Assembly (NCBI RefSeq): GCF_963677725.1
Contig: NZ_OY782507.1
Span: forward strand, 1,364,001 to 1,428,000
Source: an uncultured Cohaesibacter sp.
GTDB taxonomy: Bacteria > Pseudomonadota > Alphaproteobacteria > Rhizobiales > Cohaesibacteraceae
Direction: 5' to 3'
Length of the DNA: 64,000 nt
Shown: positions 1-64,000 of the stretch, piece by piece
Position numbering within the stretch: the stretch's first letter is position 1
Layout: each line of letters starts with the position of its first letter
Translations under genes and position numbers: made by a program
The notes under the pieces: generated by a model
What the model saw: only the letters and a program-made list of their open reading frames with translations
Told to the model about the DNA's origin: nothing
The model's database searches: none

Positions 1-924
1 AATCAAAAGCGGATGATCAAACGAAATGGCGCGCGACCGCGTCCATTGATTGCGACCAGCCCAAAGGATGAGGGCAATGAGCGCCATGGTCAGCAGGATC
101 TGGGTTGGTGAGGTATAAAAAAAGGCATCAAAATGCAGTCCCACGTCCGGGCTCTGACCATTTGGCAAGACGACAGCTGCCCAATCAACGAAGGTGGCGA
201 CAATGCCCACCCCGATGCAAAGAGAGACCAGCAAGGCATCATAAAGCGACGTCAAATGCCGACGCCAAGCGCTCCACCGTAGGAAGGCGGCAAGTAGCAG
301 CAGATGCAGCAGGATAAGGCTTGAAAAGGTCAACACACCGGATGTGTCCGGACCATCGCTGACCATCGCCACCCAGAGGGCAACGAGAAAAGCAATCGCC
401 GCCAGAAACCGTTCAAGGGAGGATGGGAAGAGCAGGAAACTGAGAATCCCGACAAAGCCGAGTGCCGCAACAATCGGCCATATCCAGCCAATATCGAGCA
501 AGGGCTCGAAATATTGCACCAACCCGGCAACCAGGGCCACCTTGCCTGCCTGCAACAAAGTCAGGGCCAATTGCAGGGAGAAATCCTGAACGAGACCTGT
601 CTTGGTGATGCCCAGACGATAGAGCAGCATGGCAGCGATCATCAGCCCAACCCCATTCATGCTGAGGCTGATTGGCTGGCTATTGAAGAGGCCTAAGAGA
701 TAGAGCAGATAGGCTATCAGAAATCCGGCAATGATGGCCCCGATGCCTGTCAAAGCGCGCAAATAAAGCGGGGCTTCTTCGCGCTCTTGACCATGAAGCC
801 GGACAAGACCGGTATAGATCGCGTGCTTTTTCTCAGCAGACAGGTCGGGACGTATCGTATCGATATAGGTCAGCCATTTGATGGCGTCGCTGCCTTTGCT
901 TGTCCATTGAAACAGGTCAGACAT
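1..924 (-). CDS. DUF4401-type integral membrane protein (C-terminus cut by window edge)
   Basis: The minus-strand reading frame opens with ATG at 924 and stays open to base 1, so at least 308 residues are present and the C-terminus is missing. It begins MSDLFQWTSKGSDAIKW, a short soluble N-terminal part of about 55 residues, and then becomes a chain of hydrophobic helices. The start lies within the last codons of the upstream DUF2157 gene (8-bp overlap), so the two are surely co-transcribed. DUF2157 and DUF4401 proteins are commonly neighbours and are thought to act together in the inner membrane; no biochemical role is established. Family assignment comes from the pairing and the helix pattern, so it is moderately secure. 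Confidence 0.6.
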   Translation of the reverse strand, partial: MSDLFQWTSKGSDAIKWLTYIDTIRPDLSAEKKHAIYTGLVRLHGQEREEAPLYLRALTGIGAIIAGFLIAYLLYLLGLFNSQPISLSMNGVGLMIAAMLLYRLGITKTGLVQDFSLQLALTLLQAGKVALVAGLVQYFEPLLDIGWIWPIVAALGFVGILSFLLFPSSLERFLAAIAFLVALWVAMVSDGPDTSGVLTFSSLILLHLLLLAAFLRWSAWRRHLTSLYDALLVSLCIGVGIVATFVDWAAVVLPNGQSPDVGLHFDAFFYTSPTQILLTMALIALILWAGRNQWTRSRAISFDHPLLI

Positions 925-1969
925 TGGCCTCTTCCTCCCGAACATGGTCCTTGGACAACAGGTCGCGCAAATAGCCCGCCGATAAGGCAAACACCCCGAT
1001 TGCGACAAGGGCAGTGAAGAAGGTGATACTTAGGTTCGAGAAATCAAGCGCGTCTAGCAGGTTGGCGCAGAGCAGCACAACGAGCAGAGAGGCAAGCAGC
1101 AAAATCATGGCAAGCGAAGGGATATCCTTAGCCATCAGGCGATAGCCAAGAAACAGGGCCGTGATCACGACAGAGGCGACAATCGCCGCCATCAGCAACA
1201 ACGTGCTTTCAAACGGCGAGGAATAGCCTTGATAGAGAAACGGGAAGCATGTTGCCAAAATAACCGCCAACAGCAGCCAGCGGGTCCAGAGCGGAGCGAG
1301 CCAGTGGGATGGTTTGCCCAAGATCAGCGCTTCCCTACCTGCCAGCAGCAACAGATTGAAGGTGGCCATCACCATGCTCAACTTGTCTGTTTTGTGTGCC
1401 CCGGCATCAAGGGTCTGATCCCACCATAAGGACAGAGCGAGATTGACCAGGGCCACCCAAAGCAACCAATGAAAAGGAGACCGACTGAGGACAGTCCAGG
1501 GTGTGATCGCAGCAGCCCAGACGGCAAAAAGGGTCCAGGCATCGGCGCCACTTTGATAGATTTGACCAAAAGACGCCATAAACACCCCGACAAGCACGGA
1601 CGAAGCGATCAGCAGCAACTGACCAACGATCGTGTCGCGCCCGAACCACCATGCTCCCAGCGTGGTGGCAATCAGAGCTGCCTGAATGAGGCCAAGCTTT
1701 GCAAGGTCAGGCAGGCTCGCCCAGTTGAAGGCAAAGAAAAAGACGATCCCGGTCAGGACCAGTCCGGTGCCAAAAGCCAGCAACAGGCGAATGACCCATT
1801 GCGCCCACATATGGGGCGGGTGCAGCCATTCAAGGCTCGCACGTCGAAGCTCGGCATCGATGTCGCCTTGAGCGGCCAACGCATCGAGCATGGATCTGTC
1901 GATCACAATGCGTGAGAGATCAACGGCCCCCGCCTCTTGCGCCTCACTGTGCCTTTGTCTCTTGGGCAT
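917..1969 (-). CDS. DUF2157 domain membrane protein
   Basis: About 350 residues. The cytoplasmic N-terminal part (to about residue 75) carries the segment IDRSMLDALAAQGDIDAEL typical of DUF2157, and is followed by roughly ten transmembrane helices, with WASLPDLAKLGLIQ between the first two. The open frame extends to 2005 but begins there with TTG. Three in-frame ATGs lie at 1996, 1981 and 1969; I prefer 1969 because GAGGTTGG precedes it. The 3' end overlaps the DUF4401 gene start. Function is unknown; this family is annotated only as predicted membrane protein. Confidence 0.65.
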   Translation of the reverse strand: MPKRQRHSEAQEAGAVDLSRIVIDRSMLDALAAQGDIDAELRRASLEWLHPPHMWAQWVIRLLLAFGTGLVLTGIVFFFAFNWASLPDLAKLGLIQAALIATTLGAWWFGRDTIVGQLLLIASSVLVGVFMASFGQIYQSGADAWTLFAVWAAAITPWTVLSRSPFHWLLWVALVNLALSLWWDQTLDAGAHKTDKLSMVMATFNLLLLAGREALILGKPSHWLAPLWTRWLLLAVILATCFPFLYQGYSSPFESTLLLMAAIVASVVITALFLGYRLMAKDIPSLAMILLLASLLVVLLCANLLDALDFSNLSITFFTALVAIGVFALSAGYLRDLLSKDHVREEEANV

Positions 1970-2153
1970 TCCCAACCTCATCTGGCTCAACCTCATCTGG
2001 CGCAAGTCAACCTAGCCTGACGCCTCTCCCCCGAGACGTCGCAGTTCAATTCCCTTTGCGGAGAATCCATCCATCCGGCGGCCTTCTATCCAAGCATGGA
2101 AGCGGATGACTGGGGCGCAAATGGGGCCTCTGACTTTGGACTTTTGTCTTCTT

Positions 2154-2181
2154 GGCCAGTTATGGGCCAGTTATGGGCCAG
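2154..2181. repeat. 11-bp tandem repeat, about 2.5 copies
   Basis: GGCCAGTTATG occurs twice in perfect tandem (2154-2164 and 2165-2175) and the next six bases start a third copy. It lies between the Bcr/CflA gene and the DUF2157 gene. No function is evident; it may be simple slippage. Confidence 0.7.
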
Positions 2182-2194
2182 ATCCAGACCGGAT

Positions 2195-3469
2195 CTAGGC
2201 TGCATCTGCGCTTCGCAAGCGTTCGGTGAACCAGATAATCACCAAATTCAACGCCCCACAGACCATGAAGCTGGCCGCCAAGGTGATGATCGTTCCGTCA
2301 TAAAAATGGCCCAAAACCGACGCCAGCAGCATGGCAATCACGGTTGAAACGGAGCCAATGACAGCCGATCCCATTCCGGCGACATGGCCAACCTCTTCCA
2401 TTGCCAGTGCATTCATATTGCCAAACAGCAACCCCATGCAGAAAAAGAGCGGGCTGAACAGCACCATAAACAACCACAGAGGCGGCACAAACCCGTCAGG
2501 TGCGGAAACAAAGAGTGCCAAGGCGGTCAGGCCCACCATCACCGACAAGGCAGTTCGGGCAAGAAAGCGCATGCCGAACCGCATCACCAGCTTGGAGTTG
2601 GAAAAGGAGGCAACGCCAATCGAAAGTGCCAGTGCGGCGAAGTAATAGGGAAACAGATCACCCAGTTGATAGGTATTCTGGAACAGATCCTGCGAAGTGC
2701 TGAGATAAAGCAGGAAAGGGCCCATGACGATGCCGGTGGCGATCATATAGCCAACGCAGCTTGGCGTCGTCAGCACAATCTTGACCCCTTGCCAGATAAC
2801 GGACGGACTCAGCTTGCGGCGATTGGCCGGAAGGAGGGTTTCTTTCTGGCGGAGCATCAACCAAAAACCGCTGACTGTTGCCAAAATCAGGAAGGAAAAG
2901 AAAATCGAGCGCCAACCGGCCAATTGGGCCACAGTCTGCCCCATGATCGGCGCAATAACCGGGACGAAAATGAAAACACCCATGACGAAGGACATCACCC
3001 GGGCCATGGTGCGGCCGGAATAAAGATCCCGGACAAGGGCAATCAACACAATGCGCGGCCCCGCAGCGCCAAGACCCTGCAAGAAGCGGCCAAGCAGCAT
3101 TTGGTCAAAGCTGGTCGACGCCCAACTGATGACACTGCCAAGAAAGAACAGGGACAGTCCAATATAAATGCTGTTCTTTCGTCCGATCTGGTCAGAAACA
3201 GGACCATAGACCATCTGGCCGACGGCTAGACCGGCAAACAGGAATGTGATGACTTTCTGCAACTGCTGGGGTGCGGTTTCACCAAATTCGGGCCCGAGAA
3301 TTTTGAGCGCGGGCAAAATTCCATCGATGCTGAGCGCCACCAGAGACATGAGCAGCGCCATTAAAATAATGAATTCTCCAAAGGCCAAGTTCGGCTCGAC
3401 ACCTTGCGGAGCGGCATTTTTTTGACGCCCAGACGAGTCATCCACTGAATTTGTGGCATTCTTCTGCAT
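2195..3469 (-). CDS. Bcr/CflA-family multidrug efflux MFS transporter
   Basis: A 424-residue protein with twelve predicted helices. It has the drug/H+ antiporter features of the Bcr/CflA subfamily: VALSIDGILPAL in helix 1, YGPVSDQIGRKNSIYIGL as the loop 2-3 motif A, and GRFLQGLGAAGPRIVLIAL as motif C-like in helix 4-5. It should export small toxic molecules using the proton gradient across the inner membrane. A clear ribosome site (CAGGAG) sits about 7 bp ahead of the ATG. The first 30 residues are a polar, non-membrane extension. It is monocistronic, with AT-rich DNA upstream. Substrate cannot be read from sequence. Confidence 0.8.
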   Translation of the reverse strand: MQKNATNSVDDSSGRQKNAAPQGVEPNLAFGEFIILMALLMSLVALSIDGILPALKILGPEFGETAPQQLQKVITFLFAGLAVGQMVYGPVSDQIGRKNSIYIGLSLFFLGSVISWASTSFDQMLLGRFLQGLGAAGPRIVLIALVRDLYSGRTMARVMSFVMGVFIFVPVIAPIMGQTVAQLAGWRSIFFSFLILATVSGFWLMLRQKETLLPANRRKLSPSVIWQGVKIVLTTPSCVGYMIATGIVMGPFLLYLSTSQDLFQNTYQLGDLFPYYFAALALSIGVASFSNSKLVMRFGMRFLARTALSVMVGLTALALFVSAPDGFVPPLWLFMVLFSPLFFCMGLLFGNMNALAMEEVGHVAGMGSAVIGSVSTVIAMLLASVLGHFYDGTIITLAASFMVCGALNLVIIWFTERLRSADAA

Positions 3470-4106
3470 TCAAAACTCCTGCGGGGAAAGGATCGAGGTT
3501 CGGAACGTTTGTTCCCGACCAAAAGAGTGCATTCTTGCTATCAGGTCGACACCCGCTTTGCATCCCTTTTCTTGCCAATCGTTGTTGGCGGACTGCGTTG
3601 AACGGGACTTTGGAAACCACACGCTGCAACAACCATGAGTTATAAACTATCAAAATAGAGGAGCATTTTTTAATTTTATTCGCACGCCCCTGGGTTGCAA
3701 CGTTGCAACATGAGACAAATTGACAGTCCGGTTTGATACTTATTATATTTAGTCTTCTCTATTCAAATTCAAACAAACATAAATCCCTAATACTACGCAA
3801 TTTACCTCAAACCTAGCAGACCTACTTTAAAAGACAATATTATACAAAATCGCATCAATAAATAACTCCCATATTCACATTAAAGATCAGAGATCCTTAC
3901 TTAATCCGCGATATTCGTCATTTATTGTCAAAAATGGCTAGCTAATAGTTCTATTATCTCTCTTTCTATTTTGTCGATATTTGAAGGTTAGGCATCGCTT
4001 ACGACTTTTTTAACGAAAATCAATAAGTCTGGCATTCAACAATCGTCGGTTGTCTCCCCATCTGGAAGAAGCCATCGCTCGGTGATATGCAACGGAGTAG
4101 GTTATT
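3470..4106. other. Intergenic region between divergent efflux and chemoreceptor genes
   Basis: About 640 bp without a convincing gene. From roughly 3650 to 4020 the DNA is much richer in A and T than its surroundings. It must hold the promoters of both divergent genes, but I cannot assign individual elements. Confidence 0.6.
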
Positions 4107-5849
4107 ATGCTCTCATCGCTCTTTTCGTTTTTGCCCGCATCTTTACGTGGCTTGGCGGCAAAAATTTACTTCATCGTGTTTCTCGCAATTATCGGCATTG
4201 GCGTACTGACCATGCAGTCAGTCCTTTTCAGCCGTATAGATCTCGAAAACTCGAAAAGCCATGAACTCCAGCATTTGGTCGAGACTGCAATGTCTTCGAT
4301 CAAGGCACAATATGCCGATATACAAGCAGGCAAGATTTCAGAAGCTGATGGAAAGAAAGCCGTCGCGGAAACGCTTTCCAGGCTAAAATATAATAAAGGC
4401 GACTATTTCTGGATCAACGACACCAACTATCGCATGATCATGCATGGAGCGGACGACTCTGCCGTTGGCAAAGACTATAGCAATGCCACCGATCCGAACG
4501 GTCTTTATCTGTTCCATGAATTTGTAAAAGCCGGCAAGCAGCCAAAGGGCGGGCTGGTGCAATATATGTGGCCACGGCCTGGTGACAAGGAACCGCAGCC
4601 GAAAATGGCCTATGTTGCCTATTTCGAGCCATGGGACTGGATCGTTGGCACAGGCACTTATGTCGATGATCTGAATGAAATCTATTGGGACAATCTGCGC
4701 AGTCTGCTGACCAGCGCCCTGGTAATCTTGCTGGTGATCGGGTTGGTCTCGGTTTTGCTCGCCTTGTCAATCACGCGCCCGGTTGCAAAAATCGTCCAAA
4801 GGATGCTGATGTTGTCCAAGGGCGACTTTGGCATGGAGATTCCCTATACCGAACGGGTGGATGAAATTGGCTCCATGAGCAAGGCGTTGCTGGTATTCCG
4901 TGACAATGGCCGAGAGCGTGCGCAGTTGCGCGCCGAACAAGAAGCCCAGAAGAAAGAAGCCGAAGCCAGACAGCGTCAAATGCTGCTTGAAATGGCTGAC
5001 CGGTTCGACCAGCAGGTCGGAGCTATCTTTGAAAGCGTCCAGAGTGCTGTTGTCGAGTTGAATGACGAAACCAAATTGCTGGCCTCTCGTGCGCAGGAAA
5101 ATAGCTCGCGGGTTCAGTCGATCTCCTCTGCAATGGAAGAATCGAGTGTCAGCGTGGAAACCGTTGCCAGCGCGTCAGAAGAAATGACGGCTTCAATCAA
5201 TGAGATTTCCAATCAGGTAACCGATTCCAGCAATGTGGCTTGCTCGGCTGTTGAGGAAGTCAAGAAGGCGACCGATGTGGTCTCCACCCTGTCTGATGCG
5301 TCTCAGGCCATTGGCCGCATTGTCGGGCTCATTCAGGATATTGCAGAACAGACCAATCTGCTTGCTCTTAACGCCACAATCGAAGCCGCACGGGCCGGTG
5401 AAGCGGGCAAGGGCTTTGCAGTGGTTGCATCGGAAGTGAAGGAACTGGCCGCTCAGACGGGCAAGGCAACGGAAGAGATTTCCGGCCAGATCAACAGCAT
5501 TCAAACCAACATTTCCAATGCAGTGGATGCTATCGGGCTGGTTGAAAAAACCATCGACCGGATGACGGCAATCGCTGGCACGATCGCAGCTGCGGTCGAG
5601 GAACAAGGCACTGCTTCAGGCGAAATCTCGCAGAATATCGCCATGGCCGCTGCTGGCAGCCGCGAAGTTTCGGACAATGCCGAAGCGCTGAACAATCTGG
5701 CCAATGAAAATGGCCAGTCTGCAGCGATGATGAGCGAGAATGCTGATGGTCTGTGCTCCGAAATGGATGTTCTTGCTTCCCAGATTGACTCCTTCCTAAA
5801 AACGATCCGGGAGCAGAATCAGGTCGATGCTGCGAACAAAGCGGCCTGA
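4107..5849 (+). CDS. Methyl-accepting chemotaxis protein with single Cache domain
   Basis: A 580-residue chemoreceptor. Helix 1 (about residues 18-42) and helix 2 (about 195-217) enclose a periplasmic sCache_2-like sensor with the hallmark stretch [16 protein letters not shown] and, near its end, [23 protein letters not shown] domain follows (about 210-265), then the cytoplasmic signalling domain, whose hairpin tip is [20 protein letters not shown]. Such receptors bind small metabolites, often carboxylates, and control CheA. There is no C-terminal CheR-tethering pentapeptide: the protein ends in DAANKAA. No che genes are nearby, so it is an orphan receptor. A strong terminator follows directly. 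Confidence 0.9.
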
Positions 5850-5873
5850 GGGCCCTTTCAATCAATGACAATG

Positions 5874-5910
5874 AAAAGCGCAATCGGCTGAACCGATTGC
5901 GCTTTTTTTT
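5874..5910 (+). terminator. Rho-independent terminator after the chemoreceptor gene
   Basis: A perfect 14-bp stem (5874-5887 with 5893-5906, 5-nt loop) whose descending arm runs into eight T residues. It lies 25 bp after the stop codon. Because the ascending arm starts with four A residues it could also work weakly on the other strand. The remaining bases to 6185 hold no gene I can support. Confidence 0.9.
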
Positions 5911-6185
5911 GTTCCGGGTACACAGATCGTGCGACGTCATCTCGCCCCCACCATGCCGAAAATGTAGGTATCCTCTGCAATATTGTGCTGGCACAGGCTG
6001 CTTGGCGTAGCTTTTAAGGAGCGAACAATTCGGCTCTTTTGCCTTATCCATATTTCAATACTTTTCTGACACCCTTTGCTCAACAACGGCATCAGGGCAC
6101 GGACTCTTAAAGAGGCGTGCTTTGTGGAGGCTGATGCAACGAGGTTACAAGACGAGGCGGGGGGTGCCGTCAAGTACTGGGGTAA

Positions 6186-9092
6186 ATGATGGAAACATTG
6201 AGATCGATCGGACGGGGTCACTGGATTAGCATCGGGCCTCTGGTGGCGATGGCATTGGGAGCAGCGTTGCTCGGCGTGGCCATAGTTCGAACCGATCCCG
6301 TTTCCACCAGACTGTTGGCCTCGCTGGCAGTGGGCGTTCTTTGCGTCACCATTGTCACACTCGTTGTCTTCATGCGTCAGCAGCGGAACCATATGACCTC
6401 ACGTTTCGAGGCAATGGTACGTGAGCAGAGCAAAGCCCGTAAACGGATCAAGAAACTCACCTTGCAAAAGCATTGCGTCGATCAACATGCCATCGTATCG
6501 ATCACCGATGCCAAGGGACGGATCACCTATGCCAACGACAAATTCTGTGAAACGTCCAAATATACCGAGGCAGAATTGATCGGCAAAAATCATCGTATCC
6601 TGAATTCCGGCTATCACGATGAAAGTTTCTTTGGTGCGCTTTACAAGGCCATAAATGCGGGCAATGTCTGGTCAGGTACGGTGCGCAACAAAGCCAAGGA
6701 TGGCAGTTTCTATTGGGTGGAGACGACCGTCGCCCCCATCATGGATGAAAATGGCAATATCGAGGAGATCATTTCTGTCCGAACAGAAATCACTTCGATC
6801 AAGGAACAGGAAGAGGAACTCGAACGGTCGAACCAGCTTCTTCAGTCCATCTTTGACAATTTCCCCGGTGCCATTTCGGTTTATGACGATGACCTCAATC
6901 TCACCTTGGCCAACGCAGCCTTCCATGAGCTTTTATCGGTTCCCGAAGAGGCCTTTCCCATTGGAAGCCGTTTGGAAGATGTGTTGCGGTTCAATGTCCG
7001 GGATGATCTTTCTGGTGCCAGTGCCGACCATCATGAGATAGAAGACCGGATTGAAGGGCTGCTGGCTCAGGCACGGGCGCATTCATCCTATGTCTTTACA
7101 TGCGAAAATAACGGCGGGCAGGTGCTTGAGGTCAAGGGATGGCCATTAAAGGGCGGCGGATTTCTTTCAACTCATATTGATGTGACCGAGCGTCATGAGA
7201 TGATCCGCACTCTGCAAGCCAAGCATGAAGAGGCGCAGCAGACCGCAGTGGAACTGCAAGCTGTCCAAAAAATGCAAGCCAGCACTCATGAGCAGTTGCT
7301 CAACTCCATCAACAGCATGCAAAATGGATTGGCGATCTGGGACGCAAAAGGGTGTTTGCAGCTCGCCAACAGTGCTTTTCGCAAGTTTCATGCGCCGATT
7401 GCCGACATGATCCAACCCGGGATGTCCTTTGAATCCCTCTTGCGCGCTGGTTGTGCAAAGGGCCTGTGGGTTGGGATAACTATCGATCCCGAGAATCCCA
7501 ATTTTGAAACCTGGGTCGCCCAGCGGGTTGAGGAGCATCTCACGCTGGACAATATGGAGTTCAATTTCACCTTGCTTCCAGGAATCGAAGTGGTGGTGCA
7601 AAAGCGCTTCGCGTCCAACGGCAATATCATCACGACCATGATCGATGTGACTGCCCTGCATGAACGCGAAGAAGAACTCAAACGCACCCGCGATGCTCTG
7701 GAGCATATTGCGTATTTCGACGCGCTGACGACCCTGCCGAACCGGGCGCACGGACAGCAGGATCTGGAAGCCTTGATGAATAAGGAAAATCCGGGCAGCA
7801 AATTTGCGCTGATCCAGATTGATCTGGACAAGTTCAAACGCGTCAATGACACGATGGGTCATGCAGCCGGGGACCATTTGCTCAAAGTGGTTGGGTCGCG
7901 CCTCTCCTTCCTGTCATCGAAAGTGCCAGCCTTCCGCCCCTATCGCTGGGGAGGCGACGAGTTTGTCGCCATCGTCCTTCTGGATGAAGATTTGGACCTC
8001 GAAGGCCTTTGTCAGGAATTGACGGACTTGATCGCAGTGCCGGTTCCTTACGAAGAAACAACGATTTGGCCGACGACTAGCCTTGGTATTGCGATCTATC
8101 CCGATGATACGTCCAGTCTGGAATCCCTGATGATCTATGCTGATCTGGCGCTTTACAAGACCAAGCGGATGGGACGTGACGGCTTTCAGTTCTTTGTTGC
8201 GGAAATGAAGGAGAAGGTCGACAGCGACAATCTCATCGAGATTGGTGTGCGCTCGGCGCTGGAACTGGACCAGTTCGTGCTCTATTTCCAGCCTCAGATC
8301 AGTGCTGTTGACGAGAGTATCGTTGGCATTGAGGCTCTTGTGCGCTGGAACCATCCTGATCGGGGCCAATTGCCGCCGGGGCTGTTCATGCAGGTTGTCG
8401 AGAATCATGGCCTTGCAGCAGCTCTGGGCAGGACGGTGTTTGACAAGGCAATGATGGCCGTCAAGAAATGGACCGATGAAGGGCTGTCCTTCGGACGACT
8501 GGCGGTCAATCTGTCACCGGGTCATATTCAGAAGGCAACTCTGGTCGATGATTTCTGCGCCAGCATCAGCAAATATGGCGTCGACCCCGGTCTGCTGGCA
8601 GTTGAGCTGCTCGAAAGTGTCTGGCTGGATAACCGAGACGGCAATATTGAAGAGATTTTCCATCGCCTGTCTTCGGCTGGCGTCCATGTGGAGCTGGATG
8701 ATTTCGGGACAGGCTATGCCTCCCTCACCCACCTGTCCAACCTGCCGATCGATGGAATCAAGATTGACCGGTCTTTGATGAGTGCCGCTCCCCATAGCGA
8801 GAAACAGCGCGCGATCCTTGACCTGGTCATGTCGATGACCAAATTGATGCAGATCCGTGTGGTGTGCGAAGGGGTTGAGACCGTTCAGCAGTTGGAGACC
8901 GTTTCAAAGATCGCCAACTGCTCTGTCCAGGGGTATCTGATCTCCCGCCCCTTGAGCTTTGATCAAATGACAAACTGGATGCGCAACAAACGCAATATTG
9001 GCTCGCTACAGATACCCGAACCTCGGCTCGCGACGCAGCAGCCAACGGCGTTAACAGTTAACAGGCGCAAGGGCTTTGGTCCGTTCATATGA
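6186..9092 (+). CDS. PAS-GGDEF-EAL cyclic-di-GMP turnover protein
   Basis: A 968-residue membrane-anchored signalling protein. Two helices (about residues 15-35 and 40-62) are followed by an Aer-like PAS domain (SITDAKGRITYANDKFCE; about 100-205), two further PAS-like segments (about 215-335 and 365-500), a GGDEF domain with intact RWGGDEF, and an EAL domain with EALVRW, ELLES, LDDFGTGY and CEGVE. Both catalytic domains therefore keep their signature residues and could make and destroy c-di-GMP; bifunctional enzymes usually favour one direction. Two ATGs in tandem open the frame (6186, 6189). The last codons and stop lie in the first copy of a 34-bp duplication shared with the convergent transporter gene. 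Confidence 0.9.
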   Translation: MMETLRSIGRGHWISIGPLVAMALGAALLGVAIVRTDPVSTRLLASLAVGVLCVTIVTLVVFMRQQRNHMTSRFEAMVREQSKARKRIKKLTLQKHCVDQHAIVSITDAKGRITYANDKFCETSKYTEAELIGKNHRILNSGYHDESFFGALYKAINAGNVWSGTVRNKAKDGSFYWVETTVAPIMDENGNIEEIISVRTEITSIKEQEEELERSNQLLQSIFDNFPGAISVYDDDLNLTLANAAFHELLSVPEEAFPIGSRLEDVLRFNVRDDLSGASADHHEIEDRIEGLLAQARAHSSYVFTCENNGGQVLEVKGWPLKGGGFLSTHIDVTERHEMIRTLQAKHEEAQQTAVELQAVQKMQASTHEQLLNSINSMQNGLAIWDAKGCLQLANSAFRKFHAPIADMIQPGMSFESLLRAGCAKGLWVGITIDPENPNFETWVAQRVEEHLTLDNMEFNFTLLPGIEVVVQKRFASNGNIITTMIDVTALHEREEELKRTRDALEHIAYFDALTTLPNRAHGQQDLEALMNKENPGSKFALIQIDLDKFKRVNDTMGHAAGDHLLKVVGSRLSFLSSKVPAFRPYRWGGDEFVAIVLLDEDLDLEGLCQELTDLIAVPVPYEETTIWPTTSLGIAIYPDDTSSLESLMIYADLALYKTKRMGRDGFQFFVAEMKEKVDSDNLIEIGVRSALELDQFVLYFQPQISAVDESIVGIEALVRWNHPDRGQLPPGLFMQVVENHGLAAALGRTVFDKAMMAVKKWTDEGLSFGRLAVNLSPGHIQKATLVDDFCASISKYGVDPGLLAVELLESVWLDNRDGNIEEIFHRLSSAGVHVELDDFGTGYASLTHLSNLPIDGIKIDRSLMSAAPHSEKQRAILDLVMSMTKLMQIRVVCEGVETVQQLETVSKIANCSVQGYLISRPLSFDQMTNWMRNKRNIGSLQIPEPRLATQQPTALTVNRRKGFGPFI

Positions 9093-9143
9093 CCGGATCA
9101 AAGCTTGTTTTGGTCCGTTCATATGACCGGATCAAAGCTTGTT
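9076..9143. repeat. Perfect 34-bp tandem duplication at a convergent gene junction
   Basis: The 34 bases at 9076-9109 are repeated exactly at 9110-9143, and the next five bases (TTGGT) begin a third unit. Copy 1 supplies the stop codon of the GGDEF-EAL gene (9090-9092); copy 2 supplies the stop codon of the convergent MFS gene (9119-9121). Both stops lie in the same octamer, TCATATGA, which reads as a stop on each strand. Confidence 0.95.
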
Positions 9144-10486
9144 TTGGTGACGATTTCTGTCTCTCCATCGGCTTCCTCGCTGTCTTCCTCTTCGTCAATC
9201 AGGTCGCTATTCTCCCATTCGTCAGGCACCACAACATAGCGATCTTCTTCGGATGGCAATTCTGGCGCAACGACAGCACCAACAGAGGCCGAGGTTGCCG
9301 CAAGGTCGAAGTCTTCCTTCCGGTCGTCGCCCACGGCTTCCTTGCGCAGGATCCGTTGCCATAAATAGAGCGACAAAAACACCAGCAGACATCCGGGAAA
9401 CAGGAACAGCGCGTCCGGGCTCCAATGGCGCATCAACAACGCGGTGAGGAATGGCCCCAGTGAAGAGCCCGCCCCAAAGGCGACCAACAGGCCGGCGGCC
9501 ATCCGCAAATAACCATTTTCACTGGCATTGTCATAACCATGGGCAGCGGCCAGCGAGTAGGCTGGCTGGGTGACTGCACCAATCAGGGCACCAACCATCA
9601 GGAAAACGATGAAGTCGACATCCTCCAACAAAGTGATACCGACGGAACTGATGACGCCGATGATACTGATGATCAGCAAGACCAGACGGCGGTCGACCCG
9701 GTCGGAAAAACGGCCGAGCGGCCATTGGCTGAGCATGCCGCCAACGCCGAGCATGGCAGCAAAGACCGGAGCTTGCGACAGCGGATCATAGCCCTTGTCG
9801 ATGGCATAGAGAGGGGCAAAGGTCAAATGGGAACCAGCCACCATGCCAATGATGAAAGCGGAGATGATGGCCGCCTGTGAGGTGCGGAACACCTTACCCA
9901 GTTCTAACTTGACAATGGCGATGGGAGCGGGCTGGGCAGCCTTGGTCATTGCGACAGGCATCACCGCTATCGAAATGATGATTGAGGCGACAACAAACAG
10001 CAAGAAACCGCTGGGTGGCGTCAGGGTAGCCATCAACTGACCAGTGGTGAAGGCGGCATAATTGGTCACGATATAGATGGACATGATCAGGCCGCGGTTG
10101 GAATTGTCCGCAAACTCGTTCAGCCAGCTTTCGATGATCAAATAAAGACCTGAAATACAAAAGCCGGTGATGAAGCGAAACAGGATCCAGGCCTCAGCAT
10201 CCTCGACCAACGGATGCAGCAATGCCGCTGCCGACATGGAAGACACCATCACCGCAAAGCCCCTGATATGGCCAGCGCGCACCACAACATGCGGGGTGAT
10301 GATGGCGCCCATGACGAAGCCAAGAAAGTAAGCCGAGGCGCCCAAACCAATCATCAACTCGCCGAAGTCCAGAATACGCGAGGCGAGCGGAATGATCGTG
10401 CTTTGCAGACCATGACCGACCAACAGAAGGGCGACGGAAAATAAAAGGGACGCGAGTGGTGCTATCATTTTGGCCATGGCACTCAT
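9119..10486 (-). CDS. MFS transporter (YcaD-like) with acidic C-terminal tail
   Basis: A 455-residue transporter with about twelve helices. The early region reads GLGASAYFLGFVMGAIITPH and the loop after helix 8 WPLGRFSDRVDRRLVLL, both typical of major facilitator proteins of the YcaD type. The last 65 residues are hydrophilic and strongly acidic (EEDRYVVVPDEWENSD, DEEEDSEEADGE) and are not part of the transporter fold. The substrate is unknown. The gene is convergent with the GGDEF-EAL gene and its last ten codons lie in a tandem duplication. Confidence 0.75.
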   Translation of the reverse strand: MSAMAKMIAPLASLLFSVALLLVGHGLQSTIIPLASRILDFGELMIGLGASAYFLGFVMGAIITPHVVVRAGHIRGFAVMVSSMSAAALLHPLVEDAEAWILFRFITGFCISGLYLIIESWLNEFADNSNRGLIMSIYIVTNYAAFTTGQLMATLTPPSGFLLFVVASIIISIAVMPVAMTKAAQPAPIAIVKLELGKVFRTSQAAIISAFIIGMVAGSHLTFAPLYAIDKGYDPLSQAPVFAAMLGVGGMLSQWPLGRFSDRVDRRLVLLIISIIGVISSVGITLLEDVDFIVFLMVGALIGAVTQPAYSLAAAHGYDNASENGYLRMAAGLLVAFGAGSSLGPFLTALLMRHWSPDALFLFPGCLLVFLSLYLWQRILRKEAVGDDRKEDFDLAATSASVGAVVAPELPSEEDRYVVVPDEWENSDLIDEEEDSEEADGETEIVTKTSFDPVI

Positions 10487-11342
10487 CCATTCTCTATATC
10501 GGGTCCATCGGCTCCTGCCTTTATGGCATGATGATGGTTTGGAGCTAATTTTTGCGCAAGGCCGAAGATGTATCCATTATCAGCCTTGCGGGCATTGTCA
10601 GTTGGCGACCCTCAGTCACCCCACTCAAATCATCTATTGCGCTCTTCGATCGACTGCCCTCGCCTGCCTTGCTGAGCTTGCCTTGTCGGTTGGGTTCCCT
10701 GACGTGCTATTGCAGCGAAAAACTGCAAGAGCGTGGCGTCAATGAGGCATGCGCCAGCGACCGGGATATCACAAAAGCGGCAGGAAAGGTTCGACAAGAT
10801 AAAATTCGGATGGGGAACAGCAAAGCGCAATGAGGACACGAACATTCTTCACGCCCTCCTAACGCTTTTAAGGCGTTGAGCGCAAGTCCGATTGCACAGC
10901 TATTCATGAAAAATTGGTGGCTAGAAAAGCGAACACCGGGCTTGCGGGTGCCCGGTGTCGATGTCAATCGTCGCAGAATTGAAAAATAGAAAAAGAAAGA
11001 AACAAACAGGTTATGCAAAGTATCTCGTCATGACCCCAATATGAACCGCTGATGCATGTATGGCATCCCCCAACCGGGTGATGTCGCAACGAATAATGGA
11101 CATATTCTATCAAATTTTTGCATAGCTCATAAACGAGCGTTGCATTTTTGAGATCAGCACAGACATCTTTGCAGCATTTTCATGGTCTAGAAGACATATT
11201 ATTGCGAGAAAGCAAATATAGATCAAATATTTCGATAGCTGCGCTACAAGACGCCTATAGCGTAACCAGACCCATATTGACTGCGAACACAAGGGCCATT
11301 GGATGCCTGTTTTCAGGGTCCCAATTGTTAGGATGCCGATTG
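10487..11342. other. Intergenic region of about 850 bp with one hairpin
   Basis: I see no gene that I would defend. A perfect 9-bp stem with an 8-nt loop lies at 10933-10958 but has no T-tract, so it is at best a weak or Rho-assisted terminator or an RNA element. Short reading frames of up to 103 codons exist on both strands but look random. Confidence 0.5.
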
Positions 11343-11882
11343 CTAGGGTGATGGGGGCCAGGGCCGTGTCTTGTCGGCTTTATCCCAGTTGGTCACCCAG
11401 TCGGGAACGGAAAATACCCAGTCCGATGCGCCAAGTGCGTCGCGAACATCTGCTGTCGGGACGGAACGCCCCCGCGCCGTGACGCAGGTTCTGACCAGCA
11501 GTGCGGATGTCGGCTCACCCTTCACCCACATGCTTTGAGCGATATAGAACCAGCGCTCATCTATACCGACAAGCTGGCTGCGCATGGTCACCTTGTCAAA
11601 CAAGCGGACCCTCTTGCGATAACGCACCGAGCTGCCCGCAACCGAGAAGCCCCAATGTTGCCGTTTGAGCACATCCATCAGGCCGCCCCGGATGGAGAGA
11701 TCAAAGCGTCCCAGATCATAGAGTGTCAGGACCCGACCATTGTTCATTTCCATGAACATATCGAGATCCCAAGGGCGGCAGCGAAAGCTAATTTCTCCTA
11801 CGCCGTCAAAGCTCAGAGGTCCGGTTTTCTGGCCTCGTCTGGCCTTGAGGATGGAAAGGAACAGCCGACCGACGGGATACAT
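11343..11882 (-). CDS. Acyl-CoA thioesterase-like protein (hotdog fold, THEM6-like)
   Basis: About 179 residues if translation begins at the ATG at 11882 (MYPVGRLFLSIL). An upstream in-frame start at 11936 would add 18 residues that look non-native. The segment WDLDMFMEMNNGRVLTLYDL matches the 4-hydroxybenzoyl-CoA thioesterase type, where the aspartate/asparagine-rich strip shapes the active site (here D-M-F-M-E-M-N-N). The rest, with VRYRKRVRLFDKVTMRSQL and RTCVTARGRSVPT, is typical of hotdog thioesterases. Substrate is unknown. It diverges from the SRAP gene. Confidence 0.75.
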   Translation of the reverse strand: MYPVGRLFLSILKARRGQKTGPLSFDGVGEISFRCRPWDLDMFMEMNNGRVLTLYDLGRFDLSIRGGLMDVLKRQHWGFSVAGSSVRYRKRVRLFDKVTMRSQLVGIDERWFYIAQSMWVKGEPTSALLVRTCVTARGRSVPTADVRDALGASDWVFSVPDWVTNWDKADKTRPWPPSP

Positions 11883-12002
11883 GGGCGAAACCTTGGTATA
11901 TTGGAAAAAGGACAGACAACCATTCCCTTTACGCAAAGGTTATCTTGCGCAGAGTCCTAGCTGATTTTGCGAGACTGGGCAAGAGGGCTGGTCATGTGGA
12001 CT

Positions 12003-12054
12003 GGAGTTGCGAACCGAACTTGCGAACTGAACTTGCCAACTGGACTTGCGAACT
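12003..12054. repeat. Four 13-bp imperfect tandem repeats
   Basis: Four adjacent units at 12003-12015, 12016-12028, 12029-12041 and 12042-12054 follow the pattern GAACTTGCGAACT with one to three changes each. They lie in the divergent intergenic region about 100 bp ahead of the SRAP gene. They contain many GAAC tetramers but not at the spacing of the alphaproteobacterial LexA box. Confidence 0.85.
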
Positions 12055-12152
12055 GGGCGCGTAAAATGAAAAGCATCGCACAGAGGCTTTGACCATGGGT
12101 CAAATCTCGATAAGATCTCAGCCAATGTCGAGCGCAGGGGAGATTTGTATCG

Positions 12153-12842
12153 ATGTGTGGGCGCTTCACTTTGCAGAAATCATGGTCCGAAATCCATCAG
12201 ATGTATAATCTGGTCAAGCCTGAGGATGTGAATCGCAATGTCCCTGCCCGCTTCAATATCGCTCCAACGCAGGATATTCTGTTTGTTGCCAATCTGGCCC
12301 ATGAGCAACGCTTGCTGGAAGGGCGCTGGTGGCTGGTGCCCCATTGGGCCAAGGAAGTCCAAAGCCGATATCCGACTTTCAATGCGCGCTCGGAAGAGGT
12401 GATGAACAAGCCGTCCTTCCGCGATGCTTTCAAACGCGGGCGCTGCCTCATTCCTGCGGATGGATATTATGAATGGACCACCAATCCGCAGGACAAGAAG
12501 AAAGACCCACATCTGTTGCATTTGCCTGATTTCGAACCTTTCTCCTTTGCTGGTTTGTTCGCCCTGAACGAGCGGCTGGACTTGTTAAGCTGCACAATCC
12601 TGACGGCCCCCGCAGTGCCGGAAATCAAGGCCATTCACCCAAGGATGCCAGTGATATTGAAGGAAGAAGCCTATGAGGCCTGGCTCGATCCGTTTCGGTC
12701 GGTAGAGGATGCACAGGCCACTTTGTCAGAGCATCGGGACAGCGAACTGATCCATTACCGGGTTGACCGGGCGGTGGGCAACAGCAAGGCGTCGGGTGAA
12801 CAGCTGATCGAGCCAGTGCATGCTCAGACGTCGCTGTTCTAG
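12153..12842 (+). CDS. SOS response-associated peptidase family protein (YedK/HMCES)
   Basis: A 229-residue SRAP protein. After removal of Met1 the catalytic Cys2 (MCGRFTLQ) would form a thiazolidine crosslink with abasic sites in single-stranded DNA, protecting them from breakage. The other conserved residues are present: Asn77 in FNARSEEV, Glu107 in PADGYYEWT and His162 in IHPRMPVIL. A GGGGAG ribosome site precedes the ATG. It is probably monocistronic. Confidence 0.9.
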   Translation: MCGRFTLQKSWSEIHQMYNLVKPEDVNRNVPARFNIAPTQDILFVANLAHEQRLLEGRWWLVPHWAKEVQSRYPTFNARSEEVMNKPSFRDAFKRGRCLIPADGYYEWTTNPQDKKKDPHLLHLPDFEPFSFAGLFALNERLDLLSCTILTAPAVPEIKAIHPRMPVILKEEAYEAWLDPFRSVEDAQATLSEHRDSELIHYRVDRAVGNSKASGEQLIEPVHAQTSLF

Positions 12843-13014
12843 TGTGTTTTCTCGTCCTTTTGTCCAACCGGCAGTCTGTTTGTGTTAATCGCCCTCCTCT
12901 ATGGCACAGCAATGGACCAAGAGGATTGAAACACAGCCCGGAACAGCGTAGGAAATCGTCAATCCGGCCCGCCACAGCGGCGAACCACCCTGCCAATGAT
13001 CAAAGAGACCCGAT

Positions 13015-14034
13015 GTGACCTCTTCTCCCTTCGACTACCAGAGAGGCTTTGCCCAGACCGTCAAAGGTCCGGATATCGATCGCAGCCGCCCAATCACCCT
13101 GTCCCTGATCGTGCCAGTCTTCAATGAAGAGGACGGGATCGTCCCTTTTCTCGAAGCGGTGACCCCGATTGTCGAGGCAACGGGACAGGCCTGTGAAATC
13201 CTGTTTGTCAATGATGGCAGTCGCGACAATAGCCTCATGGCGCTGCGGGCCGCAGCCGCGCAGGATGCACGGGTCAAGGTGATTGATCTGTCGCGGAATT
13301 TCGGCAAAGAAGCCGCCCTGTCAGCGGGACTGGATTTTGCCAGTGGTGACGTGATGATCCCGATGGATGTGGACTTGCAGGATCCACCAGACCTGATCCC
13401 GGTTTTTCTTGCCAAGTGGCGTGAAGGCTTTGACGTGGTCAACGGGGTGCGCGTGGACCGGTCACAGGACACAACGGTAAAGCGCAACAGTGCAGGCCTG
13501 TTCTACTGGCTGTTCAATAAGCTCTCACCGACCGATCTACCCAATAATGTGGGCGATTACCGGCTGCTTGACAGGCAGGTGGTTGAAGCGATCAAGTTGA
13601 TGCCGGAACGCAATCGCTTTTTGAAGGGCATTTTCGCATGGGTTGGCTTCCGGACCACCGAAATCCCCTTTGCCCGCCCGGAGCGCACGGTGGGCTCCAC
13701 CAGCTGGAATTATTGGAAGCTCTGGAATTTCGCCCTTGATGGAGTGATTGGCTATTCGACAGCTCCGCTGAGGATCTGGACTTATACCGGCTTCGTTCTG
13801 GCCCTGTTTTCTTTCCTTTATGGTGCCTTCATCATCGCCAAAACCTTGCTGTTCGGGGTTGATGTACCCGGCTATCCCTCGCTGATTACGATCATTCTGT
13901 TCATGAGCGGGGTCCAGATGATTTCGCTTGGGGTGATCGGGGAATATGTCAGCAGGATCTTCATCGAGGTGAAGGAGCGTCCGCTTTATCTGGTGCGCGA
14001 AGTGATTGCCACCGCAGATCATCAGGATAGGTAA
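13015..14034 (+). CDS. GtrB-type polyprenyl-phosphate glycosyltransferase
   Basis: A 339-residue GT2 enzyme of the DPM1/GtrB type. The N-terminal catalytic domain has LIVPVFNEED, FVNDGSRDNS and the metal-binding DVD at residues 118-120 within MDVDLQDPPDL. Two C-terminal helices (about 245-270 and 280-305) anchor it. It would load a sugar from a nucleotide donor onto undecaprenyl phosphate on the cytoplasmic side. Translation starts with GTG after CAAAGAGA; an overlapping ATG two bases upstream is out of frame. The next gene starts within a few bases of its stop and supplies both flippase and transferase domains. Confidence 0.85.
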   Translation: MTSSPFDYQRGFAQTVKGPDIDRSRPITLSLIVPVFNEEDGIVPFLEAVTPIVEATGQACEILFVNDGSRDNSLMALRAAAAQDARVKVIDLSRNFGKEAALSAGLDFASGDVMIPMDVDLQDPPDLIPVFLAKWREGFDVVNGVRVDRSQDTTVKRNSAGLFYWLFNKLSPTDLPNNVGDYRLLDRQVVEAIKLMPERNRFLKGIFAWVGFRTTEIPFARPERTVGSTSWNYWKLWNFALDGVIGYSTAPLRIWTYTGFVLALFSFLYGAFIIAKTLLFGVDVPGYPSLITIILFMSGVQMISLGVIGEYVSRIFIEVKERPLYLVREVIATADHQDR

Positions 14035-14035
14035 G

Positions 14036-16063
14036 GTGCCGCACTTTCCCCTCAGAGAATTCCTCACCCTTATGCGGTTCGGCATTGTCGGGGTCGGCGC
14101 AACCCTTGTGCATATGAGCGTCGCGGCAGGATTGGTGCATTTTGCGCTGGCCAATGTGTTCATTGCCAATCTGGCAGCCTATATGACGGCCTTTTTGGTG
14201 GCCTTTACTGGCCATTTTCTCTGGACCTTTCAGAAAGGCGCGCCGTTAAAGCAGGCGATCTGGCGTTACTTCGTGATTTCGCTCAGCGCCTTTGGCGCCA
14301 ATAATCTGGTGCTGCTGGGCCTTGTTGAGAGCGGACTGGTCAGCAAGGTCACCAGCGTCATTATCGCAGCCGCCATCGTGCCTGCCATTTCCTATGTTGC
14401 GAGCCGTCTTTGGGGCTTCAAGGAAGCCCCCGTGCCCTTAGGACCAGAAACAGCTGCGCCAAGTGCAGAAGCATTCCAAGCTATCGCTTTAGACAGTGAG
14501 ACTGACGAGGTTGATGAAGCCACTGATGTGCCATCTGTCAGCAGCCGATTGCATGATCGGGTGATGAAGCATCCGGCTTTCTGGTTCTGGGCATTGGTGA
14601 TGATCCATCTGGTGCTATGGACGTTGGTGCCGACACTGGTCTATCGCAATCTGCCATTGGATGTGATCGAGCTGGTGACTTGGGGGCATGAATGGCAGCT
14701 TGGCTATTTCAAGCATCCTCCCCTGCCCTCATGGCTGCTGGAAGGGGCGACCATCTTGTTTGGCAAGGCTGAATGGCCCGCCTATATGCTCAGCCAGCTG
14801 TCCATTGTCATAGCTTTCTGGGCAATCTGGCGGTTGGGGCGCGCCGTGATTGGCGCTAAGGCCGCGTTGCTCTCGGTGTTCCTCACATCACTGATTTATT
14901 TTTATAATTTCCCGACGCCGGAATTCAATCACAATGTCCTTCAGGTGCCTGTCTGGGCGCTGATGGCGCTTGTCGGATGGTATGCCCTGAAACAGGACAA
15001 GCTGTGGCAATGGCTCGCCTTGGGGCTTTTGACCGGCACTGCGGTCTATATCAAATATTCGATGGCCATTCTCGTGGTCGCCCTGCTGCTCTTCCTGCTA
15101 ATCGAGCCTCAGGCCCGCCAGCGCTTGCGCAGCAAGGGATTGTGGCTGGCATCCTTGCTGGCACTTCTGATTTCGGCACCACATCTATATTGGCTGATAG
15201 ACAGCAACTTCCAATCCCTTGCCTATGCGTCGACCCGTTCGGCACCGCTTGAAGGCATCACCGCGCGCATCTTGGGGCCTTTGGGCTTCGTTGGGGCGCA
15301 GATCGGACATCACGGCGCATTGTTGCTGGTGCTTGTTCTGGGTGGCGGCTTGCTGCCTTTTTGGCGCAAGGGGCTGACCGGACGCGTTTCCTTTGCCTTT
15401 GCCGGGACACTGGAACAACGCTATATCCTCTGGATCGCGCTGGTTCCGATCCTGTTGACGATCCTTCTTTCGGTGATCAGTGGCAGCGAGATGCGTCCAA
15501 TGTGGCCGGCGCCGATGTTTTCCTTCTCGGCCCTCGCGCTGCTTGGCAGTCTGAAGACTGCTTATTATAAGGACCGGTTTCGCGCCATGGTCATTGGCTG
15601 GGCAGCACTCTATTTCGGCATCTTGGTGGTGATTGCCTCGATGGGACTGTTCGGCTCCCACTTCATCAAGAAGCCGTTGCGGGTGGACTGGCCGGGTTCA
15701 ACTATTGCCAGCCATTTTTCCAAAGCCTGGCAAAGCCAGTTTGGCCAACCATTGGCCTTTGTCGGCGGCAATGCATGGATTGGCGGCAATGTGTCCTTTT
15801 ATGCGCCTGAACGTCCCTCGCTGGTATATCTGGAAGATTGGGGCAGAAGCCCTTGGGCGGATCCAGCACAGGTGCGTTGCCAAGGCCTTTTGATCCTGTG
15901 GCAACAAAAAGACGGCTCAGAGCCACGGCTTCCAGACTATGAAGGGATTGATCTGAAAAAGATCAGCGCATCCGGCCTAGAAGCCTTCCCTTGGAAGGTC
16001 ACCGACAAACCCTTCCGCATCGGCTGGGCCATGATGCCGCCAGAGCCAGACGCTTGCCAATAA
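14036..16063 (+). CDS. Fusion of GtrA-like flippase domain and GT39/PMT-type glycosyltransferase
   Basis: About 675 residues. The first 130 form a GtrA domain of four helices (LMRFGIVGVGATLVHM, FTGHFLWTFQ). After an acidic linker (about residues 140-175) comes a GT-C domain of the PMT_2/ArnT kind, with many helices and WGHEWQLGYFKHPPLPSWLL, where the Glu-His pair and the HPPL motif are typical. GtrA is thought to flip the lipid-linked sugar, and the GT-C domain to transfer it to an acceptor outside. Start options are ATG 14006 (overlapping gtrB), GTG 14036 (preferred, directly after the gtrB stop) and ATG 14072. With gtrB this makes a complete sugar-decoration module in two genes. Confidence 0.8.
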   Translation: MPHFPLREFLTLMRFGIVGVGATLVHMSVAAGLVHFALANVFIANLAAYMTAFLVAFTGHFLWTFQKGAPLKQAIWRYFVISLSAFGANNLVLLGLVESGLVSKVTSVIIAAAIVPAISYVASRLWGFKEAPVPLGPETAAPSAEAFQAIALDSETDEVDEATDVPSVSSRLHDRVMKHPAFWFWALVMIHLVLWTLVPTLVYRNLPLDVIELVTWGHEWQLGYFKHPPLPSWLLEGATILFGKAEWPAYMLSQLSIVIAFWAIWRLGRAVIGAKAALLSVFLTSLIYFYNFPTPEFNHNVLQVPVWALMALVGWYALKQDKLWQWLALGLLTGTAVYIKYSMAILVVALLLFLLIEPQARQRLRSKGLWLASLLALLISAPHLYWLIDSNFQSLAYASTRSAPLEGITARILGPLGFVGAQIGHHGALLLVLVLGGGLLPFWRKGLTGRVSFAFAGTLEQRYILWIALVPILLTILLSVISGSEMRPMWPAPMFSFSALALLGSLKTAYYKDRFRAMVIGWAALYFGILVVIASMGLFGSHFIKKPLRVDWPGSTIASHFSKAWQSQFGQPLAFVGGNAWIGGNVSFYAPERPSLVYLEDWGRSPWADPAQVRCQGLLILWQQKDGSEPRLPDYEGIDLKKISASGLEAFPWKVTDKPFRIGWAMMPPEPDACQ

Positions 16064-16077
16064 GTCTTGCTTCAATG

Positions 16078-16110
16078 AAAAAAGGCGGCCAGTTGACCGC
16101 CTTTTTTATT
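16078..16110 (+). terminator. Bidirectional Rho-independent terminator
   Basis: An 11-bp stem (16078-16088 with 16097-16107, 8-nt loop) flanked by six A residues on the left and six T residues on the right. It ends both the gtr operon and the convergent chemoreceptor gene. Confidence 0.9.
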
Positions 16111-16136
16111 CCTGAATGACTGAGTGGCTCTTCAGC

Positions 16137-17849
16137 TCACGCCACGTGGCGCTTTTCGCGCTCGATAATTTCCATTGCCAGCTTGTCAAGGAGGTCGACA
16201 ACCTTCTTGCTCGTCGCATCGAGTTCTCTCAAGGCGTCCAGCATTTCGTCATCATCGCCAGCGGCATGGGCGTCGAGGGCGCGTTTGGCACTATCATGAA
16301 CCTGCTTGTGCGGCTCGACCAGATCCGTAAAGGCGCGGGATCCGCGCAAGTCCGGATCGGTGATCTTGTCATACCAGACACCAAGACGGCATTCGTGATG
16401 ATCCGGCACCTTGTCTGAAGTCCAGTTGTCGTCACCGGTGCAGGTATTCAGAACCTGCCGCTTGAACAGGATATGATCAATCTTGGCGGCATAGCAAAGG
16501 GAAGCGGCATTGTCTTCATCTAGCATGTCGCGGGCGCTGCTGGAGAAATAGTCGGTGCTTTCAGCCAGAGACATGGCAACCATAGACACCATGGTATCAT
16601 TGTCGGTCGCGATGTCGGCGATCTTGCCAATGTTGGCAGCCACTTCGGCGCTGGCATCTTTCTGACCAGACAGAATGCTGGAAATCTCATGCATGTTGCC
16701 AGAGACAGAGCCGATCTGTCCCGATACCCGTTCCATCAGGCTCGATGTTTCGTTGATCGCAGCTTCGCCGTCGAGCACCGCATTGGTCGAGGCTTCCATG
16801 GTTTTCTGGATGTTCGCCATGCCTTCGCGCAGCGTTGACACTTTCTGAATGATGTCTTCGGTCGAGCGAGACGTCTGGTTGGCCAGATCCTTCACCTCGG
16901 CAGCCACAACGGCAAAGCCTTTGCCAGCTTCGCCTGCACGAGCAGCTTCGATGGTGGCATTCAAGGCCAGCAGATTGGTCTGGGCGGCAATATTTTCAAT
17001 CACTGCAATGATTTGATTGATCTGCTCGGATGCGGTCGCCAATTCATCCACGCGACGGGATGTCTCTTCCACCGAATTGGCGATGTGAGACATGGTGGTG
17101 GACATTTTGCGCACCGTGTCCTGACCATTGATCACGTTGGAATTGGTGTCTTTGGCTTCGTTGCTTACGCCTTCCGAGTTGCGGGACAGCTCTTCCACCG
17201 AAGAGACCATTTCGGTTGCTGCGGCCGAGATGGTCTGGCTGTTATATGCCACATCTTCGGAGTTTTTGCGCAGCAAGGCGACCTGCAACATGATGTCGTT
17301 GATTTCGGCAACGGAGTGAGACAACTTGCCCAGATTGGCCACATTGGAGCCGCGCGCTTCTTTGGCCGCCTCATCAACGGCAGCGCGCTCATAGCCAGTG
17401 ATCGAAACACTCATGTCTGCAAAAGCGCGGAACAGCAAATTGGCAAGAACGCCGTCCAATTCCTTGCTTCTAAAGCTGTATTTCTTGGTGATGCTCGGGA
17501 TCATTTTCATCAAAGCACGGCCATAGGAGGCAACATACCAATCAGTCGGAAGTCCGATGCGCTGATGAACAAGGCCGGTTTTGGCAGCTCGGGCCTCAGA
17601 ATCCTCGTCAAATGGCTGCGAGAAAAGCTGTTCCCAGTGCTCCTGCTGACGGCCCTTCAGATTGCTCACAGCCTCGGGGCTTTTGGGCAACAATTCACCG
17701 GCGCAGCTCTTGCCAAGAGCCGCATGAAGTTCACTCACGACGTCCGGCAAATCCTTGGTCAGATACTTGTCGAGCGTATCTGTCTTCCGATTATGGGGAA
17801 TTCCACTTTCAAGAAAGTTCAGTGCTTCCTTGCAGTTTTGCTGGTTCAT
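16137..17849 (-). CDS. Globin-coupled chemoreceptor with C-terminal CZB zinc domain
   Basis: A 570-residue soluble receptor with no transmembrane helix, counted from ATG 17849; the frame extends 12 codons further. Residues about 20-185 form a protoglobin sensor with [13 protein letters not shown], in which His95 is the expected proximal haem ligand, as in HemAT. A cytoplasmic MCP domain follows, with the tip [20 protein letters not shown]. The last 110 residues are a CZB domain with its Zn ligands: His in [18 protein letters not shown] and His in EPHKQVH. This suggests O2 or another gas ligand sensed by haem together with zinc or hypochlorite sensing by CZB. It is monocistronic. Confidence 0.88.
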
Positions 17850-18196
17850 ACTACACCCGCTTCTTTGGCTCGCACATAAATTCAAAATTGCAAAACAAAG
17901 CTAAGAATGTGTTTACACTGACAAAACTACCCCCGGAAAACTATTTTGAAAGTATTGGAAGCCATGGCTGTTTCCCAAGCCAGCATATCGTACGCGGTTT
18001 CTTGAAGGATCACTTCGCTGACTGCGCCGGAAGGCTCCATGCCAGACCGGCATGATCCCGTTTGCGTATGTGGGTGATCTGACCACGAGACCTGCGCTGC
18101 GACAGGGCTTGTGGCATCTACGACAGGATGGCTAAGGAAGAGAGAGGCGATTGCGTAAGACAACCGCCATTCTTTCTCGGCCGTTTCCAAAGGAGA
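17850..18196. other. Intergenic region, no supported gene
   Basis: About 350 bp. An 87-codon frame on the minus strand (17927-18190) has no recognisable domain and no good ribosome site; I treat it as chance. Confidence 0.5.
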
Positions 18197-18634
18197 TTAT
18201 TGTTTTGCGTCGCTACTGATAGCGTTGCTTTGGATTTCTTTTACGAACTGACATTTCTTTTCCTTGCCCGCTGACATCAATGCTTCATGCTCGCCCTTCA
18301 GGCGGGACAATTCAGCCTTGTGGTCTTCCGTTGCGGCGAGGAGAAATAGACTTGGCCAAAAGAGTAGGACACCCACTCCCGTTATGACGGCGTCATTGGT
18401 GGCCGCCTTCTTCTGCTGGCCGGTCACTTCCTGTACCTTGGCGCTCAAGGTTTGAAGCTCTTGTTCCAGCTCTTCGCAATTGTAATTCTTGTATTGCGAT
18501 GGAGAAACATAACTGGCCTGAATTCTCTTTGGTGATGCGGCGCAAGCGCTTAATGCGAGTGCCACGCAGCAGGTCACGACCAAACGCGACTTATTTTCCC
18601 AACTCAATTTTGTTACTCCAAATAAGATATTCAT
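18197..18634 (-). CDS. Small lipoprotein of unknown function
   Basis: A 145-residue protein with a lipoprotein signal: a positive region, a hydrophobic stretch and the lipobox LSAC (ALALSACAAS), so Cys about 31 would be lipidated. The mature part has a predicted coiled coil (EELEQELQTLSAKVQEVTGQ), a hydrophobic segment (ITGVGVLLFWPSLFLLA) and a second helix (DHKAELSRLKGEHEALMSA). Similar proteins are common in proteobacteria as hypothetical lipoproteins. The ribosome site ahead of the ATG is weak. Confidence 0.65.
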   Translation of the reverse strand: MNILFGVTKLSWENKSRLVVTCCVALALSACAASPKRIQASYVSPSQYKNYNCEELEQELQTLSAKVQEVTGQQKKAATNDAVITGVGVLLFWPSLFLLAATEDHKAELSRLKGEHEALMSAGKEKKCQFVKEIQSNAISSDAKQ

Positions 18635-18979
18635 GAATTACATGAATATAACTTAGAGTTGCTATTTTTAAAAATACTACAATAGATAAACCCACCATTT
18701 CCGGTCAGTACGTAAAGTCCAAGCAGGTTGATTGGATAAGAGGGACTTTGTTTCGTCGGAATGCCTCAGCAGCGGTTGTGAGCCAGAAATCGAACTACGG
18801 ACAAAAACGGGCGCCCTTCTTCTGAGAAAGACGTTAAGGACATCATGAGCACCACACGCAAGAACTGTTCAGCTTAAGACAAGTGCCGCACGGTTCTTTA
18901 CGGAATTCCGAGGCAAAGCTCTACATCACGACGAATGACGTCCTGCGATACTTATCATTATATCAAACATAATGGGAAA
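18635..18979. other. Intergenic region between lipoprotein gene and tRNA-Phe
   Basis: About 345 bp with no gene, repeat or clear terminator that I can support. Confidence 0.5.
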
Positions 18980-19055
18980 TGGTGCCCGGAGGCGGATTCG
19001 AACCACCGACACGCGGATTTTCAATCCGCTGCTCTACCAACTGAGCTATCCGGGC
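18980..19055 (-). tRNA. tRNA-Phe (GAA)
   Basis: The minus strand gives a complete cloverleaf of 76 nt with encoded CCA: acceptor GCCCGGA, D arm GCTCAGTTGGTAGAGC, anticodon stem-loop CGGATTGAAAATCCG with anticodon GAA, T arm GGTTCGAATCC. It closely resembles E. coli tRNA-Phe. Confidence 0.97.
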
Positions 19056-19339
19056 ACATGCAAAGGCGACTGACGCGTTCTGGCTTGGCCAGCGGGGCTG
19101 TGCCCCGTGCAATTTGTTTGGGCGTTATAGAAGGTTCATATTGCCCTGTCCAGTGCGCTTTTGGCTTTTCTACAGGGGGAATGTGATTTTATCCCCGACT
19201 GGATTTCATTCGCGACTTTTAAGCAAAGGCTCGCGGCCATGACCCGTTAGGGAAGATCTGTTATCTCCTTGATGGAAATGGCTTTTCGCGGCGAACCAAT
19301 TGGCTATTGCTCCACGCATTGAGGCTGGTAGCCATAGCG

Positions 19340-19564
19340 TTATGCGTTGAAATCTTCGTCTTCGGGGTCGTCCTCTTCTACAGCGGGGATCGCATAGGAG
19401 CCGCTGAACCAGCGGCTCAGGTCCACATCCTTGCAACGCGGCGAGCAGAAAGGATAGGCCTCCTTGGTGGAGGGCTTGTCGCAGATCGGACATGGCCGAG
19501 CGCGCCGCAATCCGGTCACCTTGGCAGCGGCGGATTTGACTTCGTCCTTGGGGCTGTTGGTCAT
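19340..19564 (-). CDS. yacG: DNA gyrase inhibitor YacG
   Basis: A 74-residue zinc-ribbon protein with CPICDKP and FCSPRCKDVDLSRW, giving the four cysteines of YacG and its conserved DLxxW. YacG binds the GyrB subunit and blocks its DNA binding. It lies 34 bp after maf in the same direction, an arrangement common in Rhizobiales. The C-terminus is acidic. The 284 bp downstream to tRNA-Phe hold no gene. Confidence 0.93.
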   Translation of the reverse strand: MTNSPKDEVKSAAAKVTGLRRARPCPICDKPSTKEAYPFCSPRCKDVDLSRWFSGSYAIPAVEEDDPEDEDFNA

Positions 19565-19598
19565 GATTTCAGTCCACTATTGACACCGTGATGATGCT

Positions 19599-20222
19599 TT
19601 ATCCTACACCGCCGAGCCATTTGAGACGCAGCGGATAGCCTTCACCCAGCAACAGGTTGGAGGTCTCGTGCAAAGGCAAGCCGACCACGGAACTGTACGA
19701 GCCCACCAGATTGACGACGAAAGAGCCGGCAATGCCCTGAATGGCATAACCACCGGCCTTGCCGCGCCATTCGCCCGACGCAATATAGGGGTCGATGTCC
19801 CCCGTCAAACGCTTGAAGCGAATGCGGGTTTCGACAACCTTGGTGCGGGTCTTGCCTTTCGGAGTGACAAGACTGACGCCGGTAAAGACCTTGTGGGTGC
19901 GGCCCGACAGCAGGGTCAGGCACTGGATCGCTTCTTCGGCCAGTTCGGTTTTGGGCAGGGAACGACGCCCCACTGCAACGACCGTGTCGGCAGCCAGAAT
20001 ATAGCTTCCACCAAGCCGTTCATCAGCCTTGTAAGCCTGATAAATGGCAGCTGCCTTTTCCTCGCTCAGGCGACGGGCCAGAGCGCGGGGTTGCTCGTTT
20101 TTCTGCGGTGTTTCATCAAGATCTGCAGGCTTCAGCGCAACCGGTTCAATGCCGATCTGCTGAAGCAGTTGCAAGCGGCGCGGAGAAGCGGACGCCAGAA
20201 TGAGACGGAAGGAATCAGACAT
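19599..20222 (-). CDS. maf: Maf family nucleotide pyrophosphatase
   Basis: About 207 residues from ATG 20222 ([20 protein letters not shown]); the frame extends 14 codons upstream but those are not family-like. The SASPRR motif near the N-terminus and [17 protein letters not shown] with the catalytic Asp are typical. Maf enzymes hydrolyse non-canonical or excess nucleoside triphosphates and were linked to septum arrest. It sits between infA and yacG. Confidence 0.93.
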
Positions 20223-20394
20223 GTCGCAATGCTTTACTGATGAAACAAGGTCAGGCCAGCGCAATTGTAAATCTGATCGTAGCCTGCCAAATCAGGACCA
20301 AACAGACAGCAATTTCACGCAGGCAGGAATTGGCAGCATGAGAGAGCAGATGCACACACCTGCCCTGATCTCGGTCCCGACGAATGGGCGGGCC

Positions 20395-20613
20395 TTATTT
20401 GAACCGGTAGGTGATACGACCCTTGGTCAAATCATACGGGGTCATTTCGACCTGCACCTTGTCACCAGCGAGCACGCGGATGCGGTTCTTGCGCATGCGG
20501 CCTGCCGTGTGAGCAACGATTTCGTGGTCATTTTCAAGCTTTACACGGAATGTGGCATTGGGCAGCAATTCGATGACAACACCAGGGAATTCCAGTACTT
20601 CTTCTTTCGCCAT
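20395..20613 (-). CDS. infA: Translation initiation factor IF-1
   Basis: A 72-residue S1-fold protein, of full length for IF-1, containing [19 protein letters not shown] and ending [12 protein letters not shown]. It binds the ribosomal A site with IF-2 and IF-3. The first gene downstream is maf, 172 bp away. Confidence 0.97.
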
Positions 20614-20970
20614 AAGCGTCCTATATGTCCTTTACGGTTGAGTTTCAGGGTGGTTTCAAATCGGCTTTGAACACCAGTCAGGCTATTTTGCATCTTTGTG
20701 CGCCCGGCTGGAAAGCCCAAGACCGCACCACCCCGTCCTCGTCCGCAGCACCATTTAAGGCGGGTTGCAGGCAAAGGCGACAGGCTGATCGATCAAAGCT
20801 TGTCGATCCAAAAACCCTGTATCGTCTTTGAGATTGTCGGCAATCTAGTCGAAAGCAAGATTAAGTTCAATCCCCGACGCAGATTCTTGCAGTATAGAGG
20901 TGGGAAGAGGGCTTTTGACTGTGCTGAATTGCCCCAATGAGGCGAGCAGACACAAGCAAAAATGCGGACA
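20614..20970. other. Intergenic region upstream of infA
   Basis: About 357 bp without a supportable gene. It probably contains the infA promoter. A short inverted repeat around 20788-20810 (GATCGA ... TCGATC) is too weak to name. Confidence 0.45.
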
Positions 20971-21435
20971 TCAACCGCCCGCTGGCGAGATCCACTCGAA
21001 TCGATCCTTCAACTTGACCATCAAACCGTCGCGCACGGCGCGATAGGCATCCATGATCTGCTCGCGGGATCCAATGGCCAAAGCGGGATCCATGGTGGGC
21101 CAATATTCGGTTTCAACCGCGTGCCCCCTGCTCCATTCAAGAGACTTGTGATGGGCTTCGGGCGCAAGAGAAATGATCAGATCGAAATAGCTGTCCTCCA
21201 TATCATCGAAGGTGACAGGTTCATGTTCTGATATGTCCAGACCGATTTCGTCCATCACGGCAGCGGCGAACGGGTCGGGCTTGCCACAGCGAACCCCGAC
21301 CGAGCGCACATAGAAGGCGCCGGGGAAAAGGTGATTGGCCAGCGCTTCGGCTATGGGCGAGCGAATGGCGTTCATGCCACAGGCAAAGAGGACCGAGGCG
21401 GGACGTTCATCAAAGCCCGCAGTGTAATCGACCAT
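20971..21435 (-). CDS. Low-molecular-weight protein-tyrosine-phosphatase family protein
   Basis: A 154-residue protein of the LMW phosphatase/arsenate reductase fold. The P-loop CGMNAIRS has the catalytic Cys19-X5-Arg25; the second cysteine usual in LMW-PTPs is replaced by Ile. A conserved Asp lies in WPTMDPALA near the end. It could dephosphorylate a protein or reduce arsenate. It follows UPF0262 by 3 bp, so the two are translationally coupled, in the hisD-UPF0262-phosphatase-infA order seen in Rhizobiales. Confidence 0.82.
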   Translation of the reverse strand: MVDYTAGFDERPASVLFACGMNAIRSPIAEALANHLFPGAFYVRSVGVRCGKPDPFAAAVMDEIGLDISEHEPVTFDDMEDSYFDLIISLAPEAHHKSLEWSRGHAVETEYWPTMDPALAIGSREQIMDAYRAVRDGLMVKLKDRFEWISPAGG

Positions 21436-21438
21436 CCG

Positions 21439-22002
21439 TCATCCTCGCCAATGCAGAGCGCAGATCAACGTGAAGAGACGGCGCGCAGTTGGGAAATCGG
21501 TGATGATCTTGCCTTCCAGTCGCGACTGAAGAATTTGCGATCCTTCATTGTGAAGCCCGCGTCGCCCCATATCGATGGCCTCGATGCGGCTGGGCGTGGC
21601 GGTCTTGATGGCTTCATAATAGCTGTCGCAGATCAGGAAATAATCCTTGATGATGCGGCGGAATGGGGTCAGCGACAGGATGTGAGTCGCGATTGTATCG
21701 CCGCTTTCGAGCTTGATGTCGAGCACCAGCTTGCGCTCAATCATCGATAGATCGAGGCAATAGGGGCCACCCTGTTCATGGCCAACAGGCTGAAAGCTGT
21801 TTTCCTCAACCAGATCATAGATCGCAACCGAGCGTTCATGTTCGGTTTCCGCATTGGCTGGCTGGATGGATTTCGGATCGAGATTGACGGCGCAAAGGCG
21901 GAATCTGCACGCATTCTGATCGACTGCCACGCTGTCAGGCTCGTTGGCCTCACTTGCGCTATTGGTCTCCTCGACCGCATCCGTCCCCTTCGTTTCAGCC
22001 AT
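21439..22002 (-). CDS. UPF0262 family protein
   Basis: A 187-residue protein whose core, from about residue 30, has [40 protein letters not shown] and [16 protein letters not shown], the signature of UPF0262. The first 30 residues are a polar extension that may be partly over-called. The function is unknown. Its place between hisD and the phosphatase is conserved in alphaproteobacteria. Confidence 0.85.
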
Positions 22003-22107
22003 GCCTCACCATTTTCGATTGTTGCAATCCCCACCCACGCCTTTTGCCCGCTTTAAGGGGGGAAGTCAAATCCCCTCCCCCGAGCGCCAGGCCAACTTCA
22101 AGCACCT

Positions 22108-23403
22108 TCAAGACATATTCAACCGCTTGGCGACCGAGCGGGCATGTGCCTCAAGCCCTTCCTCGCGCGCCAGAGTGATGGCAGCAGGGCCGATTTCACG
22201 CAGGTTCATGGCATTGCATTGGAGCACCGAGGTGCGTTTGACGAAATCAAGCGTCGACAAGCCAGACGAGAAGCGCGCGGAGCGGGCCGTTGGCAGCACA
22301 TGGTTGGAGCCGCCAACATAGTCCCCCACCGCTTCAGGGGTGAAGTGACCCACAAAAATAGCGCCCGCATTATGCACCTTGTCGACCATCGAGGCGGCAT
22401 CATCCATGGCCAGTTCGAGATGTTCCGGGGCAATGCGGTTGGAAAGCGCAAGGCCGGTTTCCAAATCGGGCACGGTAATGACCGCGCCATAATCGGCCCA
22501 GCTGGCACCGGCAATCTCGGCCTTTGGCAGGGTTTCGATCAGACGTTCAACGGCTTTCTCGGTCGCGTCTGCCAGATCTGCATCATTGGTGATGAGGATT
22601 GCCTGTGCCGCCTTGTCATGCTCGGCCTGCGCCATCAGATCGACGGCGAGCCAATCGGGATCATTGTTCTTGTCCGCCAGAATGAGCACTTCTGACGGGC
22701 CGGCAATCATGTCGATACCGACCAGCCCGAAGACCCGGCGCTTGGCTGCCGCCACAAAGGCATTGCCGGGGCCGACAATCTTGTAGACCGGGGCGATGGT
22801 CTTGGTGCCATAGGCCAGGGCAGCAATGGCCTGTGCGCCACCGACACGATAGATTTCATCAACGCCAGCCAGACGGGCGGCGGCCAGCACCAGCGGGTTG
22901 AGCTTATTGTCCGGGGTTGGAACCACCATCACCAAGCGCTTGACACCGGCGACCTTGGCAGGGACCGCATTCATCAGAACCGACGACGGGTAAGCGGCCA
23001 GCCCACCGGGCACATAAAGCCCAACGGCTTCGATTGCGGTCCAGCGCGAGCCGAGTTTGACGCCCAAGGCATCCTCATACATATCGTCCTTTGGCATTTG
23101 ACGGGCATGATGAGACTGGATGCGATCACGGGCCAGCTCCAACGCAGCCATGGTCTGTGCATCGACCTTGGCGACGGCTTGGTCAATTTCGGCCTCGCTG
23201 ATCCGCAGGCCTGCAGGGCGGGCATCAAAGCGGTCAAATTTGGCGGTATAGTCGAACAGGGCCTCATCGCCGCGGCCCTTCACATCCTCGATAATGTCGC
23301 GAACGATGACGTCGACATCTTCTGAAACTTCCCGCTTCATGGTCAGAAGGTCGGCGAAAGCGGCGTCAAAAGCAGCGTCGGAAGCATCAAGGCGAATGGC
23401 CAT
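22108..23403 (-). CDS. hisD: Histidinol dehydrogenase
   Basis: A 431-residue enzyme from ATG 23403 (MAIRLDASDAAF); the frame extends 26 codons upstream. It oxidises L-histidinol to L-histidine in two NAD-dependent steps. Conserved regions include YVPGGLAAYPSSVLM, GPSEVLILAD, the zinc-site segment LMAQAEHDKAAQ, APEHLEL and VGDYVGGSNHVLPT. It heads the block hisD-UPF0262-phosphatase. Confidence 0.96.
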   Translation of the reverse strand: MAIRLDASDAAFDAAFADLLTMKREVSEDVDVIVRDIIEDVKGRGDEALFDYTAKFDRFDARPAGLRISEAEIDQAVAKVDAQTMAALELARDRIQSHHARQMPKDDMYEDALGVKLGSRWTAIEAVGLYVPGGLAAYPSSVLMNAVPAKVAGVKRLVMVVPTPDNKLNPLVLAAARLAGVDEIYRVGGAQAIAALAYGTKTIAPVYKIVGPGNAFVAAAKRRVFGLVGIDMIAGPSEVLILADKNNDPDWLAVDLMAQAEHDKAAQAILITNDADLADATEKAVERLIETLPKAEIAGASWADYGAVITVPDLETGLALSNRIAPEHLELAMDDAASMVDKVHNAGAIFVGHFTPEAVGDYVGGSNHVLPTARSARFSSGLSTLDFVKRTSVLQCNAMNLREIGPAAITLAREEGLEAHARSVAKRLNMS

Positions 23404-23637
23404 GTCGGGGGGTGTCCTTACAATGATCGCATCGTTGGTGTTTTCGGCAGTCTTTATGGGAGTTTCCAGCCACGCACGCAAGAGGGATAGCCCCTAATTT
23501 GGAAGGCTGGGCCACTTTTCCATGCCTGTTCGCACAGCGCTTTACAATCTGCCACGGCAAGACTGGTGTCCGGACGGCTTTTCTGTCACAGTTAGATGAT
23601 TGATCATACGAGTGCATTCTGTTTGGAGCCCACCAAA

Positions 23638-24564
23638 ATGCTGTTTCGTCAAACCCATTTGCTTCGGCTTTTGAGTCTCGCTTTCCTTGCGCTTGCGTTG
23701 CCAACAGCGGGGTATTCCGCTCCACCCGAGGCTAACAGAGTGCGCGTCGATGCGGTGCCGGGCCTGAGGGCCTACATGGAGAAAAACTTCATGTTCGATC
23801 CGAGCTATCATGTCTGGGCGGTGGATCTTGATTTGCCGGGAGATCAGATTGATGAGGTGATCATCCATATTGAGGATCCGGGCTATTGTGGCTCTGGTGG
23901 GTGCCATTGGGTCATCTTGCGACGAGAGCCAGATGACAGCCTCAAAGAGATCGATGCTGTTTTGGCAGGCGATGTAACGCTCAAACGGGACCCGCATTCA
24001 AGTGTCATGCAAGTCATCGCGTCGACGCGGCACGGGGATTCAAACCTTGAGATCGCCAATAAGACCTCTGGTCAGGTGCGGCTGGCGCGTCAGAAAGGCC
24101 CGGCAAAACGCTCCACCAGACAGTTTTCAGGTCCCTGTAGAAACGGATTTCGATGGACAGGAGGCGCTGCGGATAAGGGCGGCATTGCTCGCTATGAAAC
24201 CTGCAAGCGGGACGAGGTGCTGGTGCAATTTTCATGTCAGTCTGATACCGGATCAATCGCAATGACCTCTGCCATTTCACCCGGGAGCTATAAAGTCGGC
24301 GACACAATGCCGGCGCTTTTCTCTGTTATCCGTAAAAAACAGACAACTTTCTTTCCCAATCCGGGCATGCTCAAGAGTAGCGGAACGAAAGGGCCTTTAT
24401 TGTCGGTGCTATTTGATCGTTATGACGGACTGCTGGATGCTTTGAAACAAGGGGATCGAGCCATGTTCAATGCATCGGGGTCCAGACTGGATCTGCATCT
24501 CAAGGGCTCCTCAAAAGCCCTCGCTGCAATGCTGTCTGCCTGCCCGGACGGTCGGCGCTATTGA
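23638..24564 (+). CDS. Exported protein of unknown function
   Basis: About 308 residues from ATG 23638 (MLFRQTHLLRLLSL), which begins a clear Sec signal peptide with a likely cut after AGYSA; the frame extends 14 codons upstream. The mature part has cysteines in CGSGGCHWVIL, SGPCRNG and ETCKRDEVLVQFSC, suggesting disulfides. The first half (DLPGDQIDEVIIHIEDPGYC followed by CHWVILR) resembles periplasmic proteins that read out as beta-rich hypotheticals. I do not recognise a family. It is divergent from hisD. Confidence 0.6.
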   Translation: MLFRQTHLLRLLSLAFLALALPTAGYSAPPEANRVRVDAVPGLRAYMEKNFMFDPSYHVWAVDLDLPGDQIDEVIIHIEDPGYCGSGGCHWVILRREPDDSLKEIDAVLAGDVTLKRDPHSSVMQVIASTRHGDSNLEIANKTSGQVRLARQKGPAKRSTRQFSGPCRNGFRWTGGAADKGGIARYETCKRDEVLVQFSCQSDTGSIAMTSAISPGSYKVGDTMPALFSVIRKKQTTFFPNPGMLKSSGTKGPLLSVLFDRYDGLLDALKQGDRAMFNASGSRLDLHLKGSSKALAAMLSACPDGRRY

Positions 24565-24699
24565 AATTTACGTAAAAAATGCCCTTGCCATGGGCCTCAT
24601 ATGTTAAAATACTTATAAATAGACTGACCCTGAACGGGCAGAGCTGCGTATAGTGAATAACAACAAAACAAATATTACCTTCAGATATTATGAGGAACG

Positions 24700-25251
24700 A
24701 TGATGAAAAAAACTTTCTTTGCGGCCTTTCTTGCGACCGGGGTCGCATTGGCAACAGCCAGCACCGCATTTGCCGTAGGATCGGATACGAGCGAGCCACC
24801 AGAACCAACAGAGACGACGAAAAAATGTGAAAAGGGGGAAGTGTTCAACCCCGACACAAAGAAATGCACCAAACCCACATCAAAGATTTTCAGTGATGAT
24901 CAGCTCTATGACGCAGTGCGCGAGCTTGCCTATGCCGGCCATTATGACTGGGCAATGGACGTGATTGCGGCCGCGGCCAATCCGAACGATCCGCGTATGC
25001 TGAATTACAAGGGCTTCATTCATCGCAAGCTTGGACATTTCAATCTGGCGATGGACTATTACAAGGCTGCGATCAAACTCGATCCAGACTATATTCTGGC
25101 TCGGTCCTATATGGGACAGGGGCTTGTTGCGGAAGGCAAGATGAGCGCGGCACGCGCGCAGTTGTTCGAGATTGAACAACGCGGTGGCGGTGACAGCTGG
25201 GCCTATGCAGCGCTGGAGCAAAGCATCCGCGAGAAAGCCAAGGTCTATTGA
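24700..25251 (+). CDS. Exported TPR-repeat protein
   Basis: A 183-residue protein with a Sec signal peptide (cut near TAFA-V). A short cysteine-containing linker (KKCEKGEVFNPDTKKC) is followed by two to three tetratricopeptide repeats, recognised by YKGFIHRKLGHFNLAMDYY, KLDPDYILARSYMGQGLV and AEGKMSAARAQLFEIEQ. TPRs mediate protein contacts in the periplasm. Tandem ATGs at 24700 and 24703 follow GAGGA. A terminator follows. Confidence 0.8.
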   Translation: MMKKTFFAAFLATGVALATASTAFAVGSDTSEPPEPTETTKKCEKGEVFNPDTKKCTKPTSKIFSDDQLYDAVRELAYAGHYDWAMDVIAAAANPNDPRMLNYKGFIHRKLGHFNLAMDYYKAAIKLDPDYILARSYMGQGLVAEGKMSAARAQLFEIEQRGGGDSWAYAALEQSIREKAKVY

Positions 25252-25286
25252 CCGTCTGAGCTCATTTCAAAAAGAACCAAAGAAAG

Positions 25287-25315
25287 GCGGGGCGTGATGC
25301 ATGCCCCGCTTTTTG
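25287..25315. terminator. Bidirectional terminator between convergent genes
   Basis: GCGGGGC (25287-25293) pairs with GCCCCGC (25303-25309), extendable by two pairs, flanked by AAAG on the left and five T residues on the right. It serves the TPR gene and the convergent DUF2948 gene. Confidence 0.85.
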
Positions 25316-25365
25316 TTTGAGCTGATCTATGGGCTGAAAATTTGCGAACAAGCCTTGGGGTCTTG

Positions 25366-25857
25366 TTAGACCTCGCTGGCCAGTTGCTTCTCGAAGCTTT
25401 CGGCTGCTTTATGCTCGGGCAGGTTTTCGGTTTCCCAGGCAGCACCCGTATCGGCCAATTGGGCTTCGATACACTCGACATTCACGCGCAATTCTGCGTC
25501 GCCCGCAAAGATCAGAGAGACGATGCCATCAGGCCCCTCCCCTCTCGGCTCAAAACTGGCAGAGAGCAGGTTCAGTACTGCGTCCTGCGCGCCGGCGCGG
25601 ATATTGCGCCCCTGAACGGACAAGACACGGTCAAAATGCAACACGGCTTCGTGACGCTCATAAATCGGCTTGGGGCCGAAGATGCGGCGTTTCTGCGTCA
25701 CCGCCTTTTCCCAGGCAAAGCGGTTCATGCGGATCACCAGACGATTTTCAGCCTTCTGCCAGTGAATATCACCGACGCGCACGACTGCATCCTGAATTTG
25801 GCTTGAGACCACCTGCAGGTCTTCTGCGTCCAGTGCGGCAAGCTTGAGCATCGACAT
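25366..25857 (-). CDS. DUF2948 family protein
   Basis: A 163-residue soluble protein: LKLAALDAEDLQVVSSQIQD, then WQKAENRLVIRMNRFAWE and a C-terminal acidic region. The start and the VGDIHW segment are typical of DUF2948, an alphaproteobacterial family with no assigned function that sits next to murA in many Rhizobiales. It lies 145 bp downstream of murA. Confidence 0.85.
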   Translation of the reverse strand: MSMLKLAALDAEDLQVVSSQIQDAVVRVGDIHWQKAENRLVIRMNRFAWEKAVTQKRRIFGPKPIYERHEAVLHFDRVLSVQGRNIRAGAQDAVLNLLSASFEPRGEGPDGIVSLIFAGDAELRVNVECIEAQLADTGAAWETENLPEHKAAESFEKQLASEV

Positions 25858-26001
25858 GGGTCACTCCTTAAAGGCGCGGGTCTTGTTCATCACTTTCCAC
25901 AGATAGGATTATCAGGTCCGGAAAACAAGAGGTTGCCCGCAGCACAAATCGCTTCTGGACGATCCCGTCCAGCTGAGCTGTCGGACCGCCTCTTTTGGTC
26001 A

Positions 26002-27291
26002 TCAGGCAGAAATGCGTTCCACCGTTGCGCCACAGGCGGCCAGCTTGTCTTCAAGGCGCTCAAATCCGCGGTCGAGGTGATAGACGCGGTTGACCTTGGT
26101 TTCACCATCAGCCACCAGACCGGCAATGACCAGCGAGACAGATGCCCTGAGGTCGGTTGCCATCACCTGTGCCCCGGTCAGCTTGTCAACGCCCGTGACA
26201 TGCGCCTCCTGGCCATCAAGAGAGATTTTGGCTCCCAGACGTGCCAGTTCCTGCACATGCATGAAACGGTTCTCAAAGATGGTTTCGGTGATGGTCGAGG
26301 TGCCCTCGGCCATGGTCATCAACGCCATGAACTGAGCCTGCAGGTCGGTCGGGAAGCCGGGAAACGGATCTGTTTTGGCGCTGACGGCCTTCAGGGGCGT
26401 GCCATTGCGCGATACACGAATGCCCTCGCTTGTGGTTTCGACAGTTGTGCCGGTTTCCGCCAGAATGTCCAGAGCGGCTTGCAGCAGGTCGGCGCGGGCG
26501 CCTTTGAGCAAGACATCGCCGCCGGTCATGGCCACGGCCATGGCATAGGTGCCGGTCTCGATCCGGTCTGGCAGAACCGAATGACGCGCCCCATGGAGCT
26601 TTTCCACCCCGTCAATGGTGATGGTGTCCGTCCCTGCGCCGGAAATTTTCGCCCCCATGGCGATCAGGCAATTGGCCAGATCCACCACCTCAGGCTCACG
26701 AGCGGCATTTTTGAGCACCATCGTGCCTTTGGCAAGGCTTGCGGCCATCATCAATACATGGGTTGCGCCAACGGAAATGCGCGGGAAGGTGAATTCTCCA
26801 CCCTTCAGGCCATCGGGTGCCTTGGCGACCACATAGCCCTTATCAATGTCGATATCCGCCCCCATGGCAGCCAGGCCGTCAATGAAGAAGTCGACCGGCC
26901 GGGTGCCGATCGCACAGCCACCGGGCAGCGAGACCTCGCACTGGCCCATACGGGCGAGCAAGGGGCCGATGACCCAGAAACTGGCGCGCATTTTAGAGAC
27001 CAGATCGTAAGGTGCGCGGGTATCGATGATTTCCTTGGCCTGCAAACGGACCACCTGACCGGCCATGGTGTCTTGCCCCGGACGCTTGCCTTCGATCATG
27101 TAGCTGACGCCATGGTTGGAAAGAATCTGCTGGAGCTGCTGCACATCGCGCAGGCGGGGCAAATTCTCCAGAATCAATTCCTCATCCGTCAGCAGGGATG
27201 CGATCATCAATGGCAGAGCCGCATTCTTCGCTCCGGAAATCGGGATCACACCATTCAGCTGGGCACCACCTACAATACGAATTGCGTCCAT
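26002..27291 (-). CDS. murA: UDP-N-acetylglucosamine 1-carboxyvinyltransferase
   Basis: A 429-residue enzyme that transfers enolpyruvate from PEP to UDP-GlcNAc, the first committed step of peptidoglycan synthesis. Lys22-Asn23 in SGAKNAALP and the active-site Cys126 in [12 protein letters not shown] are present, so the usual fosfomycin target cysteine is kept. Length and the two-domain pattern are normal. Confidence 0.97.
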
Positions 27292-27413
27292 GTCTCACTC
27301 TTTCTCTCGCCAGCCTTTGCTGACATTTCTGTTTCTCTGTCCGGACGGCATGCGCGCAGGATCGGTTGCCTTGTCTCCCGGCTCGGCCCCGTAAGGCTGA
27401 GCTTGATTAAGGC

Positions 27414-27755
27414 TCACGGCTTGTTGGCGTGCGCTGCCAGATCTTCCTGTCCGGATACGGTTTTCTGTTCGTCAGCCTGAGCATCGATTTGCGCATCAAG
27501 CATGTCGGTTCTCTGATCGCAGGTCTCACTCTCTTGAACGTTATCTTGGAGCTTTTCTGGGAGCTTTTCTGGGACCTTGTCTTGATCTTGGATTTCAACC
27601 TGAGCTTTGCGCGCTCGGACCTGTGCCTTTCGGCGGCGCAGATTGTCTCGCAATGCCTTGGACAAACGCGCCTGCCGATCATCGGACGCCTTCTCGCTAC
27701 CCCCTTGAGGCGCGGCGGATTCGGTCTTGTTCTTGGACTGGTCGGCGTTGGTCAT
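27414..27755 (-). CDS. Small conserved charged protein upstream of murA
   Basis: About 113 residues from ATG 27755 (MTNADQSKNK); the frame extends 13 codons upstream. The stretch RQARLSKALRDNLRRRKAQV is a basic motif found in small alphaproteobacterial proteins next to murA. The remainder is low-complexity and rich in Gln, Asp and Glu. The function is unknown. Confidence 0.55.
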   Translation of the reverse strand: MTNADQSKNKTESAAPQGGSEKASDDRQARLSKALRDNLRRRKAQVRARKAQVEIQDQDKVPEKLPEKLQDNVQESETCDQRTDMLDAQIDAQADEQKTVSGQEDLAAHANKP

Positions 27756-28150
27756 CGGTTTCAAATCAATTTCGACTAATTTCTCTTCGTCCACCGCCGC
27801 TTTATTGCGTGGTTTGGACGATTCAATCTCTTGGCACTCTGCTCTATACCAAATGCAGACGACAAGAAAGACCAGAATAAGGTGATTTCTGGGCTATCTA
27901 AGGCATTTTTGGGAATTTGGTTAGTGCCGCCAAGATTACTTCACGAGCAGGATACCCTCTTTGCTCGCATTTGCTTGCGCTGCTGTTGATCGCGCTTCAT
28001 CAACAGGCAAACCCATTTGACGGCATAATTTTCACAGGTCAGATGAAATTCACCGCTTTTTTCAAAATGGTGCTTGCATAATCAAATCCGGTATGCAAAA
28101 AACCGGCCGCACCGGGAGACGTTTTCCGGTAACAAAAAACGTCTTGGAAT
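27756..28150. other. Region upstream of tRNA-Thr
   Basis: About 395 bp without a gene. It should hold the tRNA-Thr promoter and that of the divergent murA block. No clear element stands out. Confidence 0.45.
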
Positions 28151-28226
<76 letters not shown>

Positions 28227-28309
28227 CCCTTTCCCAACAAATTCAATATCCTTTTGGTATCTCAAGGCTTTTTCTTCCTGTTGTTCCATCAAACTGTTAC
28301 AGTGGAACC

Positions 28310-30049
28310 ATGGATAAGATGTCTGGTCACCCCCGCCTATACCGCCGCAATGCCACTTATTATCACCGCGCAGCAATCCCGGTGGATATCAAAGGCACCT
28401 ACCCCAAAACTGAAGAAACGTTCTCGTTAAAGACAAAGGATTACCGTGAGGCACTCCGCTTGGTCCGCATAAAGGCCGTGGAAGTTGATCGGAAGTTCGA
28501 AGACCATCGGCAAGAAATAGCTAAACTTGCAGAACCGGCTCTTGAGGAACTGAGCGAAGAGCAACTAACGCTTATCCATGATGTCTACTACGCTCATCTC
28601 CTTCAAGAAGACGAAGAGACACGGCTTGAAGGCTTCGAAGACAATGACGAAGCAGAATCGCTGTTGCCAGTTCCGACCTTCGAAGAGTATTCCAACGAGA
28701 TTGGCGAAGATCTGGAAAGCAGCAAAGCCCTCTTGGCACGAGGCAAAAGCAGTAATTTCCTTGATGATGAAGCCGAAGAGGTTCTTAGTTGGAGCAATGT
28801 CAACCTTAGCCTCGAACACAACTCCCCCTCATGGCGGCTGGTGAAGAGAGAGTTGGTCAAAGCCCAAATCCGAGCATCTCAAGCAAAACGAGAGCGAAAT
28901 GCTGGAGAAATCATAGAGACACCGAAGGCCCCCGCAGTCGGCAAAAAGAACATGAAGGCGTCTTCATCTCCACTGCTGTCTGTTGCATCAAGAGACTGGA
29001 TAGAAGAAAAGTCGAGAACGAGCTGGGTATCGAAAACCAAGCGAGAACACGAAGTTTGGATGCGGCATTTTATAGATATCGCCGGTGACAAACCCATCAA
29101 TGAATATGCAAAGTCCGACGCCAGAGCGTTCAAAGCAGTGCTGATGAGCATTCCTCCCAATTGGTCAACAAAGCGGAAATTAAAGGGCATCAGGACGCTC
29201 TCAGACGCCGCTGAGAAGGCGAGTAGGCTCGGTCTTTCCGCAATGTCTGACAAGAATGTCAACAAGCTCCTTGGCTTTGTTGGCTCGTTCTGGTCATGGG
29301 CTGAAGGTCAGTTTGATGACGTACCAGAGAACCTGTTCAAAGGCATCCAGCTGAAAATCAATCAACGAGCAAGAGAAGAAAGGGAACCATTCACTTCGGA
29401 CGAACTGAGAGCAATCTTCCATGCGCCTATCTATACCGGCTGTAGATCGCAACGTTACTGGGGACAACCCGGTAACGTGGTCCTAAGAGACACAGGACTG
29501 TTCTGGCTCCCCCTTATCAGCTTGTTCACGGGCGCACGGATGGGGGAGATTATCCAGCTTCAAACCAGCGATGTTAAGAGCACAGGCGACATTACCTACT
29601 TCAATTTGACCGCTAACGCTGACGACCAGCACTTAAAGACCAAGGCATCTTGGCGATCAATCCCGGTTCATCCCCAATTGATCCAAATGGGTTTCATGGA
29701 TCTGGTGTCGACCAGACGGACTGAAAAGTCGCAACGGCTGTTCCCTGATCTCAAGAAAGGCAATGACGGATATTGGTCCTCAGGCTTCTCCAGCCCCTTT
29801 AGGCGCTTCCTGATCAGCGTTGGTGTTAAACGAGAAAAGAACGCATTTCATAGTTTTCGCCACAATTTCGAAGACGCTTGTAGGGACAGCAAGGTCCCCA
29901 GCGACATCATGGATGCTCTTCAGGGCCACATAGAATCTGGCATGAAAGCTCGATATGGCAGTGGCCACCGATTGGACAGACTCGATGAGGCAATGAAGAA
30001 GGTGGAATATCGGGGGCTGGATCTTAGCCACCTGATGGTCACCAATTAG
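28310..30049 (+). CDS. Tyrosine site-specific integrase of the island
   Basis: A 579-residue integrase. The N-terminal part (HPRLYRRNATYYHRAAIP) is the DUF6538-like arm-binding region of large proteobacterial integrases. The catalytic set is complete: Arg410 in TGARMGEI, HxxR at 514-517 in HSFRHNFEDAC, His540 in LQGHIESG and the nucleophile Tyr549 in ARYGSGH. The start is ATG 28310 or 28319. An inverted repeat (28283-28288 with 28303-28308, GTTCCA/TGGAAC) lies just ahead of the ATG and may control it. Confidence 0.92.
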   Translation: MDKMSGHPRLYRRNATYYHRAAIPVDIKGTYPKTEETFSLKTKDYREALRLVRIKAVEVDRKFEDHRQEIAKLAEPALEELSEEQLTLIHDVYYAHLLQEDEETRLEGFEDNDEAESLLPVPTFEEYSNEIGEDLESSKALLARGKSSNFLDDEAEEVLSWSNVNLSLEHNSPSWRLVKRELVKAQIRASQAKRERNAGEIIETPKAPAVGKKNMKASSSPLLSVASRDWIEEKSRTSWVSKTKREHEVWMRHFIDIAGDKPINEYAKSDARAFKAVLMSIPPNWSTKRKLKGIRTLSDAAEKASRLGLSAMSDKNVNKLLGFVGSFWSWAEGQFDDVPENLFKGIQLKINQRAREEREPFTSDELRAIFHAPIYTGCRSQRYWGQPGNVVLRDTGLFWLPLISLFTGARMGEIIQLQTSDVKSTGDITYFNLTANADDQHLKTKASWRSIPVHPQLIQMGFMDLVSTRRTEKSQRLFPDLKKGNDGYWSSGFSSPFRRFLISVGVKREKNAFHSFRHNFEDACRDSKVPSDIMDALQGHIESGMKARYGSGHRLDRLDEAMKKVEYRGLDLSHLMVTN

Positions 30050-30438
30050 ACGCCCAAGAAGCAGTTCAATTGCCAGCGGCTGAAGCGGACAAATAAGCCG
30101 ACAGCCCAGACCAAATTTTAAAGGTGCTCATACAGTACATCTTTCGCGCATTCCGTTGCCGCGAAGATGACCCAAGACCTCCAGCGTCGCACCCTCGCAA
30201 CCTATTGATTGAGGTGCGGTGTTGCGGCGCTCGTGGCTGGTCGTTGCGCGTTTTATTCCCGCTGAATTCAGAACCTTACCATACAGCACATCAATCGTTT
30301 TTTGAGCGATCGTTGCGGCATTCCGAGAGGCGCCACCCTCTCCGAAAATCTCCTCCGAACAGGCACCACTCCTCCTCGAGCAAGGCATCTTCCCGATGCC
30401 AGGATTTACTATGCCCAAATTCCAAGAAAGGACAGACT
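30050..30438. other. Island non-coding region after the integrase
   Basis: About 390 bp with no supportable gene. The motif CATACAG[TC]ACATC occurs twice (near 30129 and 30286). This could be part of the integrase arm sites, but the evidence is thin. Confidence 0.4.
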
Positions 30439-30768
30439 ATGACCAACATTATTGAGTTCCCTAACCTGCACGAAAACAACGCAGCTATGAATGATGGACT
30501 GCGAGACCAAGAGATAACGGCGTTCGTAATCCCATTTCCAGTCTGCGCCCTCGATGAAGAAGCCGAGGGAGATGACACCACATCCTTTGTTGAATTCCTT
30601 GACGCCCACCCTGAAGTTATGAGCTGGATCACGGAATTCTTTCTTCCACGTTTCCATCGTGAGCAAACTGTTTATCTGGACGATTTTGGCATGAAGGTTG
30701 TCAACGAGTTGATTTGGGGATTCAGAAGCGTCGCTTTGAACAACTCGAACAAGTCAATGACCGAATAG
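30439..30768 (+). CDS. Small acidic island protein of unknown function
   Basis: A 109-residue protein beginning MTNIIEFPNLHENN, with AAAGGA 5-10 bp ahead of the ATG. It is acidic in the middle (DEEAEGDDTT) and has a helical C-terminal half (WITEFFLPRFHREQTVYLDDF). No family is recognised. It may be a regulator or partner of the ParB-like protein 150 bp downstream. Confidence 0.6.
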   Translation: MTNIIEFPNLHENNAAMNDGLRDQEITAFVIPFPVCALDEEAEGDDTTSFVEFLDAHPEVMSWITEFFLPRFHREQTVYLDDFGMKVVNELIWGFRSVALNNSNKSMTE

Positions 30769-30892
30769 TCCTGACCAACTTCGCCACTCAGGCAGTTTCC
30801 GAGCCATCGCGCGTATAACTCGGCCCCCCCTCCCCCAACGCAAATACTCACGACACCCGGAAGCTGGCGGATATTTCCGCGCGGCTCATATC

Positions 30893-30907
30893 GTCACGTA
30901 TGGTGAC
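30893..30907. promoter_or_regulatory. Inverted repeat ahead of the ParB-like gene
   Basis: GTCAC-N5-GTGAC, just upstream of the preferred start at 30921. It could be an operator for the encoded DNA-binding protein; arms of 5 bp may also be chance. Confidence 0.3.
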
Positions 30908-30920
30908 AAGGACGGACAAA

Positions 30921-31877
30921 ATGTCAAACGCTCACCCAATCACAACCACCACAGACGCCCTTCAAATCATCAGGGAGGCACTAGACGCCAATGGCGATGG
31001 TCCTCCGCGCCCCCATCCAACGACAATTGATCGGAACCGGATCGCGAGAATGGCCGCCTTGTTCGGCACTCGCTCACTTGATTATCGCGGCATTGACGAA
31101 GAAAGCCATCTCAGAGACCTAGCTGATGCAATAGGCACCGCAAAGGCTCCTCAGTTTCTTGACCCCATCACTATTTGGTGGGGTGGCGATCGGTATTACG
31201 TAATCGACGGGCACATGAGATTACGCGCCTACGCCAGCAAGGGCATCGCAAAGGGCATCCCTGTCGAGATCTTTGAAGGATCACTCGATGACGCAATGGC
31301 GCAAAGCGCAATATTAAACTCCAAGAACCAGCTTCCGATGACAACCGATGATCGCTTGAACTGCGCTTGGCGTTTGGTCTTAGTGAGCGATCTTTCAAAG
31401 AAGAAGATTGCTAAGTCTTGTGCCGTGGGGAACGGCTCATTGGGAAATATGAGAAAGGTAAAAGCTCACTTCATGGACGAACTCGGCAAATCACTTCAGG
31501 ACCTTTGCGACATGACGTGGAAAGATGCGCGGTACGAGGCAGCAGGGCACCAAAAGAAGGAGCCTTCGGATTTTGATGCTGAAATGCAAAAACGCGCTCT
31601 GCGTTTCTCCAAGGACATCGCGAGAGCGGTTGGGCCAAGGATCTTTCAGGATCCCGAGGCGTTTGCGTTGGCGCTCTCAATGATGGACAAGCGCTTACCC
31701 AAGATGCTCATGCAATCCTTTGAATGGGATGATGCACTGAGAGAAACCATAGTTGAAATGAGAACGGAAATGGACGAGGCAGACGAGCTATCCGAACACT
31801 GGGAGCAACAGCAAAAGAGCAGAGAAGCCGCTGAGGCCGCGCGGTTGGCCGAATGGGGTGAGGAAGAGGACTATTAG
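30921..31877 (+). CDS. ParB/Srx-fold nuclease-like protein
   Basis: A 318-residue protein. The N-terminal half has the ParB-like domain: DPITIWWGGDRYYVIDGHMR with the GHxR motif, followed by LRAYASKG. A helix-turn-helix-like segment comes after it (SDLSKKKIAKSCAVGNGSLG). The C-terminus is a charged coiled coil. Proteins like this occur on alphaproteobacterial islands, where they may control transcription or stabilise the element; some of the fold bind CTP. ATG 30921 is chosen because AAGGA precedes it; ATG 30900 lies inside the inverted repeat. Confidence 0.75.
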   Translation: MSNAHPITTTTDALQIIREALDANGDGPPRPHPTTIDRNRIARMAALFGTRSLDYRGIDEESHLRDLADAIGTAKAPQFLDPITIWWGGDRYYVIDGHMRLRAYASKGIAKGIPVEIFEGSLDDAMAQSAILNSKNQLPMTTDDRLNCAWRLVLVSDLSKKKIAKSCAVGNGSLGNMRKVKAHFMDELGKSLQDLCDMTWKDARYEAAGHQKKEPSDFDAEMQKRALRFSKDIARAVGPRIFQDPEAFALALSMMDKRLPKMLMQSFEWDDALRETIVEMRTEMDEADELSEHWEQQQKSREAAEAARLAEWGEEEDY

Positions 31878-32083
31878 GTGTCCATGCCTACATGTCCAAA
31901 ATGGACAGTTTGCACCGAATTCATCGGGAGGGCGGCATTTGTTGCCCTTCCCTTCGGGCCCACATTTTTTGGGAAATTTTTGAAGCCATATACTTAGGTG
32001 CGTGTTCGTTGGAATTACCCCCGTAGGGGGGGGGCTTGCGCCTCCGTGTGATAAATATCGCACAAACTTCTTGTGGAGGCAGA
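31878..32083. other. Non-coding gap with a short inverted repeat
   Basis: TGTCCAAAATGGACA at 31893-31907 is an inverted repeat sharing the TGTCC half of the candidate res site near 32689. No gene is seen. Confidence 0.4.
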
Positions 32084-32638
32084 TCAGGCTTGGCCCTTCT
32101 CTTCCTCAAGCAACCGATAGACACTTGACCGAGCAACGCCCAGTTCCTTGGCAATCGCTGCGGGTCCCCGGCCCTCTTGCTGGAGTTTTACGACAGCCTG
32201 TCGATCAATGGTCTTTTTGCGGCCCCGATACTTCCCGGCTTCCTTGGCCTTGGCTATGCCTTCAAGTTGACGCTCTCGCCTGATGTTGGTCTCGAACTCC
32301 GCGAAGACACCAAGCATCTGAAGGAAGGCATTGCCCGTTGCTGTGCTGGTGTCGATGTTCTGTTCGGTCACCTCAAGGGAAGCCCCCTTGCTCCTCAATT
32401 CCGCAACCACAGATGACAGGTCTGCCACCGAACGGGCCAGACGATCAATCCGAGTGATCACCAATGCGTCACCCTCACGGATGAAGTCTAGAAGGTTCCG
32501 CAGTTCTGATCGTTTCTTGAGGCTGGTGCCTGACTGCTTCTCTTCCCTGATCATGTCGGTGCGGGGTTCGAGCTGTTGGCGTTGAACTGTCAGATCTTGG
32601 TCGGTCGTGCTGACACGTGCATATCCATATTTGGTCAC
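32084..32638 (-). CDS. Serine recombinase (Tn3-type resolvase/invertase)
   Basis: A 184-residue protein with the catalytic Ser10 in YARVSTTDQ, the arginine-containing RIDRLARSVADL helix and a C-terminal helix-turn-helix (GPAAIAKELGVARSSVYRLL). Length is usual for a resolvase. It could resolve dimers or invert DNA. It is the only island gene on the minus strand, with a candidate res site directly upstream. Confidence 0.92.
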   Translation of the reverse strand: MTKYGYARVSTTDQDLTVQRQQLEPRTDMIREEKQSGTSLKKRSELRNLLDFIREGDALVITRIDRLARSVADLSSVVAELRSKGASLEVTEQNIDTSTATGNAFLQMLGVFAEFETNIRRERQLEGIAKAKEAGKYRGRKKTIDRQAVVKLQQEGRGPAAIAKELGVARSSVYRLLEEEKGQA

Positions 32639-32654
32639 TGTGTGTCTCCCATAA

Positions 32655-32722
32655 TGTCCGAATAGGGTCTAGACATGACAGTATCATGTGTCCGATAATT
32701 GCAAAACAATTCAAATAGGACG
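32655..32722. promoter_or_regulatory. Candidate res site upstream of the resolvase
   Basis: Two copies of TGTCCGA start at 32655 and 32689. The second continues as TGTCCGATAATT, matching the half-site of Tn3-family res sites (TGTCYGATAATT), and AATAGGAC follows at a distance suited to an inverted partner. The first forms TGTC-N13-GACA (32655-32675). Subsite limits are uncertain. Confidence 0.5.
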
Positions 32723-32874
32723 GTCCACAAGCAACCTCAGGACGTCCTCCTAGGGTATACTCAAAAAACACTTCAACTAATAGAACATTTTTCCGTGACG
32801 GCTACCATAGATTGTCTATAGTCGGTGATCACGAGGCTCATCATCAAAGGTTCAATCCAAAGGAACAAGATCAA

Positions 32875-34215
32875 ATGGCAACCGAGTTTTCTATTAAAAG
32901 GATCGACGACAAAAGCCTAATAAGGATCTTTGAGAAAGCACAGAGTGCGGGACAAAAGGCTTTAGATGAAACTCAAGCAGAAAATAGGACAGTTAGTGTC
33001 ACCGGTCGCGAAATTTCTCTGCAATTCTCCTCCAATCTTCCTTGGCAAATCGATACCAAAGAAATTTTGAAATCGAAAACGATCCAATACGCTATCAATA
33101 CTGCTACACTCCGCTTGAGTCTTCGTTTAAAAGTCCAGAACAATCAGCAGGAGCAAAATGAGTACGTCGCTTTTCAATTGCGCCGAGGAGATTCAGGGCC
33201 ACTTGTCGACACTTTCCAAATTTCAAACAGCACTCACAACACCGGCATCCGCGGAAAGCAAGAAGTTGCTGCTCAAAAAGCCATGCATTCAGTCCTTTCT
33301 AAGTTGCTGCAACCCGTTAGCCCCGAGGATGGCGGTTTGGTACCGACGCTTTCGAACTTAGCCGAAGGCTTCAACACAACTTACCAGCGCATAACTTTCG
33401 AATTGTCCGATGCTATCAAGGCAGTCAATTCAGAGCGAGCAAAGCAGCTATCTGACTTTCAAGAAGAAGGGAAGCGGCTGAGGGAAGAAGCAGCTTCAGA
33501 ACGCGACAAACTGTTAAAAGAGGCTCACCAAAAGACCCAAAGGGATCGCGACGAGATTGAGAGTATACGAAGTCAACTCGCTGAAGAATGGACCAAACTT
33601 GAAATCAGTAGCCACAAGGATTCTCGTCGGAAGCAGTTTCAAAAGCTTCAAGATGACCTTCAGTCAACGCTCAGTGAGCCCGTTGCCGACAAAGGTTTGC
33701 GAAACACACGTTGGGCGGTCTTCTGGGCACTATGCACAGCAGGAATCGCTGCTGGCTTCTTCGCATACCTGACCATTTCTAGCCAACCAGACCTAAAAAC
33801 AGATACTGCATCACTCCTGTTTCCGGCCATTCGCTCTATCATCTTAACCTTTGCTTCTATCGGTTCATTCCTAGGGGCCGCTGCTTGGTTGCGCTATTTC
33901 TACGTTCGCGACCTCCAAGCGCAAGAGGAACTGCGTCGTTTCCGCAATGACATGGCTAGAGCATCTTGGGTGATGGATGCCGCACTTGAGATCCGCAAAG
34001 AGCACAATGAAGAAATTCCTCCACAATGGATCGCGGGTGTAACGGAAGGACTGTTTGCCGCAAAAGGCAAGGAAACGCTTGAAGAAGGGGCACAAGCCTT
34101 AGCGGCTTTGATGGGCCTTTCAGCATCTGCCTCTTTTGGCTCTAGTGGGGCAACATTTGAGCTCAACAAAAAAGGCGGGAAAAAAATTGCTGCGGCTGGC
34201 AAACAGCTCGAGTAG
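32875..34215 (+). CDS. Island membrane protein with long coiled coil (unknown)
   Basis: A 446-residue protein from ATG 32875, preceded by AAAGGA. Residues 1-150 form a beta-rich soluble domain. A long charged coiled coil follows (about 175-265; e.g. EEGKRLREEAASERDKLLKE). Two transmembrane helices come next (WAVFWALCTAGIAAGFFAYL and SIILTFASIGSFLGAAAWL), then a helical cytosolic tail with an Ala/Gly/Ser-rich segment. I recognise no family. The layout of a sensing domain, coiled coil and paired helices resembles membrane effectors of phage-defence modules, but that is inference only. Confidence 0.7.
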   Translation: MATEFSIKRIDDKSLIRIFEKAQSAGQKALDETQAENRTVSVTGREISLQFSSNLPWQIDTKEILKSKTIQYAINTATLRLSLRLKVQNNQQEQNEYVAFQLRRGDSGPLVDTFQISNSTHNTGIRGKQEVAAQKAMHSVLSKLLQPVSPEDGGLVPTLSNLAEGFNTTYQRITFELSDAIKAVNSERAKQLSDFQEEGKRLREEAASERDKLLKEAHQKTQRDRDEIESIRSQLAEEWTKLEISSHKDSRRKQFQKLQDDLQSTLSEPVADKGLRNTRWAVFWALCTAGIAAGFFAYLTISSQPDLKTDTASLLFPAIRSIILTFASIGSFLGAAAWLRYFYVRDLQAQEELRRFRNDMARASWVMDAALEIRKEHNEEIPPQWIAGVTEGLFAAKGKETLEEGAQALAALMGLSASASFGSSGATFELNKKGGKKIAAAGKQLE

Positions 34216-34299
34216 CGATGCATTCGATCAAGTTTCGGTCCCAGTACTTTGGGTTCAGAAACCCGGAAAACCAATAGTAATTCGCTCCGGAGTTAGATC

Positions 34300-35121
34300 A
34301 TGAAAGAGCAACCACAGTTGACACTTCGAATTGAAACGGAAGATCCAATCGAACTCCGTGCATTTGTCGGAGCATTTACATCGCTCGCAAGCGAGTTTGA
34401 GCGCCAAATTAAAGACCTTGTTCCTGACGGAAGATCAGAGGGACAAATATACGTAAGAGAGGTTCGCAAAGGCTCAATCGAAGCAGACTTGCTTCCATAT
34501 TTGACAGCATTAGCGCCTTTTATCGCCCATCTCGATCAGGCATTGATAGTCGATCAGTTTGTTGAGACTTGGGGCAGAAGAATCTCTGCTTTGATATCGG
34601 GTGAGCTCGAAGGTTGGGTGCCTTCCAAAAATGATCTGAAAACCATCGCGGACGCGACAGAGGCTATCGCCTGTGATCCTATGGGAAGCTCCACCTTGGA
34701 GGCAGTCTACTTCAAAGATGGCAAGCGTCAGGTAACAGCTTCCTTCAAGTTTTCAACTCCCGAGGCCAAGCAAGCCCAGAAAACCATTGATGCTCAGTAC
34801 AAGCTGCTTGATCAATCCGAGAATGAAACCAAAGAGCGTCTTCTTATGGTGTTTACTAGGACAGATGTCGGGAATGCAAAAGTTGGGAAACGCTCAGGCG
34901 AAAGGGTCCTAATTGAAGAGCTCTCGAACAAACCCTTGGCAATTATGTATTCGTCTGAGCTCGCCGAGGAACGCATCAAACACGAAATCAGGGAAGCGGA
35001 GGGCAATGTCTACAAGAAAGGATTTGTTGTGGATGTGAATGTCAAGACAGTCAATCAACGACCTTCCGTCTACGCTATCACTAACGTTCATACTGTGCTC
35101 GATCTTCCGGACGACGAATAA
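34300..35121 (+). CDS. Island soluble protein paired with the coiled-coil membrane protein (unknown)
   Basis: A 273-residue soluble protein, 84 bp after the membrane-protein gene and in the same direction. The N-terminal 95 residues contain GQIYVREVRKGSIEADLLPY followed by LTALAPFIAHLDQAL, a pattern (small beta unit with a conserved KGS turn, then a helix) seen in many uncharacterised proteins. The C-terminal half is alpha/beta and ends VHTVLDLPDDE. There is no signal peptide or helix for the membrane. It probably works with the upstream gene. Confidence 0.65.
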   Translation: MKEQPQLTLRIETEDPIELRAFVGAFTSLASEFERQIKDLVPDGRSEGQIYVREVRKGSIEADLLPYLTALAPFIAHLDQALIVDQFVETWGRRISALISGELEGWVPSKNDLKTIADATEAIACDPMGSSTLEAVYFKDGKRQVTASFKFSTPEAKQAQKTIDAQYKLLDQSENETKERLLMVFTRTDVGNAKVGKRSGERVLIEELSNKPLAIMYSSELAEERIKHEIREAEGNVYKKGFVVDVNVKTVNQRPSVYAITNVHTVLDLPDDE

Positions 35122-35249
35122 CTGTCGACGTAACGCACCCCCGTAAAAAAGTATCTTCGTACTTGAAAAATGTTACATTGATATGTTACTGTCGCTCCCA
35201 ACAAGGAAAGATTAAGCCATTGTTACTTATGGATTTTTTGGAAAATTTG

Positions 35250-35279
35250 CGAGAGTTCAATTCTCTCTTGCAGCACCAT
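35250..35279. repeat. attR core (30-bp direct repeat, right copy)
   Basis: Identical to 28197-28226 and carrying the 3' part of tRNA-Thr. It marks the right end of the island. Confidence 0.95.
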
Positions 35280-35305
35280 TTTCTCCTTTCAGTAAAAAAG
35301 ACGCT

Positions 35306-35333
35306 AACACCTTGAACGGTAAGGTGGTTTTTG
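35306..35333 (+). terminator. Probable original tRNA-Thr terminator, displaced by the island
   Basis: AACACCTT pairs with AAGGTG-G-TT around GAACGGT, ending in five T residues. It lies 26 bp past the tRNA 3' copy, where the terminator of an undisturbed tRNA-Thr gene would be expected. Confidence 0.6.
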
Positions 35334-35582
35334 GTGTTCTATTGCCCTCATTTCGCTTGTATTCCAAACGCTCAGAAAACGCCAATCTGAGGACGATTTT
35401 CTGCAAGTTAAAATAACAAAAATCCCATATTTTACAAATACTTGACAAGAATCACATAGAGAATCCAAGCAATTCCGATGCCCTTGCCCCGGATTTGGAC
35501 TCTTTTTCCAGTTTGTCGGTGATGATGAGCTTATTCTTGCCAACTTTTCAATTTTGCGCACATGGGCCCGCACAGCTGTGGC

Positions 35583-35711
35583 TCAGTCTGTTTCGACCAA
35601 CCAATCCAACAAGCTATCAATCTGCTTCTCAAGCTTCACAGCGTCGTGTTGGACAGCCTTCTGCATGGCATCGAGATGGTGCTCGTGTTGGTTCCATGAG
35701 TCGTAGAACAT
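35583..35711 (-). pseudogene. Fragment resembling the C-terminus of a recombinase
   Basis: A 42-codon minus-strand frame ends KLEKQIDSLLDWLVETD and is amphipathic throughout, like the helical C-terminal part of large serine recombinases. It is closed by an in-frame TGA a little upstream, so only a remnant remains. The rest of the stretch from 35334 to 35839 shows nothing I can name. Confidence 0.3.
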
Positions 35712-35839
35712 GGTTTTGATAAAGGTGAAGAGCTTTCAGCACGCGGGGAGGATTAGCCCGGTAGCGCTTAGGGAAGATGCTGCTTTGACAGCAAAAGCGT
35801 GACAGATCAACCACGGGCCAATCTGTCACCGCTGCTTTG

Positions 35840-37288
35840 TCAGACGCTGTAACAGAGATATTTCTGTTCCAGAAAGTCCTCAATACCGTATTTGGAGCCC
35901 TCGCGTCCGAGACCGGAAGACTTGACGCCTCCGAAGGGCGCTTCGGCGGTGGAGACAAGGCCGGTATTGATGCCCACCATGCCGCTTTCCAATTCTTCGG
36001 CGACACGCCAGACAGTTGAAATGTCCCGAGCATAGAAATAGGCGGCCAACCCAAACTCGGTGTTGTTGGCAAGCTCTATGGCTTCTTCCACGGTTTCAAA
36101 CGTGATCACCGGGGCAACCGGGCCGAATGTTTCTTCGGACAGGACTTTCATGCCAGCGCTGACTTCGGACAACAGGGTTGGCTCAAAAAAGGTGCCGCCA
36201 AGTTCGGATCGCTTGCCACCGGTCTGGATCTTGGCGCCTTTCGACACTGCATCAGAGATATGGTCTTCGACCTTTTCAAGCCCTGCCTCATCGATCAGGG
36301 GGCCGATGGTGACGCCGTCCTGCATGCCATTGCCGACCTTGAGTTTGCTGATGGCGTCCGCCAGTTTCTCGGTAAATGCCTCGGCCACGCCGCTCTGAAC
36401 ATAGATGCGGTTGGCGCAAACACAGGTCTGGCCGGAATTGCGATATTTGGCGATCATCGCCCCCTCGACCGCGGAATCGAGATCAGCGTCATTGAAGACC
36501 AGAAATGGCGCATTGCCACCCAGTTCCAACGATAGCTTCTTGATGTCATGGGCACATTGCTGCATCAGGATGCGACCAACTTGCGTTGAGCCTGTGAAGG
36601 TAAGCTTGCGCACCTTGGGGTTGGTACAGAGCTCTTTGCCCACGCCCTTGGAATCGGAACTGGTGACAATCGACAAGACACCCTTGGGCACCCCTGCCCG
36701 TTCGGCCAGAACCGCCATGGCAAGCGCCGACAAGGGGGTTTTTTCAGCCGGACGACCGACAAACGTGCATCCCGATGCCAAGGCGGGGGCCACCTTGCGG
36801 GCGATCATCGCATTTGGGAAGTTCCAGGGGGTGATTGACCCGACAACCCCAATGGGCTGTTTGATCACGACGATGCGCTTGTCTTCCTGATGGCCCGGAA
36901 TGACATCGCCATAGACCCGGCGTCCTTCCTCTGCGAACCACTGAATGAAGGATGCCCCATAGGCAATTTCGCCCTTGGCCTCGGCGAGAGGTTTGCCCAT
37001 TTCGGCGGTCAGGATTTTGGCTAGATCGTCCTGATGCTCCAGCAGCAAATCGTTCCAGCGCAACAGGATTGCACAGCGTTCCTTGGCGGTCTTGGATCGC
37101 CACGCCTTCTGCGCCACATAGGCCGCGTCGATGGCGCTGGCGACATCTTCGGCAGACAAATCCGCTACATCGGCGATTTTTTCCCCGGTTGCAGGGTTCG
37201 TTACGCTGAAGGTTTTACCGTTTGAGACCCACTCACCCCCAAGAAAGGCGCGGTGTTCCAACAGGCTTTGATCGGAAAGCTCCAACAT
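35840..37288 (-). CDS. gabD: NAD(P)-dependent succinate-semialdehyde dehydrogenase
   Basis: A 482-residue aldehyde dehydrogenase with GSITPWNFPNAM, FTGSTQVGR, catalytic Glu255 (SLELGGNAP) and Cys289 (NSGQTCVCANR). It closely follows the GabD pattern and would oxidise succinate semialdehyde to succinate, the last step of a GHB/gamma-butyrolactone route (BlcA/AttK role). Residue 179 is Arg (FVGRPAEKTP), where the cofactor-binding Lys of ALDHs is usual. It is the last gene of the long operon, 31 bp after the alcohol dehydrogenase. Confidence 0.88.
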   Translation of the reverse strand: MLELSDQSLLEHRAFLGGEWVSNGKTFSVTNPATGEKIADVADLSAEDVASAIDAAYVAQKAWRSKTAKERCAILLRWNDLLLEHQDDLAKILTAEMGKPLAEAKGEIAYGASFIQWFAEEGRRVYGDVIPGHQEDKRIVVIKQPIGVVGSITPWNFPNAMIARKVAPALASGCTFVGRPAEKTPLSALAMAVLAERAGVPKGVLSIVTSSDSKGVGKELCTNPKVRKLTFTGSTQVGRILMQQCAHDIKKLSLELGGNAPFLVFNDADLDSAVEGAMIAKYRNSGQTCVCANRIYVQSGVAEAFTEKLADAISKLKVGNGMQDGVTIGPLIDEAGLEKVEDHISDAVSKGAKIQTGGKRSELGGTFFEPTLLSEVSAGMKVLSEETFGPVAPVITFETVEEAIELANNTEFGLAAYFYARDISTVWRVAEELESGMVGINTGLVSTAEAPFGGVKSSGLGREGSKYGIEDFLEQKYLCYSV

Positions 37289-37319
37289 GGCATCCCATCC
37301 TTTCTGCTTCTGATGTCAT

Positions 37320-38477
37320 TTAATAGGCAGCCCGATAAATAGCAAGCGCATCGGCTTCTTCCATCGGGCGAGGGTTGTTGACGAGGAGACGCGTCTGGTT
37401 CATCGCATCAGAGGCAAGCTTTGGCAGCATATCTTCGGGCACATTCATGGCCCTCAGATTCGTCGGCAATCCGCACTCCGTAGTCAGCTCCGCCAAGCGA
37501 TCACAGAAGGCAGCAGCGCGTTCCTGTCCTTCGAATCGGGACAATTCAGGAAAGGCGAAAGGTGCCAGCTCCGCGTAGGGTTCATGGGAGGTGACGATAT
37601 TGAAGCGCAGCACATGCGGCAGGACAAGGGCGTTGGACAGTCCATGCGGGATATGGAAATGCCCGCCAAGCGGATAGGCCAGTGCATGGACAGCAGCCAC
37701 AGGCGAATTGGCAAAGGCCTGCCCTGCGAGCATGGAGCCAAGCAGCATATTGCCACGCGCCACTTCGTCGCTTCCGGTCTGAACGGCCTTCAGAACCGAT
37801 GGTCCCATTAAAGAAAGGGCCTGCGTGGCGAGCATCCGCGAAACCGGATTGTTGTTGGCACTGGCCGAAGCATAGGCTTCTATCGCATGCACCATGGCGT
37901 CGATGCCCGTGGCCGCTGTGATATGCGGCGGCAGGCCATAAGTCAGCTCAGGATCGAGCAAAGCAATATCGGGCAAAATCACCGGCGAGAGAACAGCCAT
38001 TTTTTCATTGGTGCCAGTGGTGACAACGGAAATTGGGGTCACTTCGGAGCCTGTTCCGGCAGTTGTCGGCACAAGGATGAGCGGCAGCCTTAGTCCCTTG
38101 ACATTGCCAATGCCGTAAACATCCTTGAGTTCCTCGTCACTCCTTGCCAACAGGGCGACCAGTTTGGCCACATCAAGGGATGATCCGCCACCAAATCCGA
38201 GGACACCGTCAACATTGCTGTCTTTTGCCCGTTCGGCGGCCGAAAGAACAACCGCTTCGGGCGGATCGGCTTCCACGTCCGAGAAGAGTTCGACCGCGAC
38301 ACCGGCACCCTCGAGTGCTTTTAAGGCGCGGTCCACCAGACCGGTGGCGACCATGCCCGGATCAGTCACCAGCATGATCCGGTCCCCGATCTCCGCTTTG
38401 ACAATCTCTCCCACCTGGGCAAACAGCCCAACTCCGAACCGGATCGATTGCAACGTATTGAAAGTAAATGGTTTCAT
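37320..38477 (-). CDS. Iron-containing alcohol dehydrogenase, probable 4-hydroxybutyrate dehydrogenase
   Basis: About 385 residues from ATG 38477 after GAGGAG; the frame extends 11 codons upstream. Group III alcohol dehydrogenase: nucleotide site GFGGGSSLDVAK, TTAGTGSEVT and metal ligands in GIDAMVHAIEAY and HALAYPLGGHFHIPHG. Beside an SSADH and a BlcC-type lactonase it most likely oxidises 4-hydroxybutyrate to succinate semialdehyde (BlcB/AttL role). The substrate is inferred from context. Confidence 0.85.
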   Translation of the reverse strand: MKPFTFNTLQSIRFGVGLFAQVGEIVKAEIGDRIMLVTDPGMVATGLVDRALKALEGAGVAVELFSDVEADPPEAVVLSAAERAKDSNVDGVLGFGGGSSLDVAKLVALLARSDEELKDVYGIGNVKGLRLPLILVPTTAGTGSEVTPISVVTTGTNEKMAVLSPVILPDIALLDPELTYGLPPHITAATGIDAMVHAIEAYASASANNNPVSRMLATQALSLMGPSVLKAVQTGSDEVARGNMLLGSMLAGQAFANSPVAAVHALAYPLGGHFHIPHGLSNALVLPHVLRFNIVTSHEPYAELAPFAFPELSRFEGQERAAAFCDRLAELTTECGLPTNLRAMNVPEDMLPKLASDAMNQTRLLVNNPRPMEEADALAIYRAAY

Positions 38478-38506
38478 ATTCTTCTCCTCCCAGAATTTCC
38501 CCTCGT

Positions 38507-40456
38507 TCAAGAACCGAAGCTGAAGGCCGTCAGCACTGCCAGACCAAATGTGATGGCCCCGGCGATGATCAAGGCGCGCAGCCTTTCTGCCTCCCTGTCT
38601 GACTGATCTCGTCTCAGACGTTCAATCGGTTCATAAGCGGCGATGGTCACCTTCATCGGGCTTGCCATCTCCAACTTGTAGGCCAGGAACCATACAAGCC
38701 CCACACCACAGATCCAGCTTCCCAGCGTCCATGCCCATAGAGATGGCATGCCCAACAACCAGACCGGCTGGTCTTGTGCACCTGCTATAAAAGCCTTGTT
38801 GCCGAAAATTAGCCCCGGACCGACACTCAGGAAGAACCAGATCAGCGTCAGCGACCAAGCCGCTGACTTGAGGCTGCGGTTGTTCCCCTCGTTCCCGCCC
38901 AATCCGGCCAGCATTGCGCGCACATCTCGTGCTTCGCGCCCCAGCGTGTCCCGATTGGTAATCGCGGAAATGATCAGGACGGCAGTGACGTTGAGCGCCA
39001 TGCCCCACATGGCTGAGTGAATGGTCCAGGGCCATCGTCCCCACGGCAGTTCCAGTCCAAAGAAAGATAAAATCTGATAGCCGAACGGTTCAGTCAGAAT
39101 GACGCCAAAGGCCCCGAAGGCCGCGCCAACCACTGCTGCCTGTCTGGTGATCCATCCGAACCAGACCACGCCCAGAAGCGGCGTGCAAAGCTGGAAGGAC
39201 AGCGGCAGGGCCAAGGAGGCCAAAGCCGACAGGGTTACCGGTGCGATATTCTGCATAATCATCGCCAGAACGGCCAGAATGGCGATAACAACCCGCGTCA
39301 GCATCACGGCTTCGCGCTTGGTCAGCCTTGAATGGAAATAGGGTTTGTAGACATGCCGGATCAGACCTTCCGCGGCCACAAATAGCGACAAGCCTGCAAG
39401 CAACTGGACACCGGCAAGCAAGCCCAGAAAGATCGTGGCAGCGAACCATGGTGACTGGGCCATGATATGCAGAAGCACAGGTTGAAGCTGCATGTCAGGC
39501 TTGACGAGCCCCGCTGCGCCGATCAGGGCGATTGCAAAGACCACGATGAGGCCGATGAAGCCAGCGGTCACCCAGGTCTGGCCTGCCGCAAGGCCATTGG
39601 CGCTGCGGGTTGACAAAATGATCTTGAAAGCCAGAGGGCTGGCTTGGAAGCCCATCAATGCGAAAGCGAGCGAAAGATTGGCAAGGCTCGTCTGCGAGCC
39701 AGAGACCGCTCCGCCTCGCCCCAGTCCGGCGGTAAAGTCGATGACCTTGCCGACTTCGAAAAAGTGTCCATTGCCATCGATCATTGAAAAGGCAAGCAGC
39801 TTGGCATTCAGCGCCTCAAAGCCGCCCAGATAGACAAGGCAAAAGCCTGCCAGCAGAATGACTGCGGATGATGCAAGGACGGTCTGGAGCACGCCCAAAT
39901 AGCCGATGGACCGCATGCCGCCAATGCCTATCCCGGCAAAGAGAATGGCGGCGAAAAACACCGACGCCCCCAGTTGCGACACCGTCCCATCGGTCAGGGC
40001 CTCGGCAAGATGGGCCAGAAAGCGCACCTGCAATCCGCAAAATCCCAGCGCAAAAAGCAGCGCGACCGCGACAGAAAAACAGACCAGCAACGGGCTTTGA
40101 TAATAGAGCCGGAAGATGTCTGCCTGTGAGGAGACGCGCATGCGCTCGGCGATGAACCAGCTGCGCTTGAAGAATATGACGCCGGGCAGCGGTATGATGA
40201 CACCTGCCAGCAGCAATGCAGGCAAAGAAAATCCCCTTTGGGCAATTTGCTGACTGCCCGCAAAAAGCAGCCAGACAAACAGGCTTGCACCCGCCAGCAT
40301 CAAGGCGCCAACCCATGCGGGCAAGGCATGCCCGGCGGAGAAGAAGCCGTCCTCCCTGCCACCCGTATTGACCGCGAGCCGCGCCCAATAGAGAACAAGC
40401 AGTCCATAAGCCAGAACCAGCAGAGGCAGCCAGATCATGTGGGTTGCAACGCTCAT
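38507..40456 (-). CDS. Sodium:solute symporter (SSS family)
   Basis: A 649-residue membrane protein with about 13-15 helices. SSS features include AVNTGGREDGFFSAGHALP near helix 1-2, GGMRSIGYLGVLQTVLASS and ALASLALPLSFQL. The SSS fold couples Na+ to uptake of carboxylates, amino acids or sugars. It overlaps the preceding small membrane gene by 4 bp. As a second importer in the operon beside the ABC system, it may take up the free hydroxy acid. The cytoplasmic tail is charged. Confidence 0.8.
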   Translation of the reverse strand: MSVATHMIWLPLLVLAYGLLVLYWARLAVNTGGREDGFFSAGHALPAWVGALMLAGASLFVWLLFAGSQQIAQRGFSLPALLLAGVIIPLPGVIFFKRSWFIAERMRVSSQADIFRLYYQSPLLVCFSVAVALLFALGFCGLQVRFLAHLAEALTDGTVSQLGASVFFAAILFAGIGIGGMRSIGYLGVLQTVLASSAVILLAGFCLVYLGGFEALNAKLLAFSMIDGNGHFFEVGKVIDFTAGLGRGGAVSGSQTSLANLSLAFALMGFQASPLAFKIILSTRSANGLAAGQTWVTAGFIGLIVVFAIALIGAAGLVKPDMQLQPVLLHIMAQSPWFAATIFLGLLAGVQLLAGLSLFVAAEGLIRHVYKPYFHSRLTKREAVMLTRVVIAILAVLAMIMQNIAPVTLSALASLALPLSFQLCTPLLGVVWFGWITRQAAVVGAAFGAFGVILTEPFGYQILSFFGLELPWGRWPWTIHSAMWGMALNVTAVLIISAITNRDTLGREARDVRAMLAGLGGNEGNNRSLKSAAWSLTLIWFFLSVGPGLIFGNKAFIAGAQDQPVWLLGMPSLWAWTLGSWICGVGLVWFLAYKLEMASPMKVTIAAYEPIERLRRDQSDREAERLRALIIAGAITFGLAVLTAFSFGS

Positions 40457-40878
40457 TTCCCGGTCTTCCCCGTCTGATCATGCTTAATGTGAAAATGGGA
40501 AAAAGCGCCTTTCAACCCGTAGCGGGTAGCCAGATAGACCGGCAGCCCAACAGTGAGAACGGCAAAGAGAGCCAATCCGGACCAATAGTCGGACATGGAC
40601 AACGCCCCCTGCAGCCAAGCTGCAATGAAAACCAGGATCGCTATGCCGAACAATCCCATTCCCAGCGCGCTTTCCCCTGAGGAGAAGCCGGTCCCGGCAA
40701 TGGCATTGATCACCATATGCGCGACGAACCCGGTTACAATCACGCAGATCCCCACCAGAGAAAGCATGAAACTGTCATCTGCGAAGCCTTCCAGCAGAAA
40801 GGCAGCCCCACAAAGGCCGAGCACGGCCCAGTTGGCGTGGACCAACAAATCGCGTTCCGTTATGGATAGCTTCAACAT
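40453..40878 (-). CDS. Small four-helix membrane protein, partner of the symporter
   Basis: A 141-residue protein with about four helices and a charged C-terminal tail (HIKHDQTGKTGK). Its stop overlaps the symporter start (ATGA type), suggesting that the two proteins are made in step. No family is recognised. Confidence 0.65.
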   Translation of the reverse strand: MLKLSITERDLLVHANWAVLGLCGAAFLLEGFADDSFMLSLVGICVIVTGFVAHMVINAIAGTGFSSGESALGMGLFGIAILVFIAAWLQGALSMSDYWSGLALFAVLTVGLPVYLATRYGLKGAFSHFHIKHDQTGKTGK

Positions 40879-40894
40879 TCAGTTCACTCCCTAC

Positions 40895-40925
40895 CCTCTC
40901 CGGGTTTGAATGACACCCGGAGAGG
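40895..40925 (-). promoter_or_regulatory. Intercistronic hairpin in the operon
   Basis: A perfect 11-bp stem (40895-40905 with 40915-40925), 9-nt loop, no T-tract. It lies between the flotillin and the small membrane protein genes and probably tunes mRNA stability or partial termination. Confidence 0.7.
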
Positions 40926-40977
40926 AACTGGATCCCCATTGCTTCAAAGCGTGATGATGCACGCGATTCCAGCCGCT

Positions 40978-42705
40978 CTAATTCACCGGCTTGGACTCGC
41001 TGGTTGACGTGCCCTTGGCTCCTTTGGGGCTCTTGGCTGCCTTCTCCTCGGTGCCCGACGGGCCGTTTGGCTCCGTATAGACAATCTTGGAGAGGTCCTG
41101 CAGCGTGTGGGTGCGATGCACATTGTCCGCATTCAAGCCGATTTCTCCCAGAAGCTGGTCGACAAAGGGCGCTTGAGAGCGGTAGCGCAGAGCGGAGGAA
41201 ACCACCTGATCGGCCAGATTGCCCTCGCGGGGGGAACCGCCTTCGCCATCCGGCGCACCAGAACCGCCCGTGCCAGCGCCACCAGCACTGGAGAAGCCCG
41301 GCATACCGTCAACATGCAGGATCTTGATGCCTTCGATCTTCTCCATCGGCTTGACGCTTTCGCGGATAATGTCTGGCAGTTTCTCGACCAGAGCCTTGTG
41401 CAGACCACTGCGGCGGGATGCATCGGACCGCATATTCTCGGCTTCATTAAGGGCGAGTTTGCCTTCCGCTTCCACTTTGTAGCGCTCGGCCATTGCTGCC
41501 ACTGCAATATTGTCGGCTTTGGCGCGATCTTCGGCCGCGGCCTTCTCTGCCTCTGCCAGAACCCGGATGCGAGCCGCCTCGGCTTCGGCAATCTTTTGGG
41601 ATTCCAGCAGCGCAATGGCTTTTTGCCGGTTGGCGATTTCAGTATCTCGAATGGTCTGAACGCGCTCGGCAGCCTCGACCATTTTTGCCCTTGCCTCTTC
41701 GGCCTCGGCCTGAGCCATGGAGCGTTCCTTGGACTTTGATGAAACCGCGATCTCGCGTGCCTGTTCCTCAAGCGCAAGAGCTTCCTTGCGTTTGATTTCG
41801 ACCGTCTCGATCTGCTGTTCCATCGCGATTCGGGCGCGCTCGACAACTTCGCGTTCGCGGAGCTGGGCTTCCTCGATTTCGCGCTGGCGGGCCGCATTCT
41901 CATTGGCAATCTCTGCCTTGCGCTGGGCGCGCTGAACAGACACTTCCGCCTCGTGCGCCAGCCGCGCATATTCGGTGTCACGCTGAATTTCCAACGACCG
42001 TTTTTCTGCTTCGAGGTTTTTGGAGCGGATGGCGATCATCGCGTCTTTTTCGATGTCGTTGCGCTTTTTCTTCCGGGTTTCGATCTGTTCAGTCAGGATC
42101 GTCAAACCTTGCGCGTCAAAGGTGTTGGACGGATCGAACAGCGAGATATCCGTCTGATCAAGGGACGTGAGGGAGACCGATTCCAATTCCAGACCGTCCA
42201 CTTCCAGGCTTTCGGCCACTTCCATGCGGACTTCTTTGACAAAGGCCTGACGGTTTTCATGGATTTCCTCAAGGGTCATGGTCGCGGCAGCGCCACCCAT
42301 GGCATCGACAAAGCGACCCTGAACGAGATCCTTGAGCTGCTCGGCATCCATGGTCCGGTTGCCCAGCGAGCGGGCTGCGGTTGCAACAGCTGCTTCTTCG
42401 GGAGCCACACGGACATAGAATTCCACCGTCAGTTCGACCCGCATACGGTCCTTGGTGATGAGCGATTTCTCTCTGGCCCGCGTGATTTCGAGGCGCAACA
42501 TGTTCATGTTGACTTCGGTGATGTCGTGCAGGATCGGGAGTACGAAGGCACCCCCACCCATTACGACCTTTTCACCACCAAAGCCTGTTCGGACGAAGGA
42601 GATATCCTTCGTTGATCGGCGATAAAGCCAATGCAAGAGATAGGCGCAGACCGCGATGACGATCGCCGCCAGAATGATAATTGCGATGAAGTCTGCACCC
42701 TTCAT
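40978..42705 (-). CDS. Flotillin-like SPFH/band 7 protein (YqiK type)
   Basis: A 575-residue protein: one N-terminal helix (residues 5-27), an SPFH domain (about 30-200) beginning SFVRTGFGGEKVVMGGGAFV, a very long Glu/Ala-rich coiled coil (about 215-440) and a Gly-rich, disordered end. Flotillins assemble scaffolds in ordered membrane regions and gather membrane proteins. It lies 57 bp after the opsin-like gene in the same operon. Confidence 0.88.
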   Translation of the reverse strand: MKGADFIAIIILAAIVIAVCAYLLHWLYRRSTKDISFVRTGFGGEKVVMGGGAFVLPILHDITEVNMNMLRLEITRAREKSLITKDRMRVELTVEFYVRVAPEEAAVATAARSLGNRTMDAEQLKDLVQGRFVDAMGGAAATMTLEEIHENRQAFVKEVRMEVAESLEVDGLELESVSLTSLDQTDISLFDPSNTFDAQGLTILTEQIETRKKKRNDIEKDAMIAIRSKNLEAEKRSLEIQRDTEYARLAHEAEVSVQRAQRKAEIANENAARQREIEEAQLREREVVERARIAMEQQIETVEIKRKEALALEEQAREIAVSSKSKERSMAQAEAEEARAKMVEAAERVQTIRDTEIANRQKAIALLESQKIAEAEAARIRVLAEAEKAAAEDRAKADNIAVAAMAERYKVEAEGKLALNEAENMRSDASRRSGLHKALVEKLPDIIRESVKPMEKIEGIKILHVDGMPGFSSAGGAGTGGSGAPDGEGGSPREGNLADQVVSSALRYRSQAPFVDQLLGEIGLNADNVHRTHTLQDLSKIVYTEPNGPSGTEEKAAKSPKGAKGTSTSESKPVN

Positions 42706-42762
42706 TTGGCTTCCCCTTCATTTTGAATAACAGAGTTATGGATGAGCTTTGGCAGGGATGTC

Positions 42763-43464
42763 TCACGCATCTTCTTTCTCCTTGCTGTCGATCAAGGCAG
42801 ATGCCAGAACGGCCATGCCAAACGCCATGCGGTTCAGGAAATCGGCGATGTTGTAGGTTACGGAAAGGGCTCCGGTATCAGTGTAGCCGCTGAAGGAGGT
42901 CAGGAAGTTGCCTAGCGGATAGACGGCCCAGCCGACCGTCACAATCAGCCGAAGCCAGAAATAGCCTCTTCTTACCGGTTCGCTGAGCGATCCCCGGATA
43001 ACCTCGTCCATGCGACCGAAGAACAGCTCTCCGAGAATGTAGAGCCACAGGACAAGCCCGATGAGAAAGGCCAGCGTCTCGTTCATCAGACTTGCCTCGC
43101 CGAGATAGCGGACAAATACCATGAGGTTGGTCACGATGGCCAAGCGCCAGAACAGACCGGCTCCCAGACCACCGCATCTTGCCGCAAAGAAATAGAGCGC
43201 CAGAATTTGCAGCGGCATGGACACTCCCCAGCCGACATAATGATAACCGACAGGCACCTGTTGCACCGCCATCCAGGCTTCCCGCGCCTCATAGACAGCG
43301 CCGACCCCGACCAAAGCCGCGATACCGCACAATGTCACGGGCAATTTCCAGCTGCGCTCTGCCCATCCCGACCCGATGAAAAGCAGCACGCTTGTTGCGA
43401 CCAGACCCAAGAGCGCAGTCGAATAACTGGCCGCTGTGATATCAGCCGTTTCGAAAACCGCCAT
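42763..43464 (-). CDS. Microbial rhodopsin homologue lacking the retinal-binding lysine
   Basis: A 233-residue protein with seven predicted helices (about 12-32, 42-62, 72-94, 103-122, 126-150, 167-190, 200-226). It matches proteorhodopsin: YHYVGWGVSMPLQI in helix C (PR RYIDWLLTVPLLI), RYLGEASL and ELFFGRMDE around D-E, GWAVYPLGNF in helix F, and TYNIADFLNRMAFG in helix G (PR YNLADFVNKILFG). The residue at the Schiff-base position is Arg212, codon CGC at 42829-42831. The PR counterion Asp97 is Gly78, Arg94 is His75 and proton donor Glu108 is Ala89. Asp208 (PR Asp227) is kept. It cannot hold retinal in the usual way, so it is not a normal pump; a sensory or structural role is possible. Confidence 0.88.
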   Translation of the reverse strand: MAVFETADITAASYSTALLGLVATSVLLFIGSGWAERSWKLPVTLCGIAALVGVGAVYEAREAWMAVQQVPVGYHYVGWGVSMPLQILALYFFAARCGGLGAGLFWRLAIVTNLMVFVRYLGEASLMNETLAFLIGLVLWLYILGELFFGRMDEVIRGSLSEPVRRGYFWLRLIVTVGWAVYPLGNFLTSFSGYTDTGALSVTYNIADFLNRMAFGMAVLASALIDSKEKEDA

Positions 43465-43511
43465 GTTATGTCCTCCCTGGACGATTAAACAGATACCTCA
43501 TAACCACCTTC

Positions 43512-44897
43512 CTAGATTTGCGTTCTGATATGCGGCGAGCGGGCATAGAGCGCGACCATCGGCAGAATGAGCAGACCGAAAATGAATTGCTGCCATTCGA
43601 ATTCGAGACCGATGCCGATGAGGAAAGATGAAAGAACTTGCAAGACGAGAACCCCGATGACGGTAAAGCCATAACTGCCCTGACCGCCCAGAAGGGACGT
43701 TCCCCCGACGACGACCGCCGCCAAAGTGAGGAACAGATATTGATCGCCTACGCCAATGAAGCCGCCGCCGGACCAGCCCAGCAGCAGAGCCCCGGCCATG
43801 GCCGCAAAGAAACCGGAAATGGCATACATCGTGACCCAGTAGCCAAGCTCTGAAATCATGACGCGGCTGGCAGACGTGCGGTTGACGCCGAGCGCATAAA
43901 GATAGCGTCCATACACCGTGTATCTCATACCCACGGTCAAGAGGATCAGAACCAGCCCCCAGATCGCGATCACGGGCGGGAAAGGCAGGCCGAAGGTCGA
44001 GCCGTTCATCGCAGCAAGGTTGGACAGCCAGTCAGGCACCTGACCGAACACGTTGCCCGAATAGGCCGAACCAATCGAGGTGATGATCTGAATGCCGCCA
44101 GAGATCGCAAAGCCGGTTCCAAGGGTGACAATCAGCGCCTGTCCCTGCAAACGATAGCTAAGTAGCCCGTTGATAACGCCAAGGATCGCACCCGTCAGCA
44201 AAACGATGATCACCGCCAGCCATGAAGGCACGCCAAGACTGATGAGATACAACAGGCCCACATTGGCCGCGCCAATGACGAAGGGGATCGACAGATCAAG
44301 TCCGCCCAGCAAGGCCACCAGCGTCTGCCCGACCGATGCAATGCCAAGGAAGGAGGCAAAGAGCAGCATGGCCTTGATGTTGGCACCGGACGCGAAGCCA
44401 TCGATACTCATCGACCCGATGGAAAACAGGCCGCACAGGACCATGATTCCAATGAAGGCGGACCGGTTCTGCTCGAAATAGCGCCCGAGCGTGCGGGTCA
44501 GCACGATGATGGTCAGGATAATGAGAAAGGAAACAATGTTCCAGATGTTGAAGAAACTCTCGACCGTCAGCGACAGGACCAGAAACAGCGCCAGCAGAAA
44601 CAGCAATCCGTAGAGTGGTGCCCTGAATTGCAGCCAGACCTTACGCCCTTCGCTGACGGCGCCTTCTTCGGTCTGCTTTTCGCTCTTGGCGAAGTGGCTG
44701 GCAAACTGGCCAAGCACAAAGCGCCAGCCCCACATGAAGGCCACCATGGTGGTGATGGCCGACAGGATGATCAATTGGACGGACAAGCCCTGCTTGAAGC
44801 CAAACACCACGCCAATCACAGTGAGAATGATGGCGATGGCCAGCCCGATGATGATTACGGGCAAGCTGAGACGCGGCTGGGGTGACATGGAAGTCAT
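43512..44897 (-). CDS. ABC transporter permease, RbsC-like (second permease)
   Basis: A 461-residue inner-membrane permease of the BPD_transp_2 family, with FASFLGIASVGQTLVALLGG, LDLSIPFVIGAANV and the EAA-like region VVVGGTSLLGGQGS near the end. It overlaps the first permease gene by 4 bp (ATGA). It is longer than typical RbsC because of an extra N-terminal part with two helices and a charged loop before the transport domain. It forms the heterodimeric channel with the next-listed permease. Confidence 0.85.
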   Translation of the reverse strand: MTSMSPQPRLSLPVIIIGLAIAIILTVIGVVFGFKQGLSVQLIILSAITTMVAFMWGWRFVLGQFASHFAKSEKQTEEGAVSEGRKVWLQFRAPLYGLLFLLALFLVLSLTVESFFNIWNIVSFLIILTIIVLTRTLGRYFEQNRSAFIGIMVLCGLFSIGSMSIDGFASGANIKAMLLFASFLGIASVGQTLVALLGGLDLSIPFVIGAANVGLLYLISLGVPSWLAVIIVLLTGAILGVINGLLSYRLQGQALIVTLGTGFAISGGIQIITSIGSAYSGNVFGQVPDWLSNLAAMNGSTFGLPFPPVIAIWGLVLILLTVGMRYTVYGRYLYALGVNRTSASRVMISELGYWVTMYAISGFFAAMAGALLLGWSGGGFIGVGDQYLFLTLAAVVVGGTSLLGGQGSYGFTVIGVLVLQVLSSFLIGIGLEFEWQQFIFGLLILPMVALYARSPHIRTQI

Positions 44898-46513
44898 TTG
44901 CTATCCTCCATTTGCGAGCCGGGTGTCTGCGCATCAGGCATCGTTGCGCTGGGCACCTGTGTGCTTGGCGTCTGTGTGCTTGGCGTCTGTGTGCTTGGCG
45001 TCTGTGTGCTTGGCCTCTGTGTGCTTGGCCTCTGTGTGCTTGGCCTCTGAGTGATGGGCATCTGCGCGTTGGGAACGGGCGCTTTGGCGGGCGTCTTGGC
45101 CGTATCCTGCATCAGGAATGCGATATAGAGCACAAGCGAGGCAACAACCGTTGCGACGACCGGCGCGACTGTCTTCCGGTCGGACTGGCTCACGGCAATC
45201 CTTACAAAGACCGCGATGAAAGTGAGAAGCAGAACGGACAGAACGAGCGGCATCGCCATGGCGCGCAGCGCTTCGTCCTTTGCGGTCGGCTGGGCGACTT
45301 CCAGTGGTGCCACATAAAGCGCTTTGGCATCGATAGGCGCCAAAGGCGCAATGGTGGTTGCCACGCTCTCTTCCGGTTTCGCGTTCCTCGCTCTTGGATC
45401 GATATCGTTGGTCGAATGCAAGATGATGCCCATTGCCACGACGCCAAGGGCCACAAAATACAGGAGCGGCGAGAAATTGCGGATGTGACGGGTGATGAAG
45501 GGGATGATCAGCGTCAGCAGAAGGGAGATGACCAGAATGGAGCCATAGGCAAGGTTGGTCACAAAGCTCTGCACCGCACCGAAATTGAAGGTCGCCAGCA
45601 CAAAGGTGATCAAATAGAGGTTCACGGCCCCAAGGAATGACCCAAAGACACCAGCCCGGCCACCAGCCAGAGATGCCCCGCCTAGCACCAAAGCGGTGAC
45701 CGAGATCAGCGTGTAGGTGGTGCCTTGCGAAGGGTCACCCGACGCTATCAGACCGGTAAAGGCAATGGCGGTTAGCCCTGCAAAGCAGCCGGAAATGAGA
45801 TGGGCACCAATGCGAACGATATAGATCGGCACACCGGCCGTGTAGGCCGCTCGCTCATCGGACCCCATCAGGCGCAAATGGGTATAGAAAGCGGTGCGCG
45901 TGAATAGTAACCACGCCAGGGTTGCCACGATCAGGATCACGAAGACCGGAGAGAAGATGGATGTCCCAAGACCCCATTCGGCCATGAATTCAGGCGCCAT
46001 CCCCCCCGGACGCGGCAGGATCACCAGATTGATCCCTGACAAGGCCAGATAGCCAGAAAGAGACACGATGATCGGCTGCACCCGCACATAGAGCACCACC
46101 AGCGCGAACAGAAACTGGTAAGCTGCACCGACAAACAGGGCATAGAGAAAGACAGAGATCGGGTTTTGCAGCAGCCCGGCGGCATAAAGCTGGATCAACG
46201 TTACGTTGATGAAGCTGATCAGCGGCCCGATTGACAGATCTACGGTGCCACGACCGGAAATGACCGAGGCCATTAGCGCGTAGGTGGCCAGAACCAGTGG
46301 TGTCGCGACGACAATCGCGCTGCCAATGCCCGATACGGTCATCAGGCTGGGCGATCGCAGCGACGCCAGACCGAGCAGCAGGAAGAACAAGGTGATCGGC
46401 ACCAAGAGGAACGGATTTGCCCGGCCGCCTTGTGCTTGTGCTTGTGCTTGTACAGCATTGTCGCCGGTCCCTGCGCTCAAAACTTCGGTCTTGTTGATAC
46501 TTGCATCTGTCAT
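44894..46513 (-). CDS. ABC transporter permease, RbsC-like, with repeat-bearing C-terminal tail
   Basis: A 539-residue permease: about eight helices with ISGRGTVDLSIGPL and VTALVLGGASLAGGRAGVFG, then a C-terminal addition of about 190 residues with three extra helices and a Pro/Ser/Thr/Gln tail containing multiple PSTQT/R units. The N-terminus has an Ala-Gln repeat (46431-46454). The tail is not part of known sugar permeases and probably faces the cytoplasm or periplasm as a flexible tether. Confidence 0.85.
   Translation of the reverse strand: MTDASINKTEVLSAGTGDNAVQAQAQAQGGRANPFLLVPITLFFLLLGLASLRSPSLMTVSGIGSAIVVATPLVLATYALMASVISGRGTVDLSIGPLISFINVTLIQLYAAGLLQNPISVFLYALFVGAAYQFLFALVVLYVRVQPIIVSLSGYLALSGINLVILPRPGGMAPEFMAEWGLGTSIFSPVFVILIVATLAWLLFTRTAFYTHLRLMGSDERAAYTAGVPIYIVRIGAHLISGCFAGLTAIAFTGLIASGDPSQGTTYTLISVTALVLGGASLAGGRAGVFGSFLGAVNLYLITFVLATFNFGAVQSFVTNLAYGSILVISLLLTLIIPFITRHIRNFSPLLYFVALGVVAMGIILHSTNDIDPRARNAKPEESVATTIAPLAPIDAKALYVAPLEVAQPTAKDEALRAMAMPLVLSVLLLTFIAVFVRIAVSQSDRKTVAPVVATVVASLVLYIAFLMQDTAKTPAKAPVPNAQMPITQRPSTQRPSTQRPSTQTPSTQTPSTQTPSTQVPSATMPDAQTPGSQMEDSK
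44944..45063. repeat. 15-bp tandem repeats in the permease gene
   Basis: Six near-identical 15-bp units run from 44959 to 45048, with one degenerate unit on each side. They encode the PSTQ[TR] pentapeptide repeats of the permease tail. The first three and last three units differ by one base (GGCGT against GGCCT), suggesting duplication in blocks. Confidence 0.95.
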
Positions 46514-48348
46514 GCTGCACCCCCTTTGGAACCAATGGAGCGCGGCTGCCCGGTTTCTGCATCGAACTCGACAATGCGAATGGGCCGAACAGCAGGGGCT
46601 TCGGGTGCGGGGTTGGTTGGTTGCGGATCCTTGGCTTTGACCGGCAGGCTGTCATGGGAAAGCTCAATCCGATCATCGGCTTGCATGGGGGCAACCGGCT
46701 GGACGATGACAGGGTCAATCACGACAGGCTCTGTGATGACAGGCTCGGATACCCCGGTGGCCCCTTCTGGCTTCAGGCCCCACGGCGCTTGCAGCCCACT
46801 CCCGTCCGTCTGTCCGAACATGGCTTCGAGGATTTCTTTGGAATCCAGCTGGCGGCCATCAAAGGCGTCGAAGGGCGTCCCGTTGCGAAACACGATGATG
46901 CGCGTCGCAAATCCGATGAATTCCTCCAGTTCCGAGGACATATAAACGACCGATTTGTCCTCACTGGCGAAGGTCCGAAGATGCTTGTAGAGCTCGGTCT
47001 TGGCACCAACATCGATGCCGCGCGCCGGATCATTCAACACGATCACATCAGGCCGCATGGCAAAGCCGCGCCCGATCAGCACCTTTTGCTGGTTGCCGCC
47101 AGACAGGGAGGTGATGGCATTTTCCTTGACGCCGAACTTGATCATCAGATTGTCGGCTTCGCGCTTGAAAATGGTGACAAGGGTGGCGAAGTCCACAAGA
47201 CCAAGAAAGCCAGCGCGTTTCTTTTCCCGATAAAGCGGCATGACCATATTTTCAAAAATGGACAGGGAGGCAAAAATCCCCTCGCGCTTTCTGTCGCCTG
47301 ATACATAGGCGATTTTGCCCTTCACCGCGTCAGCCAGCGTGCGGACAACCGAAAACTGCCCCTGCCGGTCTGACACCCAGACAAAGCCGCTCTTGACGGG
47401 TTCGACCCCTGCCAAGGCGCGCACGAAGGCATCCTGACCTTGGCCATCCAGCCCTGCGATGCCGACAATTTCGCCACGTCTTAATGCAAAATCAAAAGGG
47501 GCTGTTCCTTCGACCAACGAAATGGCCTCGGCTTTCATGGCGAGCTCATGGCCATGCGGTTGAGGTGCTTTGAGATCAACCGCCTGTCCGGCGGTTTCGT
47601 CCCCGGTCATCAGCGCCAGCAGGTTCTTCTCGGTGATTTCTTCTTTTTCTTTTTCGAGCACGCCGACGTCACAGCCATCGCGCAGGACGGTCGCGCGATC
47701 GGATATGCGGATCAACTCTGCGATGCGGTGCGTCACGATCAGGATCGTCGTGCCGCCATCGCGCAATTCCCGCATTTTGGCAAAGAGCCGCTCGGTGCTG
47801 TCCAGATCGAGCGCTGCGGAACTTTCATCCAATATCAGGATTTTGGGATCGCTGACCAAGGCGCGGGCAATGGTGATCCATTGCTTGAGACCAAGGGGCA
47901 GCGTGCCAACCAAGGCAAAGGGATCGACGGGTTCACCGGCAAGATCCTGCATCAACGCGGCAGCGCGGGCCACCTTGTGCTCCTGCGCCATGCTCTTTGA
48001 GAAGAGCGCGTCGGATCCCATGAATATGTTGTCCACGACCGTGCATTCATCGGCCACCAGCACTTCCTGATAGACCGTGGAAATGCCCAGCGCCTTGCTT
48101 TCTGCCGGGGTGGAAGGCGCTTCACCCAGAATGGAAACCGAACCGCTATCGACGGGCAGAACGCCGGAGACGACTTTTGCCATGGTGCTCTTGCCGCACC
48201 CGTTGCCGCCCACAATCGCATGCACCTCTCCTGCGCGGGCAGAAAAACTCACCCCATCCAGCGCACGGGTTGGCCCGAAAAATTTCTTCACATTGCGCAC
48301 AGAGATCGTCTCGCGAGCCTGGCTTTGTGATGGTTGGGCAGATGACAT
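46510..48348 (-). CDS. ABC transporter ATPase, RbsA-like tandem-domain protein
   Basis: About 612 residues from ATG 48348; a TTG at 48363 would add 5. The first ATPase domain has Walker A GGNGCGKST and ILILDESSAALD but a degenerate signature. The second has a degenerate P-loop and an intact LSGGNQQK. This split is common in RbsA proteins. The last 90 residues are a Pro/Val-rich extension (VITEPVVIDPVIVQP) absent from typical family members. Overlaps permease 1 by 4 bp. Confidence 0.88.
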   Translation of the reverse strand: MSSAQPSQSQARETISVRNVKKFFGPTRALDGVSFSARAGEVHAIVGGNGCGKSTMAKVVSGVLPVDSGSVSILGEAPSTPAESKALGISTVYQEVLVADECTVVDNIFMGSDALFSKSMAQEHKVARAAALMQDLAGEPVDPFALVGTLPLGLKQWITIARALVSDPKILILDESSAALDLDSTERLFAKMRELRDGGTTILIVTHRIAELIRISDRATVLRDGCDVGVLEKEKEEITEKNLLALMTGDETAGQAVDLKAPQPHGHELAMKAEAISLVEGTAPFDFALRRGEIVGIAGLDGQGQDAFVRALAGVEPVKSGFVWVSDRQGQFSVVRTLADAVKGKIAYVSGDRKREGIFASLSIFENMVMPLYREKKRAGFLGLVDFATLVTIFKREADNLMIKFGVKENAITSLSGGNQQKVLIGRGFAMRPDVIVLNDPARGIDVGAKTELYKHLRTFASEDKSVVYMSSELEEFIGFATRIIVFRNGTPFDAFDGRQLDSKEILEAMFGQTDGSGLQAPWGLKPEGATGVSEPVITEPVVIDPVIVQPVAPMQADDRIELSHDSLPVKAKDPQPTNPAPEAPAVRPIRIVEFDAETGQPRSIGSKGGAA

Positions 48349-48406
48349 GGTTGTGTTTCTCAATTCGCTTGGAATTCAAGGGTTCGAAAGAGTAAGGGGA
48401 GCCGCC

Positions 48407-48426
48407 GCCCTTGCTGATGCAAGGGC
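48407..48426 (-). promoter_or_regulatory. Hairpin after the binding-protein gene
   Basis: GCCCTTG pairs with CAAGGGC (6-nt loop), with a longer competing fold to about 48444. No T-tract. Such hairpins keep binding-protein mRNA abundant relative to downstream genes. Confidence 0.5.
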
Positions 48427-48494
48427 ACTGAGAAGGGCGACGGCGTTGTTTGGTAGTGTCAGATCGCGATCCGTTCGGAACAGTTCCGATCAGA

Positions 48495-49664
48495 TCAAGG
48501 CTTGTATTTGGTCGGATCTGCCGGATTAACGAAGAACTGATTGAGATACTCGGTAGAGCCCCATGCGTCCGCGCCGACATTCAGCCAGTTCTGGGCATTC
48601 TCATCGCAATCCTCAGGCAGCATTTTCATCACATCGTCATGGGTGATCACCACCGGATCGACCAGAACGGACTGCACTTTGGGGCCTTGACCCTGCAGGG
48701 TCCGCATCATGATGCGCCAGATGAGATTCACGTCGTCTGCCGGTGGCCAGGTCTGGACGGCTGCACTGATCATATCCGGATTTTTGCGCCATGTGCACAA
48801 TGCACCGCGCTCGCCACCGATAGCGATTTTGACGCCCTGACGACCCGACTGTTTGATGGCGCGGATGACGCCCATTTCAGCGGCGGACTGCACGACAATG
48901 CCGTCAAGCTTGCCCGGATGGGTGGCCAGCCATTTCTGGACTTCGCCCTGAGCGACCTGATCGGTCCACATGCCAGCGATGGAGCCGACAATCTTGATGT
49001 CAGGCGCGGTTGCCAGACCGGCCTTGACGCCACGGTCCTGACTGTCAGAACCGGACGTGCCCGGAATGCCTTCGACAACCAGGACATTGCCTTTGCCGCC
49101 CAGCTCTTCAGCCATGCGCTTGCCGATTTCAAAACCCGCAACCTGATAGTTCACGGACGAGTTGATCGCGGTCGGGGCGGTCAGATAGCCAGTCATGGAG
49201 AAGACAGGCACACCCTTGTCATAGGCATATTTGATGGTCTGGTTGAGGGCTGTCGGGTTGGAACAGCAAACGAAGATCGCATCAACGCCTTGATCCACGA
49301 GCTGGCGCATCTGCTGGATCTGGGTTGAATCGTTAAGGTTGGATTGGGTCACGACCACTTCACTGATCAGGCCCAGATCCTTCCATTTGGGAATGATCTC
49401 ATTCTGCAAAGCTTCCATTGCGTTGGCACGCCAGGTGTTGCCCGCATAGGAAGACGCATAACCGATCTTCCACGGTGGCGGGTTTTTGGCCTTGAAGTCG
49501 CGCAGTGGGCTTGGGCCGACAGGTTGCATCGGATCCAGCATATCCTTGTTATACAGGCGCTTGGCTACATCGGGGTTGATCTCGTCGACCCCTTCTGCCT
49601 GTGCGGCCATGGCGCCAAAAGCAACAAGGCCCAAAGCCACAACGGCTTTCTTAAACAGTTTCAT
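48495..49664 (-). CDS. Periplasmic substrate-binding protein of the ABC importer (RbsB-like)
   Basis: A 389-residue type I periplasmic binding protein with signal peptide (cut after AAQA). The mature part begins EGVDEINPDVAKRLYNKDM, then IGYASSYAGNTWRANAM and GVDAIFVCCSNPTALNQ, of the Peripla_BP_4 fold. Ligand class for this family is often sugars, but the operon context favours a lactone, a hydroxy acid or related compound. First gene of the four-gene ABC set. Confidence 0.87.
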   Translation of the reverse strand: MKLFKKAVVALGLVAFGAMAAQAEGVDEINPDVAKRLYNKDMLDPMQPVGPSPLRDFKAKNPPPWKIGYASSYAGNTWRANAMEALQNEIIPKWKDLGLISEVVVTQSNLNDSTQIQQMRQLVDQGVDAIFVCCSNPTALNQTIKYAYDKGVPVFSMTGYLTAPTAINSSVNYQVAGFEIGKRMAEELGGKGNVLVVEGIPGTSGSDSQDRGVKAGLATAPDIKIVGSIAGMWTDQVAQGEVQKWLATHPGKLDGIVVQSAAEMGVIRAIKQSGRQGVKIAIGGERGALCTWRKNPDMISAAVQTWPPADDVNLIWRIMMRTLQGQGPKVQSVLVDPVVITHDDVMKMLPEDCDENAQNWLNVGADAWGSTEYLNQFFVNPADPTKYKP

Positions 49665-49800
49665 CTATGTCTCCTCCTAAATTCACCCCTTGCGGCAAAT
49701 GCCTTTGTCAGGGTCGTTCCAAACGGAGAAATCCCCGCTCAAAATGAGCATGTGCGTTCCTCATCGCCCATGCCCGTTTGCCGAGCCTTGCTTTATTTGC

Positions 49801-50730
49801 TCAGTCGTAAAAGTCATTCGGTGCCTTCAAAAAACTCTGCCAAGTGTCCGGGTCATGCCCGGTCACGACCATTGCGTTGGTGTCGCTTGCGATGCGCCGC
49901 AGCTTGTCGACGGAGTTGACCGCGTCGCTTGACGAGTGGACCAGTCCGGGTAAGGCCTTGTTCTCCCAGTGATCAATCGTGTAGGCCGCATCGATGGTCA
50001 AAAGCACTGGTCCGGTCCGTGGCAACGTGATCAGGAATGACTGGTGGCCGGGAGCATGACCCGGCGTGAAGATGATGCGCACGGTGCCATCGCCGAACAG
50101 GTCGAAATTGTCTGTATATTCGCCGCCAAGGAACTTCCAGTTGAGACCCGGACGGTCAAAATCGGCGCGGATATAGGCACCTTGCGAGAACCACTGCGGC
50201 TTGAAGGCATATTCATATTCGACACGCTGGCAAATGATCTGGGCGTTGGGGAAATGCCCAATCGCACCGGTGTGATCCAGATGCAGATGGGATTGCAGGA
50301 CATAGCGGATCGAGGCAGGGTCGACACCCGCTGCGCGCAATTGGTCCACGCAATTCTCCGAGCGGTCCATGACGGGATCATAGGCATCCACCACAGCACC
50401 CCAATGGCCGCGCTTGTCAATGGCAGCTTCCACCGCATTGCCGCCATCGATGACGATATTGCCCGCCGGATGCTTGATCAGGAACCATGGCACGGGAATT
50501 TCGAAATCCTCCTCGCCCTGATTCATCTTGATATATTTCAGTTTCGTGCGCAGGGTTCCGGTCTGGAACATATGAAGTTCGATGCCGGAGGACTCGCCGC
50601 GTCTGCGGGATGAAGCCGTGGATTGCGAAACCGGTCGCGCCGCCAGACTGTCAGCACCGATTGTCTGGCCGATCGCGCTGGCATCGGTCGCAATCTTTTG
50701 GCCCTTTTCATCAAATTCAATGATCTTCAT
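49801..50730 (-). CDS. blcC: AttM/BlcC-type metallo-beta-lactamase lactonase
   Basis: A 309-residue enzyme. The zinc motif HxHxDH is at residues 148-153 (SHLHLDHTGAIG), later ligands in FTPGHAPGHQS, LLTIDAAY and VVTGHDPD. It is strikingly like Agrobacterium AttM/BlcC, which opens gamma-butyrolactone to 4-hydroxybutyrate and can also hydrolyse N-acyl-homoserine lactones. The catalytic part starts near residue 50; about 45 extra N-terminal residues are polar and of unknown role. Confidence 0.87.
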   Translation of the reverse strand: MKIIEFDEKGQKIATDASAIGQTIGADSLAARPVSQSTASSRRRGESSGIELHMFQTGTLRTKLKYIKMNQGEEDFEIPVPWFLIKHPAGNIVIDGGNAVEAAIDKRGHWGAVVDAYDPVMDRSENCVDQLRAAGVDPASIRYVLQSHLHLDHTGAIGHFPNAQIICQRVEYEYAFKPQWFSQGAYIRADFDRPGLNWKFLGGEYTDNFDLFGDGTVRIIFTPGHAPGHQSFLITLPRTGPVLLTIDAAYTIDHWENKALPGLVHSSSDAVNSVDKLRRIASDTNAMVVTGHDPDTWQSFLKAPNDFYD

Positions 50731-50777
50731 ATGCCTGTTCCCGAATAAGATTGTTCATTCCGTTCCCGACCTTGCCG

Positions 50778-51626
50778 TCAGGTCCGGTTCTCGATCACGC
50801 GCAGCGCTTCTTTGAGATAAACCGCAAAGAGCGGATAATTTTCCGACATCGGGAAATGACCGATGTCCTCCATTTCGATATAGATGCCGCCTGGTATCTG
50901 ACGCGCCGTATTCTCGGTCGCTTCCGGTGGGGTGAGATAGTCATAGGTGCCGGTCATCATCACGACGGGGCAGCGGGCGGTATCGATTTCGCCCAAACGA
51001 CCGCGCATATCGTGGTCGATTGAATAGAAATAGAGGTCGCCCTGAAACACTTCCGAACCTTGGGTATAGTAATGCCAGGTTGCCCAGCGATCCTGCTCCG
51101 GGCTTTGCGGTGCCATCAGATCCCACACACCGGATGCACAGACCTGAGCGGCATTGACATGGGGGTGACGCCACCATTCCAGAAAGAAACCCGGCGCGTG
51201 TTCGGCGGCTTCAACCGGAATGACCGCACGAAAGCGATCGGGGTGATGAAGGGCCAGCTGCAAGGCAACATTGCCCCCGAAGGACGATCCCATGAAGATC
51301 GGGTCTTCCAACTCCAGCGCATCGCAAAAGGCGAGGATGAACTTCATGAAATGGTCGGCTGTGAGCTTGTATTCTTCTTTCCACCACTCCTTGTTGGTCG
51401 GCGGATCCGACTTGCCATGCCGGGCCAGATCATAGGCAATGACGTCATACTGGGTCGTGATGTCCGGATCTTCGAGCAGGTCGCGCCATTGATGGTTGTG
51501 ACAGCCAGCCGTGTGCTGACAGACCAGTGGCTGCCCCTGCCCGTTGCGCAGATAGAAGACCTTATACTCGCATCCATCCACATCGATGGTTACATACCGA
51601 CCCACGACCGGAGAGTGCTTGACCAT
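50778..51626 (-). CDS. Alpha/beta hydrolase
   Basis: A 282-residue hydrolase with nucleophile Ser in FMGSSFGGN, acid Asp in TGTYDYLTPP and His in IGHFPMSE. The oxyanion region is HTAGCHNHQWRD. It may cleave an ester or lactone precursor entering the pathway. Substrate cannot be deduced. Confidence 0.82.
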   Translation of the reverse strand: MVKHSPVVGRYVTIDVDGCEYKVFYLRNGQGQPLVCQHTAGCHNHQWRDLLEDPDITTQYDVIAYDLARHGKSDPPTNKEWWKEEYKLTADHFMKFILAFCDALELEDPIFMGSSFGGNVALQLALHHPDRFRAVIPVEAAEHAPGFFLEWWRHPHVNAAQVCASGVWDLMAPQSPEQDRWATWHYYTQGSEVFQGDLYFYSIDHDMRGRLGEIDTARCPVVMMTGTYDYLTPPEATENTARQIPGGIYIEMEDIGHFPMSENYPLFAVYLKEALRVIENRT

Positions 51627-51687
51627 CAGGTTCCCCCTAAAGAAATTGTATCGTTACACGTCGCGGTGGCGCCGCTAACGGTGCGGC

Positions 51688-52077
51688 TCAAACCGGCACG
51701 CCCACTTTGCGCAACAGCTCAAATTGAATGGTGAAATTGCGAAGATTTTGCATTAGGACAAGCAAGTTGCCTTCCAGCTTGAGATCGCGCCGGAAGCTCG
51801 CAGACCAAATGCCGTGATACATCGGATTGGGTACGGGTTGCGCGAATTCCCGCCATGTGTCAGGGCTGGCTCGCAATGCAAAATCGTAGGAATCAAGAGG
51901 GCCGGGATTGATATTGATTTCATGCACCTTGCCGTCCAACATTCGAACGATCGCCTTGGCGGCGCCCATGTCCAGCAGGTAGGTGCAAGTAAAATAACGC
52001 GCCATTGCACCAATGGCGGCATCATTATCCGAGGCTTGACTGAATCTGGTTGCCCAGTCTCTAACACTCAAGGCCAT
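51688..52077 (-). CDS. SCP2-like small protein, first gene of the operon
   Basis: 129 residues from ATG 52077, with the strong site GGGAGGAG ahead of it (the frame extends upstream, but this start is clear). The pattern GKVHEININPGPLDSYDF, WREFAQPVPNPMYHGIW and LEGNLLVLMQNL is that of the sterol-carrier-2-like fold, which binds hydrophobic molecules. It may carry or sense a lipophilic substrate. Confidence 0.6.
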   Translation of the reverse strand: MALSVRDWATRFSQASDNDAAIGAMARYFTCTYLLDMGAAKAIVRMLDGKVHEININPGPLDSYDFALRASPDTWREFAQPVPNPMYHGIWSASFRRDLKLEGNLLVLMQNLRNFTIQFELLRKVGVPV

Positions 52078-52141
52078 GCGCTCCTCCCAAACCACACGGT
52101 GATGACGTGACGAAATGTCAAAATCTTTTTTCTTGAAAGTA

Positions 52142-52176
52142 GTTCCTGAATATGTTCTTTGTTCAGTATATGGAAC
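52142..52176. promoter_or_regulatory. Candidate IclR operator
   Basis: GTTCC-N25-GGAAC lies between the operon start and the divergent iclR-type gene, with the inner sequence GTTCTTTGTTC. The arrangement suits a regulator controlling both directions, but arms are short and the regulator's site is not known. Confidence 0.35.
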
Positions 52177-52262
52177 GTCTTTCGTTATCTGAAACAATAT
52201 CCGGGCAACTGGAAGCCTGTCAAGGTGGAAAAACCGCGGCGAAATAAAAACGACGAGGAATT

Positions 52263-53039
52263 ATGGACAACCCAACACCAAAGCTAGTACCAGCGGTTGA
52301 AAGAGCGTCACGCATTCTGGATTTTGTTGCTCGCAGTCGGACGCATCCGACCGTGTCGAAACTGGCGCAGGAACTGGATCTTGCGAAAAGCTCGGTTCAT
52401 ACGCTTTGTCAAACACTTGTGGAGCTTAACCTGCTCATCAAACGGTCAGACCAATCCTATCAGTTGGGGCCCCATGTGATGCGGTGGTCCAACGCCTTCA
52501 ATCGGCAATCAGACGTTGCAACAGAGTTCGCATCCATTTGGGACACCGAAACTGAAATGCCCGGTGCGACCATCACATTGACAGTCAGAGATGGATCAGA
52601 AGTTGTCTATATTGCCGCGCGCAATTCGGAATTCAGTCACTCTTTGATAGAATTTCGTGCCGGAATGCGGCTTCCCGCAGCCTTCACGGCAACGGGAAAA
52701 GCCTTTCTCAGCTCCATGAGCGACTTTGAGGTCAAGCGCCTTTATGCGGATGGGCTGCCAGAACCGCGCACCCCTTTCAGCGAGCAATCGGTTGATGCGC
52801 TGTTGGAGGATTTGGCGACCATTCGCAAGCGTGGTTATTCCATCGACAATCAGGAAGTGGCCGAAGGAATCATTTGTTTCGGCGCACCGGTTCTGGACTC
52901 TCAGAATACACCGATTGCTGGCATTGCCGTCAGTCTGCTGATTGAAGATGCGGACGAGACGGACCGCGAAAATCTCATTGCCAATGTCAAACGCATCGCA
53001 AAACGGTTGTCTGTGCGCATGGGCGCCGATCTGGAATAA
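52263..53039 (+). CDS. IclR-family transcriptional regulator (BlcR-like)
   Basis: 258 residues: a winged-helix DNA-binding domain (HPTVSKLAQELDLAKSSVH) followed by an IclR ligand domain (FTATGKAFLSSM, DNQEVAEGIICFGAPVLD). It is divergent from the lactonase operon. In Agrobacterium the blcABC operon is repressed by the IclR-family BlcR and derepressed by succinate semialdehyde or related acids; the same logic is likely here. Confidence 0.9.
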   Translation: MDNPTPKLVPAVERASRILDFVARSRTHPTVSKLAQELDLAKSSVHTLCQTLVELNLLIKRSDQSYQLGPHVMRWSNAFNRQSDVATEFASIWDTETEMPGATITLTVRDGSEVVYIAARNSEFSHSLIEFRAGMRLPAAFTATGKAFLSSMSDFEVKRLYADGLPEPRTPFSEQSVDALLEDLATIRKRGYSIDNQEVAEGIICFGAPVLDSQNTPIAGIAVSLLIEDADETDRENLIANVKRIAKRLSVRMGADLE

Positions 53040-53090
53040 ACGGATGACGCAAGACTGCGACCGGCGAGGGATCAAACCAGAAGGTGAAAA

Positions 53091-54029
53091 CTAGATGATG
53101 GTCTCTTGCAGCAGCCTTCCACTGAGTTCACCAGTGGAGACAGCTTCCTGAACCAGTTCCATGATCAGTGTTTTTATCGCCAAAGTGGCATTTGACAGCT
53201 CTATGTCTTTACGGAACACGATGCTCATGATGCGTTCGGGAGTGGGGTTGACGATCTTGCGGGCAGACAGAATGCCAGCCTCGATGTCATGGGCAAAAAT
53301 GGAATATGGAACGACGGTGTAGATCTCTCCGCACAGAACAATCTCGTGGTAGATGGCGGCAGAATCCTGCTCATACTCGATATTGATCGCGTAGCCATGC
53401 TTGATCGCCGTGGTTTGCAGCTCAATTCTAAGCTGGTCATTTTTCCCTCCCATAACCAACGGCAAGCGGTGTAAATCCTTGAGTTCTACACAGTCCGTTT
53501 CATCATCTAGGGATTGTTTGGGGCCAACCAGATACAAATCCTGCGCAATAAGCGGGAACGTGGTGACATCCTCAAAGGTAGACGCATTTGGCAAAAGACC
53601 GAAATCGACTTCCCTCGTCTGGATCAAGTGGCGAGACTCCCTGACCGAGGGGTCAAGCAGGCGCAATTGTATTTTGGGAAACCGTTCGTGACACCGCCAA
53701 AAGAGTTTGCCTGCCAATGGTGGCACCAGAGACTTTGACAAAGCCACGACGACCTGACCCGATGGCTCTGAGCTGACCTGTACGACCTCCTCACGCGCCT
53801 GTTCCACATGGCGCAGAATCGCGTCTGCATGCCTTTTCAGCTTGTTTCCTGCATCAGTCAGTCTGATACCGCGTACAGACCGCTCAAACAGGGTCGTATC
53901 CAAACTTTCTTCAAGTTGGCGCATGTGAACGCTCAGCGCCGGCTGCGCGATGGATGCGGCACGCGCTGCCGCAGAAATCGAGCCATGTTGAGCGATCAGG
54001 AGAAAAAAACGTAGCTGTTCAAGGCGCAT
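53091..54029 (-). CDS. LysR-type transcriptional regulator
   Basis: 312 residues from ATG 54029 (MRLEQLRFFLLIAQHGSISA); the frame extends 37 codons upstream. The N-terminal helix-turn-helix (SISAAARAASIAQPALSVHM) is followed by the usual two-lobed effector domain. It diverges from the tctCBA operon and likely controls it in response to a pathway metabolite. It is convergent with the iclR gene, with a 51-bp gap. Confidence 0.92.
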   Translation of the reverse strand: MRLEQLRFFLLIAQHGSISAAARAASIAQPALSVHMRQLEESLDTTLFERSVRGIRLTDAGNKLKRHADAILRHVEQAREEVVQVSSEPSGQVVVALSKSLVPPLAGKLFWRCHERFPKIQLRLLDPSVRESRHLIQTREVDFGLLPNASTFEDVTTFPLIAQDLYLVGPKQSLDDETDCVELKDLHRLPLVMGGKNDQLRIELQTTAIKHGYAINIEYEQDSAAIYHEIVLCGEIYTVVPYSIFAHDIEAGILSARKIVNPTPERIMSIVFRKDIELSNATLAIKTLIMELVQEAVSTGELSGRLLQETII

Positions 54030-54053
54030 GGAATCCAAGAGGTATAGTGAAAT

Positions 54054-54070
54054 AATATGGGAGACATATT
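54054..54070. promoter_or_regulatory. Candidate LysR-type operator
   Basis: A perfect 6-5-6 inverted repeat, AATATG-GGAGA-CATATT, containing the T-N11-A pattern of LysR boxes. It lies 25 bp ahead of lysR and about 83 bp ahead of tctC. Confidence 0.6.
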
Positions 54071-54152
54071 GAACAAATATTTTTCTTAGAGCAAGCCTGT
54101 GATTATGGTTTGAAAAAAAATTCACAAACGCCAAAACCAACAGGAGAACAAT

Positions 54153-55127
54153 ATGTTCAAGATGACAAAAGCTGTCGCGGCTTCTGCTGCGCTGCTGTTT
54201 GCTGGTGCGCTCTCCGCAACATCAGCTTTTTCCGCCGATTACCCAGACAAACCAGTTGATGTGATCGTCGCCTTCGGGCCAGGTGGTGGCACCGATGTTG
54301 CTGCGCGCACAATCGAGCCATTCATCGAGAAATATCTTGATACTGATCTGGTTGTGATCAACAAACCGGGTGCTGGTGGTGAAATCGGCTTCTCTCTGCT
54401 CGCCTCGGCCAAAACCGATGGCTATACAATCGGCTTCATCAACCTGCCAGCCATGTTCGCTTATTCTTATGAACGCGAAACATCATATTCCCCCAAAAGC
54501 TTCAAAGGCGTGGCAAACCTCGTCTATGATCCAGGCATCATCGCAGTCCCCGCAGACAGCAAATTCAAAAATCTCAAGGAACTGATCCAGTTCGGTCTGG
54601 ACAATCCTAAAGCGCTTCCGATCGGCACCTCCGGCTCGGTTGGCTCCAGTGAGCATATTGCCATTCTTCAGATGCAGGCCAAAACCGGCGCGACCTTCAA
54701 CCATGTTCCTTTTGGCAGCACCGCGCCATTGCGGACAGCTTTGTTGGGTGGCCACATTCCCGCAGCCGCTTTCAACCTCAGTGAAGCCGTTGACTATATG
54801 CAGGAAGGCAAAATGCGCATTCTTGGCGTGATGTCCGCTGAACGGTCCCCAATGGCACCAGACGTGCCAACCTTTAAAGAACAAGGCGTTGATGTGATCA
54901 ATGGCTCGTCGCGTGGCCTTGCTGTTCCAGCGGGCACCCCCGATGACATTGTCGAGAAACTCAGCGCTGCCGTCGAGAAAGCCATCAACGACCCTGAATA
55001 TGCTGCAAAAGCAAAATCAGCGGGTGTTCCGGTTTTGTATCTCGACGACAAAAAATATGACGAGTTCCTGACCGAAACCAGCAAGAATCTTGATATTACC
55101 TGGGAAAAAACTCCTTGGACTAACTAA
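54153..55127 (+). CDS. tctC: Tripartite tricarboxylate transporter binding protein TctC
   Basis: 324 residues with signal peptide (cut after SAFSA). Typical TctC features: DYPDKPVDVIVAFGPGGGTD and NKPGAGGEIGFSLLASAKTDG. It delivers a carboxylate or similar ligand to the TctAB channel. GGAG precedes the ATG. A hairpin follows the stop. Confidence 0.93.
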   Translation: MFKMTKAVAASAALLFAGALSATSAFSADYPDKPVDVIVAFGPGGGTDVAARTIEPFIEKYLDTDLVVINKPGAGGEIGFSLLASAKTDGYTIGFINLPAMFAYSYERETSYSPKSFKGVANLVYDPGIIAVPADSKFKNLKELIQFGLDNPKALPIGTSGSVGSSEHIAILQMQAKTGATFNHVPFGSTAPLRTALLGGHIPAAAFNLSEAVDYMQEGKMRILGVMSAERSPMAPDVPTFKEQGVDVINGSSRGLAVPAGTPDDIVEKLSAAVEKAINDPEYAAKAKSAGVPVLYLDDKKYDEFLTETSKNLDITWEKTPWTN

Positions 55128-55141
55128 TCTCAATGGTGCAG

Positions 55142-55164
55142 CCGGCAGCAAAAAACGCTGCCGG
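55142..55164 (+). terminator. Attenuator-type hairpin between tctC and tctB
   Basis: CCGGCAGC pairs with GCTGCCGG (7-nt loop), then TTTGTCTTT. As an imperfect terminator it would raise TctC output over the membrane parts. Confidence 0.7.
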
Positions 55165-55185
55165 TTTGTCTTTAGGATCAGGTAA

Positions 55186-55659
55186 ATGAACTATAAAATT
55201 TCTGAAATCAGCCTCTCCATCGTGCTGCTGATCGGTGCTGCCTTCTTTTGGTTTTCGATCAAGGACATTCCGGCAGGCGCGCAAATGTTCCCGAATTTCA
55301 TCTTGGGTGGCATCGCGGTCTGTTCGATCCTGATGATCATCAGAAGCCTATCGGGCGCCTCTGTTCGCACTTTGGGTGAAGATATGACTGGATGGAGATT
55401 CTCCATCAATGCCAAACGGATGTTTGGCGGCCTGATGATCTTTATCGCCTTTCTGCTCATCGTCAATTATGTCGGCTATTTCACGGCCTCAGCCCTGCTC
55501 ATTGTCTCCATGGCCCGCTTTGCAGGATACAAAAACTGGCCCGCTCTCATCGGTGCTACCGCAGGGTTCTGCCTGTTTGTCTATCTCGTATTCGTTTTGC
55601 TTTTCGACCGTCCGCTGCCGGAAGAATTCTTCGTCAGCCTTTTAAGTGTAGCAAATTAG
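55186..55659 (+). CDS. tctB: Tripartite tricarboxylate transporter small subunit TctB
   Basis: 157 residues with four helices; opens with a helix containing SIVLLIGAAFFWFSIKDIP and QMFPNFILGG, typical of TctB. It pairs with TctA in the membrane. Gap to tctA is 10 bp. Confidence 0.88.
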   Translation: MNYKISEISLSIVLLIGAAFFWFSIKDIPAGAQMFPNFILGGIAVCSILMIIRSLSGASVRTLGEDMTGWRFSINAKRMFGGLMIFIAFLLIVNYVGYFTASALLIVSMARFAGYKNWPALIGATAGFCLFVYLVFVLLFDRPLPEEFFVSLLSVAN

Positions 55660-55669
55660 GAAGACAGAC

Positions 55670-57187
55670 ATGAGTGAAACAATTACAGCTATCTTTCATG
55701 CCTTCCCCTTTGTTATGGAATGGCAGAATATTCTGGGCATGCTGGTTGGCGTGTTCGCTGGCATGGTGGTGGGGTCCCTGCCCGGTTTGACAGCCACCAT
55801 GGCAATCGCGGTGCTTATTCCGCTCACCTTTTCCATGCAGCCATTGGTGGCGTTGGGCATGATGGCCGGTATCTATAATGGTGCCATGTATGGCGGCGCC
55901 ATCCCGGCAATTCTGCTCAATATCCCCGGCACGCCTCCCTCTGTGGTGACTACCTTTGACGGCAACCCGCTTGCGCAACAAGGGCGCGCCGCTTACGCGA
56001 TGAAAATTGCCTGCTGGTCCTCCGCCATTGGCGGTGCAGCCAGTGCGATTTCCCTGATGCTGTTCGCCCCGCCGCTTGTCAAAGTGACCCTGATGTTTGG
56101 TCCTGCCGAATATTTCTGGGTCGGCGTCTTCGGTCTGTCGGCCATTTCCGTTCTTCTGGGCAAGGATCCGGTCAAGGGCATTCTTGCCGGATTGATGGGG
56201 CTGATGTTTGGCGCCATTGGCTCTGATGTCGTGACCGGGGCTGACCGCTTTGTCTTTGACCAACGCGAATTGCTCGACGGTATCAACATCCTGATCATTC
56301 TGACTGGTCTTTATGCCATTCCTCCCGCAATCAGAATGGTTGAGAAAAAGCTCGAAACCGCGTCACAGAGGATCAAGATTGAATCCGGTCCCGATGACAG
56401 TTTCTGGAAGAATGCCAGAGAGTTCATTCCAACCTGGATCCGCAGCTCCCTGATCGGTATCGGTGTTGGTATTCTGCCCGCAACGGGTGGCTCTATGGCG
56501 GCCTTTATCGCCTACAATGAAACCAAGCGGGCTTCCGATGATCCGGACAGCTTTGGCAAAGGCAACACGAAGGGTGTCGCAGCGGCAGAATGTGGCAACA
56601 ACGCAGACAATGCAGCGGCCATGATCCCCGCACTGGTCCTTGGCGTTCCGGGAAGTGGCGTTGCCGCTGTTATCCTTGCAGGTTTGCTTGTTCATGGCCT
56701 GCAACCCGGCCCGATGCTGTTCCGCAACACACCTGACATCGTATACGGCTTCATGTGGCAAATGCTCCTTACCTCCCTGGTGCTTTTCGCCTTTGGTGGC
56801 ACGATCTCCATCAAGCTGTTTGCCTATGTCATGCGGTTGCCGCAGACGGTTCTCGCACCCATGATCCTCTCCCTGACCTTCGTTGGCATCTATGCCTTGT
56901 CGAACAATATGTTCAACTGCTGGCTGATGCTCGGCTTTGGTGTCATCGGCTATGTCCTGTCTCGCGTCCATGTGCCTCTGGCACCAATCGTTCTGGGCTT
57001 GGTTCTGGGAGACATGGTCGAGAAGAACCTGCGCCTGACTTTGCTCATCAACCAAGGCGATGCCACTTCGCTTGTCGCGTCGCCCCTGTCTTGGCTGTTG
57101 GTTGGACTAAGCCTCTTGGTCCTCGCCTATCCTCTTTATGGATATTTCCGCAACAGCAAGGCAAAACAAGCCAAAACTGGGATCTAG
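55670..57187 (+). CDS. tctA: Tripartite tricarboxylate transporter large subunit TctA
   Basis: 505 residues, about twelve helices. The TctA signatures GVFAGMVVGSLPGLTATMAI, MYGGAIPAILLNIPGTPPS and AAECGNNADNAAAMIPAL are present. Forms the ion-coupled channel of the importer. Confidence 0.94.
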   Translation: MSETITAIFHAFPFVMEWQNILGMLVGVFAGMVVGSLPGLTATMAIAVLIPLTFSMQPLVALGMMAGIYNGAMYGGAIPAILLNIPGTPPSVVTTFDGNPLAQQGRAAYAMKIACWSSAIGGAASAISLMLFAPPLVKVTLMFGPAEYFWVGVFGLSAISVLLGKDPVKGILAGLMGLMFGAIGSDVVTGADRFVFDQRELLDGINILIILTGLYAIPPAIRMVEKKLETASQRIKIESGPDDSFWKNAREFIPTWIRSSLIGIGVGILPATGGSMAAFIAYNETKRASDDPDSFGKGNTKGVAAAECGNNADNAAAMIPALVLGVPGSGVAAVILAGLLVHGLQPGPMLFRNTPDIVYGFMWQMLLTSLVLFAFGGTISIKLFAYVMRLPQTVLAPMILSLTFVGIYALSNNMFNCWLMLGFGVIGYVLSRVHVPLAPIVLGLVLGDMVEKNLRLTLLINQGDATSLVASPLSWLLVGLSLLVLAYPLYGYFRNSKAKQAKTGI

Positions 57188-57191
57188 CAAA

Positions 57192-57623
57192 ATGACGGAT
57201 GGAACCTTCAAACTGCACGAACGCCTGATCAAGGCCACGCGCCCTCTGCTAAAAACGGAGCTTAGCGATATCCTGATGATGGAAGACCGCAGGATTCCAT
57301 GGCTTTTGCTCGTACCGAGAAAGGCTGGAGTTGAAGAGTTCCATCATCTTTGCCCTGAGGATCGAAAGATTTTCATCGAAGAAATTGCAACGATCACCAA
57401 AGGGCTTGAGCAAGAGTTCAACCCGGTCAGGATCAATGTCGGTGACCTTGGTAACATCGTGGGACAAATGCATGTTCACCTGGTTGCCCGACAAACTGAT
57501 GACCCCTTTTGGCCAAAAGTGGTCTGGAGTCGCGAACGCGAGCCATTTTTGAGTGATGAGGATGCCGAGACCATGCGTGTGCGCTTGATGCGCGCATGCT
57601 CGGCCCTCAAACCACCAAGCTAG
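57192..57623 (+). CDS. HIT-family protein
   Basis: 143 residues from ATG 57192 (MTDGTFKLHERL), 4 bp after tctA; the frame extends upstream into tctA. The HIT motif is QMHVHLVARQ, where the middle His is the usual nucleophile and the third conserved His is replaced by Val-Ala-Arg. HIT proteins cleave nucleotide phosphate bonds. The first conserved His of canonical HxHxHxx is present; activity is uncertain. Confidence 0.8.
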   Translation: MTDGTFKLHERLIKATRPLLKTELSDILMMEDRRIPWLLLVPRKAGVEEFHHLCPEDRKIFIEEIATITKGLEQEFNPVRINVGDLGNIVGQMHVHLVARQTDDPFWPKVVWSREREPFLSDEDAETMRVRLMRACSALKPPS

Positions 57624-57717
57624 CGTTCGGCCTTCGGGCCAACATTCAAGTCCCAAATTCCAATCTCAAGAATAACCAACTGCCCTTCACAACGGCAGAA
57701 CAGGAGGCTATTGCCTA

Positions 57718-58713
57718 ATGGTATATTCAGCACGCATTCAAAAGGTGTTCGGTCACCGTGCAACGAACGCGCCTCTCTTCTCTTTCTGGACGCACTTCCC
57801 CGATTGCGACATGGATCCGGAGGCTCTTGCTGAACGGTCTGTAGAGAACCAGAAGAAATTCGATCTCGACTTTGTAAAAGCCGCGCCGAACGGAATGTAT
57901 TCGATCGAAGATTATGGCGTTGATGTCGACTTTTCGGAAGTGCCCACAGGCGGCATAGCCAAATTGGTCGATACGCCGTTTAAAACGGTGTCCGACTGGC
58001 AGCAATTGAAAGAAATCGAGCCCGATCAGGGCGCGCTGGCCAGAGAAATCCATTCTATCAAGGTCATGCGGCAAGCCATGCCGGATGTGCCGATTTTCTT
58101 TTCTACCTTCAGCCCCATGACGACCGCGGCCAAATTAAGCGGTGGCAGAATTCGCGAACAGCTCAAAGATCGTGAAAATGCGCCTCTTATTCATAAGGCA
58201 CTCGGCCGTCTCGCGGCCACAACGCGGAAAACCATTGCCGCTGCCATCGAATGCGGCGCAACCGGGGCCTTCTTTGCGCATCAGGATACATCGCGCGATC
58301 TGTTTACCTATGACGATTTCAGCGAGTTCGTGGCGCCTTACGATTATGAAGCACTGCTGGGAGCGGCGCGCGCGCCGTTCAACATTCTGCATATCCATGG
58401 CTCTTCAATCCGCTTTAACGAGCTGCTTGACTATCCAGTGCAGGGGTTCAACTGGCACGCCTGGGAGACACTGCCCAGCACCAGCGCCGGGCTGATGACC
58501 TCTGGCCGCTGTGTTTTGAGCGGCATCGATCGGCGTTCGATTACCGACAACGATCTTGATGCCCTGAAACGTCAGGTCAAGGCTTCGATTGAGTCAGCTG
58601 AAGGGCTTGGCGACCTGATCCTCACACCGAGTTGCATCGTGCGTGCCGGGTTCAACGAAGAGACCGTTCGCCAGTTGAGCGATTACGTTCACTCATTTTC
58701 AATTGATCGCTAG
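57718..58713 (+). CDS. Uroporphyrinogen decarboxylase-family protein (methyltransferase-like)
   Basis: 331 residues of the URO-D/MtaA superfamily. It lacks the haem-pathway context. The region PFNILHIHGSSIRF and the late SCIVRAGF offer His and Cys that could bind zinc, as in corrinoid methyltransferases. GATGAFFAHQDTSRDLFTYDDF matches the barrel core. It is likely to act on the imported compound rather than to make haem. Confidence 0.8.
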   Translation: MVYSARIQKVFGHRATNAPLFSFWTHFPDCDMDPEALAERSVENQKKFDLDFVKAAPNGMYSIEDYGVDVDFSEVPTGGIAKLVDTPFKTVSDWQQLKEIEPDQGALAREIHSIKVMRQAMPDVPIFFSTFSPMTTAAKLSGGRIREQLKDRENAPLIHKALGRLAATTRKTIAAAIECGATGAFFAHQDTSRDLFTYDDFSEFVAPYDYEALLGAARAPFNILHIHGSSIRFNELLDYPVQGFNWHAWETLPSTSAGLMTSGRCVLSGIDRRSITDNDLDALKRQVKASIESAEGLGDLILTPSCIVRAGFNEETVRQLSDYVHSFSIDR

Positions 58714-58742
58714 ATCCATCTAATCATTTTAAAGGAAGTATC

Positions 58743-59129
58743 ATGAAAGCAATCGCTAGCAAAAAGGCTCCCGGTGCGATTGGACCCTATTCTCAGGCAA
58801 TTGCGACCTCCGAGCTGCTGTTCGTGTCTGGGCAATTACCGATTGATCCCGATAGCGGCAATATCGAAGCCACGGATGTGGTTGGCCAACTGCATCAAAG
58901 CATGAAAAACATCGCGGCCATCGCTGAGGCAGCCGGCACATCTCTGCAAAACACCGTCAAGACAACGATTCTCATGCAGGATCTGAGTGCATTTGCCGAC
59001 GTCAACGCAGCCTACAGCACTTACGTTGAAGAACCATATCCGGCGCGTGCCTGCTATGAAGTGGCAGCCCTTCCCAAAGGTGCCCTGATCGAAATAGAAG
59101 CAATCATATCACTTGAAGGAGACAAATGA
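58743..59129 (+). CDS. RidA-family enamine/imine deaminase
   Basis: 128 residues: GAIGPYSQAI and FVSGQLPIDPDSG, with the active-site Arg in YPARACYEVAALPKGALIEIE. RidA hydrolyses reactive enamines released by PLP enzymes. Stop overlaps the next start (ATGA), so it is coupled to the PLP lyase. Confidence 0.92.
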   Translation: MKAIASKKAPGAIGPYSQAIATSELLFVSGQLPIDPDSGNIEATDVVGQLHQSMKNIAAIAEAAGTSLQNTVKTTILMQDLSAFADVNAAYSTYVEEPYPARACYEVAALPKGALIEIEAIISLEGDK

Positions 59130-60241
59130 TGGGACAGATTCTTCAAGTTGTTGAAACCATGCCGGAAAATTCCCTTTGTCGGCAAGATACACATCAGGCA
59201 TGGGCTGCGGCGGCCCTCGACAAGCTGGAACGCGAGAAATGCCGCGCCGTTGATACCCATCTGATCAAGCTGGACCTGCCCGGTTTTGACGATACGCCCA
59301 TCTATTTCAAGGATGAGAGCACACATCCGACAGGCAGTCTCAAGCATCGTTTGGCTCAATCCCTGTTCGCAAACGCGATTTGCCACGGCTATATTGGCCC
59401 AAAAACAACGATTATCGAGGCGTCGTCAGGCTCAACAGCAATCAGTGAAGCCTATTTTGCCCAGTTGCTCGGCTTGCCCTTCATTGCGGTCATGCAGAAG
59501 GACACCTCTCAGTCAAAGATTGATGCCATCAAGCGTTATGGCGGGTCCTGTCATCTGGTAGAGCATAGTGACCAGGTCTATTCGGCCTCAGAAAAACTGG
59601 CTGAGGAGACCAATGGTCACTATATGGACCAGTTCAGCAATGCCGCCCTGGCGACTGACTGGCGCAGTGACAAATGCATCGCCGGATCCATTCTGCACCA
59701 GATGGAGCATGAGCCAAACCCGATACCGGCATGGATTGTCATGGCGGCTGGTACTGGCGGGAATTCTGCTACCATCGGTCGCCATCTGCGGTTCCGTAAA
59801 CTGCCAACGAAACTCTGTGTGCCAGACGTTGAAAATTCGGTTTTCATGGATGCCTGGTCCTTGCGAGACAACAGCCTGACATGTGTCACTGGCTCACGGA
59901 TTGAAGGCATTGGACGTCCGCGCGTAGAGCCTGCTTTCAAGCCGGACGTCGTCGATGCGATGATCAAAGTTCCTGATCAAGTCTCCGTAGCCGCAATGCT
60001 CAAACTGTCAGAGCTTTTGGGGCGCCCTGTCGGCCCATCAAGCGGAACAAACTTTTATGCAGCCTTGATCATCGCCAAAGAAATGCAGGAAAATGGCGAG
60101 AAAGGCTCGATTGTTTCAGTCATTTGTGACGGCGGCCTTCGCTATATGGAGACTTATCACAATCCTGATTGGCGCTCGCAGAAAAATCTCGACTGCACTG
60201 GGGTTGCCAGCGAAATTGAAGCGTTGCTCTCAAGAGCCTGA
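59126..60241 (+). CDS. PLP-dependent lyase of the cysteine synthase fold
   Basis: 371 residues. PLP Lys73 lies in TGSLKHR; phosphate-binding SGSTAISEAYF follows, and AAGTGGNSATIGRHL is the glycine loop. It resembles beta-eliminating cysteine desulfhydrase-like enzymes more than cysteine synthase itself. With RidA next door, an elimination giving an enamine is likely. Tandem ATGs at 59126/59129. Confidence 0.82.
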   Translation: MMGQILQVVETMPENSLCRQDTHQAWAAAALDKLEREKCRAVDTHLIKLDLPGFDDTPIYFKDESTHPTGSLKHRLAQSLFANAICHGYIGPKTTIIEASSGSTAISEAYFAQLLGLPFIAVMQKDTSQSKIDAIKRYGGSCHLVEHSDQVYSASEKLAEETNGHYMDQFSNAALATDWRSDKCIAGSILHQMEHEPNPIPAWIVMAAGTGGNSATIGRHLRFRKLPTKLCVPDVENSVFMDAWSLRDNSLTCVTGSRIEGIGRPRVEPAFKPDVVDAMIKVPDQVSVAAMLKLSELLGRPVGPSSGTNFYAALIIAKEMQENGEKGSIVSVICDGGLRYMETYHNPDWRSQKNLDCTGVASEIEALLSRA

Positions 60242-60292
60242 CGGAAATATTGGGCCGTAAGATCAGCACCTTGCGTTCCACTGCCTTTTATA

Positions 60293-60329
60293 GAGAAAAG
60301 ATCCGTGTCCGGCGGTGCGCTGGACACGG
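60293..60329 (-). terminator. Terminator for the minus-strand binding-protein operon
   Basis: CCGTGTCC (60303-60310) pairs with GGACACGG (60322-60329). Reading the minus strand, the stem is followed by ATCTTTTCTC, a short T-rich run. It lies between convergent operons. Confidence 0.55.
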
Positions 60330-60389
60330 GTCTGCCTGCGGATCCATCCCACCCGCCATGACATGCTTGCGATGTCGAAGAATATTTCC

Positions 60390-61376
60390 TCATTGATTGG
60401 TGACCATTTGGAACCAGGTATCCAGGATCCTGTTTTTCTTGAGCGGATCAAGGAAGACCAACAGTTCCGGCCCAATCTTGACCTGCTGGGTTTGCGGGAT
60501 CTTGTCGTCCTCAAAAAACTGCCAGAAGACTTTGCTGGGAAACCGTTTTTGCGCGACCTGCAATTGCAATGCGGACAAGACGTTCAGCAGCAGTGGGTTG
60601 TCGGTCTTTGATGGTGCGACAATCACCCATGGCAGTGAGATGATATAATCTTTGGGCAATATGACGAGCACATTCTCCTGATCTGCGAATGAGACCTCGG
60701 ACAACGGCACATTGTAGGCCAGATCGATCTCACCCTCTCCAATCGCCTGAACAAGTTCGGAATTGGAGCCATAAATCCGCGTATTCAATCGCCCGAATGC
60801 TTGCGCCAACTGCCAGAAAATCGGCGATCTGAGTTGATCCTGTGCAGCGTAAGCGTAGCTTTGTCTGTCCAGACCGATATTCACAAGCCCTACACGCCCG
60901 TCAAGCATCGTCGCGTTCTTTTCAAGGAACCGAACCAGTTCAATCCGGTCTTGCGGCTCGTCCGATGGGGGGACCAATCCCTTGCGGATCACAATAACGG
61001 ACGGATCAAAGAACAGCGAGATCACTTCACCGCGCCAGTGCACGCCCGGATCAGTATTAAGACCGGTTGGCAATTCCCTTAAATGCCCCTCATTGGCAAG
61101 AAAAACGCCGGAATCAGGCGTTGGCAGCAGTGCCAAATCGATCCGGTCCGTAGCACTTCCCATGCTGGAGAAATTCGAAATGATCTCCCCTGCGCGCATT
61201 TGCTGATAAAGCAAACCATTCATTTCTGGGCGGGACTGCATGGCCAGAATTGCGGGTTTCATCCGTGCCTGAGATAAGGTGCCTGCCAAACGCACCTCAC
61301 CGATCAGTTGTTGCGCCTTGCAGGGGAGTGCAATTGCGAGGAAAGCGAGAATAAAGACCGTCAAAGTGCGTTTCAT
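60390..61376 (-). CDS. Solitary periplasmic binding protein linked to the two-component system
   Basis: 328 residues from ATG 61376 (MKRTLTVFILAFLA), a signal peptide cut after CKAQ; the frame extends 30 codons upstream. It is a type II binding-protein fold (VRLAGTLSQARMKPAILAM and HWRGEVISLFFDPSVIVI). No permease or ATPase is next to it. The start overlaps the kinase stop by 4 bp, so it probably presents a ligand to the kinase, as in Bordetella-like TctC/BctC-BctDE systems. Confidence 0.78.
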   Translation of the reverse strand: MKRTLTVFILAFLAIALPCKAQQLIGEVRLAGTLSQARMKPAILAMQSRPEMNGLLYQQMRAGEIISNFSSMGSATDRIDLALLPTPDSGVFLANEGHLRELPTGLNTDPGVHWRGEVISLFFDPSVIVIRKGLVPPSDEPQDRIELVRFLEKNATMLDGRVGLVNIGLDRQSYAYAAQDQLRSPIFWQLAQAFGRLNTRIYGSNSELVQAIGEGEIDLAYNVPLSEVSFADQENVLVILPKDYIISLPWVIVAPSKTDNPLLLNVLSALQLQVAQKRFPSKVFWQFFEDDKIPQTQQVKIGPELLVFLDPLKKNRILDTWFQMVTNQ

Positions 61377-62782
61377 TGTCTGCCTTGACCAACTTTGTTG
61401 TCTTTTGAACTGGCTGCAAACTGCAAGTCGATCACCAGACCGCCCTTTTCCCGCTTGCGAAGCCAAACACGGCCACCATTGGCCGTGACGATCTGTTTGA
61501 CGATTGCCAGTCCCAATCCTGTTCCCGACTGCTTGTCAGGATCTTTTACAAAGCGCTCAAACACGGTCTCCCTAATCGCGTCGGGGATGCCCGGACCGCG
61601 GTCCTTCACCGCCAGCCGGACATGGGAGCCATCTTGCCACACACATAGATCAATCGGCCCTGCCCCATGCAGGATGGCATTGATCAGAAGGTTCTTGATG
61701 AGTTCGCCCATTGCCGCTTCGTTGCCTTCAATAAAGCAGGCGGGGTCTTCTTCCTGCGGATGGTTTATGTCCGGAAGCTCGACCTGAAATCGCATTTCAG
61801 CGATGGTTGTCTCAACCACTTTCGCGGTCAAGTGTGTCAGGTTGATCTGTTTGAACCGCTCCGTCTCCAGCGAATGGAGCAACTGGGCCTCCGTCATCAA
61901 CTGGCTGGCCAACTGCGTTGCGGAAATGGCATTCTTGTTGATGCGGCTGATATAGTTTTTCAAGGGCGCTGGCAGATCCTGATCCATTGCCAATTCTGAA
62001 AGCGCTCTGACCGCAGAAAGCGGTGTTCTCAATTGATGGGCGGCATCAGCGGTGACCTGGCGCAGCCCTTCAAGCGTTGCTTCGAGCCGCGCCATGAACT
62101 GATTGATCGATCCGACCAGTGTTGCAACCTCCAGGGGAACGTCGACATCAATCGCCGACATATCGGTCGGATTGCGTTGGCGAATGGATGTTTCAATGGC
62201 ACGCAGAGGAGAAAAGGAGCTGCGAATGGCCAGACTGATCAGCACCAATCCCAGAATGGTTGCCAGAATCGCGGGAAGCAACGCGAAGGATGCCAAATGC
62301 GTCGCCAGTTGATTGCGCGCTTCGCGAGTCTCACCGACAAACACATTGAACCAGCCGCCTCCCCGCCTGCCTTGAAAGAAATGGGCAATTTGCACAACGC
62401 GTATCGTCTCGCCGCGATATTCACTGTCGAAAAAGCGGCTTTCATTGAAGGTCAGGGGTGACTGGTCAATCCCCAGAACGGGCGTCCCAGTCACCGTGCT
62501 TCCGTCGGGAGCAACAACACGATAGAAAATCCGGTTCTTTCCCGATGTTCCCAGAATCGCAAAAGCGGCATAAGGCAGATCGACCGTCACGCCGGATTCG
62601 CCAAAGCTGATGGTCTCCGCAATGGTCATGGCAGCCGCGCCCAGCACCTTGTCATGAGCCTCATCGGAGGCCGTGTTGGAGAGCTGAAGGACAATGAATC
62701 CAGAAATCACGCCGACGGCGATCAGGACGAGCATCGCGCTTTTGAGCAGGCGTTTTTGGATCGAGTATCGCACTGAAATCAC
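61373..62782 (-). CDS. Sensor histidine kinase (TctE-like)
   Basis: 469 residues: helix (about 13-33), periplasmic 2CSK_N-type sensor, helix (about 165-190), HAMP, phospho-acceptor His in DAAHQLRTPLSAVRAL, N box ELIKNLLINAILHG, and DRGPGIPD with GTGLGLAIVKQI. Length and layout match TctE. Overlaps both neighbours by 4 bp. Confidence 0.93.
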   Translation of the reverse strand: MISVRYSIQKRLLKSAMLVLIAVGVISGFIVLQLSNTASDEAHDKVLGAAAMTIAETISFGESGVTVDLPYAAFAILGTSGKNRIFYRVVAPDGSTVTGTPVLGIDQSPLTFNESRFFDSEYRGETIRVVQIAHFFQGRRGGGWFNVFVGETREARNQLATHLASFALLPAILATILGLVLISLAIRSSFSPLRAIETSIRQRNPTDMSAIDVDVPLEVATLVGSINQFMARLEATLEGLRQVTADAAHQLRTPLSAVRALSELAMDQDLPAPLKNYISRINKNAISATQLASQLMTEAQLLHSLETERFKQINLTHLTAKVVETTIAEMRFQVELPDINHPQEEDPACFIEGNEAAMGELIKNLLINAILHGAGPIDLCVWQDGSHVRLAVKDRGPGIPDAIRETVFERFVKDPDKQSGTGLGLAIVKQIVTANGGRVWLRKREKGGLVIDLQFAASSKDNKVGQGRQ

Positions 62783-63456
62783 GTCATGTTCGAGGTTTGC
62801 AACTGATATCCGACGCCCCGTTGGGTAACGATTTTCACGCTTGATTTTTCAAGCTTTTTTCTCAGGCGCGAAACGAGGAGTTCAACGGCATTGGGAGAAC
62901 CAGTTTCATCATATCCAAACAGCTTGGCAACCAGTTGTTCCTTGGAAATGGTCTGGTCTGGCTTTTGCATCAGATATTCCAGTAGCTGCACCTCACGTCC
63001 GCCCAGATCCAAAGGCTTACCATCGCATGAAATCGAGCGTGCCGATTGGTCCAGTATCAGATCACCAACACAAAGCGCCGGGCTGGCACGGCCCTCATTG
63101 CGCCGGGCAATGGCCCGTAGTCTGGCTTCCAGCTCCTCCAGAGCAAAGGGCTTGACCATGTAATCATCAGCCCCCAGATCGAGCATATTGACCTTGTCGC
63201 CAATGTGATCTCTGGCCGTCAAAACGACGATGGGCGTATCGATATTTTCAGCCCGCAGGGAGGCAAGAATTTCGAATCCACTGGCCCCGGGCAAATTGAC
63301 ATCCAGTATGACCGCGTCATAGTCCCCGAACTTGATCATGTCGACGGCTTCGTCACCGCGCGCACAATGTTCCGGCCGATTTCCGCGGGTTTTGAGCCTT
63401 TCACAAATGGCGAAAGCCACATCCTCGGCATCCTCAACGACCAGGATTTTCATCAT
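62779..63456 (-). CDS. OmpR-family response regulator (TctD-like)
   Basis: 225 residues with receiver Asp52 (AVILDVNLPG), Lys in VVLTARDHIGD-KPFALEE region, and a winged-helix C-terminus ending VKIVTQRGVGYQLQ. AAGGAG precedes tandem ATGs. It would control the operon of the sensed ligand, possibly including the divergent gene. Confidence 0.94.
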   Translation of the reverse strand: MMKILVVEDAEDVAFAICERLKTRGNRPEHCARGDEAVDMIKFGDYDAVILDVNLPGASGFEILASLRAENIDTPIVVLTARDHIGDKVNMLDLGADDYMVKPFALEELEARLRAIARRNEGRASPALCVGDLILDQSARSISCDGKPLDLGGREVQLLEYLMQKPDQTISKEQLVAKLFGYDETGSPNAVELLVSRLRKKLEKSSVKIVTQRGVGYQLQTSNMT

Positions 63457-63546
63457 ATTCTCCTTCTGACAGGACTTTGACAGCTACTCTGATGCATAGT
63501 GTTTTCCTAAAGGCCATGCAATTGGCAATCTTGGAGGAGATTGGGA

Positions 63547-64000
63547 GTGGAAGTTCTGCGCAAATTCTGGTGCGGTCTGGGTTTGGTTGCCTATGCTATG
63601 CTTGGCGGGGTCGGCCCTGTGGCTGCGCAAGAGCCATGCACCATCACGTCAGATTTAGCACCTCAGTTCACAGATGCCAACTGTGACCTATTGGCCGACA
63701 TGCCAACAGACCCCAGCCTTCTCAAAGATCCCAAGACCCTCGTGTGGGCCTATACCCCGATTGAAGATGCAGCCATCTACGCGGACTTGTTCAAGCCCTT
63801 TACCCGTCATCTTGCCAAATGTGTTGGCCGCCAGATCGTCTATTATCCGGTGCAATCGGAGATCGCTCAGGTGCGTGCCTTTGCCAATGGCCGTTTGCAC
63901 TTTGCAGGCTTTGCGACAGGTGCCACGGTGGCGGCGGTGAAAACGGCAGGAGCCCATCCTTTCGCTGCCAAGGGCACTGCGGAAGGCATGCGCGGCTATC
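63547..64000 (+). CDS. PhnD-like phosphate/phosphonate-type binding protein (3' end cut by window)
   Basis: At least 151 residues from GTG 63547, preceded by GGAGGA at 8 bp. Signal peptide cut after PVAAQ. Mature part: WAYTPIEDAAIYADLFKPF, VYYPVQSEIAQVRAFANGRL and FAGFATGATVAAV, typical of PhnD periplasmic proteins. It diverges from the response regulator with 90 bp between them, suggesting regulation by it. The C-terminus lies outside the window. Confidence 0.8.
   Translation, partial: MEVLRKFWCGLGLVAYAMLGGVGPVAAQEPCTITSDLAPQFTDANCDLLADMPTDPSLLKDPKTLVWAYTPIEDAAIYADLFKPFTRHLAKCVGRQIVYYPVQSEIAQVRAFANGRLHFAGFATGATVAAVKTAGAHPFAAKGTAEGMRGY

Follow-up and report, generated by a model that had tools for sequence, protein, structure and literature searches.

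The opsin encoded in the 64,000-nucleotide stretch analysed here (the window) is a lysine-less member of the flotillin-associated rhodopsins (FArhodopsins), and is very probably non-photochemical. We incline to the view, with somewhat more confidence than doubt, that it has left photochemistry and most likely acts in the membrane as a subunit or scaffold of an ABC importer that flotillin organises and that serves a blcABC-like lactone/hydroxyacid route. The best clue to its function is the company it keeps: an ABC importer, a lactonase, two dehydrogenases and a BlcR-like regulator.

The opsin gene is intact, with an ATG start and 233 codons, and has the coordinates given by an earlier, sequence-only reading of this DNA, which had described a proteorhodopsin-like protein with arginine in place of the retinal-binding lysine. 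A profile search bore out the identity (Bac_rhodopsin, 63.7 bits with a cut-off of 24.6, E 2.2e-17), while an NCBIfam search returned no match. Arg212 is read directly from the sequence (CGC, nt 42831-42829), and alignment with proteorhodopsin (PDB 4jq6) confirmed the other changes that had been listed, namely His75 for Arg, Gly78 for the counterion Asp and Ala89 for the donor Glu, as well as the retention of the second counterion, Asp208. The helix G lysine and the helix C counterion Asp and donor Glu of light-driven type-1 rhodopsins are therefore absent, being replaced by Arg212, Gly78 and Ala89. Structure prediction, proposed earlier as a check, gave a type-1 opsin fold (AF2, pLDDT 89.8, pTM 0.86), and Foldseek matched the model to PsFAR, the FArhodopsin of Pseudothioglobus (PDB 9r21, TM-score by query 0.96), and to proteorhodopsin (7b03, 0.88). 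A lysine elsewhere in helix G that might anchor retinal is ruled out, as K40, K228 and K230 are the only lysines of the protein; a Schiff base cannot form there, which in a protein of this fold makes photochemistry very improbable. The earlier proposal of a non-photochemical seven-helix protein with a ligand-binding or scaffolding role thus fits the data, but it missed the named family and made no use of the operon. Its statement that lysine-less opsins are a class with unknown role was right in that such opsins are known (the haloarchaeal ORPs) but overlooked the FArhodopsins, including their published lysine-less freshwater members.

On the minus strand, the gene order is SCP2-like protein, alpha/beta hydrolase, AttM lactonase, binding protein, ABC ATPase, permease A, permease B and opsin, followed by flotillin, a 141-aa membrane protein, a 649-aa SSF-like protein, Fe-ADH and aldehyde dehydrogenase (Table 1). 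Several assignments are approximate. The ABC ATPase matches NCBIfam sugar-ATPase models, every one below its cut-off, and the Fe-ADH matches many NCBIfam models, including 4-hydroxybutyrate dehydrogenase, none of them over its cut-off. The aldehyde dehydrogenase is 79% identical to a Martelella protein annotated as succinate-semialdehyde dehydrogenase. As AttM homologues are about 256 aa long, the true start of the lactonase is probably near nt 50574. The SCP2-like label comes from a sub-threshold match and from the wording of Haro-Moreno et al. (2023; PMC10308929); the open frame of this gene, which extends to nt 52197 and overlaps the promoter, is too long (homologues have 129 aa), and its dN/dS of 0.20 counts non-coding bases of that over-long frame. 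For the 649-aa protein, phmmer with the single sequence found no match in PDB, and the window member itself has no Pfam match, but four of the five members of its profile set carry an SSF domain and the five-row profile matches an SLC5-type choline transporter in PDB (5.7e-14). The C-terminal PSTQT-type tail of permease A is coded by seven copies of a 15-bp repeat (nt 44957-45064).

Table 1. Features of the opsin operon and its upstream region in the window.
Feature	Position (nt)	Strand	Evidence and remarks
Aldehyde dehydrogenase	35840..37288	-	Aldedh 2.3e-170
Iron-containing alcohol dehydrogenase (Fe-ADH)	37320..38510	-	Fe-ADH 6.9e-49
649-aa membrane protein, divergent sodium:solute symporter relative	38507..40456	-	Five-row profile
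Small membrane protein, 141 aa, four hydrophobic stretches	40453..40878	-	No significant family match
Flotillin (SPFH/Band 7 + Flot domain), 575 aa	40978..42705	-	Flot 1.8e-34, Band_7 1.7e-17; PDB Flotillin-1 9bq2 1.1e-9; 57 nt past opsin stop
Lysine-less FArhodopsin, 233 aa	42763..43464	-	Pfam 2.2e-17; PDB 9r21 4.5e-38; AF2 model and Foldseek; tree
Codon CGC, Arg212 replacing the Schiff-base lysine	42829..42831	-	Sequence; alignment
ABC permease B (BPD_transp_2)	43512..44897	-	Core at 174-445; hydrophobic N-terminal extension of ~140 aa; directly upstream of opsin
ABC permease A (BPD_transp_2)	44894..46513	-	BPD_transp_2 4.6e-11; C-terminal extension of ~200 aa ending in PSTQ-type repeats
CUT2-type double ABC ATPase	46510..48348	-	ABC_tran 8.5e-39; start codon uncertain, ORF opens at 48363
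Importer periplasmic substrate-binding protein	48495..49664	-	Peripla_BP_4 7e-37; PDB CUT2-family binding proteins 4rs3, 5hko, 4rsm
AttM-family lactonase	49801..50730	-	NCBIfam NF045700 430.9 bits (cut-off 390); PDB 9khq 1.4e-109
Alpha/beta hydrolase	50778..51626	-	Abhydrolase_1 5.4e-23
Small protein, ~129 aa, sub-threshold SCP2 (sterol-carrier) likeness	51688..52077	-	SCP2 E 0.082, 13.7 bits (cut-off 21.3)
Operator-like palindrome GTTC-N8-GAAC	52161..52176		Alignment, 16/16 loci compared
Sigma-70-like promoter TTGACA-N18-TATTGT	52194..52223	-	TTGACA in 14/16 loci compared
Divergent IclR-family regulator	52263..53039	+	IclR_C 6.7e-26; PDB 3mq0 'repressor of the blcABC operon' 4.1e-51, residues 8-254 of 258

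The palindrome and promoter were compared upstream of the first operon gene in 16 chosen loci of the Arg branch. A loose form of the palindrome occurs three times in the window where 0.9 would be expected, and a narrower pattern was drawn up after seeing the alignment, so the weight of this element lies in its conservation rather than its rarity. Beyond the regulator, the plus strand (nt 54153-60241) carries what we take to be genes of a TctCBA-type tripartite transporter followed by HIT, URO-D-like, RidA and cysteine-synthase-like proteins. Judged by eye, a periplasmic protein and a sensor histidine kinase are encoded on the minus strand at nt 60390-62782.

The closest PDB sequences to the opsin are two entries of PsFAR (9r21, 4.5e-38; 9r23, 7.6e-38), with proteorhodopsins following, so that sequence and Foldseek searches agree on FArhodopsins and proteorhodopsins as its best relatives. 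The same-strand flotillin gene next to the opsin identifies the family. Maximum-likelihood analysis of 79 rows separates 54 FArhodopsins, the window opsin among them, from 25 proteorhodopsins (support 100/96); identical proteins were left out of this tree, as were 11 named near-copies and most of the proteorhodopsin loci in the range L086-L132, and 14 loci were added. The 44 lysine-less rows (43 different sequences) form a single clade (100/100) on a long branch (0.89), and 10 lysine-bearing FArhodopsins fall outside it (95/82). Such a topology is most simply explained if the lysine was lost once, with position 212 varying afterwards. Homologues sharing the arginine, a search for which had been proposed, make up 25 of the 79 alignment rows; the remaining lysine-less rows have Leu (17), Glu (1) or Gln (1). 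Loss of the lysine, with Arg among the variants, is already published for the family, as freshwater metagenome FArhodopsins with Gln, Thr, Leu or Arg at this position have been described (PMC10308929).

The lysine-less clade also differs elsewhere. All 44 rows lack Asp78 and have Arg119, a residue seen in none of the 35 lysine-bearing rows. A scan of genome contigs gave the same picture: among the matches listed (80 of at least 586 confirmed stretches, to which the counts below also refer), Arg119 without Asp78 was found at 29/29 lysine-less and 0/51 lysine-bearing loci. Arg119 takes the place of a pocket Gly and, in the PDB sequence alignments, Arg119 and Met83 fall opposite Glu120 and His84 of PsFAR; by its title, entry 9r23 is the PsFAR mutant H84V/E120G, a change that puts proteorhodopsin-type residues at these sites. 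Position 119 probably belongs to the retinal pocket. Its bacteriorhodopsin counterpart is, we assume, Gly122, which lines the ring of retinal. Compared by PDB titles and sequences, PsFAR has the same fold and family as the window opsin, with 31% identity over the whole length, but it keeps the Asp, the Lys and Glu120. Gly145 marks the whole family (54/54 FArhodopsin rows, 0/25 of the proteorhodopsin rows kept), and the lysine-less clade has fixed W34, F92, F149, G167, F169 and W170 (43 or 44 of 44 rows). By the usual topology these residues presumably lie at cytoplasmic helix ends, where they could dock a flotillin or permease partner. In alignment and tree, the window opsin has the motif G-S-A, which is neither DTE nor the DTT, DTL or DNI of marine FArhodopsins (PMC10308929).

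The tie to the importer is close. Permease B, opsin and flotillin are consecutive in 47 of 48 rows (46 distinct loci, as two same-contig pairs, L038/L064 and L043/L073, are included) and in five further loci (L199-L203), and flotillin adjoins the opsin in all 48. The one exception is a Thioglobus locus (L130), whose opsin is flanked by the binding protein and flotillin and has no adjacent permease B. Among the matches listed (80 of at least 586), flotillin and permease B accompany 29/29 lysine-less opsins and 0/49 proteorhodopsins; at those 49 loci neither flotillin nor permease matches were found. A search for shared gene context, also suggested earlier, recovered the same operon order on plasmids of Hoeflea, Martelella and Pararhizobium. 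In Pararhizobium no aldehyde dehydrogenase follows Fe-ADH; nor is one seen in the Hoeflea stretch, which stops at the record edge. Named carriers are Hoeflea sp. IMCC20628, Martelella lutilitoris ZRK001, Pararhizobium gei, Rhizobium terricola and Roseovarius litoreus DSM 28249. Within the genus of the window the opsin is patchy (3 of 18 genomes), and relatives bear it on plasmids, which suggests horizontal transfer. One such plasmid, CP070278.1 (labelled Dysgonomonadaceae zrk40), differs from Martelella NZ_CP066788.1 by 5 bases in length and its opsin is equally similar; it is perhaps a mislabelled record.

Both permeases are extended where the opsin is present. Among 397 genomes of the order, permease B is matched from residue 17 or earlier in 13, and all 13 have a FArhodopsin; five others (G042, G063, G195, G290, G386) have a 56-62% identical permease B core that starts at about residue 141, and no opsin match. 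One lysine-bearing FArhodopsin genome (G028), whose opsin is on a 4-kb contig, gave no permease match. Ahead of the permease B core, 46 of 47 opsin rows have an open frame of at least 133 codons (the remaining row is cut by a contig end), and permease A continues for at least 128 codons past its core in 45/45 measurable rows. At six opsin-less loci, by comparison, permease A runs on for only 9-24 codons, and permease B has no room for, or no homologous, extension. Three opsin-less loci (L164-L166) keep the hydrolase, binding protein, ATPase, permeases and aldehyde dehydrogenase, and lack opsin, flotillin and extensions. The opsin module therefore looks like an add-on to an importer operon, for which these loci provide a natural control. 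The extensions are hydrophobic; the predicted model of permease B is poor (pLDDT 51.3). In two lysine-bearing opsin clusters (L044, nt 5843-8050; L085, nt 6064-8469) the C-terminal extension of permease A reaches 418-485 aa, with many hydrophobic stretches.

The metabolic setting varies between branches. AttM is present in the Arg branch, with Fe-ADH and aldehyde dehydrogenase in most loci, whereas neither AttM nor Fe-ADH was found in the stretches seen of the Leu branch, which carries hydrolase and SCP2-like genes at 26-49% identity. In the Leu clade and two lysine-bearing clusters the AttM-Fe-ADH-ALDH set is lacking or represented by distant versions, so FArhodopsins do not all share the lactone pathway. 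The alpha/beta hydrolase and the binding protein are the best conserved cluster genes, with 74-90% identity at most loci and 41-49% within the Leu clade, and the hydrolase of lysine-bearing clusters is 74-80% identical to that of the window. Lysine-bearing clusters include hydantoinase A and B (L044), a PxpA-family gene with biotin carboxylase (L199) and N,N-dimethylformamidase-like genes (L130, L199). The opening of small cyclic esters or amides may be the theme that these clusters share.

In the favoured reading, the importer would bring in a cargo, plausibly a gamma-lactone or hydroxyacid, that is opened by the AttM-type lactonase and then oxidised by the Fe-alcohol dehydrogenase and the semialdehyde dehydrogenase. 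The opsin would touch the permease extensions, flotillin or both, and its former retinal pocket (Arg212, Arg119) may accommodate a small anion of amphipathic character (a hydroxyacid or fatty acid, for example) or may simply be filled. A retinal-free proteoopsin has been reported to hold decanoate in its pocket, the carboxylate being salt-bridged to the lysine (PMC11322631) at the position of Arg212 in the window opsin. With Arg212 there, the pocket could still bind an anion although no Schiff base forms, and a second charge would come from Arg119. Such a site would suit a pathway that makes hydroxyacids from lactones, as the blcABC route is described to do (PMC5924552). Because position 212 carries no positive charge in the Leu branch, a role common to both branches would more readily fall to Arg119. 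A bolder version, which we put forward tentatively and do not expect to hold in full, is that FArhodopsins, instead of being light proteins, are dedicated subunits of a novel type of ABC importer: both permeases of this CUT2-type transporter would have gained additional membrane helices on which an opsin oligomer and flotillin collar dock, and the lysine-less pocket, rebuilt around Arg119 (and Arg212) for substrate or lipid, would make the opsin a receptor and gate for nutrient uptake.

It is unlikely, though worth weighing, that a FArhodopsin oligomer instead organises or scrambles lipids in a flotillin microdomain, with the transporter a mere client that has no direct link to the opsin. Several kinds of opsin scramble phospholipids independently of light (PMC12805836), although the main text of that study names neither flotillin nor lysine-less opsins. 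The PsFAR PDB entries contain five chains, as a pentamer would, and the constant flotillin neighbour (48/48 rows) would be expected on this account. The new invariant aromatics W34, F92, F149, F169 and W170, presumably at cytoplasmic helix ends, would suit it too. Lipid handling accounts, however, neither for the link of the opsin to one importer nor for the extension of both permeases where it occurs.

There is a rather small chance that the opsin is a ligand sensor, telling the importer, flotillin or a kinase when it is occupied by an acid derived from a lactone or by some other cue, in the manner proposed for non-light opsins of Haloarchaea. The haloarchaeal ORPs, of which one group has Arg for Lys, adjoin chemotaxis transducers (Becker et al. 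2016; PMC4915679). In the surroundings of the Thioglobus opsin (L130) there are two-component genes, an MHYT-LytTR protein is encoded near the L085 opsin, and Arg119 is common to all 44 lysine-less rows. The window operon, on the other hand, has no transducer or kinase, and its regulator is a soluble IclR protein.

A helper of a coexisting proteorhodopsin in dim light, as put forward for marine FArhodopsins (PMC10308929), is very improbable here. Two marine-type genomes (G653, G730) do have both rhodopsins and Blh, in agreement with that study, but each of the 12 lysine-less genomes, of which 11 are at least 90% complete, gave a single Bac_rhodopsin match, and Blh was found in 0/12, compared with 5/6 proteorhodopsin genomes. 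The genome of the window is one contig (4.63 Mb, 99.6% complete) with a single Bac_rhodopsin match, which rejects a proteorhodopsin partner in this genome, and a search of it for Blh found none. Three 4-Mb genomes with a lysine-bearing FArhodopsin (G580, G673, G750) likewise have one rhodopsin match each and no Blh, so the helper idea cannot be general. Marine FArhodopsins, by contrast, are described as having a bona fide proteorhodopsin elsewhere in the genome and their cluster flotillin as its only copy, whereas the genome of the window has a second Flot-domain gene (G000:C1:503548-503913) away from the opsin. A coexisting proteorhodopsin is a property of genomes and not of the protein, and membership in the FArhodopsins is therefore kept. 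An RPE65-family carotenoid oxygenase, which could make apocarotenoids, occurs in one of the 12 lysine-less genomes (G109, Leu branch); heliorhodopsin had no match in the 12, which shows little, as the control genomes also lacked one.

A decaying gene or sequencing error, which the joint loss of several functional residues might suggest, is hardly credible and is refuted by the open frame, the dN/dS (0.078 to the nearest relative, 0.094 in a second comparison), the conserved operon and the invariant residues common to 43 different lysine-less sequences, and purifying selection together with 44 non-Lys rows out of 79 shows that Arg212 is neither chance nor a sequencing slip.

Among known systems, the closest is the lysine-less freshwater branch of PMC10308929, with the same clade, a same-strand flotillin neighbour and lysine loss with an Arg variant. 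The clusters described there include the gene kinds seen in the window (inner-membrane translocator, sodium symporter, sterol-carrier-like, alpha/beta hydrolase, iron ADH), but were read as membrane-microdomain genes aiding proteorhodopsin, where we see an importer and its catabolism. The window adds a single-contig genome without a second Bac_rhodopsin match and a complete operon with importer, AttM and BlcR-like regulator. The haloarchaeal ORPs are also lysine-less type-1 opsins but are described as relatives of sensory opsins near chemotaxis transducers (PMC4915679). Rh-noK of betaproteobacteria (Yamauchi et al. 2019, via PMC10308929) is likewise a natural lysine-less opsin, but is described there as xanthorhodopsin-related and, unlike the window opsin, as standing in tandem with a working rhodopsin. 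The Agrobacterium blcABC/attKLM operon shares an AttM-type lactonase with the window; the two dehydrogenases fit its Fe-ADH- and aldehyde-dehydrogenase-type partners by family, and the IclR-type regulator, a putative repressor, has BlcR as its best PDB match. As described in PMC5924552, the Agrobacterium operon has no opsin, flotillin or comparable importer, and the substrate in the window is a predicted one. A literature search for PsFAR, or for flotillin with opsin and ABC transporter, found PMC10308929 alone (preprints and most subscription journals lay outside its scope). Not found in the literature searched, and in that sense new, are the link to one particular importer whose permeases are extended, an Arg119 that never varies in the lysine-less clade, a tree that points to one lysine loss, and isolates that lack a proteorhodopsin match and in which function is testable.

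Since named sequenced strains have such an opsin in a defined operon for which a growth phenotype is predicted, the role of retinal-less opsins is open to study by gene deletion. Should the transporter reading be true, many marine and soil 'rhodopsins' would leave the counts of light energy, and opsins would gain a role in transport that does not depend on light.
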